Assembly: GCA_036489885.1 (NCBI GenBank)
Contig: DASXEW010000003.1
Location: forward strand, 1,302,001 to 1,366,000
DNA: 64,000 nt
Source: Candidatus Baltobacteraceae bacterium
GTDB taxonomy: Bacteria; Vulcanimicrobiota; Vulcanimicrobiia; Vulcanimicrobiales; Vulcanimicrobiaceae
Reading direction: 5' to 3'
Part shown: in pieces, positions 1 to 64,000 of the stretch
Layout: each line of letters starts with the position of its first letter
Position numbering within the stretch: position 1 is the stretch's first letter
The notes under the pieces: generated by a model
The model's input: the letters and a program-made list of their open reading frames with translations, nothing else
Databases searched by the model: none
Told to the model about the DNA's origin: nothing
Program-made: the position numbers and the translations under genes

Positions 1-397
1 TCAATACTCTACTGATTTCAGCACAGATACGAGCCGTCTCGACGTGCTCCCAGAACCTGAGAACAGTCCAACCACATGCTTCATAACGGCTGTTCGTGTC
101 TCGATCGCGGTCGACATTGGTGGAAAGCTTCGCGTCCCACCATTCCCGATTATGTTTGGGTTTCGAGCCGTGTTCGGGGCAGACGTGCCAGAAACAGCCG
201 TCGATGAATATTGCCAATCGCGCTCGCGGAAACGCAATGTCAGCATAACGGCAGTCCACCCCAGGAAAATGGATACGGAACCGAAGCCCCATGGCGTGGA
301 GCCCTTTGCGAACGTCCAGTTCGAGCTTCGTGTCCTTCGCCCGCTGACGCGACATTCTTTCGGCGAGGGCACGATCGCGTGGTCGCGGTGTTTTCAT
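1..397 (-). CDS. vsr: Vsr-family very short patch repair endonuclease (3' end cut by window)
   Basis: Translation from ATG at 397-395 gives 132 codons that run off the window edge without a stop. The protein has the Vsr signature: an N-terminal RMSRQRAKDTKLEL stretch, then FPGVDCRYADIAFP, the catalytic-region Asp in IFIDGCFWHVCPEHG, then a WWDAKLS..NVDRDRD segment and the late GWTVLRFWEH motif. Vsr enzymes nick 5' of the T in T:G mismatches that arise when 5-methylcytosine deaminates, so they usually accompany a cytosine methyltransferase. Here the start codon overlaps the methyltransferase stop (ATGA at 397-394), indicating translational coupling. Only a few C-terminal residues are probably missing. 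The reading frame differs from the longer open frames covering the same bases, which lack any family similarity. Confidence 0.9.
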   Translation of the reverse strand, partial: MKTPRPRDRALAERMSRQRAKDTKLELDVRKGLHAMGLRFRIHFPGVDCRYADIAFPRARLAIFIDGCFWHVCPEHGSKPKHNREWWDAKLSTNVDRDRDTNSRYEACGWTVLRFWEHVETARICAEISRVL

Positions 398-1515
398 CGC
401 GACTTGGCGTGCCGCACGATCTGTCGGGCAAATCGTTCTGCAAGCAGAACGGGAACGGCGTTGCCGACTTGGCGGGCCGTTTGAATAAGTGTCCCGTCGA
501 AAACGAAACTATCGTCGAACGTCTGCAGCCGCGCTGCCTCTCGGACGCTTATAGCGCGGTCCTGCGTAGGGTGGCCAAACCTCCCGTTCGAGAGACTGAT
601 GCAGCGGGTCGTGAGGCCGGGCGCTGGAGCGTGTTTTCTCATGCGTCCGTAGACATCGGTGTGTCCCCCGTAGTCGCGGTGGCACCTCAGTCTGAGTCTC
701 CCTGGCCAATCGCGTCGACCGCCCCCTTCAGGGGTCGCCCTTATTCTTTTCTGGTTGAGCGTCGATAGATTGGCGGCCCAATGATTCGGGACGGACCGGT
801 GATGCTCTCCGGCGTGGATCTTCGGTAGACCCCGAATCCATGTCCACACGGTACTGTACGCTCGTGCGCGATCGGGACCATGGGTTTTCCGCGGAAAAGC
901 GATCCGGCCGACGCGGCTTGCCATCACGACGAGGCGGTCCCTCTTCTGTGGCACGCCGTAATGTCGCGCTTGAACCGTTTGCATCTCGACCTCGTAGCCC
1001 AATCTCTCCAAGACTCCCACGAATTTTTCGAAGTCGTTTTTCTGACGAGCCATCTTCTGTATTCCTGGTACGTTCTCGACGAAGATGTAGTGCGGTTTCC
1101 AGAATCTTACAAACCGCACGAACGAGAATAGAAGCGTAGCGCGGTCATCGAGCCTTCGCTTAACGCGTCGCTGCTTGGAAAATGGTTGACACGGCGCGCA
1201 CGCGCTGAAAATCAATCGATCTCCCGATTTAGGTCGAATCGCATCGGCGATAGCACTGGGCCGAAGGCGCCGTATATCCGCGCACATCACCGACGCTCGC
1301 GGAAAATTTCGCTCAAATGTCTTACACGCTACTTTGTCGTTGTCGATGCCAAGAACAACGTCGATTCCCGCGCGCTCGAAACCTGCGCTGGTGCCACCGC
1401 AGCCCGAAAAGAAATCCACCATCTTCAGGCGCTGGCGACGCCTCGCTGATCTCAGACGAATATCCTCCCCGAAGCTCAAGTGCTCCAGTCGGTACCGTCC
1501 GGAAGATGCGCGCAA
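394..1515 (-). CDS. DNA (cytosine-5-)-methyltransferase, Dcm/type II family
   Basis: 373-aa enzyme transferring a methyl group from S-adenosylmethionine to C5 of cytosine. All main m5C motifs are in order: motif I FSGCGG (residues 36-41), motif IV with the catalytic Cys in APCQPFS (C109), motif VI ENV (147-149), motif VIII QKRDR (190-194), a short target-recognition region, motif IX (RAISVREAARLQTF) and motif X GNAVP (351-355). It is therefore complete and probably active. The ATG at 1515 gives a 31-residue leader before the fold; M32 (KMVDFF) is an alternative start. It lies 103 nt downstream of the nuclease gene and overlaps vsr by four bases, so it reads as the modification gene of a restriction-modification operon. 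Confidence 0.93.
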   Translation of the reverse strand: MRASSGRYRLEHLSFGEDIRLRSARRRQRLKMVDFFSGCGGTSAGFERAGIDVVLGIDNDKVACKTFERNFPRASVMCADIRRLRPSAIADAIRPKSGDRLIFSACAPCQPFSKQRRVKRRLDDRATLLFSFVRFVRFWKPHYIFVENVPGIQKMARQKNDFEKFVGVLERLGYEVEMQTVQARHYGVPQKRDRLVVMASRVGRIAFPRKTHGPDRARAYSTVWTWIRGLPKIHAGEHHRSVPNHWAANLSTLNQKRIRATPEGGGRRDWPGRLRLRCHRDYGGHTDVYGRMRKHAPAPGLTTRCISLSNGRFGHPTQDRAISVREAARLQTFDDSFVFDGTLIQTARQVGNAVPVLLAERFARQIVRHAKSR

Positions 1516-1618
1516 TCTTCCTGCCTCTCAGAGAAGAATTTTGCATGCGTGGCGCGGAGTGGTCCACCGAAGAATCGATCTCCGCTGGTCGTAGTGACCA
1601 GGCACTTTCCCCAGTGAT

Positions 1619-3415
1619 TTACTGCACGATTACAATCGCGCCATCGACTCCGTCCAACCGTCGCGCCACATTCACGAGCGGATCGCAAAGATGCGCGAAT
1701 GCCGCCTCGACCTCAGCTCGCGTGGCAGCTGTTGCCGATCCGGCGACCTGAAGGCGCGCGTCCGCCAAGAACATCGCCGCTTCGACGGTCAGCCGCGGCG
1801 CATCACCGACAGCGCTTGCGGAAGCGTATTGCGCGTGCCATCCTTCGCTCGCGATGATGTCGGCAAGTGTGCGGATGCGGCGTGTCGCGCCATGTTCGAG
1901 CTCCCACGTCAGCTCCTCGAGATGATCGTCGACGATCCCCGGCTCGAATAGCGCGCGCATCGTCCACAAATCGAGAGCACGTTTGGCGGCGGTTTCGAGA
2001 TTGTCGATGCTCCAGATCGAGACGCCGTGTGTCTTGGCTTCTTGCTCGCCACGCGTCGTTCCGGCAAGCTCCGGATAGATCAGCATGCAGTAGTCCGCTT
2101 TGTATTCGGTCTTGTGCTCGCTGGCTTCCCAAACGTCGGGCGTCTGCGACGGCTTCCTCGCACTCTTGCACTCGACGAGCACGCGATAGTGCGCAGGTCC
2201 GAGCGGAGCATCGAGTTGACCATCGGGCATTCCCGAACCGCCGAGATGCGTCGCGACGAATCCCATCCAACCAAAGACGTCGACCACGGCCTTTTCGAAT
2301 GCTTCGGAAGGGCCGTCCTGAAATTTGCGCAGGTTCTCGAGCACTGGTTCGAGCGGCGGACGCGGCGCCGGCTGGAGCACCGGCCAATCGTCTGCGGGAT
2401 GATTGGCGCGCCACCGGTGGTCGAGATCTTGAACCACGCGCGGCCGGCGCCCATCCGCAAGCATGTGTCGCAGGTAAGTCCGCAGTTGAATGTCCATGTT
2501 GTTTTTGTTGATGCCGGCCGGAAGCAGATCACGCTTCACAGCCTCATAGTAGATATCGCCTGCCGACCGCGGACGTCCGTCGGAAAGAACCTCGAACGCG
2601 GCGATCAGCCAGCGTCCACGCGTTACGTATCCGCGCAGCTCGAAAAATTCCGGTGCTGGCTTCGACTTCGGGAGGCGCTGTTGGCCAATCGCCGAGAGCG
2701 CCTCCGCGAAGCGATCGCCCACACCGGCGAGTCGTTGCTCGAAGTTGTCGGGACGAAACTGGCCGTTGGCGCATGTCTCGAGCTCGTCCCACGCGATCGG
2801 CGTCACGACGAGAAGATCGTCGGAGATGAGCAGGCTGTAAGGGAGATTGCATCCTTGATTGGTCGCATTCGAGCTCACCCAAACATGAATGCGTCCCTTG
2901 CTTTCGCTCACCGGCCGCGTCGAGAAGAGCTTTGACTGCGCTTCCATCGCGCGCGCGACGACCGCATGCAACCAACCGCGGACGTTCGCATACGGCGGGC
3001 CGCCCGCGAGTGGAATCCAGAGCGTGATGCCGGTCCCGTTCAACACCGGTATCGACTGCACGCGGTCGCGCAGCAGCGCATCACGCATCGTGCGTGCAGC
3101 CTCACGAACCATCGTTTCGGTTGCATCGCGGATCGGCCGCATAAGAACGTGCGCGAGTCGCGCGCGCAGCGGATCGCCCTCGATCGGCGTCCAGCTCTCG
3201 AACGCCACCGCGTACCGGTGCAAACACCATCGGGCCTTCTTGATATCGAACGGTTCGATGGTATGCCCGCGGACGATGTCGCCGCCCAGACCGTTCGGGC
3301 AATAGATCGGCTTGAACGGGACGCGTCCGATCGCTGCGGCAATGAGCGGGGCCGTCGCCGTATAGTACGCGAGCACCATCGCTTGTGTCGGCGGATCGAG
3401 CTTCTCGAGATCCAT
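1619..3415 (-). CDS. Putative restriction endonuclease: degenerate LigD-type PolDom + winged helix + FokI-like nuclease
   Basis: 598 aa. Residues about 10-212 follow the order of the LigD primase/polymerase domain: AYYTATAPLI, PIYCPNGLGGD, the strand-turn NGTGITLWIPL (126-136), then SKGRIHVWVSSN (172-183) and VVTPIAWDEL (203-212). The polymerase carboxylates are missing: no DLDP motif, the SGGKGLH-type turn has lost its His, and the later Asp is replaced. Residues about 265-340 look like a winged helix (GDIYYEAVKRDLL). Residues about 368-470 resemble the FokI cleavage domain: FGWMGFVATHLGGSGMPDG, then VECK, giving D398 and E415-x-K417. The C-terminal 120 residues are unassigned. First gene of the cassette, so it is presumably the restriction subunit. 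The fold reading is by eye, the function an inference. About 140 nt separate it from the divergent gene at 3555. Confidence 0.7.
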   Translation of the reverse strand: MDLEKLDPPTQAMVLAYYTATAPLIAAAIGRVPFKPIYCPNGLGGDIVRGHTIEPFDIKKARWCLHRYAVAFESWTPIEGDPLRARLAHVLMRPIRDATETMVREAARTMRDALLRDRVQSIPVLNGTGITLWIPLAGGPPYANVRGWLHAVVARAMEAQSKLFSTRPVSESKGRIHVWVSSNATNQGCNLPYSLLISDDLLVVTPIAWDELETCANGQFRPDNFEQRLAGVGDRFAEALSAIGQQRLPKSKPAPEFFELRGYVTRGRWLIAAFEVLSDGRPRSAGDIYYEAVKRDLLPAGINKNNMDIQLRTYLRHMLADGRRPRVVQDLDHRWRANHPADDWPVLQPAPRPPLEPVLENLRKFQDGPSEAFEKAVVDVFGWMGFVATHLGGSGMPDGQLDAPLGPAHYRVLVECKSARKPSQTPDVWEASEHKTEYKADYCMLIYPELAGTTRGEQEAKTHGVSIWSIDNLETAAKRALDLWTMRALFEPGIVDDHLEELTWELEHGATRRIRTLADIIASEGWHAQYASASAVGDAPRLTVEAAMFLADARLQVAGSATAATRAEVEAAFAHLCDPLVNVARRLDGVDGAIVIVQ

Positions 3416-3554
3416 GCGCCGATGGTATGGCGCTTTTAGACCTACGACTAGCCCGCAGTATTCGCTATCAATAAACGAGTGTGCGCCGCGCTAGGCAGGA
3501 GGCCAGGCTCCTCTCTTGTCGTCCGCGAAGTTTTGCGACATCAGGTAGCTTGAT

Positions 3555-3893
3555 ATGAGTGCGCAGCCGTTGGAAATCCGCATGGCCCATCTCGAGGGCG
3601 CCTACGAGCAGATCAGTGAGCGACTGAACGGCATCGATGGCCGGTTAACGGCGCTCGATCAGAAGATCGACATGCGCTTCGATGCCTTCGCGCTAAAAAT
3701 GGACGCCAAATTCGATCACCGGTTCGCCGCTATAGATCACCGGTTCGAGAAGGTCGACACGCGGTTCGACGCGATCGACCGCCGCTTCGGCAGCCTGGAC
3801 AAAAAGCTCATGAATGGCTTCATTGCAGGGTTAACTGTAAACGCTGCTTCGATTGCCGCGGTCATCGGAGCGATCCTCACCATACATCGCTAA
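3555..3893 (+). CDS. Small coiled-coil protein with C-terminal membrane anchor
   Basis: 112 aa. Residues about 15-85 form an almost uninterrupted seven-residue pattern, with RFDAxDxRF-type units repeated (MRFDAF, HRFAAIDHRF, TRFDAIDRRF), as expected of a long amphipathic helix or coiled coil. Residues about 87-108 (a hydrophobic run ending in ILTIHR) would be one transmembrane segment. No catalytic motif is visible and I do not recognise a named family. An AGGT-like ribosome site lies about 10 nt before the ATG. It is divergent from the restriction operon and its last 4 bases overlap the end of the opposite-strand M24 gene. Similar heptad proteins lie at 10180-10497 and 10507-10761, suggesting a lineage-specific family. 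Confidence 0.6.
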   Translation: MSAQPLEIRMAHLEGAYEQISERLNGIDGRLTALDQKIDMRFDAFALKMDAKFDHRFAAIDHRFEKVDTRFDAIDRRFGSLDKKLMNGFIAGLTVNAASIAAVIGAILTIHR

Positions 3894-5080
3894 TTCTCTC
3901 CTAGAACGAATAGCTTCGGCGCGATGTGTGTTAGCGGCTCGACACCACGCTCGCTAATTCGTATGGGCATACTGCAGCACACGCACCCGAGATCAGCTTT
4001 GTATAACGCCGGCACCAAATGAAAGCACATATTGGGCTCGAGCACGCGCTCATCGCCGGGCCTAATGTTCATGACGTTGTTCTCCCCCCAACCCGGCGGG
4101 AAGCCAACACCGATACCGTAGGCGGCTCGGACCGTGAAATAATCGCCGTAGCCCACTTTGGTAATTGCATTTCGCACGACCGAGTCGGCCTCGTGCGAGG
4201 TCATGCCCGGTTTGATGTTTTGCAAACCCGCGTGCAGCCCAGCGAGCGATGCCTCGTGAAAGGCCTCGACCTCCTTACTCGGCTTGCCCATTACCGACAC
4301 ACGGAACACGGGAGTGTTGTAGCGGGCGACAACAGTCGCCATTTCCGTGTTGACGAGCTCTCCCGGCCGAATCGGTTCGTGAACCCAAGAGCTGTGCGCG
4401 CGAAAGCTCCGTAGGCCGCACGTCACGAACGGGCCCATCGACATCGGCCCGCTGCCCAGGCGAATCGCACGCGCGATGAGGTCAGCAGCGAGATCGGAAT
4501 CACGCGTTCCCGGCAGCACGGCCTCGAGCGCTTCCTGCATGGCAGTCCCGGTTATGTTCCCGGCGCGTCGCATGTATGCAAGTTCCGTTTCCGACTTGAT
4601 CGCACGCAATGACTCGACGAGGCCCGAAATGTTTTTCACCTGCACGTTGGGTAGCGCGGATTGGATCTTCGTATAGGCATCCGCCGTCATCTGCGGCGAG
4701 GCAAACTCAATGCCGACGCTTCCCTTCGGCGTGATGAGCGGCTTTAATACCTCGCTAAGCTTGAGGTAAGGATCCTCGGAGTCATCGACGGGAACGCCGT
4801 CCTTCACCCACGACGCAGGAGCAGCTGCATGCACATTACTCATCTCCGTGCGGCGTACGACCCAAAGCCCCTCGCCGTTCGCCCGCAAGACAAGGACGAA
4901 GAGATAGTGCGTCACCCCCGTGTGCATACCGGTGAGGTAATAGAAGTTCACCGGGGAACTAATGACCGCGACATCTACTCCGAATTTGTCAAAGAGCTGG
5001 ACAACGCGATCGCGGCGCGACTCAAACTCCTCGCGTGTGAAGGGCAATGTCGTGGCATTGAGGCTACTTTTAATCGACAT
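3890..5080 (-). CDS. M24-family 'pita-bread' hydrolase lacking metal ligands (creatinase/Xaa-Pro peptidase-like)
   Basis: About 396 aa from the ATG at 5080, which overlaps the livF stop region by 11 nt (an in-frame TTG lies at 5086). The N-terminal creatinase-type domain (FESRRDRVVQLFDKFGVDVA, FYYLTGM) is followed from about residue 165 by the M24 catalytic domain. Where metallo-members have Asp-x(n)-Asp, His, Glu, Glu, this protein has LVNTEMATV, YNTPVFRV, AYGIGVGFPPG and FHLVPALY, so most ligands are absent. Creatinase is a known M24 member that works without metal. As the last gene of a complete ABC-uptake operon it most likely hydrolyses a C-N bond in the imported compound. The substrate is unknown. 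Confidence 0.75.
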   Translation of the reverse strand: MSIKSSLNATTLPFTREEFESRRDRVVQLFDKFGVDVAVISSPVNFYYLTGMHTGVTHYLFVLVLRANGEGLWVVRRTEMSNVHAAAPASWVKDGVPVDDSEDPYLKLSEVLKPLITPKGSVGIEFASPQMTADAYTKIQSALPNVQVKNISGLVESLRAIKSETELAYMRRAGNITGTAMQEALEAVLPGTRDSDLAADLIARAIRLGSGPMSMGPFVTCGLRSFRAHSSWVHEPIRPGELVNTEMATVVARYNTPVFRVSVMGKPSKEVEAFHEASLAGLHAGLQNIKPGMTSHEADSVVRNAITKVGYGDYFTVRAAYGIGVGFPPGWGENNVMNIRPGDERVLEPNMCFHLVPALYKADLGCVCCSMPIRISERGVEPLTHIAPKLFVLGEN

Positions 5081-5792
5081 TTCCAAGGAACGATCTCCTG
5101 ACGGCTGGATCTTTCAACATTTCATTAGCCGGCCCACTGAGCGCATTGCGCCCATCAACGAACACATATCCGCGATCGGCAATGCTTAGCGCTTCGATTG
5201 CGTTCTGCTCGACGAGCACGATGCACCGTTGATCCTTGGCAAGTGCGCGTATTTCGCGAAAGACACTCGAGCGAGCGACGGGAGATAGGCCCGCCGTCGG
5301 CTCATCGAGTAGCAGCAGCTTTGGATCGTTCATCAATGCCATCGCGAGTGCGAGCAGCTGACGCTGGCCTCCGGATAAACTGCCGGCATGAAGTTTCGAT
5401 TTTTCACGAAGGACCGGGTAGCGATCCAAGGCTGCGCGTACCTTATTGCGGGCCGCTTTCCCGGTGGTCGCGCACGCGAGCTCGATATTCTCCACGATTG
5501 AAAGGCCCGCGAACACATTGCGTTCCTGCGGCACGTAGGCGACGCCGGCGCGCGTCAGGGCCGACGGGCTCGAGTGAAGCAAATCCGTCGTGTTGAACTG
5601 GGCGCGCCCGGTGATCCAGGTCAGCTCACCATAGAGCGATTTGAGGAACGTTGACTTGCCAGCGCCATTGGGCCCAATGATGGCGCAGATTTCGCCGTCG
5701 TACGCTTCGAGCGACACGCCTTTGAGCACGTCGCTTTCATGCGCGTAGGCGGCGCGCAGATCGTTTACTCTAAGCGCGGGCGACGTTGCCAA
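5070..5792 (-). CDS. livF: Branched-chain-type ABC transporter ATP-binding protein LivF
   Basis: 240-aa ATPase of the HAAT (branched-chain amino acid) importer family, acting at the cytoplasmic face with LivG. Walker A is GPNGAGKS (40-47), the signature LSGGQ is at 139-143 and Walker B LLLLDE at 159-164, followed by the switch region. It is slightly shorter than LivG, as usual for LivF. The start is TTG at 5792, giving a 23-nt overlap with livG. No better ATG or GTG precedes the first conserved strand. The substrate may be an amino acid, a peptide or an amide, because this family has broad ligands. Confidence 0.92.
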   Translation of the reverse strand: MATSPALRVNDLRAAYAHESDVLKGVSLEAYDGEICAIIGPNGAGKSTFLKSLYGELTWITGRAQFNTTDLLHSSPSALTRAGVAYVPQERNVFAGLSIVENIELACATTGKAARNKVRAALDRYPVLREKSKLHAGSLSGGQRQLLALAMALMNDPKLLLLDEPTAGLSPVARSSVFREIRALAKDQRCIVLVEQNAIEALSIADRGYVFVDGRNALSGPANEMLKDPAVRRSFLGNVD

Positions 5793-6546
5793 GGTAGGCC
5801 TCCTGCACTTGCGTGTTATTCAAGATGTCTTCGAACGAGCCGCGCGCTAAAAGTTGGCCTTCAGCGAGCACGATCACGTGATCGCTGATGGCGCGCACGA
5901 AGCTCATGTTGTGCTCGACGATGACGAATCGGTAACCATGAGCCGCGAGAGTCTTTATTGCAGTCGCGATCTCCCCGCTAAGCGCCGGATTCACGCCGGA
6001 GACCGGCTCGTCGAGCAGGATTAGCTGTGGATCGCACATCAGCGCGCGTCCCAGATCGAGCAGTTTCTTCTGTCCGCCTGAGAGTTCCGTCGATGGTGCA
6101 AGCAGCAGCGGAGTAAGTCGCAAATCGTCTGCGATGCGGTTCGCAGTCTCTATCAGATCAGATTCTCGATGGCGCGCCTTACGTGTGCCAAAGAGAGCCC
6201 GCCACGCGTGCTCTCCCGGCTGGTCCGCACCGAAGGCGAGCAGATTCTCGAGCAGCGATAATGATTCAAAGGGACGTGCGGCCTGGAAGGTACGTACGAT
6301 ACCGAGCGCGCTGATCTGATCGGGGCGGAGCGAACACAGGTTGCGCCCTTGGTACAACACTTCTCCGGTGTCGGGACGAATGAATCCGCTGAGAATATTC
6401 AGCAGCGTGCTCTTCCCCGCGCCGTTCGGCCCGATGATGCACTCGATCGCGCTATTGCCGACGTCGATACTCAGATTTGCGATCGCCCTGACACCGCCGA
6501 ACGTCTTGGACAAGCTCCGAACCTGCAACGCTTCCGCTGTCGTCAT
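5770..6546 (-). CDS. livG: Branched-chain-type ABC transporter ATP-binding protein LivG
   Basis: 258 aa from ATG at 6546, which overlaps the livM stop (ATGA); the frame is open upstream, but the coupled ATG is preferred. Walker A GPNGAGKS is near residues 39-46, the signature LSGGQKK is about residue 155, and Walker B (LILLDEP) follows. The LivG-type insertion after the Q-loop is present (FESLSLLENLLAFGADQ). It pairs with LivF to energise LivH/LivM. Confidence 0.92.
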   Translation of the reverse strand: MTTAEALQVRSLSKTFGGVRAIANLSIDVGNSAIECIIGPNGAGKSTLLNILSGFIRPDTGEVLYQGRNLCSLRPDQISALGIVRTFQAARPFESLSLLENLLAFGADQPGEHAWRALFGTRKARHRESDLIETANRIADDLRLTPLLLAPSTELSGGQKKLLDLGRALMCDPQLILLDEPVSGVNPALSGEIATAIKTLAAHGYRFVIVEHNMSFVRAISDHVIVLAEGQLLARGSFEDILNNTQVQEAYLGNVARA

Positions 6547-7460
6547 TGCATCGGCTTCCCTGCAAAGCGCCAAGAGAGCATGCGTTCGGGGAAGATGCCG
6601 CGCGGCAAGTAGATCAGGATCAGCAGAAACGAGAGTGCAACCGTCATCTCGCGCAATGCCGCGCCCTGCACCGGTTGCAGAAACGTTAGGTAGTTCACGA
6701 GGAATCGCGTGCCTTCGGTAAACGCGACGATAAGCACGGTACCGACGATTGCGCCCAGCATATTCCCACGGCCACCGATCGTCACCGCAAAGACGATGTA
6801 GAGGCTGAGGAGCGGCAGAAAACTGTCGGGCGCGATATACGAGTTGAAGTGTGCGTAGAGCGCGCCGGCGACCGCGCTGCAGAATCCGCCGATTGCGAAT
6901 GCCTTAGCCTTCATCGCGCGTGAATTCTTGCCGGCGGTCCAGGCGACTTCTTCGTCGTCGCGGATTGCCCGGAGGGCGCGACCGAATGGCGAGTAACACA
7001 ATCGCTGAAATGCAAGAAGCGCAACCAAGAGGCAGGCGCCGGCGACCGAAAACGCTGCGACGCTGAACGCGACCGGCGACAAGCTCGAGCGAAACGGCGC
7101 GGTAATGTTCGAGATCCCGTCCGTGCCGTTCGTAAGCCAGATTTCGTTAGATGCGATCAGCCGAATGAATTCCGAGAAGCCGAGCGTGACGACCGCTAAA
7201 TAGTCCCCGCGTAAGCGCCATGTGATGTAGCCGATGAACCCGGCCATGAGCGCGACCGCAATCCCGGAGGCGAGCACGCCTTGCAAGAAACCGGCATGTA
7301 GTTTCGTGGTAAGGAGTGCGGCAATATAAGCCCCGGACGCAAAGAACCCGATCATGCCGAGGTTGATCATGCCGGCCATGCCCCACATCAGATTCAAAGA
7401 AAGGCCGACGATCGCCATCAGTGCAACGTAGGTTCCGACATCGAGCAAATAGTGAATCAT
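6543..7460 (-). CDS. livM: Branched-chain-type ABC transporter permease LivM
   Basis: 305-aa integral membrane permease with about eight or nine hydrophobic segments. It carries the family-typical N-terminal GLSLNLMWGMAGMINLGMIGFFASGAY stretch (read from 19 on) and the cytoplasmic coupling region FGRALRAIRDDEEVAWTAG that contacts the ATPases. The end segment contains ILIYLPRGIFPE, typical for LivM C-termini. It sits between livH (3-nt gap) and livG (4-nt overlap). Confidence 0.92.
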   Translation of the reverse strand: MIHYLLDVGTYVALMAIVGLSLNLMWGMAGMINLGMIGFFASGAYIAALLTTKLHAGFLQGVLASGIAVALMAGFIGYITWRLRGDYLAVVTLGFSEFIRLIASNEIWLTNGTDGISNITAPFRSSLSPVAFSVAAFSVAGACLLVALLAFQRLCYSPFGRALRAIRDDEEVAWTAGKNSRAMKAKAFAIGGFCSAVAGALYAHFNSYIAPDSFLPLLSLYIVFAVTIGGRGNMLGAIVGTVLIVAFTEGTRFLVNYLTFLQPVQGAALREMTVALSFLLILIYLPRGIFPERMLSWRFAGKPMQ

Positions 7461-7463
7461 CGT

Positions 7464-8321
7464 CTACTGCCGCGAGAAGATGCCGCTCGGACGGATCATG
7501 AGTGTGATGACAATGGCGATGAAGCCGACGCCGGTTCGATACGCCGGCGACCACAGCACGGCAGCCATCTCTTCGCCGATGCCGATAATCGCCGCTCCGA
7601 CGACAGCGCCGGGAAAGCTGCCGATACCGCCGATCACGCAGGCTGCGAATAACGGAAGCAAGATGCGAAAGCCGAGCAATGGATCGACGGACGTATCGAG
7701 GGCGAGCAGTGAGCCGCCGATACCGGCAAGGCCCATCGCGATGAACGTCGTTATGTTACCGACCAGCAGTGCGTCGATCCGCTGAATGCGCGCGAGCACC
7801 GGGTTGTCGGCAACGGCGCGCATTTGCTTGCCGATGCGTGAATTCTTGAGCAGAAGGAAGAGAACGACAGCTGCGGTTGCTGCCCACGCGACGTTGAAGA
7901 CCTGCTGCCGTCCCACGTGCAACCCAAGAAACACGACGTCGCGCATGATCGGAACATTAAGCCCACGCAGATCATTTCCGAATGAAAAGCGAACGAGGTT
8001 CTCGAGAAAAATGTTCAGTGCAAGCGAACCAATGGCGGCGGCGACGATGCCGGCCTTTCGCAAAGGCCGCAACAACAGAAAATCAGATCCAACGCCGATC
8101 AGTCCTGCGATGAGAAATGCGAACGCAATAGAGACCGGCAACGGCCAATGGAGGAGAACGTTTGCAACATAGGCGGAAAAGCCGCCGATCGTCGCGATCG
8201 AGGCAACGGCGAAATTGGGGAAGCGCAGCACACCGTAAATGAGCGAGAAACCGATGGCGGGCAGCATCAGGAGGCTACCAGACATCAAACCGTTGACTGC
8301 GAGCTGCGCAGCCTCAGACAT
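7464..8321 (-). CDS. livH: Branched-chain-type ABC transporter permease LivH
   Basis: 285-aa membrane permease, the partner of LivM. Typical LivH landmarks are the early GFSLIYGVLRFPNFA segment, the cytoplasmic coupling loop IGKQMRAVADNPVLARI and the C-terminal LMIRPSGIF. The ATG at 8321-8319 shares one base with the livK stop (TAATG), so the two genes are translationally linked. Confidence 0.92.
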   Translation of the reverse strand: MSEAAQLAVNGLMSGSLLMLPAIGFSLIYGVLRFPNFAVASIATIGGFSAYVANVLLHWPLPVSIAFAFLIAGLIGVGSDFLLLRPLRKAGIVAAAIGSLALNIFLENLVRFSFGNDLRGLNVPIMRDVVFLGLHVGRQQVFNVAWAATAAVVLFLLLKNSRIGKQMRAVADNPVLARIQRIDALLVGNITTFIAMGLAGIGGSLLALDTSVDPLLGFRILLPLFAACVIGGIGSFPGAVVGAAIIGIGEEMAAVLWSPAYRTGVGFIAIVITLMIRPSGIFSRQ

Positions 8322-9517
8322 TAGGTGATTTTGAAAAGCGTCGGTTTGCCGTTATGAACTTGTTCGAAACGAGCCTTCACGTCAACGATGTCGCCAATCT
8401 GATTGAAGATGCAGGGACCGCTGACGCCCGAATACTTGATCTTGCGTGTCCCCGAGCGGAGTGCTTTGATACCGTCGACGGCGCCGTACACGACGGTTCC
8501 ACCCGGGTCAGAAACGGCGTGAATTGCATCGCGGATCCCAGTCCCCGTCGGTTGTGATGCTTTCTGCAGCGCAAGACACACCAAGTTGGCCTGATCGAAC
8601 GCTTCGCACGTGTAGGGATCGACCTCGGAAACGTTGAGGTGCTGCGCGAGACTTTTGTATGTTGGCGAGCCGACTTCAGGCGAAGGAACGACGGTAAAAA
8701 CGCCCTCAGTTACATTGGGCGGTAGCGAAGAGAGCAGCTTTTCGTTGACGGCATATCCGCGCGCAATCTTCTTGCCGTCATAACCCGCGCGATAGAGATC
8801 GCCTAAAAGTATCGTGACGTCAGGCGTGTAGCCGTCCAAAAAGATAAGGTCGGGCTTGTCTTTCATCGCGAGATCGATTTCAGACCGGAAGCTGGTCTTG
8901 TCCCGATCGTAGACGACTTGTCCCAACAACGTGCCGCCGCGGCTCGCGAGTACTTTGCCAAGAACGGCCTTTGCAGGCGCGGCAAACGGTGTTTGCGCGG
9001 AGATCAGAAACGCTTTCTTGACGCCGATGTCGGCGAGAAAATTACCGATCTTCGTCATGATGAGCGTCGTCGTCGGTTCAGTGCGGATCAGATAGCCTTG
9101 GTGCGGGAGCTGCGTGATGCTGTCGGCACCGGAGTCGGTGGTGAGGAAGGTGTGGCTCTCCCAACACAGCGGCGCAACTGCCGTCGTCACCGAGGAAGCC
9201 CATGTCGCCATAATGGCGACGACTTTATTGACATCGATCAGCTTGCGTGCAGCGCGCACACCGCTGTCCGGATTGGTCTGATCGTCCTCAACAGTGAGGT
9301 TGAGCTTGCGGCCATTGATACCACTCGCATCATTGACATTCTGGAGGACCCATTTGATCGATTCCGCCATCATCGGTCCGTACGATCCGCCGCTCCCCGT
9401 TAATGGCACGAGCGCACCGAGCTCGATAGTGCTGCTTTGCGCAAGCGACGCGTGCGGGATTGCTGCCGCGAACAATGCGCCCAACGACGAAATAGCTTGG
9501 CGTCGATCTACTAGCAT
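8321..9517 (-). CDS. livK: Periplasmic ligand-binding protein of the liv-type transporter
   Basis: 398 aa. The N-terminus has a twin-Arg followed by a hydrophobic stretch ending ASLAQ (residues 5-27), so export by Sec or possibly Tat. The mature part is a Peripla_BP_6 (LivJ/LivK) fold: GALVPLTGSGGSYG at the start, NGRKLNLTVEDDQTNPDSGVRA, then the central VTTAVAPLCWE ligand-site region. First gene of a six-gene operon, with a strong AGGAAGG ribosome site about 6 nt before ATG. Two palindromes upstream (9544-9605) may carry its control. The ligand is unknown; the co-transcribed M24 hydrolase suggests a compound with a hydrolysable C-N bond. Confidence 0.92.
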   Translation of the reverse strand: MLVDRRQAISSLGALFAAAIPHASLAQSSTIELGALVPLTGSGGSYGPMMAESIKWVLQNVNDASGINGRKLNLTVEDDQTNPDSGVRAARKLIDVNKVVAIMATWASSVTTAVAPLCWESHTFLTTDSGADSITQLPHQGYLIRTEPTTTLIMTKIGNFLADIGVKKAFLISAQTPFAAPAKAVLGKVLASRGGTLLGQVVYDRDKTSFRSEIDLAMKDKPDLIFLDGYTPDVTILLGDLYRAGYDGKKIARGYAVNEKLLSSLPPNVTEGVFTVVPSPEVGSPTYKSLAQHLNVSEVDPYTCEAFDQANLVCLALQKASQPTGTGIRDAIHAVSDPGGTVVYGAVDGIKALRSGTRKIKYSGVSGPCIFNQIGDIVDVKARFEQVHNGKPTLFKIT

Positions 9518-9543
9518 GTGGCCTTCCTCGCCGACTCAGGTCC

Positions 9544-9605
9544 GGCTAAGCGTTTTGGCGTTTTTGGCGCTTAGCCGAGCCGCCACCTTGCAAGTGTCGA
9601 CACTT
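9544..9605. promoter_or_regulatory. Two palindromes upstream of the liv operon (candidate operators)
   Basis: GGCTAAGCG at 9544-9552 pairs exactly with CGCTTAGCC at 9568-9576 around a 15-nt AT-richer loop. A perfect 14-bp palindrome AAGTGTCGACACTT follows at 9592-9605. They lie between the exonuclease stop (9623) and the livK start (9517), both on the minus strand. No T-run follows the hairpin on either strand, which argues against a simple terminator. The short perfect palindrome resembles a dimeric regulator site; no regulator is adjacent. Confidence 0.4.
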
Positions 9606-9622
9606 CGAACGCGTGAGTTTTC

Positions 9623-10132
9623 CTATGCCGCTCTGAGACTCTCCAAGCACGCTGTCAGCAAATACGCAGTTGCTTCGGCGTCGGGCAGTGCGCGATGCAA
9701 GCGTTCGGATGTGAGCTGCTGGCGTAGCCCGAGATATTCGACGAGCCTGCCGAGCCGGTGACTCGGCGCGTGCGGATATGCTTTACGCGCAAGTTCGAGC
9801 GTACAGATCCACGGCTCGCGCAGCGTCCACAGAAAATTGCGATCGAACGTTGCATGGTGCGCAACGAGCGTGCGACCCTCGACAAGGTCTTCGATTTGCG
9901 GAAGAAGTGCCCACAGTTCGGGCGCGTCCTCGACGTCTTCATCGCTGATCCCGTGCGTCGCAAACGCCATCGGCGGGATGGCGCGGCCCGGGTTCACGAG
10001 CGAGCTCCACCGGTTTTCGATCACGTAGCCGTCAGTTTGGACGATAGCGACTTCGACGATCCGATCGCGTAGCGTATCGAATCCGGTCGTCTCGAGATCG
10101 ATGACGGCATAGCCGCCAGATCGCCGTTCCAC
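9623..10132 (-). CDS. DEDDh 3'-5' exonuclease, DNA polymerase III epsilon-like
   Basis: 169 aa, the length of a bare DnaQ-type exonuclease domain. Exo I is VIDLETTG (D12, E14), Exo II lies in AHHATFDRNF, and Exo III is the HRALPDAEAT segment with the DEDDh His and final Asp. It should remove nucleotides from 3' ends using two metal ions. It is too short to contain polymerase-binding or GIY-YIG extensions, and I see no neighbour that defines a pathway, so it may act in repair or RNA turnover rather than as the replicative proofreader. Confidence 0.85.
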   Translation of the reverse strand: MERRSGGYAVIDLETTGFDTLRDRIVEVAIVQTDGYVIENRWSSLVNPGRAIPPMAFATHGISDEDVEDAPELWALLPQIEDLVEGRTLVAHHATFDRNFLWTLREPWICTLELARKAYPHAPSHRLGRLVEYLGLRQQLTSERLHRALPDAEATAYLLTACLESLRAA

Positions 10133-10179
10133 TGTCGGCAGTTTGCGGGGTCAACCTGCCAGGTGTATGGCACTCAGCG

Positions 10180-10497
10180 CTAGTGGTTGTCCTTGATGAG
10201 CCCCTTGATCTCGCTGATATCGCCTTTGAGCCCCACGATTTCGCCCTTGACCTCGTCGAATTGCCTGTCCATGCCCGCGAAGCGCTCATTCACACCCTTG
10301 AAGTGCTCGTTGATCTCATCGAAGTGCGTCCCGACGACGTCGAAGCGCCTGTTTATGTCGGCACGCAGCGTACCCACCTCAATTTGCAGGCGCTTCTCAG
10401 CGTGATCCTGGGCATCCAAAATGCGCTTCGTTACGTGCTCGAGTTCAATCGCGAGCATATCTTTGAGTCCTTTGACGGTCAAGCGCTGACGTTCCAC
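10180..10497 (-). CDS. Coiled-coil heptad-repeat protein
   Basis: 105 aa, strongly charged, with a regular seven-residue spacing from about residue 45 to 95 (HFDEINEHFKGVNERFAGM, then FDEVKGEIVGLKGDI). No membrane segment and no catalytic motif. The C-terminal repeats resemble those of the 112-aa protein at 3555-3893. It precedes the next minus gene's 3' end by only 9 nt, so the two are probably co-transcribed. Function unknown. Confidence 0.6.
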   Translation of the reverse strand: MERQRLTVKGLKDMLAIELEHVTKRILDAQDHAEKRLQIEVGTLRADINRRFDVVGTHFDEINEHFKGVNERFAGMDRQFDEVKGEIVGLKGDISEIKGLIKDNH

Positions 10498-10506
10498 AGT
10501 TGAAGG

Positions 10507-10761
10507 CTAGTGCTTCGATTTTGCCGAGAGGTTTCTTTTCTCTGGATAAATCACGACGCGCTCTGCCGGGCGCCGATCCTCTTGGACCATGCGCCGAAGA
10601 TCTCGAATCTCCTGAGTCAGCATGTCGAGCCTCTGCGTGATGTGGTCGTAGCGCCGGTCCATGACCTCGCGCACGGAGTCCACGGGGCCCACCGACCTCG
10701 CCAGTTTATCGCAGGCCAGTTCGAGTTCTTCCCGCAGAGCAAACAGCTTCGAATTCTTCAT
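10507..10761 (-). CDS. Small helical hypothetical protein
   Basis: 84 aa from ATG at 10761 (MKNSKLFALREELELACDKL). It is predicted to be almost wholly helical, rich in Arg and Glu, with RRYDHITQRLDMLTQEIRDL in the middle as a probable short coiled coil. The same frame stays open far upstream to 11571, but that part lies opposite the helicase gene and looks like antisense of it, so I chose the ATG that leaves a 75-nt divergent spacer. Function unknown. Confidence 0.5.
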   Translation of the reverse strand: MKNSKLFALREELELACDKLARSVGPVDSVREVMDRRYDHITQRLDMLTQEIRDLRRMVQEDRRPAERVVIYPEKRNLSAKSKH

Positions 10762-10836
10762 CCGCGGCAGTTCGCGGTCCACCCGTAAACTCTGCCGTGC
10801 CAGGGAGCTGGCACATCTCCGTGCGATCATAATCTC

Positions 10837-13800
10837 GTGCAGCACGTCGACGGCCGTTTCGTTTACGGCGCCACCGATCTCAACAATTTTCTCGAATGCC
10901 GGCGCCTCACCGAGCTCGACGGTCTTGCCGTGCGCGGCGAGCTCAAGCGCCCCGAAGTTGAGGACGAGCAGCTCGAGCTGATCAAGCGCAAAGGCTCGGA
11001 GCACGAGCAGCGCTACCTCGAGGCGATGGAAGCGCGCTACGGCGGCATCACAAAATTCGAGCGCACCGAAAAGGGCATCGCCGCTTACGCCGCCGCCGAA
11101 GCCGAGACGCTCGCCGCGATGCGCGCGGGGATGCCGTGCATCTATCAAGCCACGTTCTTCGACGGCACGTTCGTCGGGCACACCGATTTCTTGCGGCGCA
11201 TCGAGAAACCGTCGCTCCTCGGCGCGTGGAGCTACGAAGTCATCGACACAAAACTCTCGCTCTCCGCGAAGCCGTACTTTCTCATCCAGCTCTGCAACTA
11301 CAGCGAGCATCTCGCGCGTCTGCAAGGCACGCTGCCGGAGTTCGGCTACATCGTCCTCGGCGACGAAAACGAAGAACACTTTCGGTTGCACGATTATTTC
11401 GCGTACTACCGTCATCTGAAAACCGCGTTTCTCGCCTACGTTGCGGAGCCGGTCGCCGAATATCCGTACTCGCGCAAGCACTGCGGGATCTGTTCGTGGG
11501 ATAGCCTGTGCACGAAGAAGCGCCGCGACGACGATCATCTCAGTCTCGTCGCATGGATGCGGCGCGATCAAGTCGGCAAGCTGGAAGACGGCGGCGTCGC
11601 GACGGTCGCCGAGCTCGCGTATGCGCCCGAGACGTCGCGTCCGACCGGCATGGTTCTCGAATCATTCGGGAAGCTGCGCCGTCAAGCCGAGCTGCAAGTC
11701 CGTGGACGCGCATCCAAGACGCCGCTCTACGAAATTCTTCCGCCGGAGCCGGCGACTGGTTTTGCGCTCATGCCCGAGCCCGCGCGCGGCGACATTTTCT
11801 TTGATATCGAGGGTGACCCGCTCTTCGAGCCGGGCCGCGGGCTCGAATATCTCTTCGGTTTTTGGGTGCCGGGCGAAGATGCGAAGTATCTCGCGTTTTG
11901 GGGCTGCGATCGCGTGCAAGAGAAGAAGGCCTTCGAAAACGTCGTCGATTTTCTGATCGAGCAGCGCAAGCAGTTTCCGACGATGCACGTCTACCATTAC
12001 GCCGATTACGAAAAATCGGCGCTACGGAAGCTTGCGCAATTGCACGGTACACGCGAAGACGAAGTCGACGATCTGTTGCGCGGCGAGGTCTTCGTCGATC
12101 TGTATGCCGTCGTGCGTCAGGCGCTCGTGATCTCCGAAGAGAGCTACGGCCTCAAAGCGATCGAGAAGTTCTACAACGTCAACCGCACGACCGACGTGAA
12201 GGCCGGCGGCGATTCGATCGTGCAATTCGAGCGCTGGCTGCTCGACGGCACGCCCTCGATCCTCACCGACATCGAGAACTACAACCGCGACGATTGCCGC
12301 TCCACGTATCTGCTGCGTGAGTGGCTGCTGGCTCGCCGCACGGAGGCGATCGAGAAAACCGGCGTCGCGATCGACTTCCGGCCGGTCAGGGAACCCGACG
12401 CGCCGTGCCATCTCGAGTACGTCGTGACATGCAAGAAGTGCCAGACGCGCCAGAAAGAAGAACGCGAAGAAAAGCGCCGCGGCGAGCTGGAGCGCGCGCT
12501 GCTGGCGCGCGAAGACGCGAGCGCGCAACTGCTGGCGCACGTCGTCGCCTATCACCGGCGCGAAGACAAGCCGGTTTGGTGGGCGTATTTCGATCGCTGC
12601 GAAAACGTCGACCAGCTCTTCGAGTTCGACAAAGAAGCGATTGCGCACCTGATGCTGCGCCACGATATCGAGCCTTACAAGCTCAAGAGCGGCGATCGCA
12701 ATCTCGTCTACGCGTACGGCTTCCCGGATCAGCAGCATAAGATGAAGCCGGGCGACGCGCACGATCCGCGCACGAAAGCCTCCGGCGAGATCATCGAGAT
12801 CGACGACGAGCGGAATCTGCTCTATCTCAAGCGCAGCGGCTCGCTCGATGAGGCGCGCGCGACGACCGAGCTGATTCCGACTGGTCCGCGTCGCACCGAT
12901 GCGCAGCGCGAAGCGCTCGTCCGCATCGGCTCGCTATTCCAAGCCGGGCACTTGGCCGATGTGCATCCCGCCACGCTCGATTTGCTCACAGGCGGCGATC
13001 CGCGGACCGCGCCGCGGCGCCGCACGCTGCAGCCGGCAGAAATCAGCGCGCAAAGCCTTCTCGACGTCGTGCGCGCGCTCGATTCGAGCTATCTGTTCAT
13101 TCAAGGTCCGCCCGGCAGCGGCAAGACGACGTACGGTTCGCAAGTCGTCTGCGATTTGCTCGCCGAGGGCAAGCGCGTCGCGGTGATGAGCACCGGCCAC
13201 AAAGCCAATCACAACATGCTGCAAAAAGTCGAAGAGTGCATGCAGAAGCGCGGGCGGCGGTTCAAGGGACTCTACAAACATAGCGGCGAGGAATCCGCGT
13301 ATCAGTCGCTGCTCGATTCGCCGATGATCACGTCGGTCGACAAGAACGATCTCTTCGAAGGCGGCGACTACGAGCTGGCCGGCGGAACGTCGTGGCTCTT
13401 CGCGCGCGAGAAACTCGTCGGCACGTTCGATTATCTGTTCATTGACGAAGCCGGACAAGTCTCACTCGCGAACGCGCTCGCAGCTTCAAGCTGCGCGAAA
13501 AACGTTGTGTTGCTTGGCGATCCCAATCAGCTGGCGCAAGTCAGCCAAGGTTCGCATCCACTCGAAGCGGGCGCGTCTATCTTGCAACATCTCCTCGGCG
13601 AAGCGCAAACCGTCGCGCCGAATCGCGGGATCTTTCTCGACGTCTCGTACCGCATGCAGCCGCAGATCTGTAGCTTCATCTCGGATGCGATGTACGAAGG
13701 CCGCCTCAAGCCCGGGCCGGACACCGCGCTTCACCATGTCACGAGCGGCCTCACGCGGCGTGCCGGACTCGAATTCATCGGAGTCGAGCACGAAGGCAAC

Positions 13801-14250
13801 AGCTCGAGCTCGGCCCAGGAAGCCAATCGCATCGTCGGCGAGATCGCGCTCTTACGCGAAGGCGGCGTCCCGGAAAACGAGATTATCGTCGTCACGCCGT
13901 ACAACGCGCAACGCAAGCTGATCGCTACAAAGCTGAAAGACGCCGGGCTCAACGTGCGCGTCGGCACCGTCGACAAATTCCAAGGCCAGGAAGCCGACGT
14001 CGTGTTCTATTCGATGGCCGCGTCGAGCGGCGAGGACGTGCCGCGCGGCACGGAGTTCTTGTTCGAACGCAATCGCTTCAACGTCGCGGTCTCGCGTGCC
14101 AAGGCGCTTAGCGTACTCGTTTGCAGCCCACGGTTGCTCGATATTCCCTGCAACACTCCGGAACAAATGGCGTTGGTCAACCTGCTCTGCAGTTTTGTGG
14201 AATTGGGGCGGCCCCTCGACTACGGCGCTTCGCGCCTACGCTCGGGGTGA
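10837..14250 (+). CDS. TM0106-type RecB-like nuclease / RNase H-like / superfamily 1 helicase fusion
   Basis: 1137 aa. The N-terminal PD-(D/E)XK nuclease starts with DGRFVYGATDLNNFLECRR and has EVIDTK (134-139). C21 and the later C216-x2-C219-x5-C225 are placed as in Fe-S nucleases of the Cas4/AddB type. Next comes an RNase H-like domain around FFDIEGDP (about 321-328). The C-terminal UPF1/Dna2-like helicase has Walker A GPPGSGKT (757-764), IDEAGQ (869-874), the late QGQEADV motif and RFNVAVSRAK. Such proteins are thought to process DNA or RNA ends; the exact role is unknown. The last 13 residues and the TGA stop come from a dispersed repeat (14212-14252), so the native C-terminus was probably changed. 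Confidence 0.88.
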   Translation: MQHVDGRFVYGATDLNNFLECRRLTELDGLAVRGELKRPEVEDEQLELIKRKGSEHEQRYLEAMEARYGGITKFERTEKGIAAYAAAEAETLAAMRAGMPCIYQATFFDGTFVGHTDFLRRIEKPSLLGAWSYEVIDTKLSLSAKPYFLIQLCNYSEHLARLQGTLPEFGYIVLGDENEEHFRLHDYFAYYRHLKTAFLAYVAEPVAEYPYSRKHCGICSWDSLCTKKRRDDDHLSLVAWMRRDQVGKLEDGGVATVAELAYAPETSRPTGMVLESFGKLRRQAELQVRGRASKTPLYEILPPEPATGFALMPEPARGDIFFDIEGDPLFEPGRGLEYLFGFWVPGEDAKYLAFWGCDRVQEKKAFENVVDFLIEQRKQFPTMHVYHYADYEKSALRKLAQLHGTREDEVDDLLRGEVFVDLYAVVRQALVISEESYGLKAIEKFYNVNRTTDVKAGGDSIVQFERWLLDGTPSILTDIENYNRDDCRSTYLLREWLLARRTEAIEKTGVAIDFRPVREPDAPCHLEYVVTCKKCQTRQKEEREEKRRGELERALLAREDASAQLLAHVVAYHRREDKPVWWAYFDRCENVDQLFEFDKEAIAHLMLRHDIEPYKLKSGDRNLVYAYGFPDQQHKMKPGDAHDPRTKASGEIIEIDDERNLLYLKRSGSLDEARATTELIPTGPRRTDAQREALVRIGSLFQAGHLADVHPATLDLLTGGDPRTAPRRRTLQPAEISAQSLLDVVRALDSSYLFIQGPPGSGKTTYGSQVVCDLLAEGKRVAVMSTGHKANHNMLQKVEECMQKRGRRFKGLYKHSGEESAYQSLLDSPMITSVDKNDLFEGGDYELAGGTSWLFAREKLVGTFDYLFIDEAGQVSLANALAASSCAKNVVLLGDPNQLAQVSQGSHPLEAGASILQHLLGEAQTVAPNRGIFLDVSYRMQPQICSFISDAMYEGRLKPGPDTALHHVTSGLTRRAGLEFIGVEHEGNSSSSAQEANRIVGEIALLREGGVPENEIIVVTPYNAQRKLIATKLKDAGLNVRVGTVDKFQGQEADVVFYSMAASSGEDVPRGTEFLFERNRFNVAVSRAKALSVLVCSPRLLDIPCNTPEQMALVNLLCSFVELGRPLDYGASRLRSG

Positions 14251-14252
14251 CA
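14212..14252 (-). repeat. REP-like element copy 1 (reverse orientation), overlapping a CDS end
   Basis: Read on the minus strand this is TTGTCACCCCGAGCG-TAGGCGCGAAGCGCCGTAG-TCGAGGG, the same element as at 35246 and 45211. It contains the perfect hairpin GGCGC-GAA-GCGCC. On the plus strand it encodes the final codons and the TGA of the helicase gene. Confidence 0.9.
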
Positions 14253-14273
14253 AAGCAGCAACCACCTCACCAC

Positions 14274-14345
14274 CGCGCACCCTAACATCGCGCACCCCGC
14301 CATCCCGCACCCCGCCATCGCGCACCCCGCCATCGCGCACCCACC
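14274..14345. repeat. 15-bp tandem repeat, about 4.8 units
   Basis: Units of CGCGCACCCCGCCAT repeat at 14274, 14289, 14304, 14319 and 14334, the first being CGCGCACCCTAACAT and the third having one C for G. The array fills the gap between the helicase stop and the small membrane gene at 14390. No protein-coding role is evident, and such arrays typically vary in copy number between strains. Confidence 0.85.
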
Positions 14346-14389
14346 CATGGTACGAAACACCCCACTCACTACACGGGTACCATGAACGC

Positions 14390-14578
14390 ATGAAGATCTT
14401 CCTCGAAATCGTGGTCTCGATCATCCTGCACCCGGTAGCGTTCATTCTGGCGCTGATCAATATCGTCAGCCGCACAGATTTGAACGACGCGCAGAAGATC
14501 ATCTGGGGCGTTGTTTGCCTGGTGTGGGGAATCGGTCCGATTCTATACTTCTTAGTCGGTGGTGGAACGCTCTGGTGA
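14390..14578 (+). CDS. Small two-helix membrane protein (PLDc_N-like)
   Basis: 62 aa from the ATG at 14390 (MKIFLEIVVSIILHP). Two hydrophobic segments (about 4-26 and 38-58) flank a short polar turn with DLNDAQKIIWGVV, and the second segment ends in GIGPILYFLVGGGTLW. That pattern resembles the phospholipase D N-terminal membrane domain found as small stand-alone proteins. The 3' end overlaps the convergent tetR gene by 27 nt. Function unknown. Confidence 0.65.
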   Translation: MKIFLEIVVSIILHPVAFILALINIVSRTDLNDAQKIIWGVVCLVWGIGPILYFLVGGGTLW

Positions 14579-15130
14579 TTCGAGTGCGTCGCGTAAGAAA
14601 GCACGGCACTCTGCCAGAATTTCCTCGCCGCGTTCTCCGCCCAAGCCGCGCGCAAGGATCATCCCGCCTACCATACACGCGAGCGTCCCTATAGCCTGAC
14701 GTTCGCGTTTCTCGCGCGAGCGTGCCGTGACGAGCGACGAGAGTCGCTCGAGACGTTTGTGAATGACGCCGCCGAGCGTCCGTCGTAGGCGCGCACTGCC
14801 GCGCGAGAGTTCGGGGCCAAGTGCCGCAATCGCGCACCCGTGCGCGCGATCCGCAAAATGCACGGTGCTCAGATACATGTTCACGAGCGCGAGCAGACTC
14901 TTCGAATCCCAAAGCCGTTCGCGCATCTCACTTCCGGCGCCGGAGAGTGCCTCCGCGACCAACTCGTCTTTCGACTTGAAGTGCGCGTAGAAGCCACCGT
15001 GCGTTAAGCCCGCACGATCCATGATCTCGCCGACGCTCACGTCGTCGACTCCACGTTCGCGGAATGCGGCGGCTGCCGCATCGAGCACGCGCTCGCGCGT
15101 TTCTTTCTTATGCGCTTTGGGCCAGGGCAT
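14552..15130 (-). CDS. TetR/AcrR-family transcriptional regulator
   Basis: 192 aa from ATG at 15130 (an in-frame GTG lies two codons upstream). Residues about 8-55 are the TetR helix-turn-helix: TRERVLDAAAAAFRERGVDD, then VGEIMDRAGLTHGGFYAHFKSKDEL. The ligand domain includes AHGCAIAALGPELSR, typical of the TetR group that controls detoxification and efflux genes. It faces the membrane-protein gene at 15205. The intergenic operator overlaps a near-consensus promoter, so it probably represses that gene and itself. Confidence 0.9.
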   Translation of the reverse strand: MPWPKAHKKETRERVLDAAAAAFRERGVDDVSVGEIMDRAGLTHGGFYAHFKSKDELVAEALSGAGSEMRERLWDSKSLLALVNMYLSTVHFADRAHGCAIAALGPELSRGSARLRRTLGGVIHKRLERLSSLVTARSREKRERQAIGTLACMVGGMILARGLGGERGEEILAECRAFLRDALESPERSTTD

Positions 15131-15139
15131 TGCCACCTC

Positions 15140-15197
15140 TTGACAAAAATATGATGATCGTCATATTATAGGGCGCTTTCACTTTCCCTGCACGGAG
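15140..15197 (+). promoter_or_regulatory. Sigma-70-type promoter with embedded TetR operator
   Basis: TTGACA at 15140-15145 and TATTAT at 15164-15169 are separated by 18 bp. Between and partly over them lies a 20-bp near-perfect palindrome (15148-15167, AATATGATGATCGTCATATT; one mismatched pair per arm). GGAG at 15194-15197 precedes the ATG at 15205 by 7 nt. The layout is a textbook steric-block operator for the divergent TetR. Confidence 0.75.
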
Positions 15198-15204
15198 CTC
15201 GACC

Positions 15205-15888
15205 ATGCTGCTCGATCTTCTCGACTCTCTTGCCATCGGAGCCACCCTCGCGGCCGTCATCGTCGGCATACTAACGGGGGTTCCGATGAAGAACGGAGCA
15301 CGCATCGGCGTTGCCGCACTCATCGGTGCCTGGGCCGGCTTTGCCGCGCAAGCGACTGCCGCCGGATGGCTCGCGCGCTCCGCGGTGCTGCTCGTATTCT
15401 TCGCTGTCCCATTCGCGGTGGCGGTCGTTTTCCGCACGGCGCTCAAACAGCTCTCGCCCGAGATGATCATCCGGCTCAACGCGTTCCGTTTGCTCGGTGG
15501 GCTGATTCTCGCCTTAGGACTCACGCATCGTCTTGCGGGTCCGTTTCCGTATTCCGCCGGAATCGGCGACGTCATCACCGGCATCGCTGCGCTCTCGATC
15601 GCGCGCATTGCAGCCAGCGAATCCGTGAGCCACTGGCGCGTCATCGCATGGAACGCGTTCGGGTTGCTCGACCTGGTGCTGGCCGTGTTCTTTGCCCTCA
15701 CGTCCCGGCCCGGTTCGCCGCTACAGCTCTTCGACTATGGGGTCGGCTCGACCGCAATCACCACGTTGCCGTGGTCAATGATCCCGCTCGTGCTCGTTCC
15801 GATCTATATGATCGGACACGCCCTCGTCTTCGCACACGTTCGCTGGGCCGGCGCGCACCGGCAGGGATACGCCGCCTCGACGACCTAG
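15205..15888 (+). CDS. Polytopic membrane protein under TetR control
   Basis: 227 aa with about seven hydrophobic helices and little else: short charged loops (RTALKQLSPEM, ARIAASESVSHW) and a C-terminal helix ending near FAHVRWAG. I do not recognise a transporter signature. It starts 74 nt from the tetR start and is preceded by the strong operator-containing promoter at 15140-15169, so it is the likely regulated target. An export, sensing or stress function is possible; the sequence does not decide. Confidence 0.7.
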   Translation: MLLDLLDSLAIGATLAAVIVGILTGVPMKNGARIGVAALIGAWAGFAAQATAAGWLARSAVLLVFFAVPFAVAVVFRTALKQLSPEMIIRLNAFRLLGGLILALGLTHRLAGPFPYSAGIGDVITGIAALSIARIAASESVSHWRVIAWNAFGLLDLVLAVFFALTSRPGSPLQLFDYGVGSTAITTLPWSMIPLVLVPIYMIGHALVFAHVRWAGAHRQGYAASTT

Positions 15889-15897
15889 CCGTGCGCG

Positions 15898-16212
15898 ATG
15901 ATCGTCCGCCGATTTCGCGCGAAGGCTACAACCGCAAACGCCAAAGCCTACGCCGTCTTTTTCCGCGACGTGCTGACGCCGCAGCTGCGCGAGATTCCGG
16001 GCCACCGTGGCGCGCTGGTGCTGAGCGAAGAGCGCGCCAAGAGCACGCGCATCACGGTGCTGACGTTTTGGGATTCGATGGACGCGATTCAAAAATTCGC
16101 GGGCGAGAATGTGAATTACGCGGTCATCGAGCCGGAAGCGCGCGAGCTGCTCGGCTCTTTCGATCTGGAAGTCACGCATCACACCGTCGAGGTCGATACG
16201 CTCGGCCGTTAG
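15898..16212 (+). CDS. Antibiotic biosynthesis monooxygenase (ABM)-fold protein
   Basis: 104 aa, the size of a single ferredoxin-like ABM domain. It has the typical strand-helix start RRFRAKATTANAKAYAVFF, a middle strand GALVLSEERAKSTRITVLTFW and DSMDAIQKFAGENV. ABM proteins act as dimers in cofactor-free oxygenation or haem degradation, or merely bind small molecules. It follows the membrane gene by 9 nt and could be co-regulated by TetR. Its stop overlaps the opposite-strand amidohydrolase end by 4 nt. Confidence 0.7.
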   Translation: MIVRRFRAKATTANAKAYAVFFRDVLTPQLREIPGHRGALVLSEERAKSTRITVLTFWDSMDAIQKFAGENVNYAVIEPEARELLGSFDLEVTHHTVEVDTLGR

Positions 16213-17111
16213 GCGGTCGTGACTCCAACCGACGCGAGCAGCGCTTTCGCGTTCTTATAAAAGACTTTCTCGATGACGTCTTCCTCGAAGCCCTCGGCGC
16301 GCCAGTCGCGCCGCAGCCGTTCGTATGAGAGCATCGGATAGTCGGCGCCGAACATGATTTTGTTCTGCAGACGCTTACCGATCTCGCGCTTGAGCTCGGG
16401 CGGATAATATTTAGGCGACCAGCCGTGCAGCTCGTTCCACACATTGCCCTTGTGCAGCAGCATTGCGATCGCTTCTTGCTGCCACGGCCATGCTGGTCGC
16501 GCTGCAATGATCGTAAGCTCCGGATAACGCGCCGCAAGGCGGTCGATGTGACGCGGATGCGTATCGTCGAGCACGTAACCGAAACCACCGCGCTCGCCTG
16601 CGCCTGCGCCCGTCATGCCAGTCGTTATCAGCGTCGGAATCCGTTCTTTGATGCACAGCTCGATGAACGGTTCGTAGGCCGGATCGGTGCAGATGGGTCC
16701 ACCGACCGACATCCCGAAGCCGATGAACTCGACGCGGTTCGCAACGCAGCGCCGCAGCTCGTCGAGCGCCTTTGGTTCCGAGGGCTGCAACTTGATCCAG
16801 TGCCCGAGGATCACATCCGGGAAGCGGCGCTGCACCTCAAAAGCATAGTCGTGCTGGCTGCGCGCTTCTTCGATCGGCATGTCGGTCGTGTACGCGAGAT
16901 CGAGCACGGCGCGCACGTTGCTCGTGCGAAAGTCCTCGGCCATTTTCTCTTCGCCGTAAAGCTCGCCCGACCAATTGAAGTATTTCTTCAGTTTCGCGAA
17001 CGCCTCGGCGCCTTCGGGTTCGAACCAGTTGCCGGGATTGCCGTACCAGCCGCGCTTGGTGCCCCAGTGCGAGTGCATGTCGATAATGCGCGGGACGGGC
17101 AGTTCGCTCAC
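16209..17111 (-). CDS. Amidohydrolase-2 family (ACMSD-like TIM-barrel) hydrolase or decarboxylase
   Basis: 300 aa from GTG at 17111, 4 nt after the CoA-ligase stop; the frame is open further upstream but only over ligase coding sequence. IIDMHSHWG gives the HxH metal motif near the N-terminus, VILGHWIKLQPSEPKALDEL lies mid-protein, and KIMFGADYPMLSYERL contains the conserved late Asp. The family hydrolyses or decarboxylates cyclic and aromatic acids using a divalent metal. Last gene of a four-gene operon with a substrate-binding protein, an SDR and a PaaK-like ligase, consistent with breakdown of an imported aromatic or cyclic acid. Confidence 0.82.
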   Translation of the reverse strand: MSELPVPRIIDMHSHWGTKRGWYGNPGNWFEPEGAEAFAKLKKYFNWSGELYGEEKMAEDFRTSNVRAVLDLAYTTDMPIEEARSQHDYAFEVQRRFPDVILGHWIKLQPSEPKALDELRRCVANRVEFIGFGMSVGGPICTDPAYEPFIELCIKERIPTLITTGMTGAGAGERGGFGYVLDDTHPRHIDRLAARYPELTIIAARPAWPWQQEAIAMLLHKGNVWNELHGWSPKYYPPELKREIGKRLQNKIMFGADYPMLSYERLRRDWRAEGFEEDVIEKVFYKNAKALLASVGVTTA

Positions 17112-17115
17112 GTGT

Positions 17116-18507
17116 TCACTTCTTTCGTTTGTCGAGGACGCGTTTGACTTTGGCGTTGGAATGCAACCCGGTGATCTCGTCGAGCGATCCGCGCGGAGCC
17201 AGCTCCACGCCGACGCGCAGGCCAAGACCCTCGCGCAGACGTTGCGTGAGCGTTTCTCGGATCGGCTGCGTGGCATTGTCGAGCGCTGCACACTCGAGCA
17301 GCACGGTCATCTCATCGGCGCCTGCCGCATCGCGATCCACGACGCAGATGTACTCGCCGGTCAGGTGCGGATCGTTGCCGAGAATTCCGGCGACCGCTTC
17401 GGGAAACACGTTGATGCCGCGCACCTTCACCATGTTGTCGCTGCGGCCGAACAGCTTCTCGAGGCGTCGCAGCCTGATGCCGCACGCACACTCGGAAGGC
17501 ATGATCGCCGAGACGTCGTTGTAGTTGTAGCGAATCAGCGGAGCGCTGTACTTGAAGAATGTCGTCACCACGATGTTGCCGCGTTCACCATCGGGCAGCG
17601 CGCGATTCGTCTCGGTGTCACAGATCTCGACTTCGTACGCGTCTTCGTAGATGTGCATTCCGTTCTTGTGCTCGCACTCGGAGGCCATATTTCCGGCTTC
17701 GTGACCGCCGTAGCAGTCATAGGCGGGGACGCCCCACAGCTCTTCGATCGCGGTGCGATCGTCGGTGCCGAGGTACGAATCGATCAGGCGCACCGAGAGT
17801 GATTTTGGATCGATGCCCATCTCGTCGCGAGCGACGAGTCCCACGTGACGCACGTATGCGGGAAAGCCGACGAGCACGGTCGTCTTCCAGGCGCGTGCGA
17901 TCTCGATTTGCCGGCGCGTCGGCGTCACCGAGCCGCCGCCGGTAATCATCGGAACGGCGCCGGTATATTTCCAAACCGCTTCTTGCAAGCCGTTGCCGCC
18001 GTTCGGCAAACCGACGGCCAGCATGACCTGCACGACGTCCCCGGGACGCACGCCGTGCATGTGCAGCGTGCGCGCGCGCAAGATCGCCATGACTTCACGG
18101 TCTTGCGGCGCGTACAGCATCGCGCGCGGAAAGCCGGTCGTGCCGCCGCTGCTCTGCAGCGAGATCGGCATGCGCGCGCCGTCCTCGGGCGTGATCCCCA
18201 TGAAATCTCCGAAGGGCGGATGCGCGGCAATGCTGTCGCGAAAATCGTAGACCGAGCAGACCGGAATCTTGTGCAGATCTTCGAGTCCGTTTACGTCGCC
18301 CGGTTCGAGGCCGGCGTTCTTCCAGTGCCGCTGGTAAAACGGAATCTCCCACGCACGCTGCATCTCTTTACGGAAGCGCTCTTGCTTGCGTGCGTGCAGC
18401 TCGTCACGCGAAAGGCGATAGACACGCTCGCTCGCGAGCGGTGCGGGCGGATAATCTTCGAGAAGCTGTTCGAAATCGAGCGCGTACGGATAGTACGGGA
18501 TCGTCAT
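17116..18507 (-). CDS. Phenylacetate-CoA ligase (PaaK)-like AMP-forming ligase
   Basis: 463 aa from ATG at 18507, which overlaps the SDR stop (ATGA). The frame is open 155 codons further upstream, but that part is antisense-like Arg-rich sequence over the SDR. ANL motifs: LQSSGGTTGFPRAMLYA (P-loop), YDCYGGHEAGNMASEC, and the hinge and C-terminal region LFGRSDNMVKVRGINVFPEAV typical of PaaK, followed by a small C-terminal domain ending in NAKVKRVLDKRKK with a catalytic-type Lys. It would activate a carboxylic acid as the acyl-CoA. The substrate is probably aromatic, by family and context. Confidence 0.87.
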   Translation of the reverse strand: MTIPYYPYALDFEQLLEDYPPAPLASERVYRLSRDELHARKQERFRKEMQRAWEIPFYQRHWKNAGLEPGDVNGLEDLHKIPVCSVYDFRDSIAAHPPFGDFMGITPEDGARMPISLQSSGGTTGFPRAMLYAPQDREVMAILRARTLHMHGVRPGDVVQVMLAVGLPNGGNGLQEAVWKYTGAVPMITGGGSVTPTRRQIEIARAWKTTVLVGFPAYVRHVGLVARDEMGIDPKSLSVRLIDSYLGTDDRTAIEELWGVPAYDCYGGHEAGNMASECEHKNGMHIYEDAYEVEICDTETNRALPDGERGNIVVTTFFKYSAPLIRYNYNDVSAIMPSECACGIRLRRLEKLFGRSDNMVKVRGINVFPEAVAGILGNDPHLTGEYICVVDRDAAGADEMTVLLECAALDNATQPIRETLTQRLREGLGLRVGVELAPRGSLDEITGLHSNAKVKRVLDKRKK

Positions 18508-19295
18508 AGGAGGCTGCGCACGAGACCGCCGTCGACTTGCGTTGTCGTCCCGGTGATGAATCCTCCGCGTTCCGACGCGAGAAACGTGATGAAGCCCGCG
18601 ACGTCGTCGGCCGTACCGAGCCGTCCGATCGGAACGTCGTCGAGCATGCGTTTCAAATCTTCTTGCGGATCGCTGCCTTGCGCTTCCGCCTTCTTGCGCA
18701 TGACTTTCTCGAGCCGCGCCGTCGCGATGCGGCCCGGGCAGATCGTGTTGACCGTGATCTGGTCGCGTCCGATTTCGAGAGCCAGCGTTTTCGCAAAGCC
18801 GACGACGCCCGCCCAGGTTGCAATCGACAGTCCGAGCGATGCGCTCGTGTTCTTCACGGATGCCGTCGTGACGTTGATGATCCGGCCGCCGCCCGCTTTG
18901 CGCATATGCGGAATGCACAGACGCGACATGCGCACGACACTCATCAGATTGCGCTGCACGGCCGCTTCCCATGCGGCATCATCGAAGGTTTCCAGCAATC
19001 CGACGGGAGGCGCGCCGTCGTTGTTCACGAGAATGTCGACGCGCCCGAAACGCTCAACCGTCTCCGCAACGAACTTCGCGTTGTCGTCCGCGGAAGCGAC
19101 GTCGCCTTGAACGGTGTGGACCTGCGCCTTTGCTTCGGAGCGTACGCGCTCGGCTGCGAGTTCGAGATCGGCAACGCGGCGTGCCGTCATCGTTACCGAC
19201 GCGCCTTCGAGTGCGAGCGCCCGCGCCGTCGCATAACCGATGCCCTGGCTTGATCCCGATACGATCGCGACGCGGCCGCGCAGCCCGAGATCCAT
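18504..19295 (-). CDS. Short-chain dehydrogenase/reductase with atypical active site
   Basis: 263 aa, classical SDR length. The cofactor site is SGSSQGIG (TGxxxGxG-like) and the NNDG segment (usual NNAG) follows in DILVNNDGAPP. Where SDRs have the catalytic Tyr-x3-Lys, this protein reads SLGLSIATWAGVVGFAKTLA: no Tyr at the expected position and Thr/Trp in place of Lys. The C-terminal PGRIATAR and GGLVRSLL segments are normal. It belongs to a non-canonical SDR branch, so a different acid/base pair or a non-redox role is likely. The ATG follows the SBP stop directly. Confidence 0.85.
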   Translation of the reverse strand: MDLGLRGRVAIVSGSSQGIGYATARALALEGASVTMTARRVADLELAAERVRSEAKAQVHTVQGDVASADDNAKFVAETVERFGRVDILVNNDGAPPVGLLETFDDAAWEAAVQRNLMSVVRMSRLCIPHMRKAGGGRIINVTTASVKNTSASLGLSIATWAGVVGFAKTLALEIGRDQITVNTICPGRIATARLEKVMRKKAEAQGSDPQEDLKRMLDDVPIGRLGTADDVAGFITFLASERGGFITGTTTQVDGGLVRSLL

Positions 19296-20492
19296 CTAGT
19301 GTGCCGCGACGAATTGTCCGTTACGGACGACCACCAGTTGCGTCGAGCGCGCACCTTTATGATCGCCTTTACGGAACGAGCGTGGCGTGCCGATTGCCGC
19401 CGCATACGAGAACGCCTTGTCGGTACCCGCGATGTAATCGTGCAGCGTTTCGAGTCCTGCGATCAGGCGGTCGCGCGTGAGATCTTTGCCCGCACGGCGC
19501 ATGCCTTCGGCCAGGCAATACATGTCCGAATATGCAGCCAGGGTATAGTGATTCGGCACGCCGGACGGCGGATTCGGAAAGCGCTTCGCAAAGCGCGCTT
19601 TCCAATCGGCGATCGGCCCCGTCGTCTCGCCGATGAACTGGCGCGAGACGATCCAGAACGAGTAGAGTCCGTCGATCGAGGCGCCGCCGACGCGAATGAT
19701 GTTCGCATCGGTGAACGTCCCGTCGCCGAGCAATTTCGACGTCACCCCGGCGCGCTTGAGCTGCGGGATCAGCCGTCCGCCGTCGATCGGAAGGCCGCAC
19801 ATGTAGAGGGCATCGGGATTTGCGCTCTTGATGGCATTGGCTTGCGTCGTGAAATCGGTGTCGCCACTTCGGAATTTCTGCTCGACGACGAGCTTCATGC
19901 CGTTTGCCGCGAGCTGCGGCTCCACGAGGTTGACGGCGGCCGTGCACAAGGCTTCATCGCTCGTGACGATACCAACGGTCTTCGCCTTGAGCTCTTTCTT
20001 GAGCGCCTCGATGATCGAGTTTGCGATGTCGGCGCGCACGATCGTCATGCCGCTGAAGACGTACGGGCTGTAGGTCTCGAGTACGCGCGGATCCGAGGCG
20101 AGCGAGTCGTAGTAGACGATGCCGCCTTGCTCCACGAGCGGGATTACGGAAACTGTCGCCGTGCTCGTGCCGCCGCCCATGATCGCGAAGACGCTGTCTT
20201 GTTCGCTCAGACGCCGCACGGCAAGAATGCCGCCTTCGGCCGTGCCGTTGTCGTCTTCGTAGACCGTCTTGATTTGACGTCCGTTCACGCCGCCGTGCGC
20301 GTTGATCTCATCGACGGCCATGTCGATGCCCGCACGAAAACCTTGACCGACGGTGCTGGCCGGTCCGGTCAACGCAACTTGCACGCCGATCAGAATCGAG
20401 TTCGGCGTGACACCTTGCACGTCAGCGGCGCGTACGTTTCCCGCGCATAACAACGCGAAGAATAAAGCGATGACGACATAACGACGGATCAT
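19296..20492 (-). CDS. Branched-chain-type ABC substrate-binding protein
   Basis: 398 aa from ATG at 20492, with GGGAG 5 nt upstream; an in-frame ORF begins 11 codons earlier but lacks a ribosome site. Signal peptide MIRRYVVIALFFALLCAGNVRA, then a Peripla_BP_6 domain: VALTGPASTVGQGFRAGIDM, INAHGGVNGRQIKTVYEDDN, then MGGGTSTATVSVIPLVEQGG. No permease or ATPase genes are adjacent, so it must share the membrane complex of another locus (for example the liv operon at 3890-9517) or one outside the window. First gene of the operon with SDR, CoA ligase and amidohydrolase. Confidence 0.88.
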   Translation of the reverse strand: MIRRYVVIALFFALLCAGNVRAADVQGVTPNSILIGVQVALTGPASTVGQGFRAGIDMAVDEINAHGGVNGRQIKTVYEDDNGTAEGGILAVRRLSEQDSVFAIMGGGTSTATVSVIPLVEQGGIVYYDSLASDPRVLETYSPYVFSGMTIVRADIANSIIEALKKELKAKTVGIVTSDEALCTAAVNLVEPQLAANGMKLVVEQKFRSGDTDFTTQANAIKSANPDALYMCGLPIDGGRLIPQLKRAGVTSKLLGDGTFTDANIIRVGGASIDGLYSFWIVSRQFIGETTGPIADWKARFAKRFPNPPSGVPNHYTLAAYSDMYCLAEGMRRAGKDLTRDRLIAGLETLHDYIAGTDKAFSYAAAIGTPRSFRKGDHKGARSTQLVVVRNGQFVAAH

Positions 20493-20547
20493 GGTAGCTC
20501 CCTCAATGATTAGCGAGCAAACCATACTGTCGCCGAGAGCGAAGTCC

Positions 20548-20656
20548 CTACTTCGTTTTTCCGCCAGGCTTCTCGAAGAAAATCGCGATGCGCGTCAACG
20601 TCGGCTGCGTATCTTTGTGCTCGATGATACCGATGAAGAATGCTGCCTCATCGGGC
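20548..20656 (-). other. Possible frameshifted C-terminal extension of the secreted protein
   Basis: Immediately after the TAA at 20657-20659, the +1 frame reads SKPDEAAFFIGIIEHKDTQ and then PTLTRIAIFFEKPGGKTK to TAG at 20548-20550. Its amino-acid make-up (alternating hydrophobic strands) looks like real coding sequence, yet it has no start of its own. It probably belongs to the upstream gene through a mutation, a sequencing error or recoding at the stop. Confidence 0.4.
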
Positions 20657-21901
20657 TTACTGATTGGTGCCGTTGCTTATGATCGTGTTGGTCGTGGCTC
20701 CGGGCTTGTTGCCGCTGATCGGAAGGCCGCCGCTCGCTCCAAGCACGCGCGCTTCAACTTCACCGCAGCCGCGCTCGATCTCGCCGAACTCGACACCGTG
20801 TGAAGGCTCGTTGGCAAGCTCGACCAGCGTCGAGATCGCAATCACCTGAACCTCATGTCCGGCAAAGACGATGTTCTCCATCGCGGTTTGCCGGTCGATG
20901 CACATCCGCTGTGTCTTGACCGGCGTGGCCGCGATCATCAGCGCTTGCAACGCATTGGCCCACGTTTTTGCGGCTGCCGGTTCCCACTTCAGCTTGACTT
21001 CCATGCGATCGCGCAAGCTGTAATTCAAGTCGTCGGCATAACCCCAGCGCGCGTCGGGAGAGACGGCTTTGGGATTCTTCTCGTTCGGATACAGCACCCA
21101 CGATGCGATCGGAGTCAGAAGATGATCGCCGAGAAATCCATAGTCACCCATCGCAAACAGGATGCTCGCGGCTTGATCGATCGAGATTGTGATGAAGTTT
21201 TCTTCATCCATCTTGGCGGCAGCCGGAGAGAAGAGAAAGTCGAAGAAGCGCTCGGCGCGAGCTTTATACGGCGCGAGCTCTTTGGGCGAGCCTTTGCCGA
21301 GCACGAGATAAAATTCGCCGAGTGCGTTCTTCTGTGTGTAGGGATTGCCGTTGAGGAGCGCATCCCAGATCGTGTCGATCATCCCCTGCGATTGCAGCTT
21401 GGAAAAGTTCTCGGCCTTCATATAACGGATGAGATGCGTGCCCATCGTTTCCGATTCGTGCAGGCACTCCGTCGACGCGATCACCTTCGGATCCAAGAAG
21501 AGTTTGAGCTCGTCGCCGGCGACGGCATCGCGCTTGATGCGAATGCGCGGAATCGTGCGCGCGGCTGCGAGGCGCACGAAGTAGCTCGGATCCTTGAAGC
21601 ACGTGCGTGCAAGCGAGATGTACGCCTTGGTTCCGGCCGGCGAGCCGAGTTTGTCGGCATACGCCTCGATATCCATGATGCAGTTGAGCTTGATCGTGTC
21701 CGATCCATCGCCCTGATCCAAGCAATTGATCGCACTATCGAGACTCTCGTGCAATGCGCGCACGGTTGGCGCCGGAGTCGGCGTCGGTTTCGGCGTTGCG
21801 CCGGCGCTGGGAGCCCCCGCGGCATCGAGGGTCGAGCACGTTAGCACGAACGCGACCATCACCGCGAAAAGTGCGGTGACGATCCTTGAGGCAGAGGTCA
21901 T
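20657..21901 (-). CDS. Secreted hypothetical protein, Cys-containing, possible frameshift at 3' end
   Basis: 414 aa. Residues 1-30 form a signal peptide (hydrophobic run VTALFAVMVAFVLTCSTLDA; LTCS could be a lipobox), followed by a Pro/Thr/Ala linker (TPKPTPTPAP). The rest is a helical domain with several Cys (NCLDQGD, LNCIMDIEAY, ARTCFKDPSY), of HEAT-like appearance (SYFVRLAAARTIPRIRI). No catalytic motif seen and no family recognised. The end (ATTNTIISNGTNQ) may not be the true terminus; see the extension at 20548-20656. Located between ilvA and the SBP operon on the same strand. Confidence 0.6.
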   Translation of the reverse strand: MTSASRIVTALFAVMVAFVLTCSTLDAAGAPSAGATPKPTPTPAPTVRALHESLDSAINCLDQGDGSDTIKLNCIMDIEAYADKLGSPAGTKAYISLARTCFKDPSYFVRLAAARTIPRIRIKRDAVAGDELKLFLDPKVIASTECLHESETMGTHLIRYMKAENFSKLQSQGMIDTIWDALLNGNPYTQKNALGEFYLVLGKGSPKELAPYKARAERFFDFLFSPAAAKMDEENFITISIDQAASILFAMGDYGFLGDHLLTPIASWVLYPNEKNPKAVSPDARWGYADDLNYSLRDRMEVKLKWEPAAAKTWANALQALMIAATPVKTQRMCIDRQTAMENIVFAGHEVQVIAISTLVELANEPSHGVEFGEIERGCGEVEARVLGASGGLPISGNKPGATTNTIISNGTNQ

Positions 21902-21930
21902 GCGCTATGCTTCACAATCGGGGTCCGATT

Positions 21931-23136
21931 TCACTTCACGACGGCCGTCGCAAACCCATCAGATTCTAATCGCCGCACGACCTCATCCGCATCCTGGGGA
22001 TGCTGCGTTTCGAACGATACCATCAGGTATGCGCTGCGTGCCGAGATCTCTGAGAATTGGCGCTGGTGGTCGACCTCGAGGATATTCGCGCCAAGAGCGC
22101 TGACCGTCGTCGCGACGCGTGCGAGCGCGCCCGGCTGATCCGGAAGCGCGACGCGAATGATGTGCACACGGTGCTCGCGCAGCCGAACGCGCGCGATAAT
22201 CGAAGCGAGCAACCCCGTGTCGATGTTCCCGCCCGAAACGACGAGCGCGACGGACTTATTCGCAAATCGTTCCGGCTGGGAGAGCAAGAGCGCAAGCGGC
22301 GCCGCGCCCGCACCTTCGACGACCAACTTCTCGGATTCGAGAAACGAGTGGATCGCGCGTTCGATCTCGCGCTCCGAGACCATCAAGACTTCGTCGACCA
22401 GCTCGCGCGCGATCACGAGCGGCAACTCGCCGATCGTCTTCACCGCAATGCCTTCCGCGATCGTCTCGCGGCCGACCGCGCTGATCGGTTCGCTCGAGAG
22501 CAGCTGCGCAAGCGACGGATAGACTTCCGTTTCCACGCCGATGATTTTCGTTTTCGGTGAGAGCGTCTTCACCGCGACGAGAATGCCGCCGAGCAAACCG
22601 CCGCCGCCGACGGGAACGATAATGGCATCGAGATCGACCGCGGCTTCGACGATCTCCATGCCGACCGTACCTTGGCCCGCGATCACGAGCGCGTCGTCGT
22701 AGGGATGCACGAAGGTGAGATTGCGTTCTTTTTCGAGCGCGTAGGCGCGTTCCGAGGCTTCAGTCAGCGTCTCACCGTGCAGCACGACGGTTGCGCCGAA
22801 ACCTTCGGTCCGCCGTACTTTGAAGAATGGCGTCGTCGCCGGCATGACGATCGTCGCGGGAACGCCCATCGTCTGCGCGACGTAAGCCACCGACTGCGCA
22901 TGATTGCCGGCCGAGAGCGCGATCACGCCGCGCGCGCGCTCGTCTGCGGTCAGATGCGCCATGCGGTTCGCGGCGCCGCGGTCTTTGAACGAACCGGTGA
23001 TTTGGCGGTTCTCGAGCTTGAGGAAGACGCGCCCGCCGGTCAGCTCAGAAAACGCCAAAGACTCGACGAGATTCGTGCGCCGAACGCGACCGCGAATCGT
23101 CGTCGCCGCGCGTTTTATGTCCTCGATGTCGATCAG
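21931..23136 (-). CDS. ilvA: Threonine ammonia-lyase with C-terminal ACT domain
   Basis: About 401 aa if started at the CTG at 23136 (giving IDIEDIKRAATTIRGRVRRT), 375 aa from the TTG at 23058. The upstream residues match the family's N-terminal helix, so the longer form is favoured although no ATG, GTG or TTG is in frame there. The PLP Lys lies in ITGSFKDRGA, the phosphate loop is VPVGGGGLLGG, and SGGNID comes later. An ACT domain follows (HIIRVALPDQPGALARVAT, then GANILEVDHQR), as in the catabolic TdcB/IlvA2 type. It deaminates threonine to 2-oxobutanoate, feeding isoleucine synthesis or catabolism. Confidence 0.88.
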   Translation of the reverse strand: MIDIEDIKRAATTIRGRVRRTNLVESLAFSELTGGRVFLKLENRQITGSFKDRGAANRMAHLTADERARGVIALSAGNHAQSVAYVAQTMGVPATIVMPATTPFFKVRRTEGFGATVVLHGETLTEASERAYALEKERNLTFVHPYDDALVIAGQGTVGMEIVEAAVDLDAIIVPVGGGGLLGGILVAVKTLSPKTKIIGVETEVYPSLAQLLSSEPISAVGRETIAEGIAVKTIGELPLVIARELVDEVLMVSEREIERAIHSFLESEKLVVEGAGAAPLALLLSQPERFANKSVALVVSGGNIDTGLLASIIARVRLREHRVHIIRVALPDQPGALARVATTVSALGANILEVDHQRQFSEISARSAYLMVSFETQHPQDADEVVRRLESDGFATAVVK

Positions 23137-23204
23137 GCTTTGTGTTTTCGTTTCGGATCCTCCGGCGACGGGAATCGACGGCCCCCGTCCGGTAACTCGC
23201 GCTC

Positions 23205-24200
23205 ATGCCAGCCTGCGACGTTATGATTACGCTCTCCCTGCTCGACACAATTCCCGACGGTCAGGAGCAGCTCAAACGCTTCACCGACGCCGGTTACCGG
23301 ATCAACGTGCACACGGTTCCGCGGCCGCTGACCGAAGACGAAGTCGCCGCGTTTATGCCGGGCGTGCGCGGTTGGGTGTGCGGCACCGATCGATTTACGC
23401 GAAAAGCCTTGGAGCACGGCGATAAGCTCGAAATACTTGCTCGCTCGGGCGTCGGCTACGACGCGATCGACACGGCGGCATGCGACGATCTCGGCATTGC
23501 CGTTGCCACGACTCCGGGCGCCAACAACGTTGCGGTTGCGGAGTTTGCGCTCGGCATGGTCTTCGCGCTGTCGCGCCAGCTCGTGTGGTCGGATATCGTC
23601 GTGCGCCGCAAGCGCTGGGAGCGCGGGCTCATCAACGGCAACTCGCCGCTTGGGAAAACTCTCGGCATCGTCGGCTTCAACAACATCGGCCAAACGCTCG
23701 CAAAGATTGCCGGGCCGCTCGGCATGAAGATCATTTACAACGACATTCTGGGTGATTTTGCTCCGAAAGAATTGGGCGCGAAATATGCCGAGTTCGATGA
23801 GCTGCTGCGCACGGCCGATTTCGTTTCGTTGCACGTTCCTTTAACGCCGAAAACGAAGAACTTGATCTCGACGCGCGAGCTCGAGCTCATGAAAGACTCG
23901 GCCTATCTCATCAATACGTCGCGCGGCGGCATCGTCGACGAAGCGGCGCTGTATAAGGGCCTCAAGGCCAATGTCATCGCCGGCGCCGCGCTCGACGTCT
24001 TCGACCAAGAGCCGATCAACACGGACAATCCGCTCTTTGAGCTCGAGAATCTGATCATGACGCCGCACATGGCGGGCGTCAGCACCGAGGCCAAGTCGGC
24101 GATGCTGCGCATGGCCGTCGACAACACGCTGGCCGTCCTCGCCGGCGAGTATCCGAAGACGATCGTCAACAACCCGCGCAAGAAGACGAAGACGCCGTAG
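23205..24200 (+). CDS. D-2-hydroxyacid dehydrogenase (phosphoglycerate dehydrogenase-like)
   Basis: 331 aa (ATG 23205; a second ATG at 23223). The catalytic triad positions of the family are present: Arg in LARSGVGYD, Glu in FDQEP and His in MTPHMAGVS. The dinucleotide loop is GIVGFNNIG instead of the usual GxGxxG, so the second Gly is Asn, which may change coenzyme handling. No ACT or regulatory C-terminus. Likely reduces or oxidises a 2-hydroxy acid with NAD(H); the exact substrate cannot be read off. Divergent from ilvA with a 68-nt spacer. Confidence 0.85.
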   Translation: MPACDVMITLSLLDTIPDGQEQLKRFTDAGYRINVHTVPRPLTEDEVAAFMPGVRGWVCGTDRFTRKALEHGDKLEILARSGVGYDAIDTAACDDLGIAVATTPGANNVAVAEFALGMVFALSRQLVWSDIVVRRKRWERGLINGNSPLGKTLGIVGFNNIGQTLAKIAGPLGMKIIYNDILGDFAPKELGAKYAEFDELLRTADFVSLHVPLTPKTKNLISTRELELMKDSAYLINTSRGGIVDEAALYKGLKANVIAGAALDVFDQEPINTDNPLFELENLIMTPHMAGVSTEAKSAMLRMAVDNTLAVLAGEYPKTIVNNPRKKTKTP

Positions 24201-24251
24201 CAGAGGGAGCGGCCGGTCGGCCCCGAAATTGCCCCGCGAGGCAAAAACTGA

Positions 24252-24503
24252 ATGCCAGCTACGATTGCGCTGCAGATCAATACGTCATACCAGGCGACGC
24301 CGCTTACGAGCGGCGCATTGTCTGCTGTTGCCGCGACCAATAAGGTCGCGATCACCACGCCGCCGTCCGTCAACGTGCCGGAGCGGCTCGATCCGCCCGT
24401 GCACACGGGGGTTCCGGTTGGATCTCCCGGCGCGACCGTGAAAGGCGCGGCGTTGAATTACTCCGGGAACGCGGACGTTACGCCCGCGGTCAAGTTTAGC
24501 TAG
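24252..24503 (+). CDS. Hypothetical small protein, Pro/Thr/Val-rich
   Basis: 83 aa between the dehydrogenase and the epimerase on the same strand. Beta-rich, low-charge composition (ATIALQINTSYQATP, NVPERLDPPVHTGVPVG) without a signal peptide or motif. A GAGG-like site lies about 10 nt before ATG. No antisense coding signal competes over most of its length, which supports it weakly. Family unknown. Confidence 0.4.
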   Translation: MPATIALQINTSYQATPLTSGALSAVAATNKVAITTPPSVNVPERLDPPVHTGVPVGSPGATVKGAALNYSGNADVTPAVKFS

Positions 24504-24524
24504 CTTCGCGGAAGTTCGGTTGCC

Positions 24525-25451
24525 GTGAGCCGCATTCTCGTGACTGGGGCAACCGGCACGTGCGGGCCTTTCGTCGTGCGCGAGCTGCTCGCGCGCAACT
24601 ATGAGGTTACGGCGCATGCGCGGCGTCCGGCGATCGTCGAAGGCGCCAGCAACATTTCGGCCGAGCTCTACGCGTTCGGAACGCTGCATCGGCACATCCA
24701 GGCCGCCGACGGCGGGATCGTGCATCTGGCCTGCACGCGCACGAAGCGCCGCAACATGGTCGTCACGAGCGACATTCTCGGAACCGGAACGCTGGTCGAG
24801 ATGTGGGAGCGCGGACCGTTCATTCTCGCCAGTAGCCAGATGGTATACGGCGCGTCGAACGAGCCCGCGACAGAAGAAACGCCCGTTCAGCCGACGTCGT
24901 CGTGGTTCGACATGGGCAAGTACGTCAACGAGTTTCAGCTCGGTCAGGTGTGCGATCGCGAGAAGCGCGGCGCCGGGATCGCGCTGCGCATTCCGGTCGT
25001 GCTTTCCGCGTCGCGCGGCAAGTTTCAAACGCTCGACATGTTGTACAACGACATGGTACGCGGCGCGACGTTCGTCTTCGAATCGGACGAAGCGCTCGAA
25101 ACCTCCGGCAGCGATTATATCGGCGTACGCGATCTCGCGCACGCGATCGGATCAGCGCTCGCTATAAAGCAAAGCGGCGCATATAACGTCAGCTGCGGCT
25201 ACTTCAGGTGGCGCGAGCTCCTCGACGGGCTCGTCAAGTTGACCGGCGTCAAAGGTAAGTTCATGATTCGGCCCGGCGGCGTCCGGACGGACATGGAAGC
25301 GCAGCTGCCGCAGCGTCAGTCACGCGTCGACGCCAGCAAATTCCAAGCCGCCGTACCGGATTTCGCGCCGATCGAGACGGTCGAGCAGATTCTCGATGAG
25401 TACGCGGTCGCTATCGGAAAGGCACCCCAGCCGGTCGCGCCCGAAACATAG
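24525..25451 (+). CDS. NAD-dependent epimerase/dehydratase (extended SDR)
   Basis: 308 aa from GTG at 24525. The cofactor loop is TGATGTCG (TGxxGxxG). The catalytic Ser region is ILASSQMVYG, but the expected Tyr-x3-Lys reads FDMGK, so Tyr is replaced by Phe while Lys is kept. The C-terminal substrate region (YIGVRDLAHAI, AYNVSCGYFRW) is normal. It modifies a nucleotide-linked or small carbonyl substrate in related enzymes; loss of the Tyr hydroxyl makes activity uncertain. Confidence 0.8.
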   Translation: MSRILVTGATGTCGPFVVRELLARNYEVTAHARRPAIVEGASNISAELYAFGTLHRHIQAADGGIVHLACTRTKRRNMVVTSDILGTGTLVEMWERGPFILASSQMVYGASNEPATEETPVQPTSSWFDMGKYVNEFQLGQVCDREKRGAGIALRIPVVLSASRGKFQTLDMLYNDMVRGATFVFESDEALETSGSDYIGVRDLAHAIGSALAIKQSGAYNVSCGYFRWRELLDGLVKLTGVKGKFMIRPGGVRTDMEAQLPQRQSRVDASKFQAAVPDFAPIETVEQILDEYAVAIGKAPQPVAPET

Positions 25452-25453
25452 GC

Positions 25454-26232
25454 ATGGCCCCGAAGCGGTCCAGATACTACCTAGCAGTAGCAAAGCAGGA
25501 AGCGCTGTTAGCGTGCGACCTCTATAATGAACCGCGCCAGCCCCGCTCCTTCGAGCTGTTCGTCGTGCACATGGAGACCGCGTGGCTGAATCTCTTCCAC
25601 TCCGCCGAGCTGGGTGGTGAAGAAGAGAGCTGGGACGCGAACGGATCGAACATCGTCTCACGGCGCGGCAACTGCGCGCGCTCGAGACCGTCGTCTCGGG
25701 AAAAGCGCTGGCGTACTTGCGCGAGTTCGGCGAACGTCAATCGCTCGGTTCGAGCTTGCGTTTCCCGGTTTTTCTCGCCTCGCTCGAACGCGATGCACCG
25801 GAGATGCTGCAAGAGTCGTACCGGCGCGTCCCTGTTGGGGTGAGAAAGTTCATCGAAGCCTTCGATGCCTCAACGAAAGAGGCGGTGCGCGTCGATCCGG
25901 CCTACGATTTCAAAGTCTATCTCGTCCCGAAAAGCGCGGGTGGACCGGCCGCCGATCTCGCGATGGAGTTCGTGCGGCTCGAAGATCTCTCACCCGAACA
26001 GCGCGAGCATGTGCAGGCCGGCACGGTCAAAGTCCGGCCCAAGGGCAAGAGCGAGCATCCCGACGCGACCGATACGCGCTATTGTTTCTTCGACTTCGTG
26101 CATCGCGATTACACGTACACGCAAGCCTGGACGGAGAAGCTAAAGGAAGCGCTAGCGCACGATCCCGAGCGGGTCGCGGCTGCGTGGAAGGCCGCCGATC
26201 AGCGCGCGCCGATGAGCGGCCGCGTCGCCTGA
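25454..26232 (+). pseudogene. DUF3644-like gene, frameshifted and internally shortened
   Basis: From ATG 25454 the protein reads MAPKRSRYYLAVAKQEALLA, then YNEPRQPRSFELFVVHMETAW and LNLFHS, which matches the start of DUF3644 proteins. It then goes out of frame near 25600-25640. The rest of the family sequence resumes in the -1 frame: RERIEHRLTARQLRALE, then SLGSSLRFPVFLASLE, ending at 26232 after a YDFKVYLVPKSAGG segment. About 40-50 residues usually found between the two parts are missing. I read it as a decayed gene, though an assembly error is possible. It converges on and overlaps the next gene by 34 nt. DUF3644 function is unknown. Confidence 0.6.
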
Positions 26233-27080
26233 TCGAGATTGCCGTCGGCAAAGACGAGCGCGATGTAATCGCGATCGGCTAATCCCTCGTCGATTCCGTG
26301 CTTCACGGCTGGAATGATGGTATCGAGCAACGGCAACGGTACTTTGACGTGCGCTCCCGCTTCGTGGGCCAACAGGAGATCCTTGTAGAGCGCGCCCAGC
26401 GAGAACCGAGGTTCGGTATCGTGATCGTGGAGCTGCTTAACTTTCGAGTTTGCAATTCGGGTAAACGCTCCGCTCAAGGAATCGATTGCGACGCTTTCAT
26501 CGATGCCGGCTCGTACGCACAGTCTAAGGAGCCCGCGCAGTGATTCAGCGACGATCCCGATGATCGTATTGTTCGCAAGCTTGAGGAACGCGCTCGAACC
26601 CGTTGGACCCACGAACGTCGTGGTGCCGAGGGCGCCGAGAAGTTCTCGCACGCGCTCGTACGTTGTTTGCTGCCCGCTGACGAGAACCGTCAGCTTACCG
26701 GTGCGTGCCAGGTCGACGCTCCCGAGCACGGGTGAGGCGAGAAACTCAATGCCCTTGCGCTCCGCCGCCTCGCCCAGCGTTTGATACATAGCCGGCGAGA
26801 GCGTTGACATTTCGATGACGACGGTGGGTGGTGCAGTCGCTGGAATGATTTTCGCGAGCGTGATCTCTTTTGCCGCATTGTCGTCCCACAGCATCACCAA
26901 TACGGCATCGAGGCCACGGACGAGCTCTTCCGGAGATGCGGCAGGCTCGGCGCCGATGGCCACGAGCCGCTGGACGTGCTCCGCCGAGCGGTCCCAGACT
27001 TTGACCTGATGGTGCTTACCGATGAGGTTCTCGGCAAAGGCGCTTCCCATCTTGCCGAGCCCTGCGATTCCGACGCGCAT
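26199..27080 (-). CDS. 3-hydroxyisobutyrate dehydrogenase-like NAD(P) oxidoreductase
   Basis: 293 aa. N-terminal GIAGLGKMGSAFAENL gives the beta-hydroxyacid dehydrogenase nucleotide loop. The VIEMSTLSP segment is the substrate motif and FLKLANNTIIGI carries the catalytic Lys in the family's KxxNN arrangement. The C-terminal all-helical domain is complete (SLGALYKDLLLAHEAG). It oxidises 3-hydroxy acids or reduces the semialdehyde. It starts 1 nt after the aldo/keto reductase stop, so the two enzymes probably act on the same carbonyl compounds. Confidence 0.88.
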   Translation of the reverse strand: MRVGIAGLGKMGSAFAENLIGKHHQVKVWDRSAEHVQRLVAIGAEPAASPEELVRGLDAVLVMLWDDNAAKEITLAKIIPATAPPTVVIEMSTLSPAMYQTLGEAAERKGIEFLASPVLGSVDLARTGKLTVLVSGQQTTYERVRELLGALGTTTFVGPTGSSAFLKLANNTIIGIVAESLRGLLRLCVRAGIDESVAIDSLSGAFTRIANSKVKQLHDHDTEPRFSLGALYKDLLLAHEAGAHVKVPLPLLDTIIPAVKHGIDEGLADRDYIALVFADGNLDQATRPLIGAR

Positions 27081-27081
27081 C

Positions 27082-28074
27082 TTACACAGCAGCCATTTCC
27101 GGCGGAGCCATGAACTCGGGTCCGACCGGATCGTGAATCTCTTCGCTCAAGATCCGCTCGACTTCGGAGAGCGCGCTTGCGTCGAGATCGAATCCGAATG
27201 CACCATCGATCGCGTCGAGCTGGTCCGGACGGCGCGCTCCCCAGAGCACTGCACCGACGGCAGGTTGATCGAGCGTCCAACGAACGGCCAGATCGATCAC
27301 TCCCTTTCCGTAACGTGTCCGTGCAAGCTCGTCCAAACGCCGCACGGCGCCCAGATATTGTGGATAACGCGGCTGTGTGAACTTCGGATCGACGCGACGC
27401 AGGTCGTCACCACTGAATTTTGTGTTCTCGTTCATCTTGCCGCTGAGCAGACCCCGGCAGAGCACGCCGTATGTGAGCGCGGTCAAGCCCTGCTCGCGCG
27501 CGTAGGGCAGCACGCTCTTTTCGGCAGCACGTTCGAAAAGATTGTAGGGAGGCTGAACGGTGTGCAACGGCGCGATTTTGCGAAACGCGTCCATTTGCGC
27601 CGGCGAGAAATTGCTCACGCCGATCGCGCGAATCTTTCCCGCGGCAAATAAACGGCCCATGGTTTCCGCGGTGTCGTCGATCGGCGTCGCTGGATCTGGC
27701 CAATGCACCTGATAAATGTCGATGTGGTCGGTCTGCAAGCGCCGCAGCGAATCGTCGATCTCTTTCATGATTCGCGCGCGCGACGCGTCACGATGCACGT
27801 TGCCGTGCTCGTCCCACGCAAGGCCGACCTTCGTTGCGATGACCGCGCTGTCGCGTTTACCCGCGAGCGCGCGTCCAACGACATCTTCGGAATGTCCCTG
27901 TCCGTATGCAGGCGCGGTATCGATCAGCGTGATGCCGAGATCCAGCGCGCGATGAATCGTTTCTATTGACGCGGCGTCGTCACTGCCGCCCCACATCCAC
28001 CCACCCATCGCCCAGGTTCCGAGGCCGATGCGCGAGATGCGGATTCCCGTGGTAGAGACGTTGATGTTTTCCAT
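27082..28074 (-). CDS. Aldo/keto reductase
   Basis: 330 aa from ATG at 28074 with AAAGGA upstream; the frame is open 22 codons further but without a ribosome site. AKR landmarks: RIGLGTWAMGGWMWGG, LIDTAPAYGQGHSEDVVG (catalytic Asp and Tyr), IATKVGL (Lys), IYQVHWPD (His), then AIGVSNFS. All four catalytic residues are present, so it should be an active NADPH-dependent carbonyl reductase of the AKR11/12 type. It directly precedes the dehydrogenase gene. Confidence 0.92.
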   Translation of the reverse strand: MENINVSTTGIRISRIGLGTWAMGGWMWGGSDDAASIETIHRALDLGITLIDTAPAYGQGHSEDVVGRALAGKRDSAVIATKVGLAWDEHGNVHRDASRARIMKEIDDSLRRLQTDHIDIYQVHWPDPATPIDDTAETMGRLFAAGKIRAIGVSNFSPAQMDAFRKIAPLHTVQPPYNLFERAAEKSVLPYAREQGLTALTYGVLCRGLLSGKMNENTKFSGDDLRRVDPKFTQPRYPQYLGAVRRLDELARTRYGKGVIDLAVRWTLDQPAVGAVLWGARRPDQLDAIDGAFGFDLDASALSEVERILSEEIHDPVGPEFMAPPEMAAV

Positions 28075-28100
28075 GATGGTCCTTTCATACCACCCAACGC

Positions 28101-28568
28101 TTATAAAATCGCGTGTGTTGCCTGAAGAAGCAATTTCCACGTGACGGTCGCACCGTCGGACATTGGATCAGGAATCATTCCGAATCCGCGCGCGAGCATC
28201 GAGAACGGAACGTTGATACGGAGGGCGTACCCGACCAGCTCGCTGTACCCTCGCTCGCGTGCTTCCTCGACGACGCGCTCGAGCAACGCGCGTGCAACAC
28301 CGCGCCGCCGGCCGTCGCGTGCGACAACGATCGCAAGCTCAGCCGTACGGTCGTCGATCGCGATTGCGTGCGCCGTGCCGAGCGGTTCGGCGCCCTCGAA
28401 AGCAATGAACCCGATTGCATCGGGTCGCGAGACCGACTCTTCGATGAATTCGGGTTCAAAATGATCGACGGCATGGAAGAAGCGACAATAGCGATCTTCC
28501 TCGCTTGTGTCCTCGAGGATCATCCGATATGCGTCACCGTCGTCCGGCGCGATTGGACGAATCTCCAC
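28101..28568 (-). CDS. GNAT-family N-acetyltransferase
   Basis: 155 aa, one GNAT domain. N-terminal MEIRPIAPDDGDAYRMIL, acetyl-CoA loop VARDGRRRGVARALLERVVE (the R/Q-x-x-G-x-G/A signature), and a C-terminal strand with LRINVPFSMLARGFGM. It resembles the acetyltransferase domains associated with acyl-CoA synthetase and protein lysine acetylation (EDRYCRFFHA), but no such partner is adjacent. Substrate unknown. It lies 26 nt upstream of the aldo/keto reductase gene. Confidence 0.85.
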   Translation of the reverse strand: MEIRPIAPDDGDAYRMILEDTSEEDRYCRFFHAVDHFEPEFIEESVSRPDAIGFIAFEGAEPLGTAHAIAIDDRTAELAIVVARDGRRRGVARALLERVVEEARERGYSELVGYALRINVPFSMLARGFGMIPDPMSDGATVTWKLLLQATHAIL

Positions 28569-28578
28569 GAGCCCAGTG

Positions 28579-29019
28579 TTACCTCTGTGCCACGTGTCCC
28601 GGAATCAGGGCAACAAGGCGGCCTTTTTCATTGCTCGCGAGCTGCTCGCTGTTCTCCGGCTCGACGACTTCGACAGTGTAAGCTACGCGTGGATGCGGCG
28701 TTACTTCACGTTGCGCAACCACCATCACGCTGCGCTCTTTGTCGCTTTGGGTCGCGACGTAGCGGCACACGGTTCCGGTGGTCGGCGACAGTCGCATCGG
28801 CGTACCGACGACGGCACTAATTTCCGTTTCGGAAAGAACCGAGCACGCAACGCCGGGTATGACTTTACTCGGATCGCGCGGTGGCGCGAAGGCAAAAGCC
28901 GCTAAAATTGCGACAATAATCGCAATAACTGCTAAGCCTTGTGTAGAGTAGGGAACTTGAGGGCCGATATAAGGATCGGTATAAGTGCGTTCGTACATAT
29001 TACATACAAGTGTAATCAT
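28579..29019 (-). CDS. Membrane-anchored hypothetical protein with exported Cys-pair domain
   Basis: 146 aa. A short cytoplasmic N-terminus (MITLVCNMYERTYTDPYIGP; ATG 28995 is an alternative start) precedes one transmembrane helix at about 28-46. The outer domain has two Cys, in GVACSVLSETEISAVVGTPM and TGTVCRYVATQ, an arrangement like DUF3558-type lipoprotein domains. No enzyme motif. It ends 10 nt before the GNAT gene, so probably in the same transcript. Confidence 0.6.
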   Translation of the reverse strand: MITLVCNMYERTYTDPYIGPQVPYSTQGLAVIAIIVAILAAFAFAPPRDPSKVIPGVACSVLSETEISAVVGTPMRLSPTTGTVCRYVATQSDKERSVMVVAQREVTPHPRVAYTVEVVEPENSEQLASNEKGRLVALIPGHVAQR

Positions 29020-29064
29020 TAAACGCTAAGTTGCATCGGGCAATTGTCGAATGATTGCGCCGAT

Positions 29065-30030
29065 TTACATCAAGTCTGTACTCCAAACGGGATCGCTCGC
29101 CGCACGCAACACATCGCGTGCATCTGCTTTCCATCGCGCGCGTGCGATCGTCGAAAGCGGTGCCACCATCAAAATAGCATCTTTACGCGCACGCACCGTT
29201 CCGCGCGGTAAGACTTCGCGTGCGGGCGAGGGCGGCAGCCATCCGGTGATGCGACGTAAGTCGCCTGCAGCCGCACGCAACAGTGGAGGGATCAAATGCG
29301 CGTGCTGCGGTCCCGCGAAAGAAAATTCATCGACCACGAAGGCGTCGCTTTTGACGACGCGGCGCCCCAAACAATAGGCCAAAATCCGGCGATTAGCGTG
29401 AATCGCGAGGTTTACGGTATGCCCGGGTTCGGGCTGAATGCGATGCCGCGCGCGGATCAATTCCCACACGAGGGGCGTGCGGTGAAGCGCGTATTGCCGC
29501 TGGTCGTCGATCGCGGCGAAGCAGCGCGCGACGGCGGGCCAATCGTCGTCTCGAATGTGCGCCGGCTTGATGCGCTCGAACGCGAGCGAGTCGGCGCGCA
29601 GCGTGAAGATGCGTGAGGGTAGCGCGTAAAAGCCGATCTCCTCATAAAACTGCGGCCGGATGTTCGAATACAGAATCGCGAGATCGGTTCCGTTCTTGCG
29701 TTCCTCATCGAGAAGCGCCGCGAGCATCGCCGTCGCAAGTCCTTGGCCGCGATACTCATCGCGGGTGAAGACTGCACCGATTCCGATCGAGCGCAGCATT
29801 CGATCACCGCAGCGCAGATCGCGTTCGTAGCGCTTACACGAGCTTGCGATGTCGCCGTTCACGCGCAGCCCAAGCATCGAGAAGCGTCGCTTGCCAAAAC
29901 CGCTCTTTGCGAGATCTTTGAGATCGTTCACGTAGCGCTCCATGCTGCGGCCTTCGGCCCAGAGCGATGCCGAGTAGGGGAGCACCGCGCGTGTGTACTC
30001 CTCGGTTGCGATCGGCTCGAGCTTCAGCAC
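29065..30030 (-). CDS. GNAT-family N-acetyltransferase, Eis-like size
   Basis: 321 aa. A GNAT domain occupies about residues 35-140, with GIGAVFTRDEYRGQGLATAM as the acetyl-CoA loop and YSNIRPQFYEEIGFYALPSR at the end of the fold. A second, more divergent region follows (ILAYCLGRRVVKSDAFVVDE), as in two-GNAT or Eis-type proteins. Its start overlaps the end of the UvrD-like helicase gene by 7 nt. Substrate not predictable. Confidence 0.8.
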   Translation of the reverse strand: MLKLEPIATEEYTRAVLPYSASLWAEGRSMERYVNDLKDLAKSGFGKRRFSMLGLRVNGDIASSCKRYERDLRCGDRMLRSIGIGAVFTRDEYRGQGLATAMLAALLDEERKNGTDLAILYSNIRPQFYEEIGFYALPSRIFTLRADSLAFERIKPAHIRDDDWPAVARCFAAIDDQRQYALHRTPLVWELIRARHRIQPEPGHTVNLAIHANRRILAYCLGRRVVKSDAFVVDEFSFAGPQHAHLIPPLLRAAAGDLRRITGWLPPSPAREVLPRGTVRARKDAILMVAPLSTIARARWKADARDVLRAASDPVWSTDLM

Positions 30031-32174
30031 GTACGCGTGCGAAAGAGTGGAATACGTTCGAGCTCGGCCAGCAGCTCAGGTGCGGAGATGCCGCGCGTCG
30101 GCCGGTCCCAGGCCGTGAGCCAGCAGCGCTGCGTGGCACGCGTCATCGCGCAGTACAGCAGCCTGCGCGCCTCGGCCGCGTGCGATTGGAGCACCTTGCC
30201 GCCTTGATACTGATACCACGTGAATTTTGCGGTTCGAGATGCGCGCGCATCGCCGACGTTATCTTTCGGAATGATGCCGGAACCGGTCGTATAGACGAAT
30301 GCATCCGGAACCCAATACGGCGGAAACGCGCCGGCGCGCAGGTTCGGAACGAAGACCGATTCGTATGCGCAGCCTTTGACGGCATCGATCTGCGCCACAA
30401 CGACCCCGCTGCGCTCGACCGGGCCCGGATCGCATTGCGGCCATTCGGATTTTGCGATCCGCTCCAGGTACGTGAGCAAATCGCCAAGCGTGCGCGTGCG
30501 ATCGGCGCGCGCGTAGCGAGCGATCCGCGCCATCAAGCGTTCGAGCAGATCCCGGCGGTGTGCGAGACGCGCACCATTCTCGCCGGGGTCGGGCTCGAAG
30601 ATGCCGCCTTCCATTACGATGAGCCGCGACGCGTCTTCGAGCGAAGCGCTCGCAACGATCTCGCGCCAGCGCAGCCGCAGCGCGCGGAAGCGTTCGAGAA
30701 GCATGCGCGCATCGGGCTCTAAATCGATATCGCGCGCACCCTCGATCACGTTTTGTCCGAGGCGAACGTCACGGTTGCGGTCCGAACGCACGCGTGGCGA
30801 TTCCCCTTCGGTCTCGGCTTCCGACGGCGGAAAGAGCCGGGCTTGCGCATCGGACGCTTCGCCGCACAGCGTCACGAGCGTTGCGTCCGAAAGTCGCATC
30901 GTCGGCGTTTGCAGCACGCGTAAGAGCCAATCGTGCCGCGACGGATCGACGACCGACCATAACAGCGAGAGGGCATCTTGCACGACGCGTGAGCCGAGGA
31001 CGTCGAGGTCTCCGATCAGCGTGACCGGCACGTCGTCATCGAGCAGGGCATCGACATACGGACGCGCGTAGCGCAGCGTGCGCACGAGGATCGCGATCGA
31101 TTGCGGTTGTGTGCCCGCTTCGAGCAGCTTTGCGATCTCGGCGGCGATGAACGTGGCCTCTTTCTCGTGTGAGCCGACCCGCTGCAGCGCGATCGTCCCT
31201 TGCGGTTCGGTGAAGACGTTGCGGTCTTGCAAGAATTCGTGTGCGACGGCGATGATCGTGGCGCGCGGTTCCGAGGGAGCCGGCATCTGCAAGACGTCGC
31301 GGCCGGTGAAAACTTGCTCCGGTCGCGCGCCGGCGAACGTGCGCGTGGATTGATCCGGGTCGCCGGCGAACGTGACGCCCGTCAGCTCTTTGCCGTAGAT
31401 CGCGCGCAAGAATCCAAGCTCACCGAGCGTGACGTCCTGCGCGTCGTCGATGAAGGCGAGCGGCCAGCGTTCGCGTGCGCGTTGTGCCGCACCATCGACG
31501 CTGACCAAAACACGCGTCGCTTCGGCCATCGCATCAATGTCGGTCAAGCAGCCGCGCGATTCGCTGTCGGCGACGTAGATCAGGTACGTTTTCTCGAGGA
31601 TCTTCGCGAGATCGATCTCGCGGCGGCGCTGACGTTCGAGCTCGGGACCGTCGGCATTGAGCGAATCGCGATAGCGGCGCGCGGCGATCAGCAAATCGGG
31701 ATTCGCAAGATTCGGCGGCTTTGCGTACCATTCGGTCGCTTTGTGCAGTGCGGTTTCGAGAAAACGCTTGGGCGTGATGCCGGCGGCGCGCAGCTTGCGA
31801 ATCAAACGGTACGCGGCTTGCGCAAAACGCTCGGGCGCGCGTAGGCCCGCAACCTCATAGTCGAGATCGCCGCCCAGCTCCGGTTCTGCGACCTCGAGCC
31901 ACTCGAGCGAGAAGAGCGACGCCGCGGCGTTTTGAAAGTGCGTCTCGGCATCGACGTCTTCGATTCGGCCAAGCTCGAGCGCGAGTCCCGAGACGAACGC
32001 ATTCTGCTCGAGGATTTCGAACGCATACGTTGCTAGCGTCGTGCCGCCGATACGCGCGGCGGAAAGCGGATGCGGCGAGGCGACGATCAAACGGTCGCGC
32101 GGAAACTCTGCGGCTGCGATGCGCGCCAGCAGCTCGCGTGTTTTTCCGCTGCCAGGTTTGCCGGTGATGATCAT
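30024..32174 (-). CDS. UvrD/AddA-like superfamily 1 DNA helicase
   Basis: 716 aa from ATG at 32174, overlapping the nuclease stop (ATGA). The Walker A motif is at the very N-terminus (MIITGKPGSGKTRELLARI); motif II is FIDDAQDVT; motif III is TFAGDPDQSTRTFAGA. The C-terminal part has VVVAQIDAVKGCAYESVFVPNL and LLYCAMTRATQRCWL (motifs V and VI). It has no nuclease domain of its own. Together with the upstream RecB-type nuclease it makes a split, two-subunit AddAB/AdnAB-like end-resection machine for double-strand break repair or degradation of foreign DNA. Confidence 0.85.
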   Translation of the reverse strand: MIITGKPGSGKTRELLARIAAAEFPRDRLIVASPHPLSAARIGGTTLATYAFEILEQNAFVSGLALELGRIEDVDAETHFQNAAASLFSLEWLEVAEPELGGDLDYEVAGLRAPERFAQAAYRLIRKLRAAGITPKRFLETALHKATEWYAKPPNLANPDLLIAARRYRDSLNADGPELERQRRREIDLAKILEKTYLIYVADSESRGCLTDIDAMAEATRVLVSVDGAAQRARERWPLAFIDDAQDVTLGELGFLRAIYGKELTGVTFAGDPDQSTRTFAGARPEQVFTGRDVLQMPAPSEPRATIIAVAHEFLQDRNVFTEPQGTIALQRVGSHEKEATFIAAEIAKLLEAGTQPQSIAILVRTLRYARPYVDALLDDDVPVTLIGDLDVLGSRVVQDALSLLWSVVDPSRHDWLLRVLQTPTMRLSDATLVTLCGEASDAQARLFPPSEAETEGESPRVRSDRNRDVRLGQNVIEGARDIDLEPDARMLLERFRALRLRWREIVASASLEDASRLIVMEGGIFEPDPGENGARLAHRRDLLERLMARIARYARADRTRTLGDLLTYLERIAKSEWPQCDPGPVERSGVVVAQIDAVKGCAYESVFVPNLRAGAFPPYWVPDAFVYTTGSGIIPKDNVGDARASRTAKFTWYQYQGGKVLQSHAAEARRLLYCAMTRATQRCWLTAWDRPTRGISAPELLAELERIPLFRTRTC

Positions 32175-33607
32175 CGTGCGAACGCCATCGTGTCGTCGGT
32201 CGGCTTTTCGCGGCACGACGGCGCGTAGACGCAGTAGCGGCACGACGACGGATCGTCGGTCGCCGGAAAATGCTCGATCGTCCCCGACGCGAGCATCTTT
32301 CCCAGCTCGACCATCTTCGTGCGCGCGCGCTCCAACTCGATGACGGGAATCACGCCGCGCGTCGCGTTGTCATTCTTCACGGGCGGACCGCTCGGCACGA
32401 TCTCCAGCTCGATCGGCGCGACCTCGACGTGCGCTTCACGCAGCGGGACCAGCGCGATACTCCGGACGGTCTCGCCGGCCAGCGTCTGCGCCCAATAGTA
32501 GTACGAGAGCTGAAATTCGCTGTCGTCGTTGATCGCGCGCCGGTATTCGGCAGCCGATTCCGCGATCGAGCCGGTCTTATAATCGAAGACGGTCACGCGA
32601 CCGCTGCGTTCGTCGCGATCGACCCGGTCGATGTAGCCGCGGAATTCGAGGCCGTCGAGCTCGATGTCGGCTTTGATTTCGCAGCCGATCACTTCGAAGG
32701 GTTCTTTCTTCGCGCGCTCTTGCAGCCACGCGAGATATTTTCGCGCGGTGCGCTGCGCGCGCAGGCGGTTGAGCCGAAACTCGACTTCGGAGCTGAAATG
32801 AATGCGATGCGTCTCGAACGCCGTGTTGATCTCGCCTTCGAGCCGCAGCTCGAGCTCACGCGGAGCGACGGCGGCAATCGACGGATAAACTTTATGGAAG
32901 GCTTCGAGCGCGGCGTGAAATGCAGTGCCATACGCCGAGGCCGAGCTTGGCTTGTCTTCAACCGCGCGGCAGAGGTAGCGGAAGTACCATTTGCGCGGGC
33001 ACTCCGCGTACAGGTTCAGCGACGAGGCGCTGAAATGCCGGTGCCCGGGCAGCGGTCGATCGGGTTCTTGCACGGCGAGCTGCGGCGCATCGGTTTTCGG
33101 AACGCTTGCTGTAGGCTTGGCTTCCAGCTCGCGATCGAACGCAAGCTGGACGTCCTCGATCTCCCACGTTTTTCCGAGGCGCTCGCCGGCCGCGTCAACC
33201 GCGGCTGCAATCGCGAGAACTTTCTCGCCGTCATCCAGCGCAAGCTCGCGCACGATCGTCGTAACGACTTCGCGCGCGGTCGCGCCTTGCGTGCGGTACG
33301 CCGCACCGATCCGTTCGGGCAGCCGCTCGTCGCGCGAGCCAATCCAGGCGAGCGCGTCATTCACGCCGCGTAGCGTCCGCGCATCGATCTGCGTTTTCGC
33401 CGGCGCTTCCTTAGGAAGCGTGATTCCAAGCTCGGCAAGTCGCGTCGCGATCGCGTCGCGCAGGTCGGCGGGGACTTGTGGATCGCTGCCGGCCAGCGAC
33501 GCGTCGACGCGCCATGCAAAAGCCGGGCTTCGGACACTCCGCTTCGCCGGGCCATCCAGCGTCGCGCCCAGAAGCGCGATTAGGCAGCGGCGGACGAGCC
33601 CTTCCAC
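32171..33607 (-). CDS. RecB/AddB-family PD-(D/E)XK nuclease with Fe-S cluster
   Basis: About 478 aa from GTG at 33607 (54 nt from the divergent ubiX start); the frame is open further but over ubiX antisense. The C-terminal nuclease begins with FSASSLNLYAECPRKWYFRY and has YGTAFHAALEAF (His), GYIDRVD (Asp), then VFDYKTGS (D-x-K). Cys in YAECPRK plus the final C-x2-C-x5-C (SCRYCVYAPSC) match the four-Cys [4Fe-4S] clasp of AddB/Cas4 nucleases. The N-terminal 170 residues are helical and not recognised. It would nick DNA unwound by the coupled helicase. Confidence 0.83.
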   Translation of the reverse strand: MEGLVRRCLIALLGATLDGPAKRSVRSPAFAWRVDASLAGSDPQVPADLRDAIATRLAELGITLPKEAPAKTQIDARTLRGVNDALAWIGSRDERLPERIGAAYRTQGATAREVVTTIVRELALDDGEKVLAIAAAVDAAGERLGKTWEIEDVQLAFDRELEAKPTASVPKTDAPQLAVQEPDRPLPGHRHFSASSLNLYAECPRKWYFRYLCRAVEDKPSSASAYGTAFHAALEAFHKVYPSIAAVAPRELELRLEGEINTAFETHRIHFSSEVEFRLNRLRAQRTARKYLAWLQERAKKEPFEVIGCEIKADIELDGLEFRGYIDRVDRDERSGRVTVFDYKTGSIAESAAEYRRAINDDSEFQLSYYYWAQTLAGETVRSIALVPLREAHVEVAPIELEIVPSGPPVKNDNATRGVIPVIELERARTKMVELGKMLASGTIEHFPATDDPSSCRYCVYAPSCREKPTDDTMAFAR

Positions 33608-33661
33608 ACAGGCGTGCTTCCAGCCGCGGGGCCTTCGCCCTCCGTTCGTGAAGCACAACTC

Positions 33662-34222
33662 GTGCGCAGGATAATCGTCGGCGTCTCGGGAGCAAGCGGC
33701 AGCGCGTATGCGTTCGCGTTGATGCGCGCGCTGAACGCGACCGGGGATATCGAAACGCACCTTGTCCTTTCCAAGCAAGCCCCGCTGACGATCGCGATCG
33801 AGATGCCTGGGAAGAACGTTTCCGATCTCGAGCAGCTTGCCGACGTCGTGCATCGCGAATCCGATCTGGCCGCCTCGATCTCGAGCGGATCGTTCAAAAC
33901 GGATGGGATGGTCGTCATTCCGTGTTCGATCAAAACGGCGTCCTCGATCGCATATTCGTTCAACGACAATCTGATCGCGCGCGCCGCGGACGTGTGTCTC
34001 AAAGAGCGCCGCAAGCTGGTGCTCGTCGTGCGCGAGACGCCGTTGCATCTCGGACACTTGCGCACGCTCACACAACTTGCAGAAATCGGCGCTATCATCT
34101 TGCCGCCGGTTCCTGGGATGTACGCACAACCGCAAAGCGTTGACGACATTCTCAATCACACGGTCGGCAAAGTGCTCGACCAGCTCGCGATCGAGAACGA
34201 GCTGTTTACGCGCTGGCGCTAG
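33662..34222 (+). CDS. ubiX: UbiX-family flavin prenyltransferase
   Basis: 186 aa from GTG at 33662 (an in-frame GTG also at 33614). UbiX/Pad1 motifs: IIVGVSGASGSAYA at the N-terminus (FMN site), SSGSFKTDGMVVIPCSIKT mid-protein, and RRKLVLVVRETPLHLGHL with the conserved Arg and Glu. UbiX prenylates FMN to make the cofactor of UbiD-type decarboxylases. No ubiD-like gene is in this window, so the client enzyme is elsewhere. Divergent from the nuclease operon. Confidence 0.93.
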   Translation: MRRIIVGVSGASGSAYAFALMRALNATGDIETHLVLSKQAPLTIAIEMPGKNVSDLEQLADVVHRESDLAASISSGSFKTDGMVVIPCSIKTASSIAYSFNDNLIARAADVCLKERRKLVLVVRETPLHLGHLRTLTQLAEIGAIILPPVPGMYAQPQSVDDILNHTVGKVLDQLAIENELFTRWR

Positions 34223-34263
34223 AGGGAAGCGGATTTGCGTCTGATTTCGAGAAGGGCGAGCGT

Positions 34264-35220
34264 ATGACGGGCGTCGATCTAGCGACCGGTCTGCGCTATT
34301 TCGGCGCAAAGGAAATGGAAGCGTTGACGCCCGCGCCGCAGCGAAGCTGCGAGCTTGCGGCGCAAGCGCTACGCTGGCTTGCGTCTGGTGAGATCGAAGT
34401 GCCGCCGAAGTTCGGCGTGCACCCGCACGATTTCAACGTGCACGCGATGCCCGCGTATTGCAAGCCGCTCGACGTGATCGCGGTCAAGTGGGTCGCCGAT
34501 TTTCCGCTCAATCGTGCTAAAGGCGTGCCCACCGTGAGCGCGATGATCATTCTGAACGACGGGCAAACCGGAATCCCGTACGCGATCATGGACGGCAATT
34601 GGCTGACCGGCGTTCGCACCGCCGCAATGACGGCGGTGTCGCTTGCAGCCTGTTCGCATGGCGCGAGCGTCATGGCGCTCATCGGCACGGGATTGCAAGC
34701 GCGCACACACCTCTCGATCATTCCGATTGCGCTTCCGTCGTTGCACACCGTGCGCGTCGTCGGCCGCACTCCGGACGCTGCAGAAAGATTCGTCGCTTCG
34801 AATCCGGTTGTATCGTCGCGCTTGAATGTCGAAGCCTTTGCCGACATCGGCGAGGCATTGAGCGGAGCCGATATCGTCGTCACGGCGACCAACGAAATCA
34901 ACAACCCGGTGCTCGATCCGAAGATGCTGCACAGCGGCGCGACCGTTGCGCTCGTCGACAATCCCGCAAAAGAGTTTGCCGTGCTTCGCTTGGCGGATCG
35001 TGTCATTGTCGACGATCGTGCGCCGTTCGAGACGCCGGAAGGACACCAGCGCTTCAAACGCGGCCTACCGCGAATCAATTCGGTGATCGGTCACATCTTA
35101 CTCGGCTCCGAGCGCGGTCGCACCGAACCCGATCAGCTCGTCGTCATCGCCAATCTCGGCAACGCGGCACTCGACGTCGTCTTCGCCGACGAGATTTATA
35201 AGAAAGCCACGGTCAGCTAG
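34264..35220 (+). CDS. Ornithine cyclodeaminase/mu-crystallin family protein
   Basis: 318 aa. VIAVKWVADFPLNRAKGVP contains the substrate-binding Lys, MDGNWLTGVRTAAMTAVS the Arg, and ALIGTGLQARTHL the NAD(P) loop. The family includes ornithine cyclodeaminase, alanine and lysine-derived imine reductases, and other imine-forming or -reducing enzymes; assignment below family level is not possible by eye. It starts 41 nt after ubiX on the same strand, possibly in the same transcript. A REP-like element follows the stop by 25 nt. Confidence 0.85.
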   Translation: MTGVDLATGLRYFGAKEMEALTPAPQRSCELAAQALRWLASGEIEVPPKFGVHPHDFNVHAMPAYCKPLDVIAVKWVADFPLNRAKGVPTVSAMIILNDGQTGIPYAIMDGNWLTGVRTAAMTAVSLAACSHGASVMALIGTGLQARTHLSIIPIALPSLHTVRVVGRTPDAAERFVASNPVVSSRLNVEAFADIGEALSGADIVVTATNEINNPVLDPKMLHSGATVALVDNPAKEFAVLRLADRVIVDDRAPFETPEGHQRFKRGLPRINSVIGHILLGSERGRTEPDQLVVIANLGNAALDVVFADEIYKKATVS

Positions 35221-35245
35221 CGCATCGTCGCGCGCACGCCCCCCT

Positions 35246-35292
35246 TTGTCATCCCGAGCGTAGGCGCGAAGCGCCGCAGTCGAGGGACAGCG
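35246..35292 (+). repeat. REP-like element copy 2
   Basis: TTGTCATCCCGAGCG arm, central hairpin GGCGC-GAA-GCGCC, then AGTCGAGGGACAGCG arm. It occupies the whole convergent gap between the cyclodeaminase stop (35220) and the aspartic protease stop (35294). One base differs from copy 3 in the right arm (CGCAGTC against CGTAGTC). Confidence 0.9.
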
Positions 35293-35293
35293 A

Positions 35294-36190
35294 CTATCGC
35301 TCGAGGTACACGACGTCGTGCGCGTAATCGAAAGTGACGCGAAATGCTTCGAAAACGTCGCGACCGACGAGACCGTCGAGAAACATCGTTTTCATCCAGA
35401 CGGGTTCGTTATCGACGATCAGAATTCTCGTCATATTGAATCGAAAGTTTCCGAGACTGATCGGCTTCGTCTGAAATTCTTGGCCCGGTATAGATGGAGA
35501 ATTCACGAAGAAACTGGCGCCGACACCCAATCCCGACAGCGAGGGTCCTACAACTGCGTCCTTTGCGAACGACTGGAAAAGCAGCGTACGATCGTCGCCG
35601 GTATCAAACAGCATCGTTGCGCGCCTGTCGCCGAACATAACGTGCACCAGAGGCAGTTGATCGATAAAGCCGATGTCTATGGCGCTTCCGTGAATTTTGC
35701 TCGCATCGAAGCTTCCGTTCGGGTACACGACCACTTCGTGCTTTTGAAAGTCGAGCATAACGACGTTTGAGCGAAAGAAGGCGGAGCCGATTAATCCCGT
35801 GATGACGGTCCCATCCGGCCGTACCCATTCGCCCTTCATTCTGCCGAATCGGCAATTGTGCGCGTGCAGCGCTCCAACGTCCATATCTGTGACGAAACGG
35901 CGGGACCCGTTTTCGCTGATGCCGGCGGTTGCCGCAGCTCGCGGAGAGATAGCTAATGAGTTGGTCCCCGAATCGAGCAGAAACCAGAAGTTGTGTCCGT
36001 TGATCGTTCCTTGCACGAGAACGCCGTCTTTACTGAAATGCGACGGAATGATTTGCGGCGTCGTCGCATCGGTGACAAACAGATGATGCGGAGTCGGAGA
36101 CGGCGTCGGTACTGAAGTCTGCGCGTAGCTCGAGTTGTGCGATGCGAGCAAAAATCCGAACGCAAGAACGATCGACGCAAAACGGCGCAT
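35294..36190 (-). CDS. Exported two-lobed aspartyl protease (retropepsin-like domains)
   Basis: 298 aa with a signal peptide (SIVLAFGFLLASHNSSYAQ) and a short Pro/Thr linker. Two aspartic protease half-sites are present: FLLDSGTNSLAIS near residue 71 and MLFDTGDDRTLL near residue 196, each followed by a flap-like strand (MKGEWVRPDGTVITGLIG and FLDGLVGRDVF). The ALIG/GLVG motifs are the second hydrophobic-hydrophobic-Gly element of each lobe. It is probably active at the cell surface. The third gene after ispE, 12 nt behind the NTP-transferase. Confidence 0.75.
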   Translation of the reverse strand: MRRFASIVLAFGFLLASHNSSYAQTSVPTPSPTPHHLFVTDATTPQIIPSHFSKDGVLVQGTINGHNFWFLLDSGTNSLAISPRAAATAGISENGSRRFVTDMDVGALHAHNCRFGRMKGEWVRPDGTVITGLIGSAFFRSNVVMLDFQKHEVVVYPNGSFDASKIHGSAIDIGFIDQLPLVHVMFGDRRATMLFDTGDDRTLLFQSFAKDAVVGPSLSGLGVGASFFVNSPSIPGQEFQTKPISLGNFRFNMTRILIVDNEPVWMKTMFLDGLVGRDVFEAFRVTFDYAHDVVYLER

Positions 36191-36202
36191 GGTGATTGCT
36201 CC

Positions 36203-36949
36203 TTAGGCGGCTCCCAAGAAGCGTTCGGCAAGCGCGAGATCACTCTTGCGGTCGACGTTAAATGCGAGGTCGGGCGCGGAGACGACCGCGCGCACCCGAT
36301 ATCCGAGAAGTGTCGACGCGCGGGCTTCGGCCGCGCTGATCGGAAGCATTCCCAGGGCAAAGCGCAGGACGACGTCCCAGCCAAATGCGCGTGCGAGACG
36401 CAGCGGGCTCTTCCGCGCGGCTGCGAGCTCGTCCAAGAATTGCGTAAGTGCCGACACTACGCGCGGCCGCATCCCAAAAACGGCTCCACCGCAATACACG
36501 CCGCCGCGCATCCGTGCCCAGGTATGTGGCACACCCGGGTATTGTTTCTCGTGCGTTTTCTTCTCGGCGATCGAGTAGACGAGATCCGCGTCGATCGATG
36601 CGAGCGTCTGTGTGAAGTTTTCGAGACTCGCGGTTGAGAGCAGCGGCGCATCCGACGTAACGACGAGCATCATCGCATCGGGATCGGTCTCAGAAAGTCC
36701 GCGCTGCACGCTTTCGATGATCCGCTCGCCCGAGCTGCGTCGTACGTCGGCAAGCGTGAGCGCCGAATCCTCAAGCGCGATCGTCGGCGCAACGACGGTA
36801 ATTTGCTCGATCGCAGGCACTGTCCGCAGCGTCTTCAGGACGCGCGTTACCATCGGCACACCGCCGACAGGAATGAAGGCTTTGTTGACCGCCCCCGTTC
36901 CTTCGCAGACAGCGTCACGCCGTCCACCGGCAAGTACGAGCGCGTTCAG
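36203..36949 (-). CDS. MobA/IspD-like NTP transferase
   Basis: About 248 aa. The protein begins NALVLAGGRRDAVCEGTGAV and then NKAFIPVGGVPMVTRVLKTL, the nucleotidyltransferase P-loop and Lys of MobA/IspD-type enzymes; DAPLL follows in the metal-binding region and FNVDRKSDLALAERF at the C-terminus. No ATG, GTG or TTG is in frame at a suitable place: the only plausible starts are CTG at 36949 (overlapping the ispE stop as CTGA) or 36955. The ispE coupling invites an IspD (CDP-ME synthase) reading, but motifs are closer to a general sugar or cofactor nucleotidyltransferase. Confidence 0.75.
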   Translation of the reverse strand: MNALVLAGGRRDAVCEGTGAVNKAFIPVGGVPMVTRVLKTLRTVPAIEQITVVAPTIALEDSALTLADVRRSSGERIIESVQRGLSETDPDAMMLVVTSDAPLLSTASLENFTQTLASIDADLVYSIAEKKTHEKQYPGVPHTWARMRGGVYCGGAVFGMRPRVVSALTQFLDELAAARKSPLRLARAFGWDVVLRFALGMLPISAAEARASTLLGYRVRAVVSAPDLAFNVDRKSDLALAERFLGAA

Positions 36950-37824
36950 CGCCAGGGTTTCGTTGGGGCGAGGGGTGCGACGTGTACGCGCACTTTGCTC
37001 GGAACTTTGAGACGCTCCGCGATTGCCTTTGCTTCGCCTTCGGTTTCCGCGAGTGCGAAGCAGCTCGAACCACTGCCGCTCAATCGCGCGAGACGTGCAC
37101 CGGCTGCGCGCAGTGCATCGAGCGCACCCGCGATCTTCGGTTCGCGCGCGGCGATGACGCTTTCGAAATCGTTCATGCTCGTCGCGATAACAGCATTGAA
37201 GTCGCCGCGTTGCACGGCTTCGACTGCGGTGATACTCGGCGATTCGTTGCGCGAGGCCACTTTGAATCTCTTGCCGCGCTTGGAATCGAGCGCACTGTAT
37301 GCGACGGCCGTCTCGACGGCGACAGGCGGCATCACGATCACTGTCCACCAATCGGGCAGTGTGCCGAGCGCCGTAACGCGTTCGCCCGTTCCCTCGACGA
37401 GCGCACCGGTTTCGACTAAAAAGAACGGAACGTCGGAGCCCAGTCCGCGCGCGATCTTGACGAAATCTTTCTCGCCGAGCGCGCCAAACGCGCCGGAAGC
37501 CGCGGCGCGTAAAATCGCAGCGCCGTCACTCGATCCCCCGCCAAGACCACCGCCGGTCGGAATGTGTTTTTCGAGGGTGACATCAAGCGCCGGCTGGATT
37601 TCGAGCGCATCGAACGCGCGTACCACCAGATTCGATTTATCGCGCGGCGCGCCGTCGTCGCACACAAATGCAAACCGTTCGGCCGGCTGCCAGCGCACGA
37701 CATCGTGCAAGCCGATCGGGAGCATCACGCTTCGTACGCGGTGATAACCGTCGGCGCGGCGAGCCATGATCTCGAGCGTCAGATTGATCTTTGCCGGCGC
37801 TTGCGCCGCTCCGGATTGCAACAT
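36946..37824 (-). CDS. ispE: 4-diphosphocytidyl-2-C-methyl-D-erythritol kinase
   Basis: 292 aa from ATG at 37824; the ORF is open 58 codons upstream but the family starts here with APAKINLTLEI. GHMP kinase motifs: KINLTLEI (12-19), the ATP loop PTGGGLGGGSSDGAA (89-103) and the C-terminal LSGSGSSCFAL. It phosphorylates CDP-methylerythritol in the non-mevalonate isoprenoid pathway. It starts only 26 nt from the divergent glycosidase start, so the two promoters must overlap. Confidence 0.93.
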   Translation of the reverse strand: MLQSGAAQAPAKINLTLEIMARRADGYHRVRSVMLPIGLHDVVRWQPAERFAFVCDDGAPRDKSNLVVRAFDALEIQPALDVTLEKHIPTGGGLGGGSSDGAAILRAAASGAFGALGEKDFVKIARGLGSDVPFFLVETGALVEGTGERVTALGTLPDWWTVIVMPPVAVETAVAYSALDSKRGKRFKVASRNESPSITAVEAVQRGDFNAVIATSMNDFESVIAAREPKIAGALDALRAAGARLARLSGSGSSCFALAETEGEAKAIAERLKVPSKVRVHVAPLAPTKPWR

Positions 37825-37850
37825 CAGCCGCACGTTTCGCAGGAAGGCCG

Positions 37851-40295
37851 ATGGCCCCCGCTCGCATACCCCTAGTCCACATGGGGCCGAGTTACGATGC
37901 GCAACATAACGAGTTCTGCGCCTACGTCTTACCGGAGGCGCAGACGCCCTTTGGTTTGACCCTCGGAAACTACAAAACGTTTGCGACTTCGACCCCAAAA
38001 GGCGGCGTGCGCGGCCTCTGGGATGCCGATACCGATCAAATCATTTTCGGCGTGCATCAGATCGCTTATCGCGTCCATGGACGCGAGACGCACTTCCCGT
38101 ATCAGATCACGCGCGACTTCACGTTTCTTCCGTATGCGCAGATTTCGGAATTCGAGCTCGAAGACCAGATCGCGGTTACGGAGGCATTCTACGTGCCGTG
38201 CGGGCCGCGCCACGACCGGCTCGTCGCGTTCGTCGTCGACGTCACGCTGCACAATCCCGGACGCGAAGAGCGCACGGTCAGTCTCTTTCCGTGGTCGCTG
38301 CTGATCGGTCAACGTTTTTACGGCGAGCCCGAAAAAGAAGTGCGCGCGAGCGTCGTCGATCGTTACATCCGCTCCGTCAACGAAGAGACGGGCGCCGTGC
38401 GTTGGTGGGGCGGTTCGCGTCAGCCGGATTCGGCGGTCGTCGCGCTACGCGAACAAGTGCTCTTGCACGGGATGCGCACCGGACGCCTGATCGAACGAGA
38501 GCACCTCGACGAAGTCACCCCGCAGTTGGCCGAGTACGTCAGCAACCGCATCTTCGGGGCCTTCGAGTACGGCATCAATGTCGCGCCCGGAGCCCGCGAG
38601 TCGATACGGCTCGCGGTGGTCTTTAATAGGAAAGGCGACGCGCTCGCGAAGCCCGCGCTCGAACAGCTCCTCGCCGATTCGGGAGCGCTCCACGAGACGC
38701 AGCGCTTTTACGCAAAGCAACTCTCGTTCGCGCGCTTCATGACGCCCTCGCCCGAGATCTCGCGTGGCACGGTCTGGGCCAAGACCAACATGATGCGGAT
38801 CGTCAAAGATTATCCGCAAGGTTGGGGCTCGACGAACTCGCCGCCCTCGGACATCCTCGTCTCGCGCGATACGTCGTGGTTCGTTCACGGCTTCGATTAC
38901 TTTATGCCACAATTCTCGCGCGACTCGCTCGACGTGTTCAACAAGTTTCTCGAGCCGACGGGGCAAGTCGTCGAATACGTGCGCGGCGTTTCCGGCTTCA
39001 AGACGTCGTACGAGCTCAACATCAACGACGACACGCCGCTGCACATCATCGCGCTCTTGCACCACTACAACGTCACGCGCGACGATGAGTGGCTCAAATC
39101 CGTCTACCCTCTGATCGTGAAGATTGCGGATTTCATTCTCTCGCAGCGCGATGCAAACGGTCTCGTATTCTGTAAGGCTTCGGGCGTCGATATGTTCGGC
39201 ATAAGCTCGTGGCGCAATATCATCCCGTACTACAATCTGTCCGGCGCCGTAACGGAAATCAACTCGGAATGCTATTTCGCGCTCGAGTCGGCGGCAGTTT
39301 GCGCTGCAGTCCTCGGCGAGAACGAAGCGTGGCAACGCTTCTCCGATGAAGCGACCAAATTGCGCGAAGCAATTCGCGCCCGCTTGTTCAACGCGGACAC
39401 GACCGCATTCGTCCTCAATTACGATCAGAACTCGAACTACCAGGATAACTTCACAGCCGATGAAGTCTTCCCGGTGCTCTTTCGCTGTTCGGATCCCGAC
39501 GAGAGCCGCGCCATCCTCAAGCGTCTTTCCGAGCCCGATTTCACGACGCCGGTCGGCTTGCGCACGATCTCGACGGCGGACGGTTGGTATTTCCCCTCGC
39601 ACGGATTTGGTTTGCTGGGCGGCATCTGGCCGGATCTGACGATTTGGTTCGCAGTTGCGCTCGCGCGCAACGGAACGCCGGGCGCGGCTGCGCATTGGTT
39701 GCGCATCATTTATGCAACGGTAGAAGAAGGCGCGGCTCGTAACGCCGTTCCCGGGCAATTTCCAGAATGGTTCGACGGCGGCTCGCTCACGAATCGCGGC
39801 ATGTACATGTCGCCGTGGACGGGTGCGAAGTATTTGTGGGCGGTTGCGGAAACGCTGATGGGTCTCGATGGATATCGCACGACCGGACGTTTTCATATCT
39901 CGCCGCTGTTGCCCGATGACTTCTTGTGGGTCGCTGCCGTGAAGGTGCAATGGGGCGGACGTTTGTGTACGTACGTCATCGATCAGACGAACGAGACGAT
40001 CTACGGCGACATGCGCGAAGCCTCAGCCGAAGAACCGTATCGCGTCGTCTACGCGGGCCGCGACGTGAGCGATGAGGTCACGACGTCGCCCGTGGAAGTT
40101 GGCGCGGTCGCATTCGAAGACGACGACGGCGGCATTCGTATCTTTGCCTGTAACTGGAACGATCGCACGCGCAACGTGTCGGTCGAGTTTCGCGGTGAAA
40201 CGCATCGCCGTCGTTTGTATGCGGGTGAGCTCGCGGAAATAGCGATCGGTGCACCGCGGCTCGTCGATATCATTCCGGAGATCGCAGCCTCCTAA
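37851..40295 (+). CDS. Large six-hairpin glycosidase-like protein (GH94/GH63-like fold)
   Basis: 814 aa from ATG at 37851 with AGGAAGG 7 nt before it. The N-terminal beta domain (about 1-270; FGLTLGNYKTFATSTP, FLPYAQISEFELEDQIAV) precedes an alpha/alpha barrel with SRDTSWFVHGFDYFMPQFSRD, YELNINDDTPLHIIAL, FPEWFDGGSLTNRGMYMSPW and a C-terminal beta cap. Acid residues in NINDDTP and in the QFPEWFDG segment are candidate catalysts. The fold is shared by glycogen debranching, cellobiose phosphorylase and glucosidases; the substrate cannot be read. No signal peptide, so cytoplasmic. Confidence 0.75.
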   Translation: MAPARIPLVHMGPSYDAQHNEFCAYVLPEAQTPFGLTLGNYKTFATSTPKGGVRGLWDADTDQIIFGVHQIAYRVHGRETHFPYQITRDFTFLPYAQISEFELEDQIAVTEAFYVPCGPRHDRLVAFVVDVTLHNPGREERTVSLFPWSLLIGQRFYGEPEKEVRASVVDRYIRSVNEETGAVRWWGGSRQPDSAVVALREQVLLHGMRTGRLIEREHLDEVTPQLAEYVSNRIFGAFEYGINVAPGARESIRLAVVFNRKGDALAKPALEQLLADSGALHETQRFYAKQLSFARFMTPSPEISRGTVWAKTNMMRIVKDYPQGWGSTNSPPSDILVSRDTSWFVHGFDYFMPQFSRDSLDVFNKFLEPTGQVVEYVRGVSGFKTSYELNINDDTPLHIIALLHHYNVTRDDEWLKSVYPLIVKIADFILSQRDANGLVFCKASGVDMFGISSWRNIIPYYNLSGAVTEINSECYFALESAAVCAAVLGENEAWQRFSDEATKLREAIRARLFNADTTAFVLNYDQNSNYQDNFTADEVFPVLFRCSDPDESRAILKRLSEPDFTTPVGLRTISTADGWYFPSHGFGLLGGIWPDLTIWFAVALARNGTPGAAAHWLRIIYATVEEGAARNAVPGQFPEWFDGGSLTNRGMYMSPWTGAKYLWAVAETLMGLDGYRTTGRFHISPLLPDDFLWVAAVKVQWGGRLCTYVIDQTNETIYGDMREASAEEPYRVVYAGRDVSDEVTTSPVEVGAVAFEDDDGGIRIFACNWNDRTRNVSVEFRGETHRRRLYAGELAEIAIGAPRLVDIIPEIAAS

Positions 40296-40696
40296 TGCGC
40301 TCGCGGCGTCCGCAAGTATCGCTCATGCTCGTCTTAGGCGGCATCGTACTGCTCGTCTCGATTTTCATTGGAGAAAAGATGGGCGAACGCGTGATCAAGC
40401 GGTCGACCGAAACCGCAATTCTCGTCCCGGAAGTGCAAACCGCCGCACCTATTCCGACGGCGTCCGCCGACCAAGCCGGCCCTATTCGCGATTGGCGGAA
40501 GCTGCAGGTTGTCACGGTTGCGACCGACCCCGGATTCCCAGACCCGCGTGTCACGCCAACCCCTACCCCGAAGCCCAAGCCGACGCATACTCCCTTGCCG
40601 CAGCCGACCTACTACTTCCCGACGCCATCGCCTGAACCGAGCGGGGAACCGGCGTCACCGGGCCCGAGTACGACACCGCAGCTTCCCGGGACGTAA
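40295..40696 (+). CDS. Membrane-anchored proline-rich hypothetical protein
   Basis: 133 aa. The ATG shares a base with the glycosidase stop (TAATG), so it is translationally coupled. One transmembrane helix (about 9-27, [20 protein letters not shown]) precedes a Pro/Thr/Ser-rich tail with [18 protein letters not shown]. The tail looks like a wall-spanning or disordered spacer without a folded domain. Function unknown. Confidence 0.65.
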
Positions 40697-40740
40697 GCGG
40701 TTATGATAGTGTAGGGACTTCGGAGGACAAGGCACTTACA

Positions 40741-41631
40741 GTGGATCGTACCGGTACAATCACCGTTAAGCGCGGAGCCGCGCAAATGCTCAAGGGTGGC
40801 GTCATCATGGATGTCACCGATGCGAAGCAAGCCGTAATCGCGCAAGAAGCCGGCGCCGTTGCCGTCATGGCGCTCGAACGCGTTCCCGCCGACATTCGCA
40901 AAGAAGGCGGCGTAGCACGCATGAGCGATCTGAAAAAGATTCGCGAGATCATGGATGCCGTGACGATTCCGGTCATGGCAAAAGCGCGCATCGGGCATTT
41001 CGCAGAGGCGCAAGTGCTGCAAATTCTCGGCGTCGATTGGGTCGACGAATCCGAAGTCCTCACGCCGGCCGATGAAAAGTATCACATCGACAAAGAGCAG
41101 TTCACGATTCCGTTCGTGTGTGGTGCGCGCAATCTCGGCGAAGCGCTGCGGCGTATTGCCGAAGGCGCAGCGATGATTCGCAGCAAGGGTGAAGCCGGCA
41201 GCGGCAACATCGTCGAGGCCGTGACGCACATGCGCGCGATTCGCGACGGTATCGCCGAGCTGACCGCCGTTCCAAAGGAAGAGCTCGTCGCGCGTGCGCG
41301 CGATATCGGTGCGCCGCTCGAGATCATCCGCGAGGTCGCCGAAAAAGGGCGCTTGCCCGTCGTGCTGTTTTGCGCGGGCGGTGTTGCGACGCCGGCTGAT
41401 GCTGCCCTCATGATGCAGCTCGGCGCCGAAGGCATCTTTGTCGGCAGCGGCATCTTTAAGTCGGAAGACCCGGCGAGATTTGCCAAAGCCATCGTCGATG
41501 CAACCACGCACTATAGCGATCCGAAGATCGTGATGGACGCGCAGATGCAAATCGCAGGCGCCGGAGCAATGCCCGGACTTGACGTCCGCACGATCCCGCA
41601 AGAGCAACTGATGTCGGTGCGGGGCGTCTGA
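40741..41631 (+). CDS. pdxS: Pyridoxal 5'-phosphate synthase, lyase subunit
   Basis: 296 aa from GTG at 40741. The lysines that form the ribose-5-phosphate and reaction-intermediate Schiff bases are K81 ([10 protein letters not shown]) and K149 ([12 protein letters not shown]), the same numbering as the Bacillus enzyme. The phosphate loops [11 protein letters not shown] and VGSGIF are intact. It makes PLP from ribose-5-phosphate, glyceraldehyde-3-phosphate and the ammonia supplied by PdxT. GGAGG at 40722-40726 is 14 nt upstream, and TATGAT at 40702-40707 could be a -10 box. Confidence 0.97.
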
Positions 41632-42218
41632 AGAAAAAACCCATCGTTGGCGTTCTCGCGTTGCAGGGAGATGTTTCCGAACATCTCTCAGCCTTGACGC
41701 GCGCGGGTGCGGAAGCGATAGAAGTGAAGACGCCTGAAGATCTCGCGCGCGTTGCTGCGCTCATAATTCCGGGCGGCGAGTCAACGACCGTGATGAAGCT
41801 GCTCAAGCGTTTTGGCCTGGAAGCGCCGATCAAGAAGCGCGCTTCCGACGGAATGCCGCTGTGGGGCACGTGCATGGGAATGATCGTCGCCGCGCACGAC
41901 GTCGCCGATCTCAAGGATCAGCCGACGCTCGACCTGATCGACATTACGGTGCGCCGCAACGCCTTTGGGCGTCAGGTTGCCTCGGCCGAGGTCGATCTGT
42001 CCATTCCGGCGCTCGGGGTCGAGCCGTTTCCGGCCGTCTTCATTCGGGCGCCCTGGATCGAGCGTGCGGGCCCGGACGTTGACGTCCTCGCTAGCCGCGA
42101 CGGCCACGTGGTCTTCGTGCGGCAAAAGAACGTCCTGGGCTCCTCGTTCCACCCCGAGCTGACCCACGACGACCGCCTCCACCGGTATTTTGTGGGGATG
42201 GTGCCGCAGGCCCCATAG
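41628..42218 (+). CDS. pdxT: Pyridoxal 5'-phosphate synthase, glutaminase subunit
   Basis: 196 aa if started at the CTG at 41628, which overlaps the pdxS stop as CTGA. The next in-frame TTG (41661) would delete the first strand and the ALQGD oxyanion region, so the CTG is favoured. Catalytic Cys C82 lies in GTCMGM, and H175 and E177 in SSFHPEL complete the class I glutaminase triad. The PGGEST loop is present. It releases ammonia from glutamine and channels it to PdxS. Confidence 0.92.
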
Positions 42219-42354
42219 TTGCCGGGGAGCGAATGTTTCACGCGATGACGACGTTCGCTGTTACGCCGGTTATCGAACAATGTGGCCATGCGTTCGACAG
42301 GTTGAGTACCAGGCCTGAATTGCGCGCGTCTGCTTTTAAGAAGCGAGGACTGTC

Positions 42355-42885
42355 ATGAACGACGTCCTCGTTTTAAATTTCACGTATGAGGCGCTGAACA
42401 TTACGACGTTCCAGCGCGCCGTGAAATTGATCTTCGCCGGTAAGGCCGAGATCGTGCACGATCGCGACCGGATTCTCACATCAGCCAAGTGGGAATTGCG
42501 GATGCCCTCGATCATTCGGATGCTTTATTACATCCGGCGTCCGATGCAAAAGGTCGCGCTCACGAAGAAGAACGTCCTCTTACGCGACGACTACACGTGC
42601 CAATACTGCGGACTCCGCGGCGAACGCATGATGACAGTCGATCACGTTGTCCCACGCAGCCGGGGAGGACCCTCGACGTGGGAGAATCTTGTGTGTGCGT
42701 GCATGCGATGCAACAATCGCAAGAACAATCGCTCTCCCCAGGATGCCAATATGTCACTCAAGCGCCGGCCCAAGACTCCGAAGTACATCCCGTGGATCCA
42801 GATCCGGAGAAACACGTTCCCCGGCGAGTGGCATAAGTTTCTCTTCCTCTACAACGTCTCCATAGAGACGAAGCTCGAGGGATAG
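42355..42885 (+). CDS. HNH endonuclease with CxxC zinc sites
   Basis: 176 aa. The N-terminal NDVLVLNFTYEALNITTFQR and AVKLIFAGKAEIV segments are the hallmark of the widespread 'HNH nuclease of unknown role' family in cyanobacteria, actinobacteria and relatives. The HNH core is YTCQYCGLRGERMMTVDHVV, then PRSRGG, ENLVCACMRCNNRK: two CxxC knuckles, the DHVVPRSRGG active-site turn and the final Asn. The 136-nt upstream gap after pdxT holds no other gene. A housekeeping role is likely because the family is not tied to phage. Confidence 0.9.
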   Translation: MNDVLVLNFTYEALNITTFQRAVKLIFAGKAEIVHDRDRILTSAKWELRMPSIIRMLYYIRRPMQKVALTKKNVLLRDDYTCQYCGLRGERMMTVDHVVPRSRGGPSTWENLVCACMRCNNRKNNRSPQDANMSLKRRPKTPKYIPWIQIRRNTFPGEWHKFLFLYNVSIETKLEG

Positions 42886-42894
42886 GGCCCTCCG

Positions 42895-43353
42895 GTGTCC
42901 GCAGAGCTCCCGGCTTACGTCACGGTGACGGACGCGGCCGGACGAGTCCTTTTCCGCCGCCTGGCGACCGCCGCCGAGATCGAAGAAGCGATCCAAATCG
43001 CACGTGCGGCCGACGGAGAGGCCGAGCAGGTCCTCAAGCGAATCGCAAAAGACAGGGACAAGGTACTCTCCGCACAGGCGAAACGTGCTCAGGCCGAGGC
43101 TGATGCCAAAGCTGAGCCCGTTATCCAGGTCGTCGAGGCGGGGGTAGTCACGGAACCTCAGGACGAGCCATTCATGACGACGGAACACTTGCCCGAATTC
43201 GAAGGCGACTCGACGTTCCCAGATTTTGTTGAAAGCTCAGCTCCAATCCACCAAGAGCCGAAGGAAGGTAAAGACGCCTTTACGGCTTTTGGGGACGACG
43301 AGCTCGACTTTCTGGGCGCGCTCGACGAGGAGAAGGGTAAAAGGGCATTATGA
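42895..43353 (+). CDS. Hypothetical acidic protein
   Basis: 152 aa from GTG at 42895, 9 nt after the HNH gene. The N-terminal 80 residues (YVTVTDAAGRVLFRRLATAA, EIEEAIQIARAADGEAEQVL) are helical and charged. The C-terminal half is acidic and probably disordered (FMTTEHLPEFEGDSTFPDF), ending in DELDFLGALDEEKGKRAL. No family recognised. It overlaps the next gene by 4 nt (ATGA). Confidence 0.65.
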   Translation: MSAELPAYVTVTDAAGRVLFRRLATAAEIEEAIQIARAADGEAEQVLKRIAKDRDKVLSAQAKRAQAEADAKAEPVIQVVEAGVVTEPQDEPFMTTEHLPEFEGDSTFPDFVESSAPIHQEPKEGKDAFTAFGDDELDFLGALDEEKGKRAL

Positions 43354-43721
43354 TCCGGCGGATTGAGGGCGAACGCCCATCTCAAGTTCAGCGCAAGCTT
43401 GCGCTGCGGCGGACCGGCACCGAGCTGGTCCCACTTACCGATTCGGTACCGCTTTTAGCGTTGCGTTACTCGAACGGCTTTGTCACGGTCGAAGTGTCGT
43501 ATGACGCGCTGGATCGCTTCATCGATCTCACGGGCGACATTCCGCTCCCGGTTACGAACGATCCGGAAACCGGCGATCGCCGTTCCTACGATGGAACGCG
43601 CGGCGTCAAAGTTATCTACGATCGCCTTCTGAAGCTGCGCGAGGTCACGTCGCAAAGCCGTGACGGTCTAACCATCCGCGTTAACTTCCCGGCCGGAACA
43701 GGGCAGGGCGTCGCGGCCTAA
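43350..43721 (+). CDS. Hypothetical protein
   Basis: 123 aa, translationally coupled to the preceding gene (ATGA). Mixed alpha/beta with GDIPLPVTNDPETGDRRSYDG as a polar loop and RLLKLREVTSQSRDGLTIRV. No signal peptide, membrane segment or catalytic motif. Its stop lies just before the decarboxylase, whose N-terminus is unclear. Confidence 0.65.
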   Translation: MIRRIEGERPSQVQRKLALRRTGTELVPLTDSVPLLALRYSNGFVTVEVSYDALDRFIDLTGDIPLPVTNDPETGDRRSYDGTRGVKVIYDRLLKLREVTSQSRDGLTIRVNFPAGTGQGVAA

Positions 43722-43752
43722 ACTCGACCAAAACCGCACGCCGTATTTCGAC

Positions 43753-45210
43753 GTGCTAATGGACTACGTCGATACAGGCGTCGTGCCATTTCACACGCCC
43801 GGACACCAACAGGGTCACGGGATGGATCGTGCTTTTCGCGAGTTCGTCGGCGACAACGTGTTGGCGATCGATCTCACGCAGATCCGCGGCCTCGACGATC
43901 TGTTGCAGCCTGAAAGCGCGCTGGTCGATGCGCAAGAGCTTGCGGCGCAAGCCTACGGCGCCGATCATTCGTTCTTTTTGATCAACGGGAGTACAAGCGG
44001 CAATCAGTGCATGATGATGGCCGCGATCAATCCCGGCGAAAAAATCGCAATTCCGCGTAACTCACACAAGAGCGCGATGGGCGCTCTTATTATGAGTGGC
44101 GCTATTCCGGTGTACATGCAGCCGCAAGTCAGCGAAGCGCTGCACATGGACCACACCGTTACGCCAGAAACGGTGAAGGCCACGCTCGAAGCAAACCCCG
44201 ATGTGAAAGCCGTCTACGTCGTGAGCCCGACGTACTACGGCGCGCAAGCAAATCTCGCGGCCATCGCGCGCATCTCGCACGCGCATCACGTGCCGCTGCT
44301 CGTCGATGAAGCCTGGGGCCCGCACTTCCATTTTCATCCAGCGCTGCCGACCGACGCGCTGGCTGCGGGCGCCGACATGTGCATCAACTCGACGCACAAG
44401 ATGATCGGCTCGATGTCGCAAACCGCGATGTTGCATCTGCAAGGCCGGCGCATACCGCTCGACCGCGTCAAGGCAGTCTACAAACTCTTTCTCTCGACGT
44501 CGCCGAATTTGGTGCTGGTCGCATCGCTCGACGTCGCACGACGTCAGATGGCGACGATTGGTGAAGCGCTGCTCGCGCGCACGATCGATCTCGCGAACGA
44601 AATCCGCCGGCAGCTCAACGAGATTCCGAACGTCTATTGCTTTGGACGCGAGCTCGTCGACGGCAAAGGCGTCTACGACTTCGATCCGTGCAAGATCACG
44701 ATCACGGTCAAGGATCTTGGCTACACGGGTTATGAGGCCGAAGAGATTCTGCGCCGGCGCTACAACGTGCAAGTCGAGCTCGCCGATCTCTTCAACTGCG
44801 TCGCGCTGATCACGATCGGCACGACCGGGAAGGCTGCTGACGAGCTCGTGCACGCGGTGCGCGAGCTGGCACGCGAAGACCGTCCGGTCGACATCTTTTC
44901 GCCCTCGGGCGTCCTCGAGCGCCGGATCAAAACCGGGACGTACCATTTGCCGAAGATTCCGCCGATGCGGCTCTCGCCGCGCGAAGCGTTTCTGTCGCCG
45001 ACCGAGCTCATTCCGTTCAAACAGAGCGCCGGACGCGTGTGCGCCGAGGTCATCACGCCGTATCCGCCTGGCATTCCGGTGATCTCACCCGGCGAGGTGA
45101 TCACGAAAGAGATCATCGACTATTTGGGCCTTGAGAAGAAAGCCGGTGTGAAGATGCAGGGTCCCTACGACGACGACCTCCGCCGCATCCGCGTAGTCAA
45201 GGGCGTCTAA
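43753..45210 (+). CDS. Orn/Lys/Arg decarboxylase, fold type I PLP enzyme
   Basis: 485 aa from GTG at 43753. FHTPGHQQG, the INGSTSGNQ phosphate loop, VDEAWGPHFHFHP and STHKMIGSMSQ with the PLP Lys are all present, followed by the C-terminal domain (YPPGIPVISPGEVIT). It decarboxylates a basic amino acid to make agmatine, cadaverine or putrescine. The family's PKLDQNRTPYFDVL lead-in is encoded in frame upstream of the GTG, but no ATG, GTG, TTG or CTG lies between it and the previous in-frame stop near 43671. In Firmicutes a homologue precedes tmk and holB, as it does here at some distance. Confidence 0.9.
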   Translation: MLMDYVDTGVVPFHTPGHQQGHGMDRAFREFVGDNVLAIDLTQIRGLDDLLQPESALVDAQELAAQAYGADHSFFLINGSTSGNQCMMMAAINPGEKIAIPRNSHKSAMGALIMSGAIPVYMQPQVSEALHMDHTVTPETVKATLEANPDVKAVYVVSPTYYGAQANLAAIARISHAHHVPLLVDEAWGPHFHFHPALPTDALAAGADMCINSTHKMIGSMSQTAMLHLQGRRIPLDRVKAVYKLFLSTSPNLVLVASLDVARRQMATIGEALLARTIDLANEIRRQLNEIPNVYCFGRELVDGKGVYDFDPCKITITVKDLGYTGYEAEEILRRRYNVQVELADLFNCVALITIGTTGKAADELVHAVRELAREDRPVDIFSPSGVLERRIKTGTYHLPKIPPMRLSPREAFLSPTELIPFKQSAGRVCAEVITPYPPGIPVISPGEVITKEIIDYLGLEKKAGVKMQGPYDDDLRRIRVVKGV

Positions 45211-45258
45211 CTTGTCATCCCGAGCGTAGGCGCGAAGCGCCGTAGTCGAGGGACAGCG
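45211..45258 (+). repeat. REP-like element copy 3
   Basis: Starts at the base after the decarboxylase stop. Arms TTGTCATCCCGAGCG and AGTCGAGGGACAGCG enclose GGCGC-GAA-GCGCC. Confidence 0.92.
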
Positions 45259-45315
45259 GAAATCGTTGAGTCTCAAGTACCACATGTAATCTGAGGATTC
45301 GGGAATGCTAAGAGC

Positions 45316-45693
45316 ATGCGTTGGATCCGCCCCGCCGGATTTGCACTCGCGATGCTCTTGCTGATGACCTCGCCCGCGGTCGCCGATTCGCCGGTGCAGC
45401 AGCTCGAAAGCAGCGTGCGTGCCTCGCTTTCGACCGTCGGGACAACTGACGACGCTGCCGGGCTAGTACGCGCACGGCCGTCGATCAAGACAGCCGTCGC
45501 CCCAGAGGTCACCCAACGTGCCCCGGATCCATTGATGACGGTCGTGCATCGCGTCATGAACTTGACCGGCGGCTGGCGCCTCAGTGCGGGCATAAGCCCC
45601 GGGATGCAAATCCTTGGCGTTACCGCCAACGGACGCGTCGTCGAAGATCATTGGATGAATTTCCACATAAGCGTAGGCCTGCCACTGAGATAA
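45316..45693 (+). CDS. Exported hypothetical protein
   Basis: 125 aa with a clear signal peptide (RPAGFALAMLLLMTSPAVADS; predicted cut near residue 24). The mature part is about 100 residues with a C-terminal strand region (GWRLSAGISPGMQILGVTAN, WMNFHISVGLPLR) that could form a small beta structure. No family recognised. It lies between two REP-like copies. Confidence 0.65.
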   Translation: MRWIRPAGFALAMLLLMTSPAVADSPVQQLESSVRASLSTVGTTDDAAGLVRARPSIKTAVAPEVTQRAPDPLMTVVHRVMNLTGGWRLSAGISPGMQILGVTANGRVVEDHWMNFHISVGLPLR

Positions 45694-45708
45694 TCTCGTC
45701 GGGCGCCT

Positions 45709-45807
45709 TTGTCATCCCGAGCGTAGGCGCGATCTTGTCATCCCGAGCGTAGGCGCGATCTTGTCATCCCGAGCGTAGGCGCGAAGCGCCGTAGTCGAGG
45801 GACAGCG
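45709..45807 (+). repeat. REP-like element copies 4a-c: tandem triplication
   Basis: Two truncated 26-bp units (TTGTCATCCCGAGCGTAGGC + GCGATC; 45709-45734 and 45735-45760) precede one full element (45761-45807). Each short unit stops inside the central hairpin. The array begins 16 nt after a stop codon and ends 13 nt before the next start; GAGGGA at its right end may serve as a ribosome site for the FUSC gene. Confidence 0.93.
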
Positions 45808-45819
45808 AACAACCTCATC

Positions 45820-47199
45820 GTGGCAACAATGGTTCGCGCAACAGTCACGCTTCTGGCGGTCGTCATTAGCTTTCTCGCGGAGGCAGCGTTGTGCGCGCGT
45901 TTCGACGCAGGCAGCGGCCCCGCCATGACCGCCGCGTTCTTGGCGCTCGGACTCGGCCGCCGTGCAACGACGCGATCGCTGCAGGCGACGCTGATCGCGA
46001 TCGCGACGCTGCCGCTCGTCGCGATCGCCGGTACGGCGTTCGCCCTCCTTGCGCACACGGAACCCATCGCCGGCGCAGCCCTCTACGTCGTCGCGATGTC
46101 ACTCGCCGTGTGGTCGCGCGGATTTGGCGAACGTTGGGCGCGCATCGGCGAGGTCGTTGCGTTCCCGTTGCTTGCGATGCTCATCGTCCCGGCCGCACCG
46201 CGCGCGCCTGGCGGAACGCTCGTCGATCTTGGCTTGATCATCGCGGCCGGCATCGTCCCGTACGTCATGGTCACGTTGCTGTCGACCGTCGCGCTTCGCC
46301 TGAACCTCGTTCATGCAGATCATCACGTACCGAGACCGCCGACCGAGCGTTCGCGCAACATCAGCATGCGCATGGCGCCACAAGTCGTTGTCTCACTCAG
46401 CGCCGCGTTCGCGCTTGGCATGCTTGTGTTTCCGCATCACGTCGCGTGGGTCGTGCTCACAGCGTTCATCGTTTCGGGAGCAACGCGCGGACGCGAAGAC
46501 GCTGCGTATCGTGCGCTCGCGCGCGTTGCCGGCGCCGTAGGCGGCACGATCGCGGCCGCCGTACTGCAATACGCGGTTCCCGCAGACGCAAGCGTCTCGT
46601 GGGCCGTCATTCTCATTTGTTTGTTCGCCGGAACGGCACTGCGCGAGTTCAACTACGCCTACTGGGCCGCGGCATTCACGCTTGTCCTTGCGATGCTGCA
46701 GCGCTTCGGCGAAGGCTTCAGCTTCGTATTACTCGGCTCGCGCATCGAAGCAATCATTGCGGGCGCGATCTGCGGCGTGCTGGCCGCGTGGTTTGTGATG
46801 CCGATTCCAACCAAGCTCGTCGCGCGGCGTCTCGTTGCTGACGCGCTGAACGCACTCCTCGATCTCTTCGCTTCCGGGGAAAGGCCGCGCGAGCGGCATC
46901 ACGAGCTTCGTATTTTCGAGCATCGGATCAAAGAGCTCGACAACGTCGGGCCGGCGCTCGCTTTTCACCGACGGCTGCCAACCGTCGATGACGACGATCA
47001 CGCCTCAGAATGGATCGGCCTGCTCCGGTCGACGCTTCCGGGCGTACGCGCCCTCACGACGGAAGACGGAGCCCTGGGAGAGGAGCGCCGCGCCGCAATC
47101 GAGCGCGCCGTTCAGCTCTCGAGACGGGCACTCGGAAAGGGTTCCGAACCCGTCGCCATGGCACTGCGGCGCCTCAAGGCGTCGGTCGACGAGAGGTGA
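45820..47199 (+). CDS. FUSC-family (aromatic acid exporter-like) membrane protein
   Basis: 459 aa from GTG at 45820 (ATG at 45829 also possible). Two blocks of hydrophobic helices (about 5-165 and 190-335) are joined by a polar linker; the second block has FVMPIPTKLVARRLVADAL at its end, then a C-terminal cytoplasmic helical domain (EHRIKELDNVGPALAFHRRL). This is the FUSC layout of AaeB/YccS-type proteins, which are thought to export aromatic acids or support envelope integrity. It is followed by the MBL-cupin gene, with an AGGTGAAGG site over its stop. Confidence 0.75.
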   Translation: MATMVRATVTLLAVVISFLAEAALCARFDAGSGPAMTAAFLALGLGRRATTRSLQATLIAIATLPLVAIAGTAFALLAHTEPIAGAALYVVAMSLAVWSRGFGERWARIGEVVAFPLLAMLIVPAAPRAPGGTLVDLGLIIAAGIVPYVMVTLLSTVALRLNLVHADHHVPRPPTERSRNISMRMAPQVVVSLSAAFALGMLVFPHHVAWVVLTAFIVSGATRGREDAAYRALARVAGAVGGTIAAAVLQYAVPADASVSWAVILICLFAGTALREFNYAYWAAAFTLVLAMLQRFGEGFSFVLLGSRIEAIIAGAICGVLAAWFVMPIPTKLVARRLVADALNALLDLFASGERPRERHHELRIFEHRIKELDNVGPALAFHRRLPTVDDDDHASEWIGLLRSTLPGVRALTTEDGALGEERRAAIERAVQLSRRALGKGSEPVAMALRRLKASVDER

Positions 47200-47210
47200 A
47201 GGTTGCGCGC

Positions 47211-48311
47211 ATGTTAGCTCAAGAGACGACGAACCTTCTGCAGAAGACAAGCATCGACTGCGTGATGATGTGGTCGCGCTGGCAGCCCGATCGCACGATG
47301 AACTTCAATTCGTTCTTCATCAAGGGCAAGGAGAACGTACTGGTCGATCCGGTGGCCCTGACCGACGACGACGCGAAGGTGATCGATGCCGAAGGCGGCG
47401 TCGCCTGGATCGTGCTCACGACGCGCGATCACGAGCGCGAAGCAGCGGCGCTCGCGCAGCGCTTCAATGCAAAGATCGCGGCACCCGAGCTCGACGTGCC
47501 GGAGATCAAAGCGAAGGTTGATCGTCCGTTACGTGAAGGCGATCGCATCGGACGCGTCACCGTCGTGCAGCTTGAAGGGATGAAATCGCCGGGTGAGTTT
47601 GCGCTACAGCTCGATGACGACGCTACCGTGATCGTCGGCGACGCGCTCTGGGGTGATCCGCCTGGTTCGCTGCGAACAGTTCCGGACGCAAAGCTCGGTG
47701 ATGCAAAGAAGGCCGTGCTGAGCCTGCGCCGTCTGTGGGCACTCGAGCCGAAGAATATCTTAGTTGGCGACGGTTACTGTATCTTCGGCGGCGCGATGGC
47801 GGCGCTCGAAGCCTTCTTGAAATCGCGCAGCGACGTACTGATCTACAAGATCAATCTCGACGAGCTCGCGAATTGGAAGAAGCGCAAGGGCCCCGGCCGT
47901 CACGCGCGCAGCCAAGCCGAAGTCGGACTTTTACTCGGTGCGCGCAAGCTCGGTTATCAAATGTTCGAGATTCCACCCGGCAATTTCGCGACCGCGATGC
48001 ACATGCACACGGATGAAGAAGAGCTGTACGTCGTCTTCGATGGCGAGGGCGTGATCAGGTTCCCGTTCGGCGAGTATCCGATTCGCAAAGGCGATATGAT
48101 TGCAATGCCGATCGGAGATCACGCAACGCATCGCATTCAGAACACCGGCAAAGCACCGATGATCGTGCTTGCACTTGCGAACAACGCATCCGACGACAGC
48201 GTCTACTATCCGGATTCCGACAAGCTGCTCTACTCACGCCACGTAAAGCGGCGCATGGTCAGCGGCAACGGCGGCGCCGATCTCGACGCCTGGGCCGGAG
48301 AACCAGGTTAA
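47211..48311 (+). CDS. Metallo-beta-lactamase-fold/cupin fusion protein, MBL site degenerate
   Basis: 366 aa from ATG at 47211; an in-frame GTG at 47196 overlaps the FUSC stop (GTGA) and could add five residues. Residues about 15-210 follow an MBL domain: NSFFIKGKENVLVDPVAL, then VLTTRDHEREA where HxHxDH is expected (only D73 and H74 fit), EGMKSPGEF in place of the GHTPGS-type turn, and VGDALWGDP. Residues about 235-330 are a cupin with AMHMHTDEEELYVV (H264, H266, E270) and PIGDHATHRIQN. The cupin metal site looks intact; the MBL site does not. Possibly a small-molecule sensor or isomerase. Confidence 0.75.
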   Translation: MLAQETTNLLQKTSIDCVMMWSRWQPDRTMNFNSFFIKGKENVLVDPVALTDDDAKVIDAEGGVAWIVLTTRDHEREAAALAQRFNAKIAAPELDVPEIKAKVDRPLREGDRIGRVTVVQLEGMKSPGEFALQLDDDATVIVGDALWGDPPGSLRTVPDAKLGDAKKAVLSLRRLWALEPKNILVGDGYCIFGGAMAALEAFLKSRSDVLIYKINLDELANWKKRKGPGRHARSQAEVGLLLGARKLGYQMFEIPPGNFATAMHMHTDEEELYVVFDGEGVIRFPFGEYPIRKGDMIAMPIGDHATHRIQNTGKAPMIVLALANNASDDSVYYPDSDKLLYSRHVKRRMVSGNGGADLDAWAGEPG

Positions 48312-48333
48312 CCTTGCACGTGAGTGCACACGT

Positions 48334-48384
48334 TTGTCATCCCGAGCGCAGCAACGCGAAGCGTTGCGAAGTCGAGGGACAGCG
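48334..48384 (+). repeat. REP-like element copy 5, variant stem
   Basis: Same arms as the other copies but the hairpin is GCAACGC-GAA-GCGTTGC, a 7-bp stem with changes on both sides that keep all pairs. It sits between the MBL-cupin stop (48311) and the end of the small opposite-strand ORF (48389). Confidence 0.92.
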
Positions 48385-48388
48385 CTAA

Positions 48389-48547
48389 TTACCAAGACCA
48401 AGGGTACAACGTCAGCCACCAAGCAAGCTCGACGCAGCGAAGTCGGAAGTCTGGGTCAATCCAAAATTTGTAAACGCAAAGCGCTATCGGAATGCCGAGA
48501 AGCAGCATCAGCGTGATGAAGCCCGAGACGTCACCTACGACCGACAT
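48389..48547 (-). CDS. Small single-helix membrane protein
   Basis: 52 aa from ATG at 48547 to TAA at 48389: MSVVGDVSGFITLMLLLGIP, then IALCVYKFWIDPDFRLR and a Trp-rich end (LAWWLTLYPWSW). One transmembrane helix at about 9-28, then a positively charged segment and a second, Trp-rich amphipathic stretch. The upstream ribosome site is weak. Coding-like composition and a lack of any other gene in the 500-nt gap support it. Similar small proteins often modulate larger membrane complexes, but the partner is unknown. Confidence 0.45.
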   Translation of the reverse strand: MSVVGDVSGFITLMLLLGIPIALCVYKFWIDPDFRLRCVELAWWLTLYPWSW

Positions 48548-48586
48548 CGAGTGAATCTACCGCCGTCCCCGCGCAAAGCGGCGGTT

Positions 48587-48626
48587 CCTCGACTACGCGC
48601 CTGCGGCGCTACGCTCGGGATGACAA
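48587..48626 (-). repeat. REP-like element copy 6 (reverse), variant stem
   Basis: On the minus strand: TTGTCATCCCGAGCGTAG, hairpin GCGCC-GCA-GGCGC, GTAGTCGAGG. The loop is GCA and the stem halves are swapped relative to copies 2-4, again fully paired. The right arm ends early. Confidence 0.88.
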
Positions 48627-48669
48627 TCCTGGGAACCGGAGCGAGTCTTTTGGGGTAAGGTTAAGTACA

Positions 48670-48812
48670 GGCCCTCTTCGGACGAACTAAGGTCCGGGGC
48701 CCGAATACTACATATGGTAGTCGTCCGACGGCAGGGTCCACTCCCTAGTACTTTGAAACGAACGATAACGTGAGGTCTCAGACCGAGCCGGCCCTTGTGA
48801 GGACAGCGCTAA
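48670..48812 (+). ncRNA. Structured 5' leader of the R3H ATPase gene (candidate regulatory RNA)
   Basis: A hairpin pairs GGCCC (48670-48674) with GGGCC (48697-48701) and CGGAC (48679-48683) with GTCCG (48692-48696). ACTAC-ATATG-GTAGT (48707-48721) and GGTC-TCA-GACC (48774-48784) follow. A second GGCCC at 48790-48794, only 5 nt before the GAGG ribosome site (48799-48802), could compete for the same GGGCC. No known riboswitch class is recognised. Whether it is an RNA element rather than chance pairing in GC-rich DNA is an inference. Confidence 0.4.
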
Positions 48813-50366
48813 TTGGCAATTAATGCCGAAGCCTTTTCGCCGTCTTGGGAGCTCACGCAGCTCCTAGACATTTTTCCGCTACCGATCCGTCAGGCACTGA
48901 TCCGCCTGCCGAACGTCAACGAGATCATCGAGGTCGTGCTCGACCTCGGCCGGCCGCCTGAGGCGCGGTTCGAGAACGGGTTCGTGTTCCTGACGGACAC
49001 GCTCGTTACGCACGAAGAAATCGCGCATGTTGCTTCGCACCTCTCGCCGTTTGGCGCAGATAACCGCGCGGGCATCGAGCGCACCTTGCACCGGATCTCG
49101 GCGATCCGCAATCGCACCGGAAAGATCATCGGTCTTTCGTGCCGCGTTGGTCGCGCAATCTACGGCACCGTCGACATCATTCTTGATGTGGTGCGCGCCG
49201 GAAAATCGATTTGCTTGCTTGGCCGCCCTGGCGTTGGTAAGACGACGATGCTGCGCGAATGCGCGCGCATCCTGAGCGAGGACGGCAAGCGCGTCGTCGT
49301 CGTTGACACATCGAACGAAATTGCCGGTGATGGCGATGTCCCGCATCCGGGAATCGGCCACGCACGGCGTATGCCTGTTGCTGATCCGTCGCTCCAACAT
49401 AACGTGATGATCGAAGCGGTTGAAAATCATATGCCACAGGTCATCGTGATCGACGAAATCGGCACCGAAATGGAAGCCCTCGCAGCCCGCACGATCGCGG
49501 AACGCGGCGTTCAGCTGATCGGTACGGCGCACGGCCAGACGCTCAGCAATATTCTCAAGAATCCAACGCTTTCCGATCTGCTGGGCGGCATTCAAGCCGT
49601 CACACTTTCCGATGAGGAAGCGCGGCGCCGGGGAACGCGCAAGAGCGTGCTCGAGCGCAAAGCTCCGCCGACCTTCGACGTCCTGATCGAGATCGTCGAT
49701 CGCGGCCGCCTTGCGATTCATCGCAACGTAGCCGAAGTCGTTGACGCGCTGCTGCGCGGCTACCAACCGCAGCCCGAGATCCGCGAGCGCGGACCGGCCG
49801 GCAACGTCACGGTCGTGCAACAAGCCGACACGCAGGTGTTGCCGCCACCAACCGCTCGGATGGACGACGTCGAGTCCGAGGCAGCAGCCGAGCAAGAAAA
49901 GCCGCTGATGATCTTCCCATACGGCGTCTCGCGCAACAAGATCGAGCGCGCCGTGACCAATCTGCGCGTCAGCGCGTCGATTGCACGCAAGTGGGATGAC
50001 GCGGACGTGGTGCTTACGCTCAAAACGCTCGAGCGCAAAGAGTCGGCTAAGCTCAAGATAATTGCCTCTGAGAACATTCCGATCTACACGATCAAGACGA
50101 ACACGACCACGCAGATCCAGCATGCGCTCAAAGACATCTTCGACTTGCCGTCGATCGACGCCGAAGAGCTTGCGCTACACGAAGCCGAAGAAGCGATCTA
50201 TCAGGTGCTGCTCGAGAACAAAGCCATCGAGCTTACGCCGCAGACCTCGTACATTCGGCGCATGCAACATCAGATGGCTGAACGCCATCGTCTGCAATCA
50301 CGCAGCACCGGCCTCGAGCCGAATCGCCGCGTACAAATCTACCGGGGAGCCGACTCGATCGCCTAG
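48813..50366 (+). CDS. AAA ATPase with R3H domain, Ycf45/SpoIIIAA-like
   Basis: 517 aa from TTG at 48813 (GAGG at 48799-48802 fits). The ATPase part has Walker A GRPGVGKTT (137-145), Walker B VIVIDEIGTE (D214, E215) and the sensor-like TAHGQTLSNIL. It is the SpoIIIAA-type secretion-ATPase fold, but here followed by a C-terminal R3H domain (RRMQHQMAERHRLQSRSTG, then EPNRRVQI), which binds single-stranded nucleic acids. This is the Ycf45 family of cyanobacteria, plastids and some Terrabacteria. Its precise function is unknown; the preceding leader suggests regulated translation. Confidence 0.88.
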   Translation: MAINAEAFSPSWELTQLLDIFPLPIRQALIRLPNVNEIIEVVLDLGRPPEARFENGFVFLTDTLVTHEEIAHVASHLSPFGADNRAGIERTLHRISAIRNRTGKIIGLSCRVGRAIYGTVDIILDVVRAGKSICLLGRPGVGKTTMLRECARILSEDGKRVVVVDTSNEIAGDGDVPHPGIGHARRMPVADPSLQHNVMIEAVENHMPQVIVIDEIGTEMEALAARTIAERGVQLIGTAHGQTLSNILKNPTLSDLLGGIQAVTLSDEEARRRGTRKSVLERKAPPTFDVLIEIVDRGRLAIHRNVAEVVDALLRGYQPQPEIRERGPAGNVTVVQQADTQVLPPPTARMDDVESEAAAEQEKPLMIFPYGVSRNKIERAVTNLRVSASIARKWDDADVVLTLKTLERKESAKLKIIASENIPIYTIKTNTTTQIQHALKDIFDLPSIDAEELALHEAEEAIYQVLLENKAIELTPQTSYIRRMQHQMAERHRLQSRSTGLEPNRRVQIYRGADSIA

Positions 50367-50369
50367 CCG

Positions 50370-51047
50370 CTAGTGCTTGGCGCCTTGAACCTCGACTTTG
50401 CCCGTTCCGTCAATTAAGAACGTCGTGTCGTACTGACGGATCTCGCCTTCGACATCGATACGGCTGTGCACGTGGCAGCGGTGAATCTCTTGCGCGCCGC
50501 GCTTGACGACGCCCGAATACGTCATACGCAGCAGCGGGGCTTGCCCCGGTCCCGGTACCGACATGTGGTTCATTTGCACGAGCGAGTTGACGATTTGCTG
50601 TTGAATCGCAAGCGGCAAGAGCCGGAACGCGTCGTCAGACTTGTTCTGTACGGCCTTGAGTTCGTCGGCGCCGCGGTTGACCGGCGCCGGTGTATCGTTG
50701 CAGAAGCGAACGACTGCGTCCCAGTCATCAGCCGAAATGCCCGCGAACTTCGTCGCGAAGCGGTGCCAGGTCGTACCCGCGTTCTGCACCGCGTCATGGC
50801 GAACGACTTGCAAGCGAATGGTCATCATTCGCTCGGCGATCTTCATCTGCACCGTGAATTCGGGCGTTGGTGGTTTGTCTTTGAGAACGATCAAAGCACC
50901 GGTCGCTGAAATCTCCTGGCCAACGCCGTCGATAACCGTGTTCTCATCTTTATTCCAGCGCACCGGATACGTAACTGTTTTGCGGTTGTGTCCGCGGCGC
51001 TCTGGACCCTTACTTCCACCAAAAATTTTGGCAAGTTCGTAAAGCAC
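50370..51047 (-). CDS. PilZ-domain protein
   Basis: 225 aa. RRGHNRKTV gives the RxxxR part of the c-di-GMP site and EISATGALI the (D/N)xSxxG part (Glu at the first position instead of Asp), in the order typical of PilZ. The C-terminal 100 residues have beta strands (RMTYSGVVKRGAQEIHRCHV, YDTTFLIDGTGKVEV) resembling a lipoprotein-like or second-lobe domain. Possibly senses c-di-GMP to control motility or envelope traits. It converges with the R3H ATPase gene. Confidence 0.75.
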   Translation of the reverse strand: MLYELAKIFGGSKGPERRGHNRKTVTYPVRWNKDENTVIDGVGQEISATGALIVLKDKPPTPEFTVQMKIAERMMTIRLQVVRHDAVQNAGTTWHRFATKFAGISADDWDAVVRFCNDTPAPVNRGADELKAVQNKSDDAFRLLPLAIQQQIVNSLVQMNHMSVPGPGQAPLLRMTYSGVVKRGAQEIHRCHVHSRIDVEGEIRQYDTTFLIDGTGKVEVQGAKH

Positions 51048-51090
51048 GTCCTCACCTTTCCCGATCGCTCGGTTGACCTGGGTATTGCGG

Positions 51091-51105
51091 CTAGGCGGGG
51101 CCTAG
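51091..51105. promoter_or_regulatory. Perfect inverted repeat between PilZ gene and tmk
   Basis: CTAGGC-GGG-GCCTAG (6-bp arms, 3-nt loop) in the 82-nt divergent spacer. A TTGACC at 51073-51078 might be a -35 element for tmk, but no good -10 box is seen. Could be an operator or a small mRNA hairpin. Confidence 0.35.
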
Positions 51106-51129
51106 ACCTTGAGCGCGAAGCAGGGTGCG

Positions 51130-51774
51130 ATGTTCATCACCTTCGAGGGTATCGAGGGATCTGGCAAGTCCACCCTGATGCAACGCGTTGAACAAGCACT
51201 CCGCGAGCGTGGCGAAGACGTCCTGCAAACGCGGGAACCTGGGGGCACGCCGCTCGGAGACGAGGTGCGCAAAATCTTCCTCGATCCGGCCCAGAAAATC
51301 GTCCCGATGGCGGAGGTCATGCTGCTGTGCGCATCCCGTTCTCAGCTATGCACCGACGTTATTCGGCCGGCGCTGCGCGCCGGACGGACGGTCTTGTGCG
51401 ATCGCTTCTTCGACTCCACGATTGCCTACCAGGGATACGGGCGTGGCATGGACGTCGAGGAGCTGCTGCAGGTCTGCCTTGCGGCGACCTCCGGACTGAC
51501 GCCGGATCTTACGTTTATCCTTGATCTTCCGCCGGAAATCGCCTTACCGCGCGTCGTCGCGCGTGCCGCGAACGGGGGACACGCCGTCGATCGCATGGAG
51601 CGCGAGTCGCTCGATTTCCATCGCGCGGTCCGCGCGGGCTACCTTGACATGGCGCGTCGTTGGAGCCGGCGCTTCGTCGTCGTCGACGTGGAGCAGCCGC
51701 CGGAAGCCAGCGTGAAGACGATCCTCGCCGCGGTCGATCACGCGCGGGTAGGACTTCGCACGACGGCTTCGTGA
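51130..51774 (+). CDS. tmk: Thymidylate kinase
   Basis: 214 aa from ATG at 51130 (TTG at 51109 would add seven residues). P-loop EGIEGSGKST (6-15), the TREPGGTPLGDEVR loop that binds dTMP, DRFFDSTIAYQGYGRG (DRX motif) and a short LID with RAANGGHAVDRME. It phosphorylates dTMP to dTDP in the cytoplasm. The stop overlaps the holB start (GTGA), the classic tmk-holB pairing. Confidence 0.96.
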   Translation: MFITFEGIEGSGKSTLMQRVEQALRERGEDVLQTREPGGTPLGDEVRKIFLDPAQKIVPMAEVMLLCASRSQLCTDVIRPALRAGRTVLCDRFFDSTIAYQGYGRGMDVEELLQVCLAATSGLTPDLTFILDLPPEIALPRVVARAANGGHAVDRMERESLDFHRAVRAGYLDMARRWSRRFVVVDVEQPPEASVKTILAAVDHARVGLRTTAS

Positions 51775-52772
51775 GCGAATTCGACGTCGTCGGCGCCGAG
51801 GGCCCGACGAAATTCTTCTCGGCTTATACGCGCGAGCGGCTTGCGCACGGTTACTTGTTCACCGGACCAGACGGCGTCGGGAAGCGCACCTTCGCGCAGC
51901 GACTGGCGCAATCGCTGCTGTGCGTCACGCCGAAGTCGACACTGCTCGGCTACTGCGGGCACTGCAGCGGCTGCAAGATGGTGCAATCCCGCACTCATCC
52001 CGATTTGTTTGCGACGCGCGGACAGCTGAAGATCGGCGAGCGCGACGTCGAGCAAGGCTTTCACGAATCCGAGGAAACGACGGCGAGGGATCTTGTCAGA
52101 CAATTCTCGCTGCACGCCTATGAAGACGGCTGGCGCATCTTCATTTTCGAAGACGTCGACTTCACGCGCGAGGCGGCGAATGCGCTGCTGGCGTTTTTCG
52201 AAGATCCGCCGGCGCGCGTGCTCTTGCTGCTCACGAGCGACGCGCCGGGCAGATTGCTCGAAACGATTCGCTCGCGGCTGATCGAGGTGCGCTTCCCGCT
52301 GTTCTCGCGCGCGCAAGTCGAAGAGATCTTGCGCAAGATGGGTCACACCGATGCGAAAGAGATCGCGCGGGCGGCGCTGCTCTCGCAAGGCAGCGTCGAT
52401 CGCGCCGTCGCGTCGCTTGGCGGGGAATCGCGTGAAGTTCGCGATGCGGCGATCGCGTGGTTCTACGGAGTCGTGCAAGGCGGCGATGTCGATGACGGTC
52501 ACTGGGCGGTGCGCGACACGCTCGAAGAGGGGCTCGAGACGATCAAAACGCTGACGCGCGATTGGCTCGTGTTACGTATCGCGGGCAAAGAGGTTGCGCC
52601 GCTGGCTTCCGATGAAGCGCGCTCGGTCGGAAAACTTTCGGCCGTCGAGGTGAGCGATCTCGTTCGCGCGCTGACTGCGATCGAAGAAGCCGAACGGATC
52701 GCGCGCACCAACGTCACGCCGCATCTTGTCGCGGAATCCGTCCGTATGGCCCTCGCCGCATGCTCCCGCTAA
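51771..52772 (+). CDS. holB: DNA polymerase III delta' subunit
   Basis: 333 aa from GTG at 51771. A Walker A-like loop GPDGVGKRT is followed by a zinc module with Cys 51, 62, 65 and 68 (CVTPKSTLLGYCGHCSGCK), the four-Cys spacing of clamp-loader subunits. The later IRSRLIEVRF segment corresponds to the SRC motif, but its Cys is Leu, so an arginine finger may be kept while the Cys is not. The subunit helps load the sliding clamp at replication forks. Coupled to tmk by a 4-nt overlap. Confidence 0.93.
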   Translation: MSEFDVVGAEGPTKFFSAYTRERLAHGYLFTGPDGVGKRTFAQRLAQSLLCVTPKSTLLGYCGHCSGCKMVQSRTHPDLFATRGQLKIGERDVEQGFHESEETTARDLVRQFSLHAYEDGWRIFIFEDVDFTREAANALLAFFEDPPARVLLLLTSDAPGRLLETIRSRLIEVRFPLFSRAQVEEILRKMGHTDAKEIARAALLSQGSVDRAVASLGGESREVRDAAIAWFYGVVQGGDVDDGHWAVRDTLEEGLETIKTLTRDWLVLRIAGKEVAPLASDEARSVGKLSAVEVSDLVRALTAIEEAERIARTNVTPHLVAESVRMALAACSR

Positions 52773-52787
52773 GCGACCTACGCCCCG

Positions 52788-52836
52788 GTGTCATCCTGAG
52801 CGTAGCGCACGAAGTGCGCGTAGTCGAAGGACAGCG
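52788..52836 (+). repeat. REP-like element copy 7, variant stem
   Basis: Left arm GTGTCATCCTGAGCG, hairpin GCGCAC-GAA-GTGCGC (6-bp stem, all pairs kept), right arm AGTCGAAGGACAGCG. It starts 15 nt after the holB stop and ends 6 nt before the CoA-transferase ATG, so the AAGGA in the right arm (52827-52831) can serve as its ribosome site. Confidence 0.9.
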
Positions 52837-52842
52837 AGATTG

Positions 52843-53991
52843 ATGCTCAACGAGGACGACGTTCTCCCACTGCACGATGTTCGTGTCGTTGAGTTCTGTC
52901 ACACGATCATGGGGCCGTCGTGCGGTTTCGTGCTTGCGGAGCTTGGCGCCGATGTCGTCAAGGTTGAAGCCGCACCGAGCGGTGACGCAACACGACGGCT
53001 GGGCGGCTTTGCAGCGGGATTCTTTCCGTGCTTCAACCGCAGCAAGCGCAGCCTCGTCGTTGATCTGAAAACCGAGCGCGGAAAAGCGATCGTTCGCAAG
53101 TTGATCGAGCGGTCTGATGTGCTAATCGAGAACTATGGCCCGGGAACGCTCGACCGTTTGGGTTTCGGCGCCGACGCGGTCGAGAAGATGAACCCGAAGC
53201 TCATCTACTGCGCCCTCAAAGGCTTCTTGCAAGGACCCTACGAGCGCCGCCCCGCGCTCGATGAAGTCGTGCAGTACATGACTGGCCTTGCATACATGAC
53301 GGGACTTCCCGATCGTCCGCTCCGGGCAGGCTCGTCGATCGTCGATATCATGGGCGGCGTGTTCGGCGTCGTCGGAATTCTTGCGGCGTTGCGGGAGCGC
53401 GAGCGCACCGGGAAGGGCGCGCGCATCACGGCCTCTCTCTTTGAGAGCGCGGCATTCTTGGTCGCGCAGCACATGGCGGCCGAAGCCGTAACGGGCCTGC
53501 CGCCACCGCCAATGTCGATGCGCTATCCGGCGTGGGGCATTTACGAGACATTTCCGACCAAGGATGGCACGCCAATCTTTATCGGCGCCACGTCAAACGC
53601 GCATTTTGAGAGCTTTTGCCGTGCGCTCGGACGCGAAGATCTGCTCGCAGTCCCTGAGTTCTCGGATAACAACAAGCGCGTTGCTGCGAAAGAGAAGCTG
53701 ATCCCGATCGTGGCTGAGATCGTGCGCAAGCATAGCTTTAACGATCTTGCGAAGATCTTTGAGCGCGAATCGATCCCGTTCTCGCCCGTCGCCAAGCCGG
53801 GCGATTTATTTGAGGACCCGCATCTCAATTCTCACGGCTGGCTGGAACGCACCGAGCTTGCAACCGGGACGATGACGAAACTGCCCGGCATTCCGCTCGA
53901 ATTCGCCGACCACAAGCTCGGCCTGCGCCATCAACCGCCGCAGCTCGGCGAGCACACCGATGAGATTCTCAAAGAGCTGGGGTTTTCGTAG
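52843..53991 (+). CDS. CaiB/BaiF-family (class III) CoA transferase
   Basis: 382 aa from ATG at 52843; the frame stays open 39 codons upstream through the repeat. VRVVEFCHTIMGPSCGFVLAEL, GADVVKVEA, then NRSKRSLVVDLKTERGKAIV and the AGSSIVDIMGGVFGV segment containing the catalytic Asp of the family are all present. It transfers CoA between carboxylic acids by a mixed-anhydride mechanism without ping-pong release. It may supply activated acids for the same type of catabolism as the PaaK-like operon, but no partner lies next to it. Confidence 0.9.
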   Translation: MLNEDDVLPLHDVRVVEFCHTIMGPSCGFVLAELGADVVKVEAAPSGDATRRLGGFAAGFFPCFNRSKRSLVVDLKTERGKAIVRKLIERSDVLIENYGPGTLDRLGFGADAVEKMNPKLIYCALKGFLQGPYERRPALDEVVQYMTGLAYMTGLPDRPLRAGSSIVDIMGGVFGVVGILAALRERERTGKGARITASLFESAAFLVAQHMAAEAVTGLPPPPMSMRYPAWGIYETFPTKDGTPIFIGATSNAHFESFCRALGREDLLAVPEFSDNNKRVAAKEKLIPIVAEIVRKHSFNDLAKIFERESIPFSPVAKPGDLFEDPHLNSHGWLERTELATGTMTKLPGIPLEFADHKLGLRHQPPQLGEHTDEILKELGFS

Positions 53992-53996
53992 CCTTT

Positions 53997-54605
53997 TCAT
54001 CCCGACACGGAGCCGGTAGATTCACGGCGACGGCGTCGCGCTAGGAACATAAACGCAACTGTAGTCGCGATAAACACGAGTCCGGTTATTGCGTTCACGA
54101 TATCCGCCGGCAAGAGCGCCGTTGCGAGGAGGCAAACGGCGAATGGTGTCGTCCACAGGAACGTGAACGTTGCGCCACGCCGCGCACCGGCGGGATCGGG
54201 ACCGATGCGTGCAGCGATGAGGTGCTGAAACCCGAGAATACCGTAGGCGAGCGTGTACGCGCCGAAATACATGCGGACGGCGATAATGTCGCTCATCGAA
54301 CGAACGTAGAGTTGCGTCGCATAGACGAGCAGCACGACGACCGCGAGCCAAATGAAGTTGAGAATCACCGGCCACGGTTTCGGAACGAAGAATCGCGAGA
54401 AGAGGCGATGGTGAAAGAACCACATGCTGCACACGACCGCGAAGGCGAGGACGAATCCGAAGAGCCAGCTCGGGTTTTGCACGAGCGAGATCGCATGTTC
54501 GGGGATGATGAGCGACGCACCGAGCTGTGCAAGACTGAAGCCGATGACGATGTCGGAGAACGCCTCGAGACGATGGACGAAATGCCTGGCCGACTCGTCG
54601 CTCAC
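53997..54605 (-). CDS. TMEM175-like potassium channel family protein (DUF1211)
   Basis: 202 aa from GTG at 54605, overlapping the upstream stop (GTGA). Residues about 9-19 read HRLEAFSDIVI, the RxxxFSD pore-helix signature of TMEM175, followed by six hydrophobic helices in all, the later ones with VYATQLYVRSMSD and FVLAFAVVCSMWFFHHR. Bacterial TMEM175 homologues form tetrameric K+ channels. Last gene of a four-gene minus operon headed by mtnP. Confidence 0.78.
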   Translation of the reverse strand: MSDESARHFVHRLEAFSDIVIGFSLAQLGASLIIPEHAISLVQNPSWLFGFVLAFAVVCSMWFFHHRLFSRFFVPKPWPVILNFIWLAVVVLLVYATQLYVRSMSDIIAVRMYFGAYTLAYGILGFQHLIAARIGPDPAGARRGATFTFLWTTPFAVCLLATALLPADIVNAITGLVFIATTVAFMFLARRRRRESTGSVSG

Positions 54606-55330
54606 GTGGTTCGTCGAGCCATAATTCGTTGCACGACGATCCCGATAACGTAGAACGCGACGAAGCCGTACAGACCATACGGCATCGGCGCGAAGAAACA
54701 ACAGAACCCAAGAAACATCGCGAGCGTGAAGACCTCGGTCTTCAGGCCCTGCGCGAGATTTGGTTTCAGGTCACCTTCGGCCGGGACCGGTTTCAGGCGC
54801 GGCCACAAGCGCGGCACGCTCGCGCGATAGCGTTCGTACGCTTCGCCGAACGTTGTGCGAAGCACCGGCTCCTCGTGATCGATCAGCCGGTTGATCAAGT
54901 ATGCATTGGCGATGAGAATGAAGGCGGCGCCCGACGGTGGCGCTACGAGAGCAAACCCGAGCGACATGAACATGTTGCCGAGGTAGAGCGGGTTGCGCGT
55001 GTAGCGGAACGGGCCCTCGACGAACAGTCTCTCGGCTTTGGCGTCCGCGTTCCATACGATCGAGGCTTGCAAGTAACTCGAACCGGAGAGGCGGATCAAA
55101 AAGCACATCAGCACGCACAAGAGCGCGAACAAAAACAGCGCGTTGATCGTCGCGTCGCCACCAGCGAGCGAACCAATGAGCACGATCGTCGGTACATACG
55201 GCGTATTCGAGAAGCCGTCGACAACGATCGGAATCCAAAAGCCGGCACCGTACAGCATGCCGAAGACGCTCGAGCGGTTTCGATACCACCACGGCGATTG
55301 CGGCGCACCGGTACCCGGCGTCTCGATCAT
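54602..55330 (-). CDS. Isoprenylcysteine carboxyl methyltransferase/PEMT-like membrane methyltransferase
   Basis: 242 aa, about six membrane helices. EGPFRYTRNPLYLGNMFMSLGF is the SAM-binding signature of the ICMT/PEMT superfamily; EEPVLRTTFGEAYERYRASVPR carries the conserved EE...FG..Y..Y...V motif. The methyl acceptor in bacteria is usually a lipid or another membrane compound and is not known here. It starts 1 nt after the preceding stop. Confidence 0.83.
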   Translation of the reverse strand: MIETPGTGAPQSPWWYRNRSSVFGMLYGAGFWIPIVVDGFSNTPYVPTIVLIGSLAGGDATINALFLFALLCVLMCFLIRLSGSSYLQASIVWNADAKAERLFVEGPFRYTRNPLYLGNMFMSLGFALVAPPSGAAFILIANAYLINRLIDHEEPVLRTTFGEAYERYRASVPRLWPRLKPVPAEGDLKPNLAQGLKTEVFTLAMFLGFCCFFAPMPYGLYGFVAFYVIGIVVQRIMARRTT

Positions 55331-55331
55331 C

Positions 55332-56021
55332 TCAGAAGCGGCGTCGAACGAATGCTACGTTGGTATACGAACGGGCCAGAACGAGGGCAAAGTAACCGAG
55401 AACGATCGCACGAAACGCGGCGGCGATCAAATACGAAACAGTAGGTGACAATCCGAAAATGACGGCGTAGCTCGGAATGAGCACGGATCCGAGCGCCCAG
55501 TAGAAGATCAGAAAGAAAACCGCTAACCCGATCGGTTGAAGATAGCTTTCGCGAACGCGCTCGATGCTCGTGTTGAGCGCCATGAATCCGGGGATCCCAC
55601 CGATTGCGGCCGCCGGTATCGTGTAGATCAAGAAGAAGAACGCGATCACGAAGAGTGCTTCACCCAAGATCGGACTGATGAACGAGCCGATCTGCAGCGC
55701 AATGTAGACGATGAAATTCAAGCCGAGCGCGGCCATGAAGATGTCGCCGGCTTTGCGGCGCCCCTCTTCCCAACCGTCTTCGAAAGAGCCCTTCCCGCTA
55801 CGCCACACGTGATCGGCGATGATCACCGATATGCCCAGGCCGAAGCAATTGAAGAGGAAGATCAAGAGCGCAAGGATGCCGCCGGTAATGCCACCCAGCG
55901 CATCACCCGAGACCTGTGCCCCGCCGAATTCTTGCACCAGCACGCCGAGGACGCCCGTAAAGAGCGGCGCCAGCAGCAATGCTGGATTGCGGAACAGCAG
56001 CGGGATCGCTTGGAGATACAC
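55332..56021 (-). CDS. Polytopic membrane protein of unknown family
   Basis: 229 aa from GTG at 56021, 1 nt after the mtnP stop. Five or six hydrophobic helices; the cytoplasmic loop after helix 2 (ADHVWRSGKGSFEDGWEEGR) and AAIGGIPGFMALNTSIERV are the only distinctive parts. The layout resembles DUF4013-type membrane proteins but I cannot confirm the family. Confidence 0.65.
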   Translation of the reverse strand: MYLQAIPLLFRNPALLLAPLFTGVLGVLVQEFGGAQVSGDALGGITGGILALLIFLFNCFGLGISVIIADHVWRSGKGSFEDGWEEGRRKAGDIFMAALGLNFIVYIALQIGSFISPILGEALFVIAFFFLIYTIPAAAIGGIPGFMALNTSIERVRESYLQPIGLAVFFLIFYWALGSVLIPSYAVIFGLSPTVSYLIAAAFRAIVLGYFALVLARSYTNVAFVRRRF

Positions 56022-56022
56022 T

Positions 56023-56829
56023 TTAGAAGCGCGCGCCTTCGAGCGCCGAGCTGCACTTGCACGAATGCTGCTTAGGCGTTGCAGAGATAATGCCGAAGAT
56101 AGCCTTCTTCACGCGTTCGTTATTGCTCGCGAAGACTTTCATGACTTCTTCGTGCGAAACGGGCTTGACGCCGGGCATCCCTTCGAGCCCGACGTCGTAG
56201 TCCGTGATCAGCGAGATGTTGACGTAGCAGATCTCCAGCTCGCGTGCGAGATAACACTCGGGATACTGCGTCATGTTGATGACTTCCCAACCGTGGCTCG
56301 AGAACCACTTCGATTCCGCGCGCGTCGAGAAGCGCGGCCCCTGAATGACGACGACAGTACCGTGGTCGTGCGTAGTAATGCCGATCTTTTTTAGCTCGGC
56401 GATTGCAATCTCACGCAGTTGCGGACAATACGGATCGGCAAACGAGATGTGCGTCGTGATCGGGCCATCGTAAAACGTGTCCTTGCGGCCGGTCGTACGA
56501 TCGACGACCTGATCGCACACGACCATCTCGCCGGGCGCGACTTTGGGATCGAGCGAGCCGCATGCGGTCGGGCCGATGATGCGCGCAACGCCGAGCTCTT
56601 TCATCGCCCAGAGATTTGCGCGGTAGTTGATCGCCTGCGGCGGAAAGCGATGATCTTTGCCGTGACGCGGAAGAAACGCGACTTTCTTTCCGGCGACTTC
56701 CCCAAGTGCAACTTTATCGCTCGGGGCGCCGTAGGGCGTTTCAATCCAGACTTCGCGCGCGTTCTCTATTAGCGAGTAAAAGCCGGATCCACCAAAAACG
56801 CCGATCTCGGCGCTGTCTTTAGCCACCAT
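56023..56829 (-). CDS. mtnP: S-methyl-5'-thioadenosine phosphorylase
   Basis: 268 aa. GVFGGSGFYSL (phosphate loop), FLPRHGKDHRFPPQAINYRANLWA read as two adjacent motifs, GPTACGSLDPKVAPGEMVV, QGPRFSTRAESKWF and the MTQYPECYLARE segment that recognises the base and thiomethyl side. It cleaves methylthioadenosine to adenine and methylthioribose-1-phosphate, which recycles by-products of polyamine synthesis; the decarboxylase at 43753 could supply the polyamine precursor. Heads a four-gene operon with membrane proteins. Confidence 0.94.
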   Translation of the reverse strand: MVAKDSAEIGVFGGSGFYSLIENAREVWIETPYGAPSDKVALGEVAGKKVAFLPRHGKDHRFPPQAINYRANLWAMKELGVARIIGPTACGSLDPKVAPGEMVVCDQVVDRTTGRKDTFYDGPITTHISFADPYCPQLREIAIAELKKIGITTHDHGTVVVIQGPRFSTRAESKWFSSHGWEVINMTQYPECYLARELEICYVNISLITDYDVGLEGMPGVKPVSHEEVMKVFASNNERVKKAIFGIISATPKQHSCKCSSALEGARF

Positions 56830-56881
56830 CTCTCCTTATCGTTGGACGGCGACCAGGTTACGGCAGGCGCGTCGCCCTCTC

Positions 56882-56906
56882 TTGTCACCCCGAGCGAAAT
56901 CGAGGC
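56882..56906 (+). repeat. Degenerate REP-like element remnant
   Basis: TTGTCACCCCGAGCG is followed directly by AAATCGAGG: the left arm and part of the right arm remain but the central hairpin is gone. It lies between mtnP and the padR promoter. Confidence 0.6.
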
Positions 56907-56921
56907 TCGGCCGATATACTC

Positions 56922-57008
56922 TTGACAGATCACGATATATCGCGATAGGATGCCGATAGGCCTATGCGATAGGCTGGAAAGGATCACTTTGAAGGCGGAC
57001 GGCATCAT
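56922..57008 (+). promoter_or_regulatory. padR promoter with palindromes and three CGATAGG repeats
   Basis: TTGACA at 56922-56927 and TAGGAT at 56946-56951 (18-bp spacer). Overlapping perfect palindromes CGATATATCG (56933-56942) and TATCGCGATA (56938-56947) sit on the core promoter; ATAGGCCTAT (56956-56965) and GCCTA-tgcga-TAGGC (56960-56974) follow. CGATAGG occurs at 56943, 56954 and 56967. A dimeric repressor, most simply PadR itself, probably binds here. Confidence 0.65.
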
Positions 57009-57518
57009 ATGAGACACGGTCGCCGGCACATGCACCGCATGTGGCGACAAATGGCCCGCGAAGGCGGCGCCGGCTTCGATGGCGAGCCCCGCGTACGCCG
57101 CGGCGACGTGAAGTTTCTGTTGCTCAGCGCGCTCACGAAGCGCCCGATGCACGGCTACGACATCATGCAAGATCTCGAGGAGCAATATCAGGGACGCTAT
57201 CGTCCCAGCCCCGGATCCGTTTATCCGACGCTGCAGATGCTAGAAGACGGCGGCTTCGTAACGAGCCAAGTCATCGACGGAAAGCGCGTCTACGAAATCA
57301 CCGACGCCGGACGCACGCTTCTCGAAGAGCGCGGCACCGTCGAAGACGAGTCCGCGCCCGGTGCGGAATGGGGCGAGCTCGGCGAGGCCGTACGTAAGTT
57401 CATGGCCGCAGTCCAGCAAGGGCTGCGTCAACTCGATGACCGCAAGACGCGCCAGCGCATCAAAGAAGTCCTCGACGCTGCGCGCAAAGAGATCTACTCG
57501 ATCCTCCAAGACGACTGA
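57009..57518 (+). CDS. PadR-family transcriptional regulator
   Basis: 169 aa. A charged N-terminal tail (RHGRRHMHRMWRQMAREGG) precedes the PadR winged helix at about 30-110: GDVKFLLLSALTKRPMHGYD, then SPGSVYPTLQMLEDGGFVTS and KRVYEITDAGRTLLEE. The C-terminal helices (about 120-169) mediate dimerisation. His-rich PadR proteins of this type often control efflux pumps. No transporter is next to it; the elaborate promoter suggests autoregulation. Confidence 0.9.
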   Translation: MRHGRRHMHRMWRQMAREGGAGFDGEPRVRRGDVKFLLLSALTKRPMHGYDIMQDLEEQYQGRYRPSPGSVYPTLQMLEDGGFVTSQVIDGKRVYEITDAGRTLLEERGTVEDESAPGAEWGELGEAVRKFMAAVQQGLRQLDDRKTRQRIKEVLDAARKEIYSILQDD

Positions 57519-57524
57519 TCCATC

Positions 57525-57845
57525 ATGAGCGCTGTGAACGAACCGCTCCACCACTTATGCGAAGACCTTTTCGACTCAGGTATCGACGATGAACGAATCG
57601 CCGAAATCACCGCCCTGTATGCAGACGCTCTAAAGCGACGAACGTCCGAAGTCTGGATGGCATTCTACGATGCAATGTTCCAAGCACTTCGGGCGTTGGC
57701 CGTGCGTCCTGCTGGATTCAGTCAGCGGGAAGCGCGAGAATCGCTCCTACGCATCGTCGAGGACGATCTCGGGCGCACACTATTCGGAAACGCCGTCTCA
57801 GAACTCCGCGATCAGCTAAATCCTAGGCTGGGTTACTCCACGTAA
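57525..57845 (+). CDS. Hypothetical helical protein downstream of padR
   Basis: 106 aa, 6 nt after padR and so probably co-transcribed. All-helical with DDERIAEITALYADALKRRT and REARESLLRIVEDDLGRTLF; no membrane segment or motif. The 3' end overlaps the convergent ABM gene by 23 nt. Function unknown; could be an accessory protein of the regulator. Confidence 0.6.
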   Translation: MSAVNEPLHHLCEDLFDSGIDDERIAEITALYADALKRRTSEVWMAFYDAMFQALRALAVRPAGFSQREARESLLRIVEDDLGRTLFGNAVSELRDQLNPRLGYST

Positions 57846-58122
57846 AGTTGCGGCGCCTCACGCTCTTGACGAGCGGTTTGCGCGCCGCATCGAATTTTGC
57901 ATAGTGCGGCGTCTGACGGTGCGCATCGTAGCCGCCCTCGTCGACGTAGATCTCGTAGAGTACGACCGTGTCTTTCGTGTCGTCCGGACGCAGCACGTCA
58001 AAGCGTAAGCATCCCGGTTCGTTGCGCGAATTGGTCGCGTTCTCGACGACTATTTTCAAGAACTCGTCGAGTGCGCCGTCGTTGATGACGAACTCCACCT
58101 CGAGCACGTACTGCTTAGCCAC
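57823..58122 (-). CDS. ABM-fold monooxygenase, LsrG-like
   Basis: 99 aa from GTG at 58122 with AAAGG about 10 nt upstream; the frame is open to 58266 without a ribosome site. VLEVEFVINDGALDEFLKIV, NEPGCLRFDVLRPDD and VVLYEIYVDEGGYDAHRQTP are the three conserved strands of LsrG/YgiN-type ABM proteins; the His in the last motif is typical. Last gene of a chain of overlapping genes with the FAD monooxygenase. Confidence 0.8.
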   Translation of the reverse strand: MAKQYVLEVEFVINDGALDEFLKIVVENATNSRNEPGCLRFDVLRPDDTKDTVVLYEIYVDEGGYDAHRQTPHYAKFDAARKPLVKSVRRRNFTWSNPA

Positions 58123-58192
58123 CAGACCCAGCCTTTCTATTTGAGGACGTGTTTCGTTAACCACGACGAGAGAAGCATGAGATATGCCGGCG

Positions 58193-58318
58193 CTACCGGC
58201 GCGTCGTTCCAGAGTGATTGCGGGACAACGGTGCGCCGGCGGGATATCCGGAAACGTGCCAGGCACCGGCGCCGAGGGTGCAGCAGAGCACGGCCACGAG
58301 CAACGCCATTCGTTTCAT
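58193..58318 (-). CDS. Possible short exported peptide
   Basis: 41 codons: MKRMALLVAVLCCTLGAGAW, then HVSGYPAGAPLSRNHS and GTTRR before TAG. The N-terminal 20 residues look like a signal peptide. The ATG overlaps the stop of the FAD monooxygenase gene (ATGA at 58318-58315), the same type of overlap used elsewhere in the operon, which is the main support. It may be a decayed remnant of a longer secreted protein. Confidence 0.35.
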   Translation of the reverse strand: MKRMALLVAVLCCTLGAGAWHVSGYPAGAPLSRNHSGTTRR

Positions 58319-59541
58319 GTGGACGTTTTGTGCAGTGTTTCCTTATCGTATCCTGCCACGCGTTTGTAGGAATCCGAGAGCGCAACCAGCTCGTCGCGCG
58401 GGATGATGTCATCAATGTGCTCGAAGGGCCGATCTCCGGTGCGCAGATAGACTTCACGCAGAATCGCGTCGGGCGGATTGGCGCGGTTGGCGCGCACCAC
58501 GCCGGACGTCATCGGCAAGCGCCGGGCTTCATATGCGCGCAGCGCTTTGACTGGATCGCCGCCGGCGCCAAGCTCTTCGGCGAGCGCGCGCGCATCCAAT
58601 ATCGCCTGACCCGCGCCATTCGAGCCGCGCGGATACATCGGATGTGCCGCATCGCCTAAGAGCGTCGCGCGTCCGAAACTCCAGCGCTCGAGCGGCTCTT
58701 GATCGACCATCGGAAATTCGAGGATCGTCTCAGCGTTGCGGATCAGCAGCGGCGCATCGAGCCAATCGAATTGCCAGTCCGAGAACGCGCCGATGAAGTC
58801 GTCGATGTTTCCGCGGCGATTCCAGTCGCGCGCGATGTGCTGCGGCGTTTCGAGTTCAGCCACCCAGTTGACGAGCTGCCGGCCGGAGGCATCGATATTA
58901 TCCCGGATCGGGTAGATCACCATCTTCCCCGTCGCAAGCCAGCCGGCGCGAATCATCGTCGCGCCGCTGAGAATCGGCGCGTGCTTTGTCACGCCGCGCC
59001 ACATGTTGTAGCCCGAGTAGATCGGTGCGCCTTCCTGCGGATAGAATTGCTTGCGAATCTCGGAGTGAATACCGTCGCACGCGATTGCAATGCTGCCGCG
59101 CTTTCGCGTTCCGTCATCGAAGCGTAAGCTAATGCTGCTGTCGTCCTGTTGCACGCCGATGCAGCGGTGACCGAAGAAGAGGTTAGCGGGGCCGACGCGC
59201 GCCAGAAACGCGCGCACCAGCACGTTTTGCAATTCGGCGCGATGAATCGAAAGTTGCGGCCACTCGTATCCGGCCGCCGTTCCGAGTGGCTCGTCGTAAA
59301 TCAGCTGGCCGAAGCGATTGTAGAAGGCCGAGCGATTCGGCGAGACGGCGAATTTCTCGAGCTCTTCCTGAAGTCCGAGCTGCGCCAGAATCTTCGTTGC
59401 ATGCGGCAGAATGTTGATTCCGACGCCGACTTGCTGCAAGCGATTAGCTTGCTCGTAGATACGCACCGGAATTCGGAAACGGTGCAGCTCGAGCGCGAGG
59501 ATCAATCCGCCGATCCCCGCCCCGACAATGAGGACGGTCAA
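58315..59541 (-). CDS. FAD-dependent aromatic monooxygenase (salicylate hydroxylase/6-hydroxynicotinate type)
   Basis: 408 aa. FAD motifs: VGAGIGGLILALELHR (GxGxxG), the IACDGIHSEIRKQF segment with the DG motif, and GRATLLGDAAHPMYPRGSNG (GD motif). These are the three signatures of group A flavoprotein hydroxylases that use NAD(P)H and O2 to hydroxylate or decarboxylate aromatic acids. Its start overlaps the substrate-binding protein stop (ATGA), so the imported compound is a likely substrate. Confidence 0.9.
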   Translation of the reverse strand: MTVLIVGAGIGGLILALELHRFRIPVRIYEQANRLQQVGVGINILPHATKILAQLGLQEELEKFAVSPNRSAFYNRFGQLIYDEPLGTAAGYEWPQLSIHRAELQNVLVRAFLARVGPANLFFGHRCIGVQQDDSSISLRFDDGTRKRGSIAIACDGIHSEIRKQFYPQEGAPIYSGYNMWRGVTKHAPILSGATMIRAGWLATGKMVIYPIRDNIDASGRQLVNWVAELETPQHIARDWNRRGNIDDFIGAFSDWQFDWLDAPLLIRNAETILEFPMVDQEPLERWSFGRATLLGDAAHPMYPRGSNGAGQAILDARALAEELGAGGDPVKALRAYEARRLPMTSGVVRANRANPPDAILREVYLRTGDRPFEHIDDIIPRDELVALSDSYKRVAGYDKETLHKTST

Positions 59542-60569
59542 GCTTTCGAGTGGTACGGTCCGAGCATCTTGACTGCAGCTTGGGCGAACGTTTCGTCGAG
59601 GACGAAGTCGACGGTGATGCCGCTCGTCACGAATCCAGCTTCTTTAAAGGTCGCGAGATCTTTGGCCAGGCTTTCGGTGTTCAGGCGCCCGTTCGGATCG
59701 TTGCCGTTGGGCGTAATCGCACGATAAATGGCCGGATCTTTGATGGCCGTGTATTTCGTGAGAATTGCGATGACCTCGCCTGCGGCACGTCCCGCCATTT
59801 TGCCGCCTTTGAGGGCATCGTTGTAATCGCGTGCCGCTTTGATGTAGGCGACCATGAACTTTTGCGCCGCATCGCCTTTGCTCTTGATGAACGGACCGCC
59901 ATAGAGTACGCATGCGATCTGCTGGTTGGGATAAAACTGATCGTCCGGCATGAACCTGACGGCGACGCCGCTTTCGATGCACTTCGTAGCGATCGGTTCG
60001 GCCGTGATCGAGGCGTCGATGGACCCGCCGCTAAAGGCCGCAAAGTGGTCGGGGAATCCGAGATAGATCTCCTCGACGTCACGATACGTGAGACCGCCTT
60101 TTTTGAGCGCTTGGTTCATCGTGCAGAAGCTGGCCGTGGCTTGCGCAACTTCGGCGATCTTCATCTCGCGAAGGTCGCGTACGCTCTTGACCTTTCCGGA
60201 GTCGGTCAGCGACTTGCGGACCATGAGCGGCAGATAGCCGTAACCTTTGGGTGCAGACCCCTTATCGGCTACGATGCGGATATCGATGCTGCGCGCGGCG
60301 GCGTTGTACAAGCCGGCGGAGGGCGCGCCTGCAGCGACGTCGAGTTGTCCGGTAGCAAGCGGCGCGATCATTTTCGCTGCCGAATCGAACGGAATGAGTT
60401 CGACGTCGAGTCTCTGCTCGCGAAAATATCCTTTGGCTTCCGCGATGAAGAACGGCGCGTCGCTACTGCTGTTGGTCGTGCCGACGGAAACCTTGGTGTC
60501 GGACTGCGCGAACGCAACGCCTGTCCCAAGACCGATCGCGCCGAGTGTAAAACCTGCGCGCGTGATCAA
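59538..60569 (-). CDS. NMT1/SsuA-type ABC substrate-binding protein
   Basis: 343 aa from TTG at 60569, overlapping the DUF151 stop (TTGA). N-terminal signal (RAGFTLGAIGLGTGVAFAQ), then the NMT1/THI5-like fold: SVGTTNSSSDAPFFIAEAKG, YFREQRLDVELIPFDSAAKM, GQLDVAAGAPSAGLYNAA. Relatives bind sulfonates, nitrate, pyrimidine precursors or aromatic acids. No permease or ATPase is adjacent. Its coupling to the FAD monooxygenase suggests an aromatic acid or N-heterocycle. Confidence 0.88.
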   Translation of the reverse strand: MITRAGFTLGAIGLGTGVAFAQSDTKVSVGTTNSSSDAPFFIAEAKGYFREQRLDVELIPFDSAAKMIAPLATGQLDVAAGAPSAGLYNAAARSIDIRIVADKGSAPKGYGYLPLMVRKSLTDSGKVKSVRDLREMKIAEVAQATASFCTMNQALKKGGLTYRDVEEIYLGFPDHFAAFSGGSIDASITAEPIATKCIESGVAVRFMPDDQFYPNQQIACVLYGGPFIKSKGDAAQKFMVAYIKAARDYNDALKGGKMAGRAAGEVIAILTKYTAIKDPAIYRAITPNGNDPNGRLNTESLAKDLATFKEAGFVTSGITVDFVLDETFAQAAVKMLGPYHSKA

Positions 60570-61039
60570 TCTTTGAAATCGCTGGGCTTGAGTTCCTCGA
60601 TGAACTTTTTGAAGCGGTCGCGTTCCTCTTCGTCGGATTTCTTGTCGGGAACAGTCTCTTCGAGCGCAATCTTGTCGCTGACATAGATCGGCGCTTGCAT
60701 CCGCAGCGCGAGCGCGATCCCGTCGGAAGGACGCGCATCGATTTCTTGCGTCTCGCCGTTGGTCTTCACGATCAGTTTTGCGAAGAACGTCGAGTCTTTG
60801 ATGTCGTGGATCACGATTTGCTCGAGCTTGGCTTGGAGAGCTTCTAGCATCATGCGCATGAGATCGTGGGAAAGCGGTCGCGGGACCTGCGTTCCTTCCA
60901 ATGCCAGTGCGATCGCGGTTGCCTCGAATGGACCAATCAGAATTGGAAGGTAACGGCGACCTTCGAGATCCTTAAGGATGACGACGGGATCATGTGTTAA
61001 CAAATCGATCCCGAGCTTGTCAACCTTCATCTGACGCAT
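60566..61039 (-). CDS. DUF151 bifunctional nuclease-like protein
   Basis: 157 aa (ATG 61039; ATG 61027 is an alternative). VILKDLEGRRYLPILIGPFE, TAIALALEG and then the RPLSHDLMRMMLEAL and IDARPSDGIALALRM motifs are diagnostic of the DUF151 family. An acidic C-terminal tail (DKKSDEEERDRFKKF) follows, where some members have a UVR domain. The family has reported DNase and RNase activity. First gene of a five-gene overlapping minus chain, an unexpected partner for a transport and oxidation operon. Confidence 0.9.
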   Translation of the reverse strand: MRQMKVDKLGIDLLTHDPVVILKDLEGRRYLPILIGPFEATAIALALEGTQVPRPLSHDLMRMMLEALQAKLEQIVIHDIKDSTFFAKLIVKTNGETQEIDARPSDGIALALRMQAPIYVSDKIALEETVPDKKSDEEERDRFKKFIEELKPSDFKD

Positions 61040-61100
61040 CTTTTGCGGGTTTCGACTCCCGGCTAGGCCATCCTACGCTTGTCCCGAAGCGGCGCTTGCC

Positions 61101-62195
61101 ATGGCCCTTTCTTGTGGAATCGTCGGTTTGCCCAATGTCGGCAAGTCGACGATTTTCAATGCACTCACGCGTTCGGCGAACGCGCTCGCAGCTAACTATC
61201 CCTTCGCGACGATCGAACCAAACATTGGTGAGGTCCCCGTCCCAGATGACCGTTTAAAGGTACTCGGAGAGATCGTCGGGGCAGCCCGAATCGTGTACGC
61301 GTCCACTCGTTTCGTGGACATTGCGGGTCTCGTTCGCGGAGCAAGCAAGGGCGAAGGTCTGGGCAACGCGTTTCTCAGTCACATTCGCGAGACGGACGCG
61401 ATCGCAATGGTCGTGCGCTGTTTCGAAGATCCCAATGTCACACACGTTGAGGGCGCTCCGGATCCGATTCGCGACATCGACATCATCGGGATCGAAATGG
61501 CGCTCGCCGATCTCGCAACGATGGCGAAGCGTCACGAACGTCTCTCGCGCGAAGCGCGCGCCGACTTGAAACTGCGACCGATGCTTGCGGCGGCCGAACG
61601 TTTGATCGCAGAGCTCGAAGCCGGGCGTCCTGCGCGAATATTTGAGCTGGGATCGCTCGAATCCGAACTGGCGCGTGAAAGCTTTCTCCTTACGATTAAG
61701 CCGGTAATTTACGTCGCAAACGTCGACGAAGGGCAAATCGGAACGCCCGGACCGCTTGCGCAAGCGGTGCTCAAACGTGCGGCCGAAGAGCACGGCCAGG
61801 CCATCGTCCTCAGCGGAAAGATCGAATCAGAGCTTGCGGGCCTATCAGATGAAGAAGCGCGCGAATTCTGTGAGGAGCTGGGGATTGCGCGCAGCGGTCT
61901 TGACCAATTGATTCTTTCTGCATACAACACGCTTGGTCTGATGACGTTCCTTACCGCGGGTCCCAAAGAGACCCGAGCGTGGACGATCGACCGCGGCAGT
62001 AAGGCGCCGCAAGCGGCCGGTAAGATCCACACCGATATCGAGCGTGGATTCATTCGAGCCGAGGTCGTCTCGTACGACGATTATGCGCGCCTTCGCTCGC
62101 TGGATGCAATTCGTGCGGCCGGCTTGTTACGCAGCGAGGGCAAAGACTACGTCATGCAGGAGGGCGACGTTGTCGAGTTTCTCTTCAAGGTGTGA
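61101..62195 (+). CDS. ychF: YchF/OLA1-type ribosome-associated ATPase
   Basis: 364 aa. G1 GLPNVGKS (9-16), the switch and G3 region VDIAGLVRGASKGEGLGN, G4-like YVANVDEGQ (family NxxE/D variant, which favours ATP over GTP) and the C-terminal TGS domain (TAGPKETRAWTIDRGSKAPQ, read in parts, then AEVVSYDD and VMQEGDVVEF). It binds ribosomes and acts in translation and stress responses. Confidence 0.96.
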   Translation: MALSCGIVGLPNVGKSTIFNALTRSANALAANYPFATIEPNIGEVPVPDDRLKVLGEIVGAARIVYASTRFVDIAGLVRGASKGEGLGNAFLSHIRETDAIAMVVRCFEDPNVTHVEGAPDPIRDIDIIGIEMALADLATMAKRHERLSREARADLKLRPMLAAAERLIAELEAGRPARIFELGSLESELARESFLLTIKPVIYVANVDEGQIGTPGPLAQAVLKRAAEEHGQAIVLSGKIESELAGLSDEEAREFCEELGIARSGLDQLILSAYNTLGLMTFLTAGPKETRAWTIDRGSKAPQAAGKIHTDIERGFIRAEVVSYDDYARLRSLDAIRAAGLLRSEGKDYVMQEGDVVEFLFKV

Positions 62196-62286
62196 GCGTT
62201 ATCAATGGGGCCAAGTTTTAGCTAGGTATTTTGGCCGTTTGTCCTAAAGGTACAATACGGTAGAGGGTACCGGAGGCATTGAAATT
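62196..62286 (+). promoter_or_regulatory. Leader of the glutamate dehydrogenase gene
   Basis: TACAAT at 62251-62256 fits a -10 box; the best -35 candidates (TTGGCC at 62231) are too close, so an activator or an extended promoter may be used. GGAGG at 62272-62276 precedes ATG 62287 by 10 nt. The stretch before it (62207-62245) is locally AT-rich compared with the rest of the window. Confidence 0.45.
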
Positions 62287-63549
62287 ATGTCGACTGCGGT
62301 GATACGCGATCTCTCGGTGTTTGGCGAGGCGATCGCCTACTTTAATGAGGCCGCGTCGCTGTTGGATCTGACGCCCGGCATGCGCGCGATTCTCACGCAT
62401 CCCTCGCGTCAAATGATCTTCTCGCTACCGTTCCAACGCGATAACGGCGAGCTCGAGGTCTACACCGGCTATCGCGTCCAGTACAATTTCGCGCGCGGTC
62501 CCGCAAAGGGCGGGATTCGCTACCATCCGGGCGTTACGCTGGATGAAGTCACGGCGCTCGCATTTTGGATGACTTGGAAATGTTCGGTCGTCGATCTGCC
62601 CTTCGGCGGCGGCAAAGGCGGCGTCACGTGCGATCCGTCAAAACTTTCGATGAATGAGCTCGAGCGCATCACGCGCCGTTACGCAGCCGAGTTGGTTGAA
62701 GTCATCGGGCCGGACAAAGACGTCCCCGCGCCCGACGTCGGAACGACGCCGCAGATCATGGCATGGTTCATGGATACGTACTCGATGCACGTTCGTCAAA
62801 ACGTGCCGGGCGTCGTCACCGGTAAGCCTCTCGAGATCGGCGGTTCGCGTGGACGCGTTGAAGCGACCGGCCGCGGTGTTTCGATTGTGGCGCTCGCCGA
62901 GCTCGAACGTCTGAGGATCCCACAGAAAAACGCGCGCGTTGTCGTTCAAGGCTTTGGAAACGTCGGTTCCTTTGCAGCTCGCTTTCTTTCGGAGGCGGGC
63001 TGTAAAGTTGTTGGGATCTCCGATGTCACCGGCGGCTACTACAACGACAAAGGCATCGACGTCAAGAGCGCGATCGCATACGCCCAAGAGCATCACTCGC
63101 TCGACGGCTACCGCGGTGGCGATAAACTTCCGTCGGGTGATGTTCTCGAGGTCGATTGCGACGTGCTCGTTCCTGCGGCGCTCGAGAACGTCCTCACGAT
63201 CGTGAACGCACGAAGCATCAAAGCAAAGCTAATCGTCGAAGGCGCAAACGGTCCGACGACGCCCGAGGCCGATGCGATCCTCCGTGAGCGCGGCATCGAA
63301 GTCATCCCTGATATCGTGGCAAATGCCGGCGGCGTCATCGTCTCGTATTTCGAATGGGTACAAGATCGCCAAGGCTTCTTCTGGAAAGAGGCCGACGTGA
63401 ACGAGCGCCTGCGCGAACACCTCTTGCTGAACTTCGACGCAGTGCGCGAACTTGCGGCTGCGCGCGGCGTGTCGTATCGTACCGCCGCGTACATGCTGGC
63501 GATTCAGCGGGTCAAAACGACGCTCGAAATCCGCGGAGTGTACGCTTAA
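62287..63549 (+). CDS. gdhA: Glutamate dehydrogenase (Glu/Leu/Phe/Val family)
   Basis: 420 aa, the length of hexameric NAD(P)-GDH. GPAKGGIRYHPGV and DLPFGGGKGGVTCDPSKLS contain the substrate and catalytic lysines; DVPAPDVGT has the catalytic Asp; VVQGFGNVGSFAARFLSEAG is the dinucleotide loop (GxGxxG variant GFGNVG) followed by VVGISDVTGG. It interconverts glutamate and 2-oxoglutarate plus ammonia and can consume nitrogen released by the window's ammonia-lyase and amino-acid enzymes. Coenzyme preference is not settled by eye. Confidence 0.93.
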   Translation: MSTAVIRDLSVFGEAIAYFNEAASLLDLTPGMRAILTHPSRQMIFSLPFQRDNGELEVYTGYRVQYNFARGPAKGGIRYHPGVTLDEVTALAFWMTWKCSVVDLPFGGGKGGVTCDPSKLSMNELERITRRYAAELVEVIGPDKDVPAPDVGTTPQIMAWFMDTYSMHVRQNVPGVVTGKPLEIGGSRGRVEATGRGVSIVALAELERLRIPQKNARVVVQGFGNVGSFAARFLSEAGCKVVGISDVTGGYYNDKGIDVKSAIAYAQEHHSLDGYRGGDKLPSGDVLEVDCDVLVPAALENVLTIVNARSIKAKLIVEGANGPTTPEADAILRERGIEVIPDIVANAGGVIVSYFEWVQDRQGFFWKEADVNERLREHLLLNFDAVRELAAARGVSYRTAAYMLAIQRVKTTLEIRGVYA

Positions 63550-64000
63550 CGAACCTTCTCGTTGACGTCGGTCTCGGAGTGGTCGTCGGGTTTCTCGGCG
63601 GCCTTTTCGGTTTGGGCGGCGGCCTGTTTCTGATTCCGTTGCTCGGCTTTATCTACGGCTACGATCAGCAGCACGCGCAAGGCACAGCGCTTGTGATGAT
63701 CATCCCGAATACGACGATGGCGATCTGGCACTACATGCGTCGTACGAAAATGGATCTGCGCGTCGCGGGCTCACTGGCAGTAGCGGCCTTGCCGTTCACG
63801 TTTCTCGGGGCGCACTTCGCAACACACATGGCGAGCACGCAATTACGCCGCTCCTTTGCGGTGATGATGCTTGCCATCGCGATTTTCTACGTCTGGACCG
63901 GCGTGCGCCACAAAGTCGCGGAGGCGAAGAGCGAGCCACGCTCGCACCTGTGGCCGGTCGCAATTCCGATCGGTGCCGTCGGAGGCGGACTCTCCGGCCT
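63549..64000 (+). CDS. TauE/SafE-family sulfite exporter-like permease (3' end cut by window)
   Basis: About 150 residues before the window end. NLLVDVGLGVVVGFLGGLFG, then LGGGLFLIPLLGFIYGYDQQ and the HAQGTALVMIIPNTTMA segment match TauE/SafE permeases, which export sulfite, sulfonates or organic acids; the next repeat begins near the edge (PIGAVGGGLSGL). No ATG, GTG or TTG precedes the conserved start. The codon aligned with Met of homologues is ACG at 63549-63551, overlapping the gdhA stop; the first GTG, nine codons later, would truncate helix 1. Confidence 0.8.

Follow-up and report, generated by a model that had tools for sequence, protein, structure and literature searches.

A family of nucleases found only in the phylum Eremiobacterota combines a LigD-type polymerase domain (PolDom), which has lost its catalytic residues, with a FokI-like nuclease, and on balance we lean towards its members being stand-alone, type IV-like defence nucleases for which the dead PolDom acts as a sensing or regulatory module. 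As far as we have found, no case has been described before in which a DNA-repair polymerase domain that is catalytically dead forms the non-catalytic module of a FokI-like nuclease. The member from which the analysis is developed is encoded in a 64,000-nucleotide stretch of DNA (the window), and a preliminary description of that stretch had presented it as the restriction enzyme of a restriction-modification (R-M) system. Of 149 genomes examined from the phylum, 36 or more have family members, with at most eight matches per genome in a count that includes canonical PolDoms.

Domain architecture of the fused protein

The open reading frame (ORF) has the position and the 598-residue length first reported for it (Table 1), and its architecture of LigD-type PolDom, winged helix and FokI-like nuclease, which had been proposed from the letters alone, was borne out by Pfam, by profile comparison and by the fold matches of AlphaFold2 models. 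The Pfam matches were to LigD_Prim-Pol (PF21686, E 4e-16) at residues 94-235 and to Mrr_cat (PF04471, E 2e-5) at residues 371-473, and a profile of 13 homologues (A1) matched the Mt LigD PolDom 2iru with E 1.2e-27 and FokI with E 0.025. The AlphaFold2 model of the whole protein had a pLDDT of 83. A separate model of residues 250-598, built from 37 sequences (pLDDT 90, pTM 0.80), predicted a winged helix, a nuclease of the FokI/HindIII type and long helices accompanied by another winged-helix fold. ORFs were called mechanically, and the genomes of the family are draft metagenome-assembled genomes (MAGs).

Table 1. Features of the family gene and its neighbours in the window
Feature	Position	Strand	Evidence
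Fused protein, 598 aa: dead PolDom, winged helix, FokI-like nuclease, C-terminal helix/winged helix	1619..3415	-	ORF, Pfam, AlphaFold2 model, fold searches, homologues
LigD PolDom-like domain, residues 1-254	2654..3415	-	Profile, fold match, residue alignment
Winged helix 1, residues ~262-345	2381..2632	-	Models; within the part matched to FokI 298/302 onwards
FokI/Mrr-like PD-(D/E)XK nuclease, residues ~358-480	1976..2344	-	Mrr_cat, FokI/HindIII fold matches, invariant residues
Predicted catalytic D398, HLGGSGMPDG motif	2222..2224	-	Alignment
E415-C-K417, (D/E)xK motif	2165..2173	-	Alignment
C-terminal long helices and winged-helix fold, residues 481-598 and stop codon	1619..1975	-	Model, fold match
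m5C DNA methyltransferase, 103 bp downstream of the family gene, same strand	394..1515	-	PF00145, E 6e-64
Vsr mismatch endonuclease, 4-bp overlap with the methyltransferase, runs past the window start	1..397	-	PF03852; 190 aa at L021:9825-10397

Residues 262-499 could be placed on FokI 302-579 with a Z score of 15.4, the rmsd of 12 reflecting two domains that are placed differently, and in this way structure prediction upheld the winged-helix and FokI-like regions originally assigned. The nuclease region also matched the HindIII fold (Z 14.2), and the C-terminal winged-helix fold is cullin WHB-like (Z 9.7, rmsd 2.3, 82 residues aligned). A DpnI-type winged-helix match is absent from the VIA list, an absence that excludes nothing. 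D398, E415 and K417 are where they had been said to be and, together with E374, are invariant in the 13 homologues; in the set of 37 sequences E374, D398 and E415 are invariant and K417 is nearly so. The nuclease motif is therefore shown here, at the level of alignment, to be intact in the family.

The PolDom keeps its fold and has lost polymerase catalysis

In the AlphaFold2 model residues 1-254 matched LigD PolDoms with Z scores of 26-28 (VIA), for example 2fao_A (Z 27.7, rmsd 2.8, 252 residues aligned). The LigD likeness claimed for the N-terminal 210 residues is thus real when checked on the predicted structure (Z ~27), although its extent is ~254 residues. In Mt LigD the metal ligands are D137, D139 and D227, the nucleotide is held by S172, H178 and R244, the downstream 5'-phosphate is held by K16, K26 and N13, and F64 is a stacking residue (PMC8656161). 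Alignment to Mt LigD confirmed that the DLDP pair, the His of SGGKG(L/M)H and the later Asp are missing from the window copy: the metal ligands D137, D139 and D227 correspond to L91, R93 and W179, the nucleotide contacts S172, H178 and R244 to N126, T131 and L196, and K26 of the 5'-phosphate pocket to Q11.

These losses are not peculiar to the window copy. Across 44 family PolDoms position D137 is never Asp (44/44, mostly Leu or Ile), position D139 is Glu in 26 and Asp in none, and position D227 has kept Asp in 7 and lost it in 37. The S172 position is Asp in 29 of the 44, the H178 position is Ala in 35 and the K26 position is unconserved, while Arg stands at position 135, beside the old active site, in 41, and the F64 position is aromatic in 42 (Arg49 in the window copy). 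By comparison, the canonical PolDoms sampled in the window's organism and in relatives of it all have K26, D137, D139, D227 and R244 (22/22), and in the PolDom tree the dead family forms one side of a 100/100 branch that separates it from them. The expectation that this domain would not be catalytic is thus extended to the family, with D137 lost in every relative and kept in every canonical PolDom, and a working polymerase or primase in some members is rejected, the split and solo PolDoms being included in the 44. The window copy, which also lacks equivalents of the family's R135 and R244, is the most divergent member, and in the PolDom and nuclease trees alike its branch is the longest of the family.

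It had also been suggested that a PolDom binding DNA ends or duplex was recruited as a module. Non-catalytic recruitment is the natural reading of these data, but the DNA-end part is weakened: LigD-like end binding is unlikely because Lys26 of the 5'-phosphate pocket is unconserved, the Lys16/Asn13 stretch of that pocket lying N-terminal of the aligned region and outside the alignment. Judging from the aligned residues, the specific 5'-phosphate grip of LigD has probably been lost in the family, and a general nucleic-acid or base-contacting role is possible.

Methyltransferases and the setting of the window copy

Profile searches are taken here as the evidence on methyltransferases because a motif scan proved insensitive and missed the window's own enzyme, and genome-wide searches were added because the tallies of neighbours covered listed families only. 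The genome-wide survey consisted of two profiles, PF00145 (m5C methyltransferases) and PF01555. There was no PF00145 match in 22 of the 32 family-bearing genomes, a frequency similar to that of the non-bearing genomes (none in 22/28, present in 6/28); PF01555 was missing from 17 of the 32 and both profiles were missing from 13. On these counts we reject the view that the family as a whole consists of R-M enzymes for which an m5C methyltransferase is an obligatory partner. The family has no METHYLTRANSFERASE partner and is independent of m5C methyltransferases, and the R-M role put forward in the preliminary description is not supported as a general one: few loci have a methyltransferase nearby, and the homologues largely lack the link to methyltransferases on which that role depended.

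A neighbourhood search for the architecture beside m5C methyltransferases succeeded for the window copy, the only one that adjoins such an enzyme directly, and few other loci have any nearby. Among the matches listed for 140 near-neighbour proteins (PADLOC and Pfam) there are two m5C methyltransferases, the window's and that of L026. Within ~5 kb of a family gene a methyltransferase (PF00145 or PF01555) occurs at four loci only, i.e. the window, L026, L120 (m5C methyltransferase and Vsr) and L117 (a type III mod protein beside a ResIII protein). The combination of m5C methyltransferase and Vsr lies near family genes at window positions 1-1515, L026:8916-10431 and L120:4224-6240, with three different methyltransferases. 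In the bearing genomes 3 of the 12 m5C hits (at three loci) are near a family gene, against 0.08 expected by random placement; we read this excess as clustering of defence genes, which can explain it but does not prove that it is so.

It is unlikely that the window copy is the cognate restriction endonuclease of a type II or IIS R-M system formed with the adjacent m5C methyltransferase and Vsr, in which the PolDom and/or the winged helices would read a specific sequence. The two genes do lie 103 bp apart on one strand in an immediate cluster with no other restriction endonuclease, its long branch in both domain trees would suit a copy that had taken on a new role, L026 and L120 likewise have an m5C methyltransferase with Vsr within ~3 kb, and the excess of m5C hits points the same way. 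However, m5C methyltransferases are absent from most of the bearing genomes, the L026 enzyme has its own NgoMIV-type restriction endonuclease, with Vsr and a Z1 protein nearby, and the L026 and L120 methyltransferases are only 34-35% identical to the window's. The nearest relatives of the window methyltransferase are ~38-42% identical to it, and its closest plasmid relatives have Vsr, Z1, DrmD/MmeI or ATP-binding proteins as neighbours, so an enzyme of this type needs no FokI-like partner. The family gene has also moved without a methyltransferase between L032 and L036 (see below). The case is a caution against naming a nuclease an R-M enzyme on the strength of one methyltransferase neighbour.

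Directly beyond Vsr, to the left of the window (L021:3-9982, i.e. genome C3:1292003-1301982), are a HEF_HK/HATPase protein, a Response_reg_2 protein, HsdR and HsdS, and the window gene sits in a defence island. With its methyltransferase neighbour and its lost PolDom residues the window copy is an exception in the family and may behave differently. Motif IV of its methyltransferase neighbour reads APCQPFS, the usual form in m5C methyltransferases being PPCQxFS. At L026:81-10431 the family gene is frameshifted and is surrounded by the Z1 protein, the NgoMIV-type restriction endonuclease, Vsr and the m5C methyltransferase.

Fused and split forms of the family

The named carrier records are Candidatus Eremiobacterota, WPS-2 and UBP12 MAGs. 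A scan of the genome contigs with a single protein as query gave no match; scanning them with an alignment gave 30 loci in Eremiobacterota/WPS-2/UBP12 MAGs or MAGs labelled only as bacterial. At least 22 loci have all four domains in one ORF, and at 10 loci the protein is split, a PolDom gene adjoining a gene for the winged helix, nuclease and C-terminal region in PolDom-first, nuclease-first, divergent or convergent layout. PolDom-only and nuclease-only genes are also present. In the nuclease tree the starred branches require four or more switches between the fused and split forms, and this recurrence of fission and fusion strongly indicates that the PolDom and nuclease halves work as partners.

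The separability of the halves at the 10 split loci, in both orders, would also suit a toxin-antitoxin-like module in which the dead PolDom inhibits or switches the nuclease until it is released on infection (abortive infection), as would the PolDom-only genes that are kept in synteny and the additional PolDom copies that adjoin a fused or split gene at L022 and L106. We consider this quite unlikely, since some nuclease halves have no PolDom in the examined flank (L125, L127, L128 and L129, although their genomes hold other PolDom halves) and antitoxin pairs do not usually have the nuclease gene first.

The PolDom-only genes with conserved synteny belong to one genus (L046:6997-7791, L110:4009-4833, L112:4912-5691, L113:2963-3763 and L114:2580-3329) and look vertically inherited; they are apparently a domesticated, nuclease-less version. 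At L109:6587-9713 a single PolDom-half gene is followed by two tandem nuclease-half genes.

Mobility and neighbours of the family genes

The copies at L032:9497-11392 and L036:8307-10203, which come from different genera, are 98.3% identical over 1,897 bp, i.e. the gene and ~70 bp, and their surroundings are unrelated with no adjoining sequence in common. No common flank was seen in 28 of 31 related locus pairs; the L032/L036 pair has only a separate 69-bp stretch, at L036 8212-8280 near an ISL3-type transposase, which recurs 5 kb from the L032 copy. As the L032/L036 identity is limited to the gene and related pairs are mostly free of common flanks, the family gene has been exchanged alone, and these comparisons show its transfer as a single gene without a methyltransferase.

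Related copies that are alike only across the gene and occupy unrelated sites, and the many copies per genome, could also be produced by a selfish element consisting of one gene, with a nuclease that drives the element's insertion in a homing-like manner. This is improbable: ordinary horizontally moved defence genes give the same pattern, no common insertion site or terminal repeats have been established, and insertion by homing nucleases is normally into a homologous site. A viral or plasmid origin was rejected, as viral contigs held no related locus, there was no phage match, and the plasmid matches were to canonical LigD and to nucleases of other architecture only.

Despite the PolDom ancestry and the presence of Ku in 26 of the 32 bearing genomes, it is highly improbable, and not supported, that the family is an NHEJ repair nuclease trimming ends with Ku and LigD, since the canonical PolDom beside Ku has a locus of its own (G000:C3 ~556 kb; in the window's own genome Ku is at C3:555540 and the family gene at 1303622, with no genetic link), a Ku match is absent from 6 of the 32 bearers (including the 98%-complete G027 and G020), Lys26 is unconserved, and the distribution is patchy, multicopy and transferable. 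The family is independent of Ku.

The defence-type neighbours include, as examples, type I R-M with HEF_HK, Cas3, a Cas9-like protein, Fic, type III mod, AbiE and NgoMIV/Z1, and the association with defence islands is judged from such examples and not against a random control. All-against-all comparison of the flanks gave no conserved neighbour family, and the window's flanking gene, sought for an empty-site comparison, was not found in the neighbour genomes.

Proposed role

We infer a defence role for the family in which the PolDom binds the trigger, the trigger being a feature of foreign DNA and not an unmethylated site. The dead PolDom, as a fused domain or a partner subunit, would be the module that senses or regulates, probably through contact with nucleic acid, and would control a winged-helix/FokI-like PD-(D/E)XK cutter. 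The cutter would need activation before cleavage, as FokI does (e.g. dimerisation on DNA), and the trigger may be a modified base or an unusual structure of foreign DNA.

Winged-helix (wH)-fusion nucleases without methyltransferase neighbours have been read as type IV because they are stand-alone, and hence as probably modification-dependent (PMC11037411). The present family likewise stands alone, with no cognate methyltransferase, and by the same argument would be a stand-alone type IV-like or structure-sensing nuclease. The corresponding winged helix of FokI is reported not to contact DNA (PMC11037411). By analogy, the candidate sensors in the family would be the PolDom and the C-terminal winged helix.

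A more specific and only tentative possibility is that an immune sensor has arisen here by exaptation of an NHEJ polymerase. The old nucleotide/template pocket, without metal ligands but with the base-stacking aromatic kept and with new conserved residues near the former active site (Arg at 135, Asp at 172), would then read a base or a DNA structure and license the FokI-like nuclease alone, with no methyltransferase. If the PolDom is the sensor, this would be a new, methylation-free means of distinguishing foreign DNA from the cell's own, and the domain might also provide FokI-type nucleases with a new recognition module.

Relation to known systems

Archaeal PriX, a non-catalytic subunit with the AEP fold that is part of primase, is a precedent for a polymerase fold that has lost catalysis and serves as an accessory module, although it is a subunit of a primase and not part of a nuclease. 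The family domain resembles the LigD PolDom (PF21686; Mt 2IRU/2IRY, Pa 2FAO) in its entire N-terminal fold, its order of segments, the PYSLRG...P...W.EL motifs and the template-stacking aromatic. It differs in the loss of Asp137 (44/44), Asp227 (37/44) and K26 and the replacement of S172 and H178, in being fused to or paired with a nuclease and not a ligase, and in lying outside the Ku locus. With the type IIS enzyme FokI the family has in common a winged helix (D3 in FokI) followed by a PD-(D/E)XK cleavage domain with the HLGGSxxPDG...(D/E)xK signature; unlike FokI, it has a dead PolDom in place of the D1-D2 recognition helices, an extra C-terminal winged helix and no conserved methyltransferase partner.

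We found no described protein with this architecture in the literature searched, coverage of which was partial, in agreement with the preliminary description. The parts are known singly, and what is new is their combination, the mobility of the single gene and the split/fused behaviour.

The wH-fusion and Mrr-type solitary type IV endonucleases (PMC11037411; Priestia and Staphylococcus plasmid 'restriction endonucleases') likewise join winged helices to a nuclease of PD-(D/E)XK or Mrr-like type and have no methyltransferase, but they have no PolDom and nothing that matches the model of the family's C-terminal domain. The nearest nuclease domains outside Eremiobacterota are those of solitary plasmid 'restriction endonucleases' with no annotated methyltransferase alongside. 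The alignment scan also reached one Holophagales protein, for which the common part is the nuclease domain only; this protein (L081:6219-8837, 872 aa) has an N-terminal HATPase_c_3 domain and carries the same nuclease domain at residues 604-702.

Follow-up and report, generated by a model that had tools for sequence, protein, structure and literature searches.

A small DNA hairpin recurs along a 64,000-nucleotide stretch of the genome of a soil bacterium from a little-studied phylum. This whole stretch (G000:C3:1302001-1366000) is referred to as the window. The locus raises the question of what such a repeat is, how it stays paired, and how it came to lie at more than 100 scattered places in the host genome (G000, 3.48 Mb, 95.9% complete).

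A dispersed repeat with a conserved fold

The repeat is a REP-type palindrome of about 50 bp. With a covariance model built on 21 copies, at least 127 copies were found in the genome (E<=0.01); this count is a lower bound because 150 of the 4504 first-look candidates were scored. Both arms are exact in 20 copies genome-wide, and the reversed control pattern gave 0 matches. The same applies to four of the seven copies in the window, with 0 expected from shuffles. In the named genome collection, exact-arm matches were obtained in nine stretches, all from one Candidatus Eremiobacterota MAG, and on this basis the host is provisionally placed in the phylum Eremiobacterota. A comparison of the window with Rfam gave no match for any known RNA family. 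The element is established as a dispersed repeat with a conserved structure.

The features of the window are collected in Table 1. The seven full copies and the remnant listed in the preliminary description are all present, 0-9 bases from where they had been placed, and their hairpin centres had been quoted correctly. The two arms said to be shared are exact in four of the seven copies, whereas the other three differ: the 14205 copy carries GTCACCCC/GAGGGG, the 52788 copy CATCCT/AAGGA, and the right arm of the 48578 copy is GAGGAACCGCC. For 14205 and 52788 these differences are compensated changes of the outer stem. They were absent from that description, as were the minus-strand orientation of two copies (14205 and 48578) and the tandem left halves directly upstream of the 45761 copy. 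The latter 26-bp units consist of the left arm, the left stem, the start of the loop and TC. The 48334 and 48578 copies form a heads-outward pair with 191 bp between them. A 15-bp tandem repeat (CCATCGCGCACCCCG, ~5 copies) adjoins the 14205 copy at window positions 14270-14342 (C3:1316270-1316342).

Table 1. Copies of the repeat and related sites in the window (window coordinates)
Position	Strand	Feature	Details
14205..14253	-	REP-like copy	arms of outer stem CCCC/GGGG, change compensated; hairpin centre GGCGC-GAA-GCGCC
35246..35294	+	REP-like copy	flanked by the convergent genes 34264-35220 (+) and 35294-36190 (-)
45212..45260	+	REP-like copy	head 1 bp past the stop codon of 43822-45210 (+)
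45709..45760	+	left-half array	two identical tandem 26-bp left-half units without right half
45761..45809	+	REP-like copy	full copy, closes the half-copy array 45709-45760
48334..48386	+	REP-like copy	centre GCAACGC-GAA-GCGTTGC
48578..48626	-	REP-like copy	centre GCGCC-GCA-GGCGC
50367..50369	.	empty site	convergent stop codons separated by 3 bp
52788..52838	+	REP-like copy	outer arms TCCT/AGGA (compensated); centre GCGCAC-GAA-GTGCGC; 15 bp past a gene end
56882..56905	+	remnant	left arm fused to decayed right arm; hairpin gone

A copy is made up of the head TTGTC, an outer stem with interruptions (TCCC/GGGA or one of its compensated variants) that encloses an inner hairpin, and a tail with the consensus GCGAYAATS. 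Internal loops divide the stem into a part of 4 bp and one of up to 7 bp. The sequence of the inner stem varies, and its 3-base loop is mostly closed as C-GNA-G (90 of 125 copies). Such C-GNA-G mini-hairpins are stable in DNA. All hairpin counts refer to 125 of the 127 copies, as the other two could not be parsed.

It had been proposed that pairing, and not sequence, is kept in the element. This claim survived a genome-wide check for uncompensated stem changes, in which covariation was found in the inner hairpin as well as in the outer arms. Among the 46 copies of the commonest length class (of the 125 parsed), pairing over the inner hairpin and outer arms is present in 97.8% of 506 cells, and 10 of the 11 pairs show changes on both sides. 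Double-change cells number 128, versus 38 in shuffles, and the covariation score is 0.692 versus 0.199, with none of 500 shuffles scoring as well. When the partner is shifted by 1-3 columns the signal is gone, and no slid register comes close. The TGTC tag is invariant in these copies (46/46). For the outer arms, the quartet is Watson-Crick paired in 108 of the 125 copies (shuffled mean 57, maximum 72). The pairings are TCCC/GGGA in 76 copies, TCCT/AGGA in 21 and CCCT/AGGG in six, next to the rarer TGGT/ACCA (two), CCCC/GGGG (two) and TTCC/GGAA (one).

The stem changes may stay paired through selection on the structure, be it recognised by a protein or required in an RNA, through template-switch repair of palindromes, or through both. 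In a purely mutational account, template switching corrects imperfect palindromes and no reader of the structure is needed. This is a real possibility, though probably not the correct one. The 125 copies contain 90 distinct hairpins, often with several pairs altered together while the arms are conserved, and the half arrays described below would fit as strand misbehaviour at the same hairpins. G-U intermediates are also few (7 of 322 inner-helix cells in the 46 copies), which leans towards pairing at the DNA level or changes in blocks. However, the outer stem, which is set apart by internal loops, is compensated as well (for example TGGT/ACCA and CCCT/AGGG). The retention of the C-GNA-G loop likewise argues for more than mutation, although it could be explained by inheritance.

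Orientation and gene context

The copies are arranged in a polarised manner. Among neighbours within 200 bp of each other in the host genome, 28 heads-outward pairs (HH), four same-strand pairs (HT) and no tails-outward pairs (TT) were counted. This rule is strict in the host, and some tails-outward neighbours occur in the relatives G009 and G019. Spacers of 87-92 bp, palindromic by eye, are found in 12 of the 28 heads-outward pairs, and several of these are enclosed by a further inverted layer. The flank before the head is C-rich in the flank profile. Avoidance of identical hairpins within a pair was considered and rejected, since one of the 28 pairs is identical versus 1.0 expected.

Gene positions outside the window were taken from a codon-usage ORF caller and not from annotation. 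With each region counted once (n=93), 34 are convergent, 37 co-directional and 9 divergent, while 13 lie inside a gene or at an edge. In 43 of the 112 intergenic copies the head is no more than 30 bp from a gene 3' end, and in eight it is as close to a 5' end. Single copies between co-directional genes are in the sense orientation in 20 of 26 cases.

This placement next to stop codons, the sense bias and the rarity of divergent regions would all suit an element that functions chiefly as RNA at the 3' ends of mRNAs, for instance as a stabiliser or processing site, and whose pairing is under selection in the RNA. The same case has been made for other REPs by Di Nocera et al. (2013, PMC3733652). 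Placement at 3' ends is, however, also expected if insertions elsewhere were purged, and the low number of G-U pairs does not favour RNA. Moreover, a conserved host function is at odds with the patchy occurrence between species, including the fetched stretches of G002 and G009 that are syntenic to parts of the window carrying copies and themselves hold 0. An intrinsic terminator (GC hairpin plus T-run) was rejected as identity, as the 17 terminator-like sites include no window copy from 44000-57500; this also weighs against a role at transcript ends. Overall, the RNA interpretation appears unlikely.

Left-half arrays and inversion of pairs

Two parts of the pattern would not be expected by a specialist, namely polarised half arrays and flipped interiors. 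Upstream of 32 of the 127 copies, 56 isolated left halves were found, and downstream none; for right halves the numbers are 0 upstream and one downstream, a chance-like match. The same polarity is seen with exact arms: 106 of the 151 left arms in the genome belong to full copies, leaving 45 outside, while all 61 right arms are in full copies and 0 outside. The arrays run in tandem from head to hairpin loop and contain the left half only. Their units are 25-37 bp long and are repeated up to eight times; most of them stop in the hairpin loop or close to it.

The statistics on these arrays omit two of the 31 loci, C3:100599 (a false match) and C1:14177 (ambiguous). Compared with the adjacent full copy, the halves match in 114 of 174 stem positions (68.5 when permuted) and in 25 of 29 arm quartets (10.9 when permuted). 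As the halves are far closer to the adjacent copy than to others, they are duplications made in place. Simple tandem duplication would predict a match between linker and upstream flank; the match seen is modest (p 0.007, 0.056 and 0.024 at 4, 5 and 6 bases) and clear by eye in few loci only.

For halves that belong to pairs, 8 of 23 fit the hairpin of the partner better than their own. In these eight, 35 of 48 bases match the partner, versus 18.7 at random; two of the eight score weakly (3 to 2 and 2 to 1). A reciprocal swap is present at C3:1661680/1661822. The simplest reading of the swapped halves and of the reciprocal case is an inversion of the pair's interior after the halves had formed. 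Half arrays thereby record the past orientation of a pair, so that inversion can be read from a single genome.

Left-half arrays also occur in other genomes: at 5 of 10 copies in G002, in G101, and at 3 of 29 copies in G009. The G009 number was obtained by eye (L182, L184 and L192), as the automatic count contains edge artefacts at L179. They were not seen at the 10 G019, 20 PLTN and two G001 copies examined. End-joining proficiency was considered as an explanation of which genomes carry half arrays, and was set aside as uninformative: Ku is found in 35 of the 41 genomes compared, both with and without observed arrays. A literature search for half-copy REP arrays gave no matching description in the portions of the sources covered, which is not proof of absence.

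A distinct type of amplification involves whole copies, in tandem arrays of 48-60 bp units repeated up to ~9 times, at L179 (G009:C1:67500-71500; 1036-1555 and 1904-2135) and L195 (G083; 9075-9260). One G009 locus is dominated by such full-copy arrays instead of half arrays. Shorter units with a partly deleted left arm, still beside a full copy, were observed at L184 (G009; 1824-1868) and L200 (G101; 4920-5053), and measure 18 and 24 bp, respectively.

Spread and relation to known REP families

The element occurs in 15 of 41 genomes (the host and 40 relatives), seven of which hold at least 20 copies. In the phylum as a whole, 59 of 148 genomes contain it, patchily and all within the family of the host. 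Counts in genus g18 range from 3 to at least 40. One site differs between the host and G001, a member of the same genus: syntenic to the empty site of Table 1, G001 carries an insertion of ~300 bp with a heads-outward pair. The flanks are 73-80% identical in this comparison, which gives no base-exact insertion point. Nor does a long syntenic stretch of two g18 species, which is ~73% identical and has one shared site occupied by different elements. The earlier suggestion of a dispersed element is thus borne out, as the repeat is patchy in its distribution and one syntenic site is empty, and mobility is likely as far as genome comparison can tell. As no mobilising gene was found in the PF01797 search or in a Pfam scan of five bracketed ORFs, mobility rests on the distribution and on one presence/absence site.

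The usual mobiliser of REPs is not supported. A profile search found no Y1_Tnp (PF01797) in the host genome; of the 41 genomes, 10 have the domain, and the seven copy-rich ones, five of which are more than 90% complete, all lack it. Consequently, the link to a RAYT in the preliminary description was not upheld. An autonomous copy was also looked for and rejected: the five host ORFs lying between copies gave no transposase in Pfam, four being ordinary genes (serpin, GrpB, DUF3501 and short-chain dehydrogenase) and the fifth having no Pfam match. The element resembles the GTAG REPs, REPINs and BIMEs that come with a RAYT in its short palindromes, inverted pairs, high copy number and patchiness, and in the GTAG that almost every copy has at the 5' foot of its inner hairpin (alignment columns 15-18). 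It is nevertheless very unlikely that the element belongs to the GTAG type and was moved by a RAYT (Y1 tyrosine transposase) that has diverged beyond recognition, was lost, or lies in the missing ~4% of the genome. The GTAG is located 14 bases inside the element instead of at its end and is not strictly kept (GGAG in PLTN copies), none of the five ORFs bracketed by copies matched a transposase in Pfam, and the Y1 gene that RAYT-mobilised REPs have, usually REP-flanked, was not found where copies abound.

The nearest described kind is the super-family of CGTC-tagged REPs, which includes dRS3, RPE-4 and RPE-6 and was described as lacking a transposase (PMC3733652). In that account, the end tag is often changed from CGTC to TGTC, the form found here, HH dimers predominate and TT dimers are rare, stem variation is compensated, no transposase is associated, and the REPs are mostly intergenic at gene 3' ends. 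All of this applies to the present element too. However, the stem of CGTC REPs has 8-9 bp with complementary AT as its first two positions, in contrast to the two-part stem found here, in which the T pairs and the preceding A faces a C. Their loop has 4-5 bases instead of three, and their tail is unpaired and of CCA type instead of GCGAYAATS. Because these three defining features differ, the element is called CGTC-like and is not filed as a member. It is best seen as a new variant, a CGTC-like family that works like the CGTC REPs as portrayed there. For left-half arrays and interior swaps, no description was found in the parts of that account consulted.

The best explanation of the whole, to which a probability of about two in three is given, is a non-autonomous, TGTC-tagged REP-type repeat family with non-RAYT spread, whose hairpin acts as a hot spot. 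The non-coding element would have spread as a mobile repeat, placed just past stop codons as single copies or heads-outward pairs by a trans-acting enzyme, presumably something other than a Y1 (RAYT) transposase. Once placed, the hairpin would become the hot spot of duplications with one end a few bases beyond the head and the other in the loop of the hairpin, whereby the left half alone is copied. This could proceed by strand slippage, or by paired nicks at head and loop that are filled in and joined. The left-half unit would then amplify in tandem, and recombination between the inverted arms may flip the interior of a pair. The family offers a case that is rich in copies, apparently free of RAYT, and marked by polarised scars of duplication. 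Since the two ends of these scars point to the head and the hairpin loop, it can be tested which enzyme cuts there and whether arrays change between close strains.

A bolder proposal, quite unlikely in our judgement, attributes the left-half arrays to a machine not yet described, which would cut these hairpins at the head and the loop tip and leave the arrays as its footprints. This machine would be the mobiliser, other than a RAYT, that is missing for TGTC/CGTC-tagged REPs. With every abortive round one extra left half would be left behind, and the arrays would be a written record of activity and of pair inversion.

Some pairs are part of larger structures. At ~13 loci of the host genome, an inverted pair of copies and the ~90-bp palindromic core between them form composites of ~195 bp (for example G000:C1:209537-209731 and C3:1507587-1507777), with GGGCACGATCGTGCCC at the centre of the core and often AAAGGGCCGCC in the flanks. 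These resemble layered MITE-like palindromes, and in several cases more inverted sequence surrounds the composite. Nesting of REP dimers in palindromes is likewise known from GTAG-15 of A. variabilis and CGTC-1 of H. neapolitanus (PMC3733652); in contrast to these, the outer layer here has tandem arrays of its own. This second array family, with units of 21-23 bp around ACCGGGCGCACGT, borders the composite palindromes on the outside (G000:C3:122492-122556, 122906-123096, C3:1262222-1262344, C1:64125-64187 and C1:434505-434558). Its CGGGCGCACGT units fold no better than shuffled sequence, and the outer-layer arrays are therefore kept apart from the hairpin. As with the half arrays, their growth is outward and starts from a single end of an inverted element.
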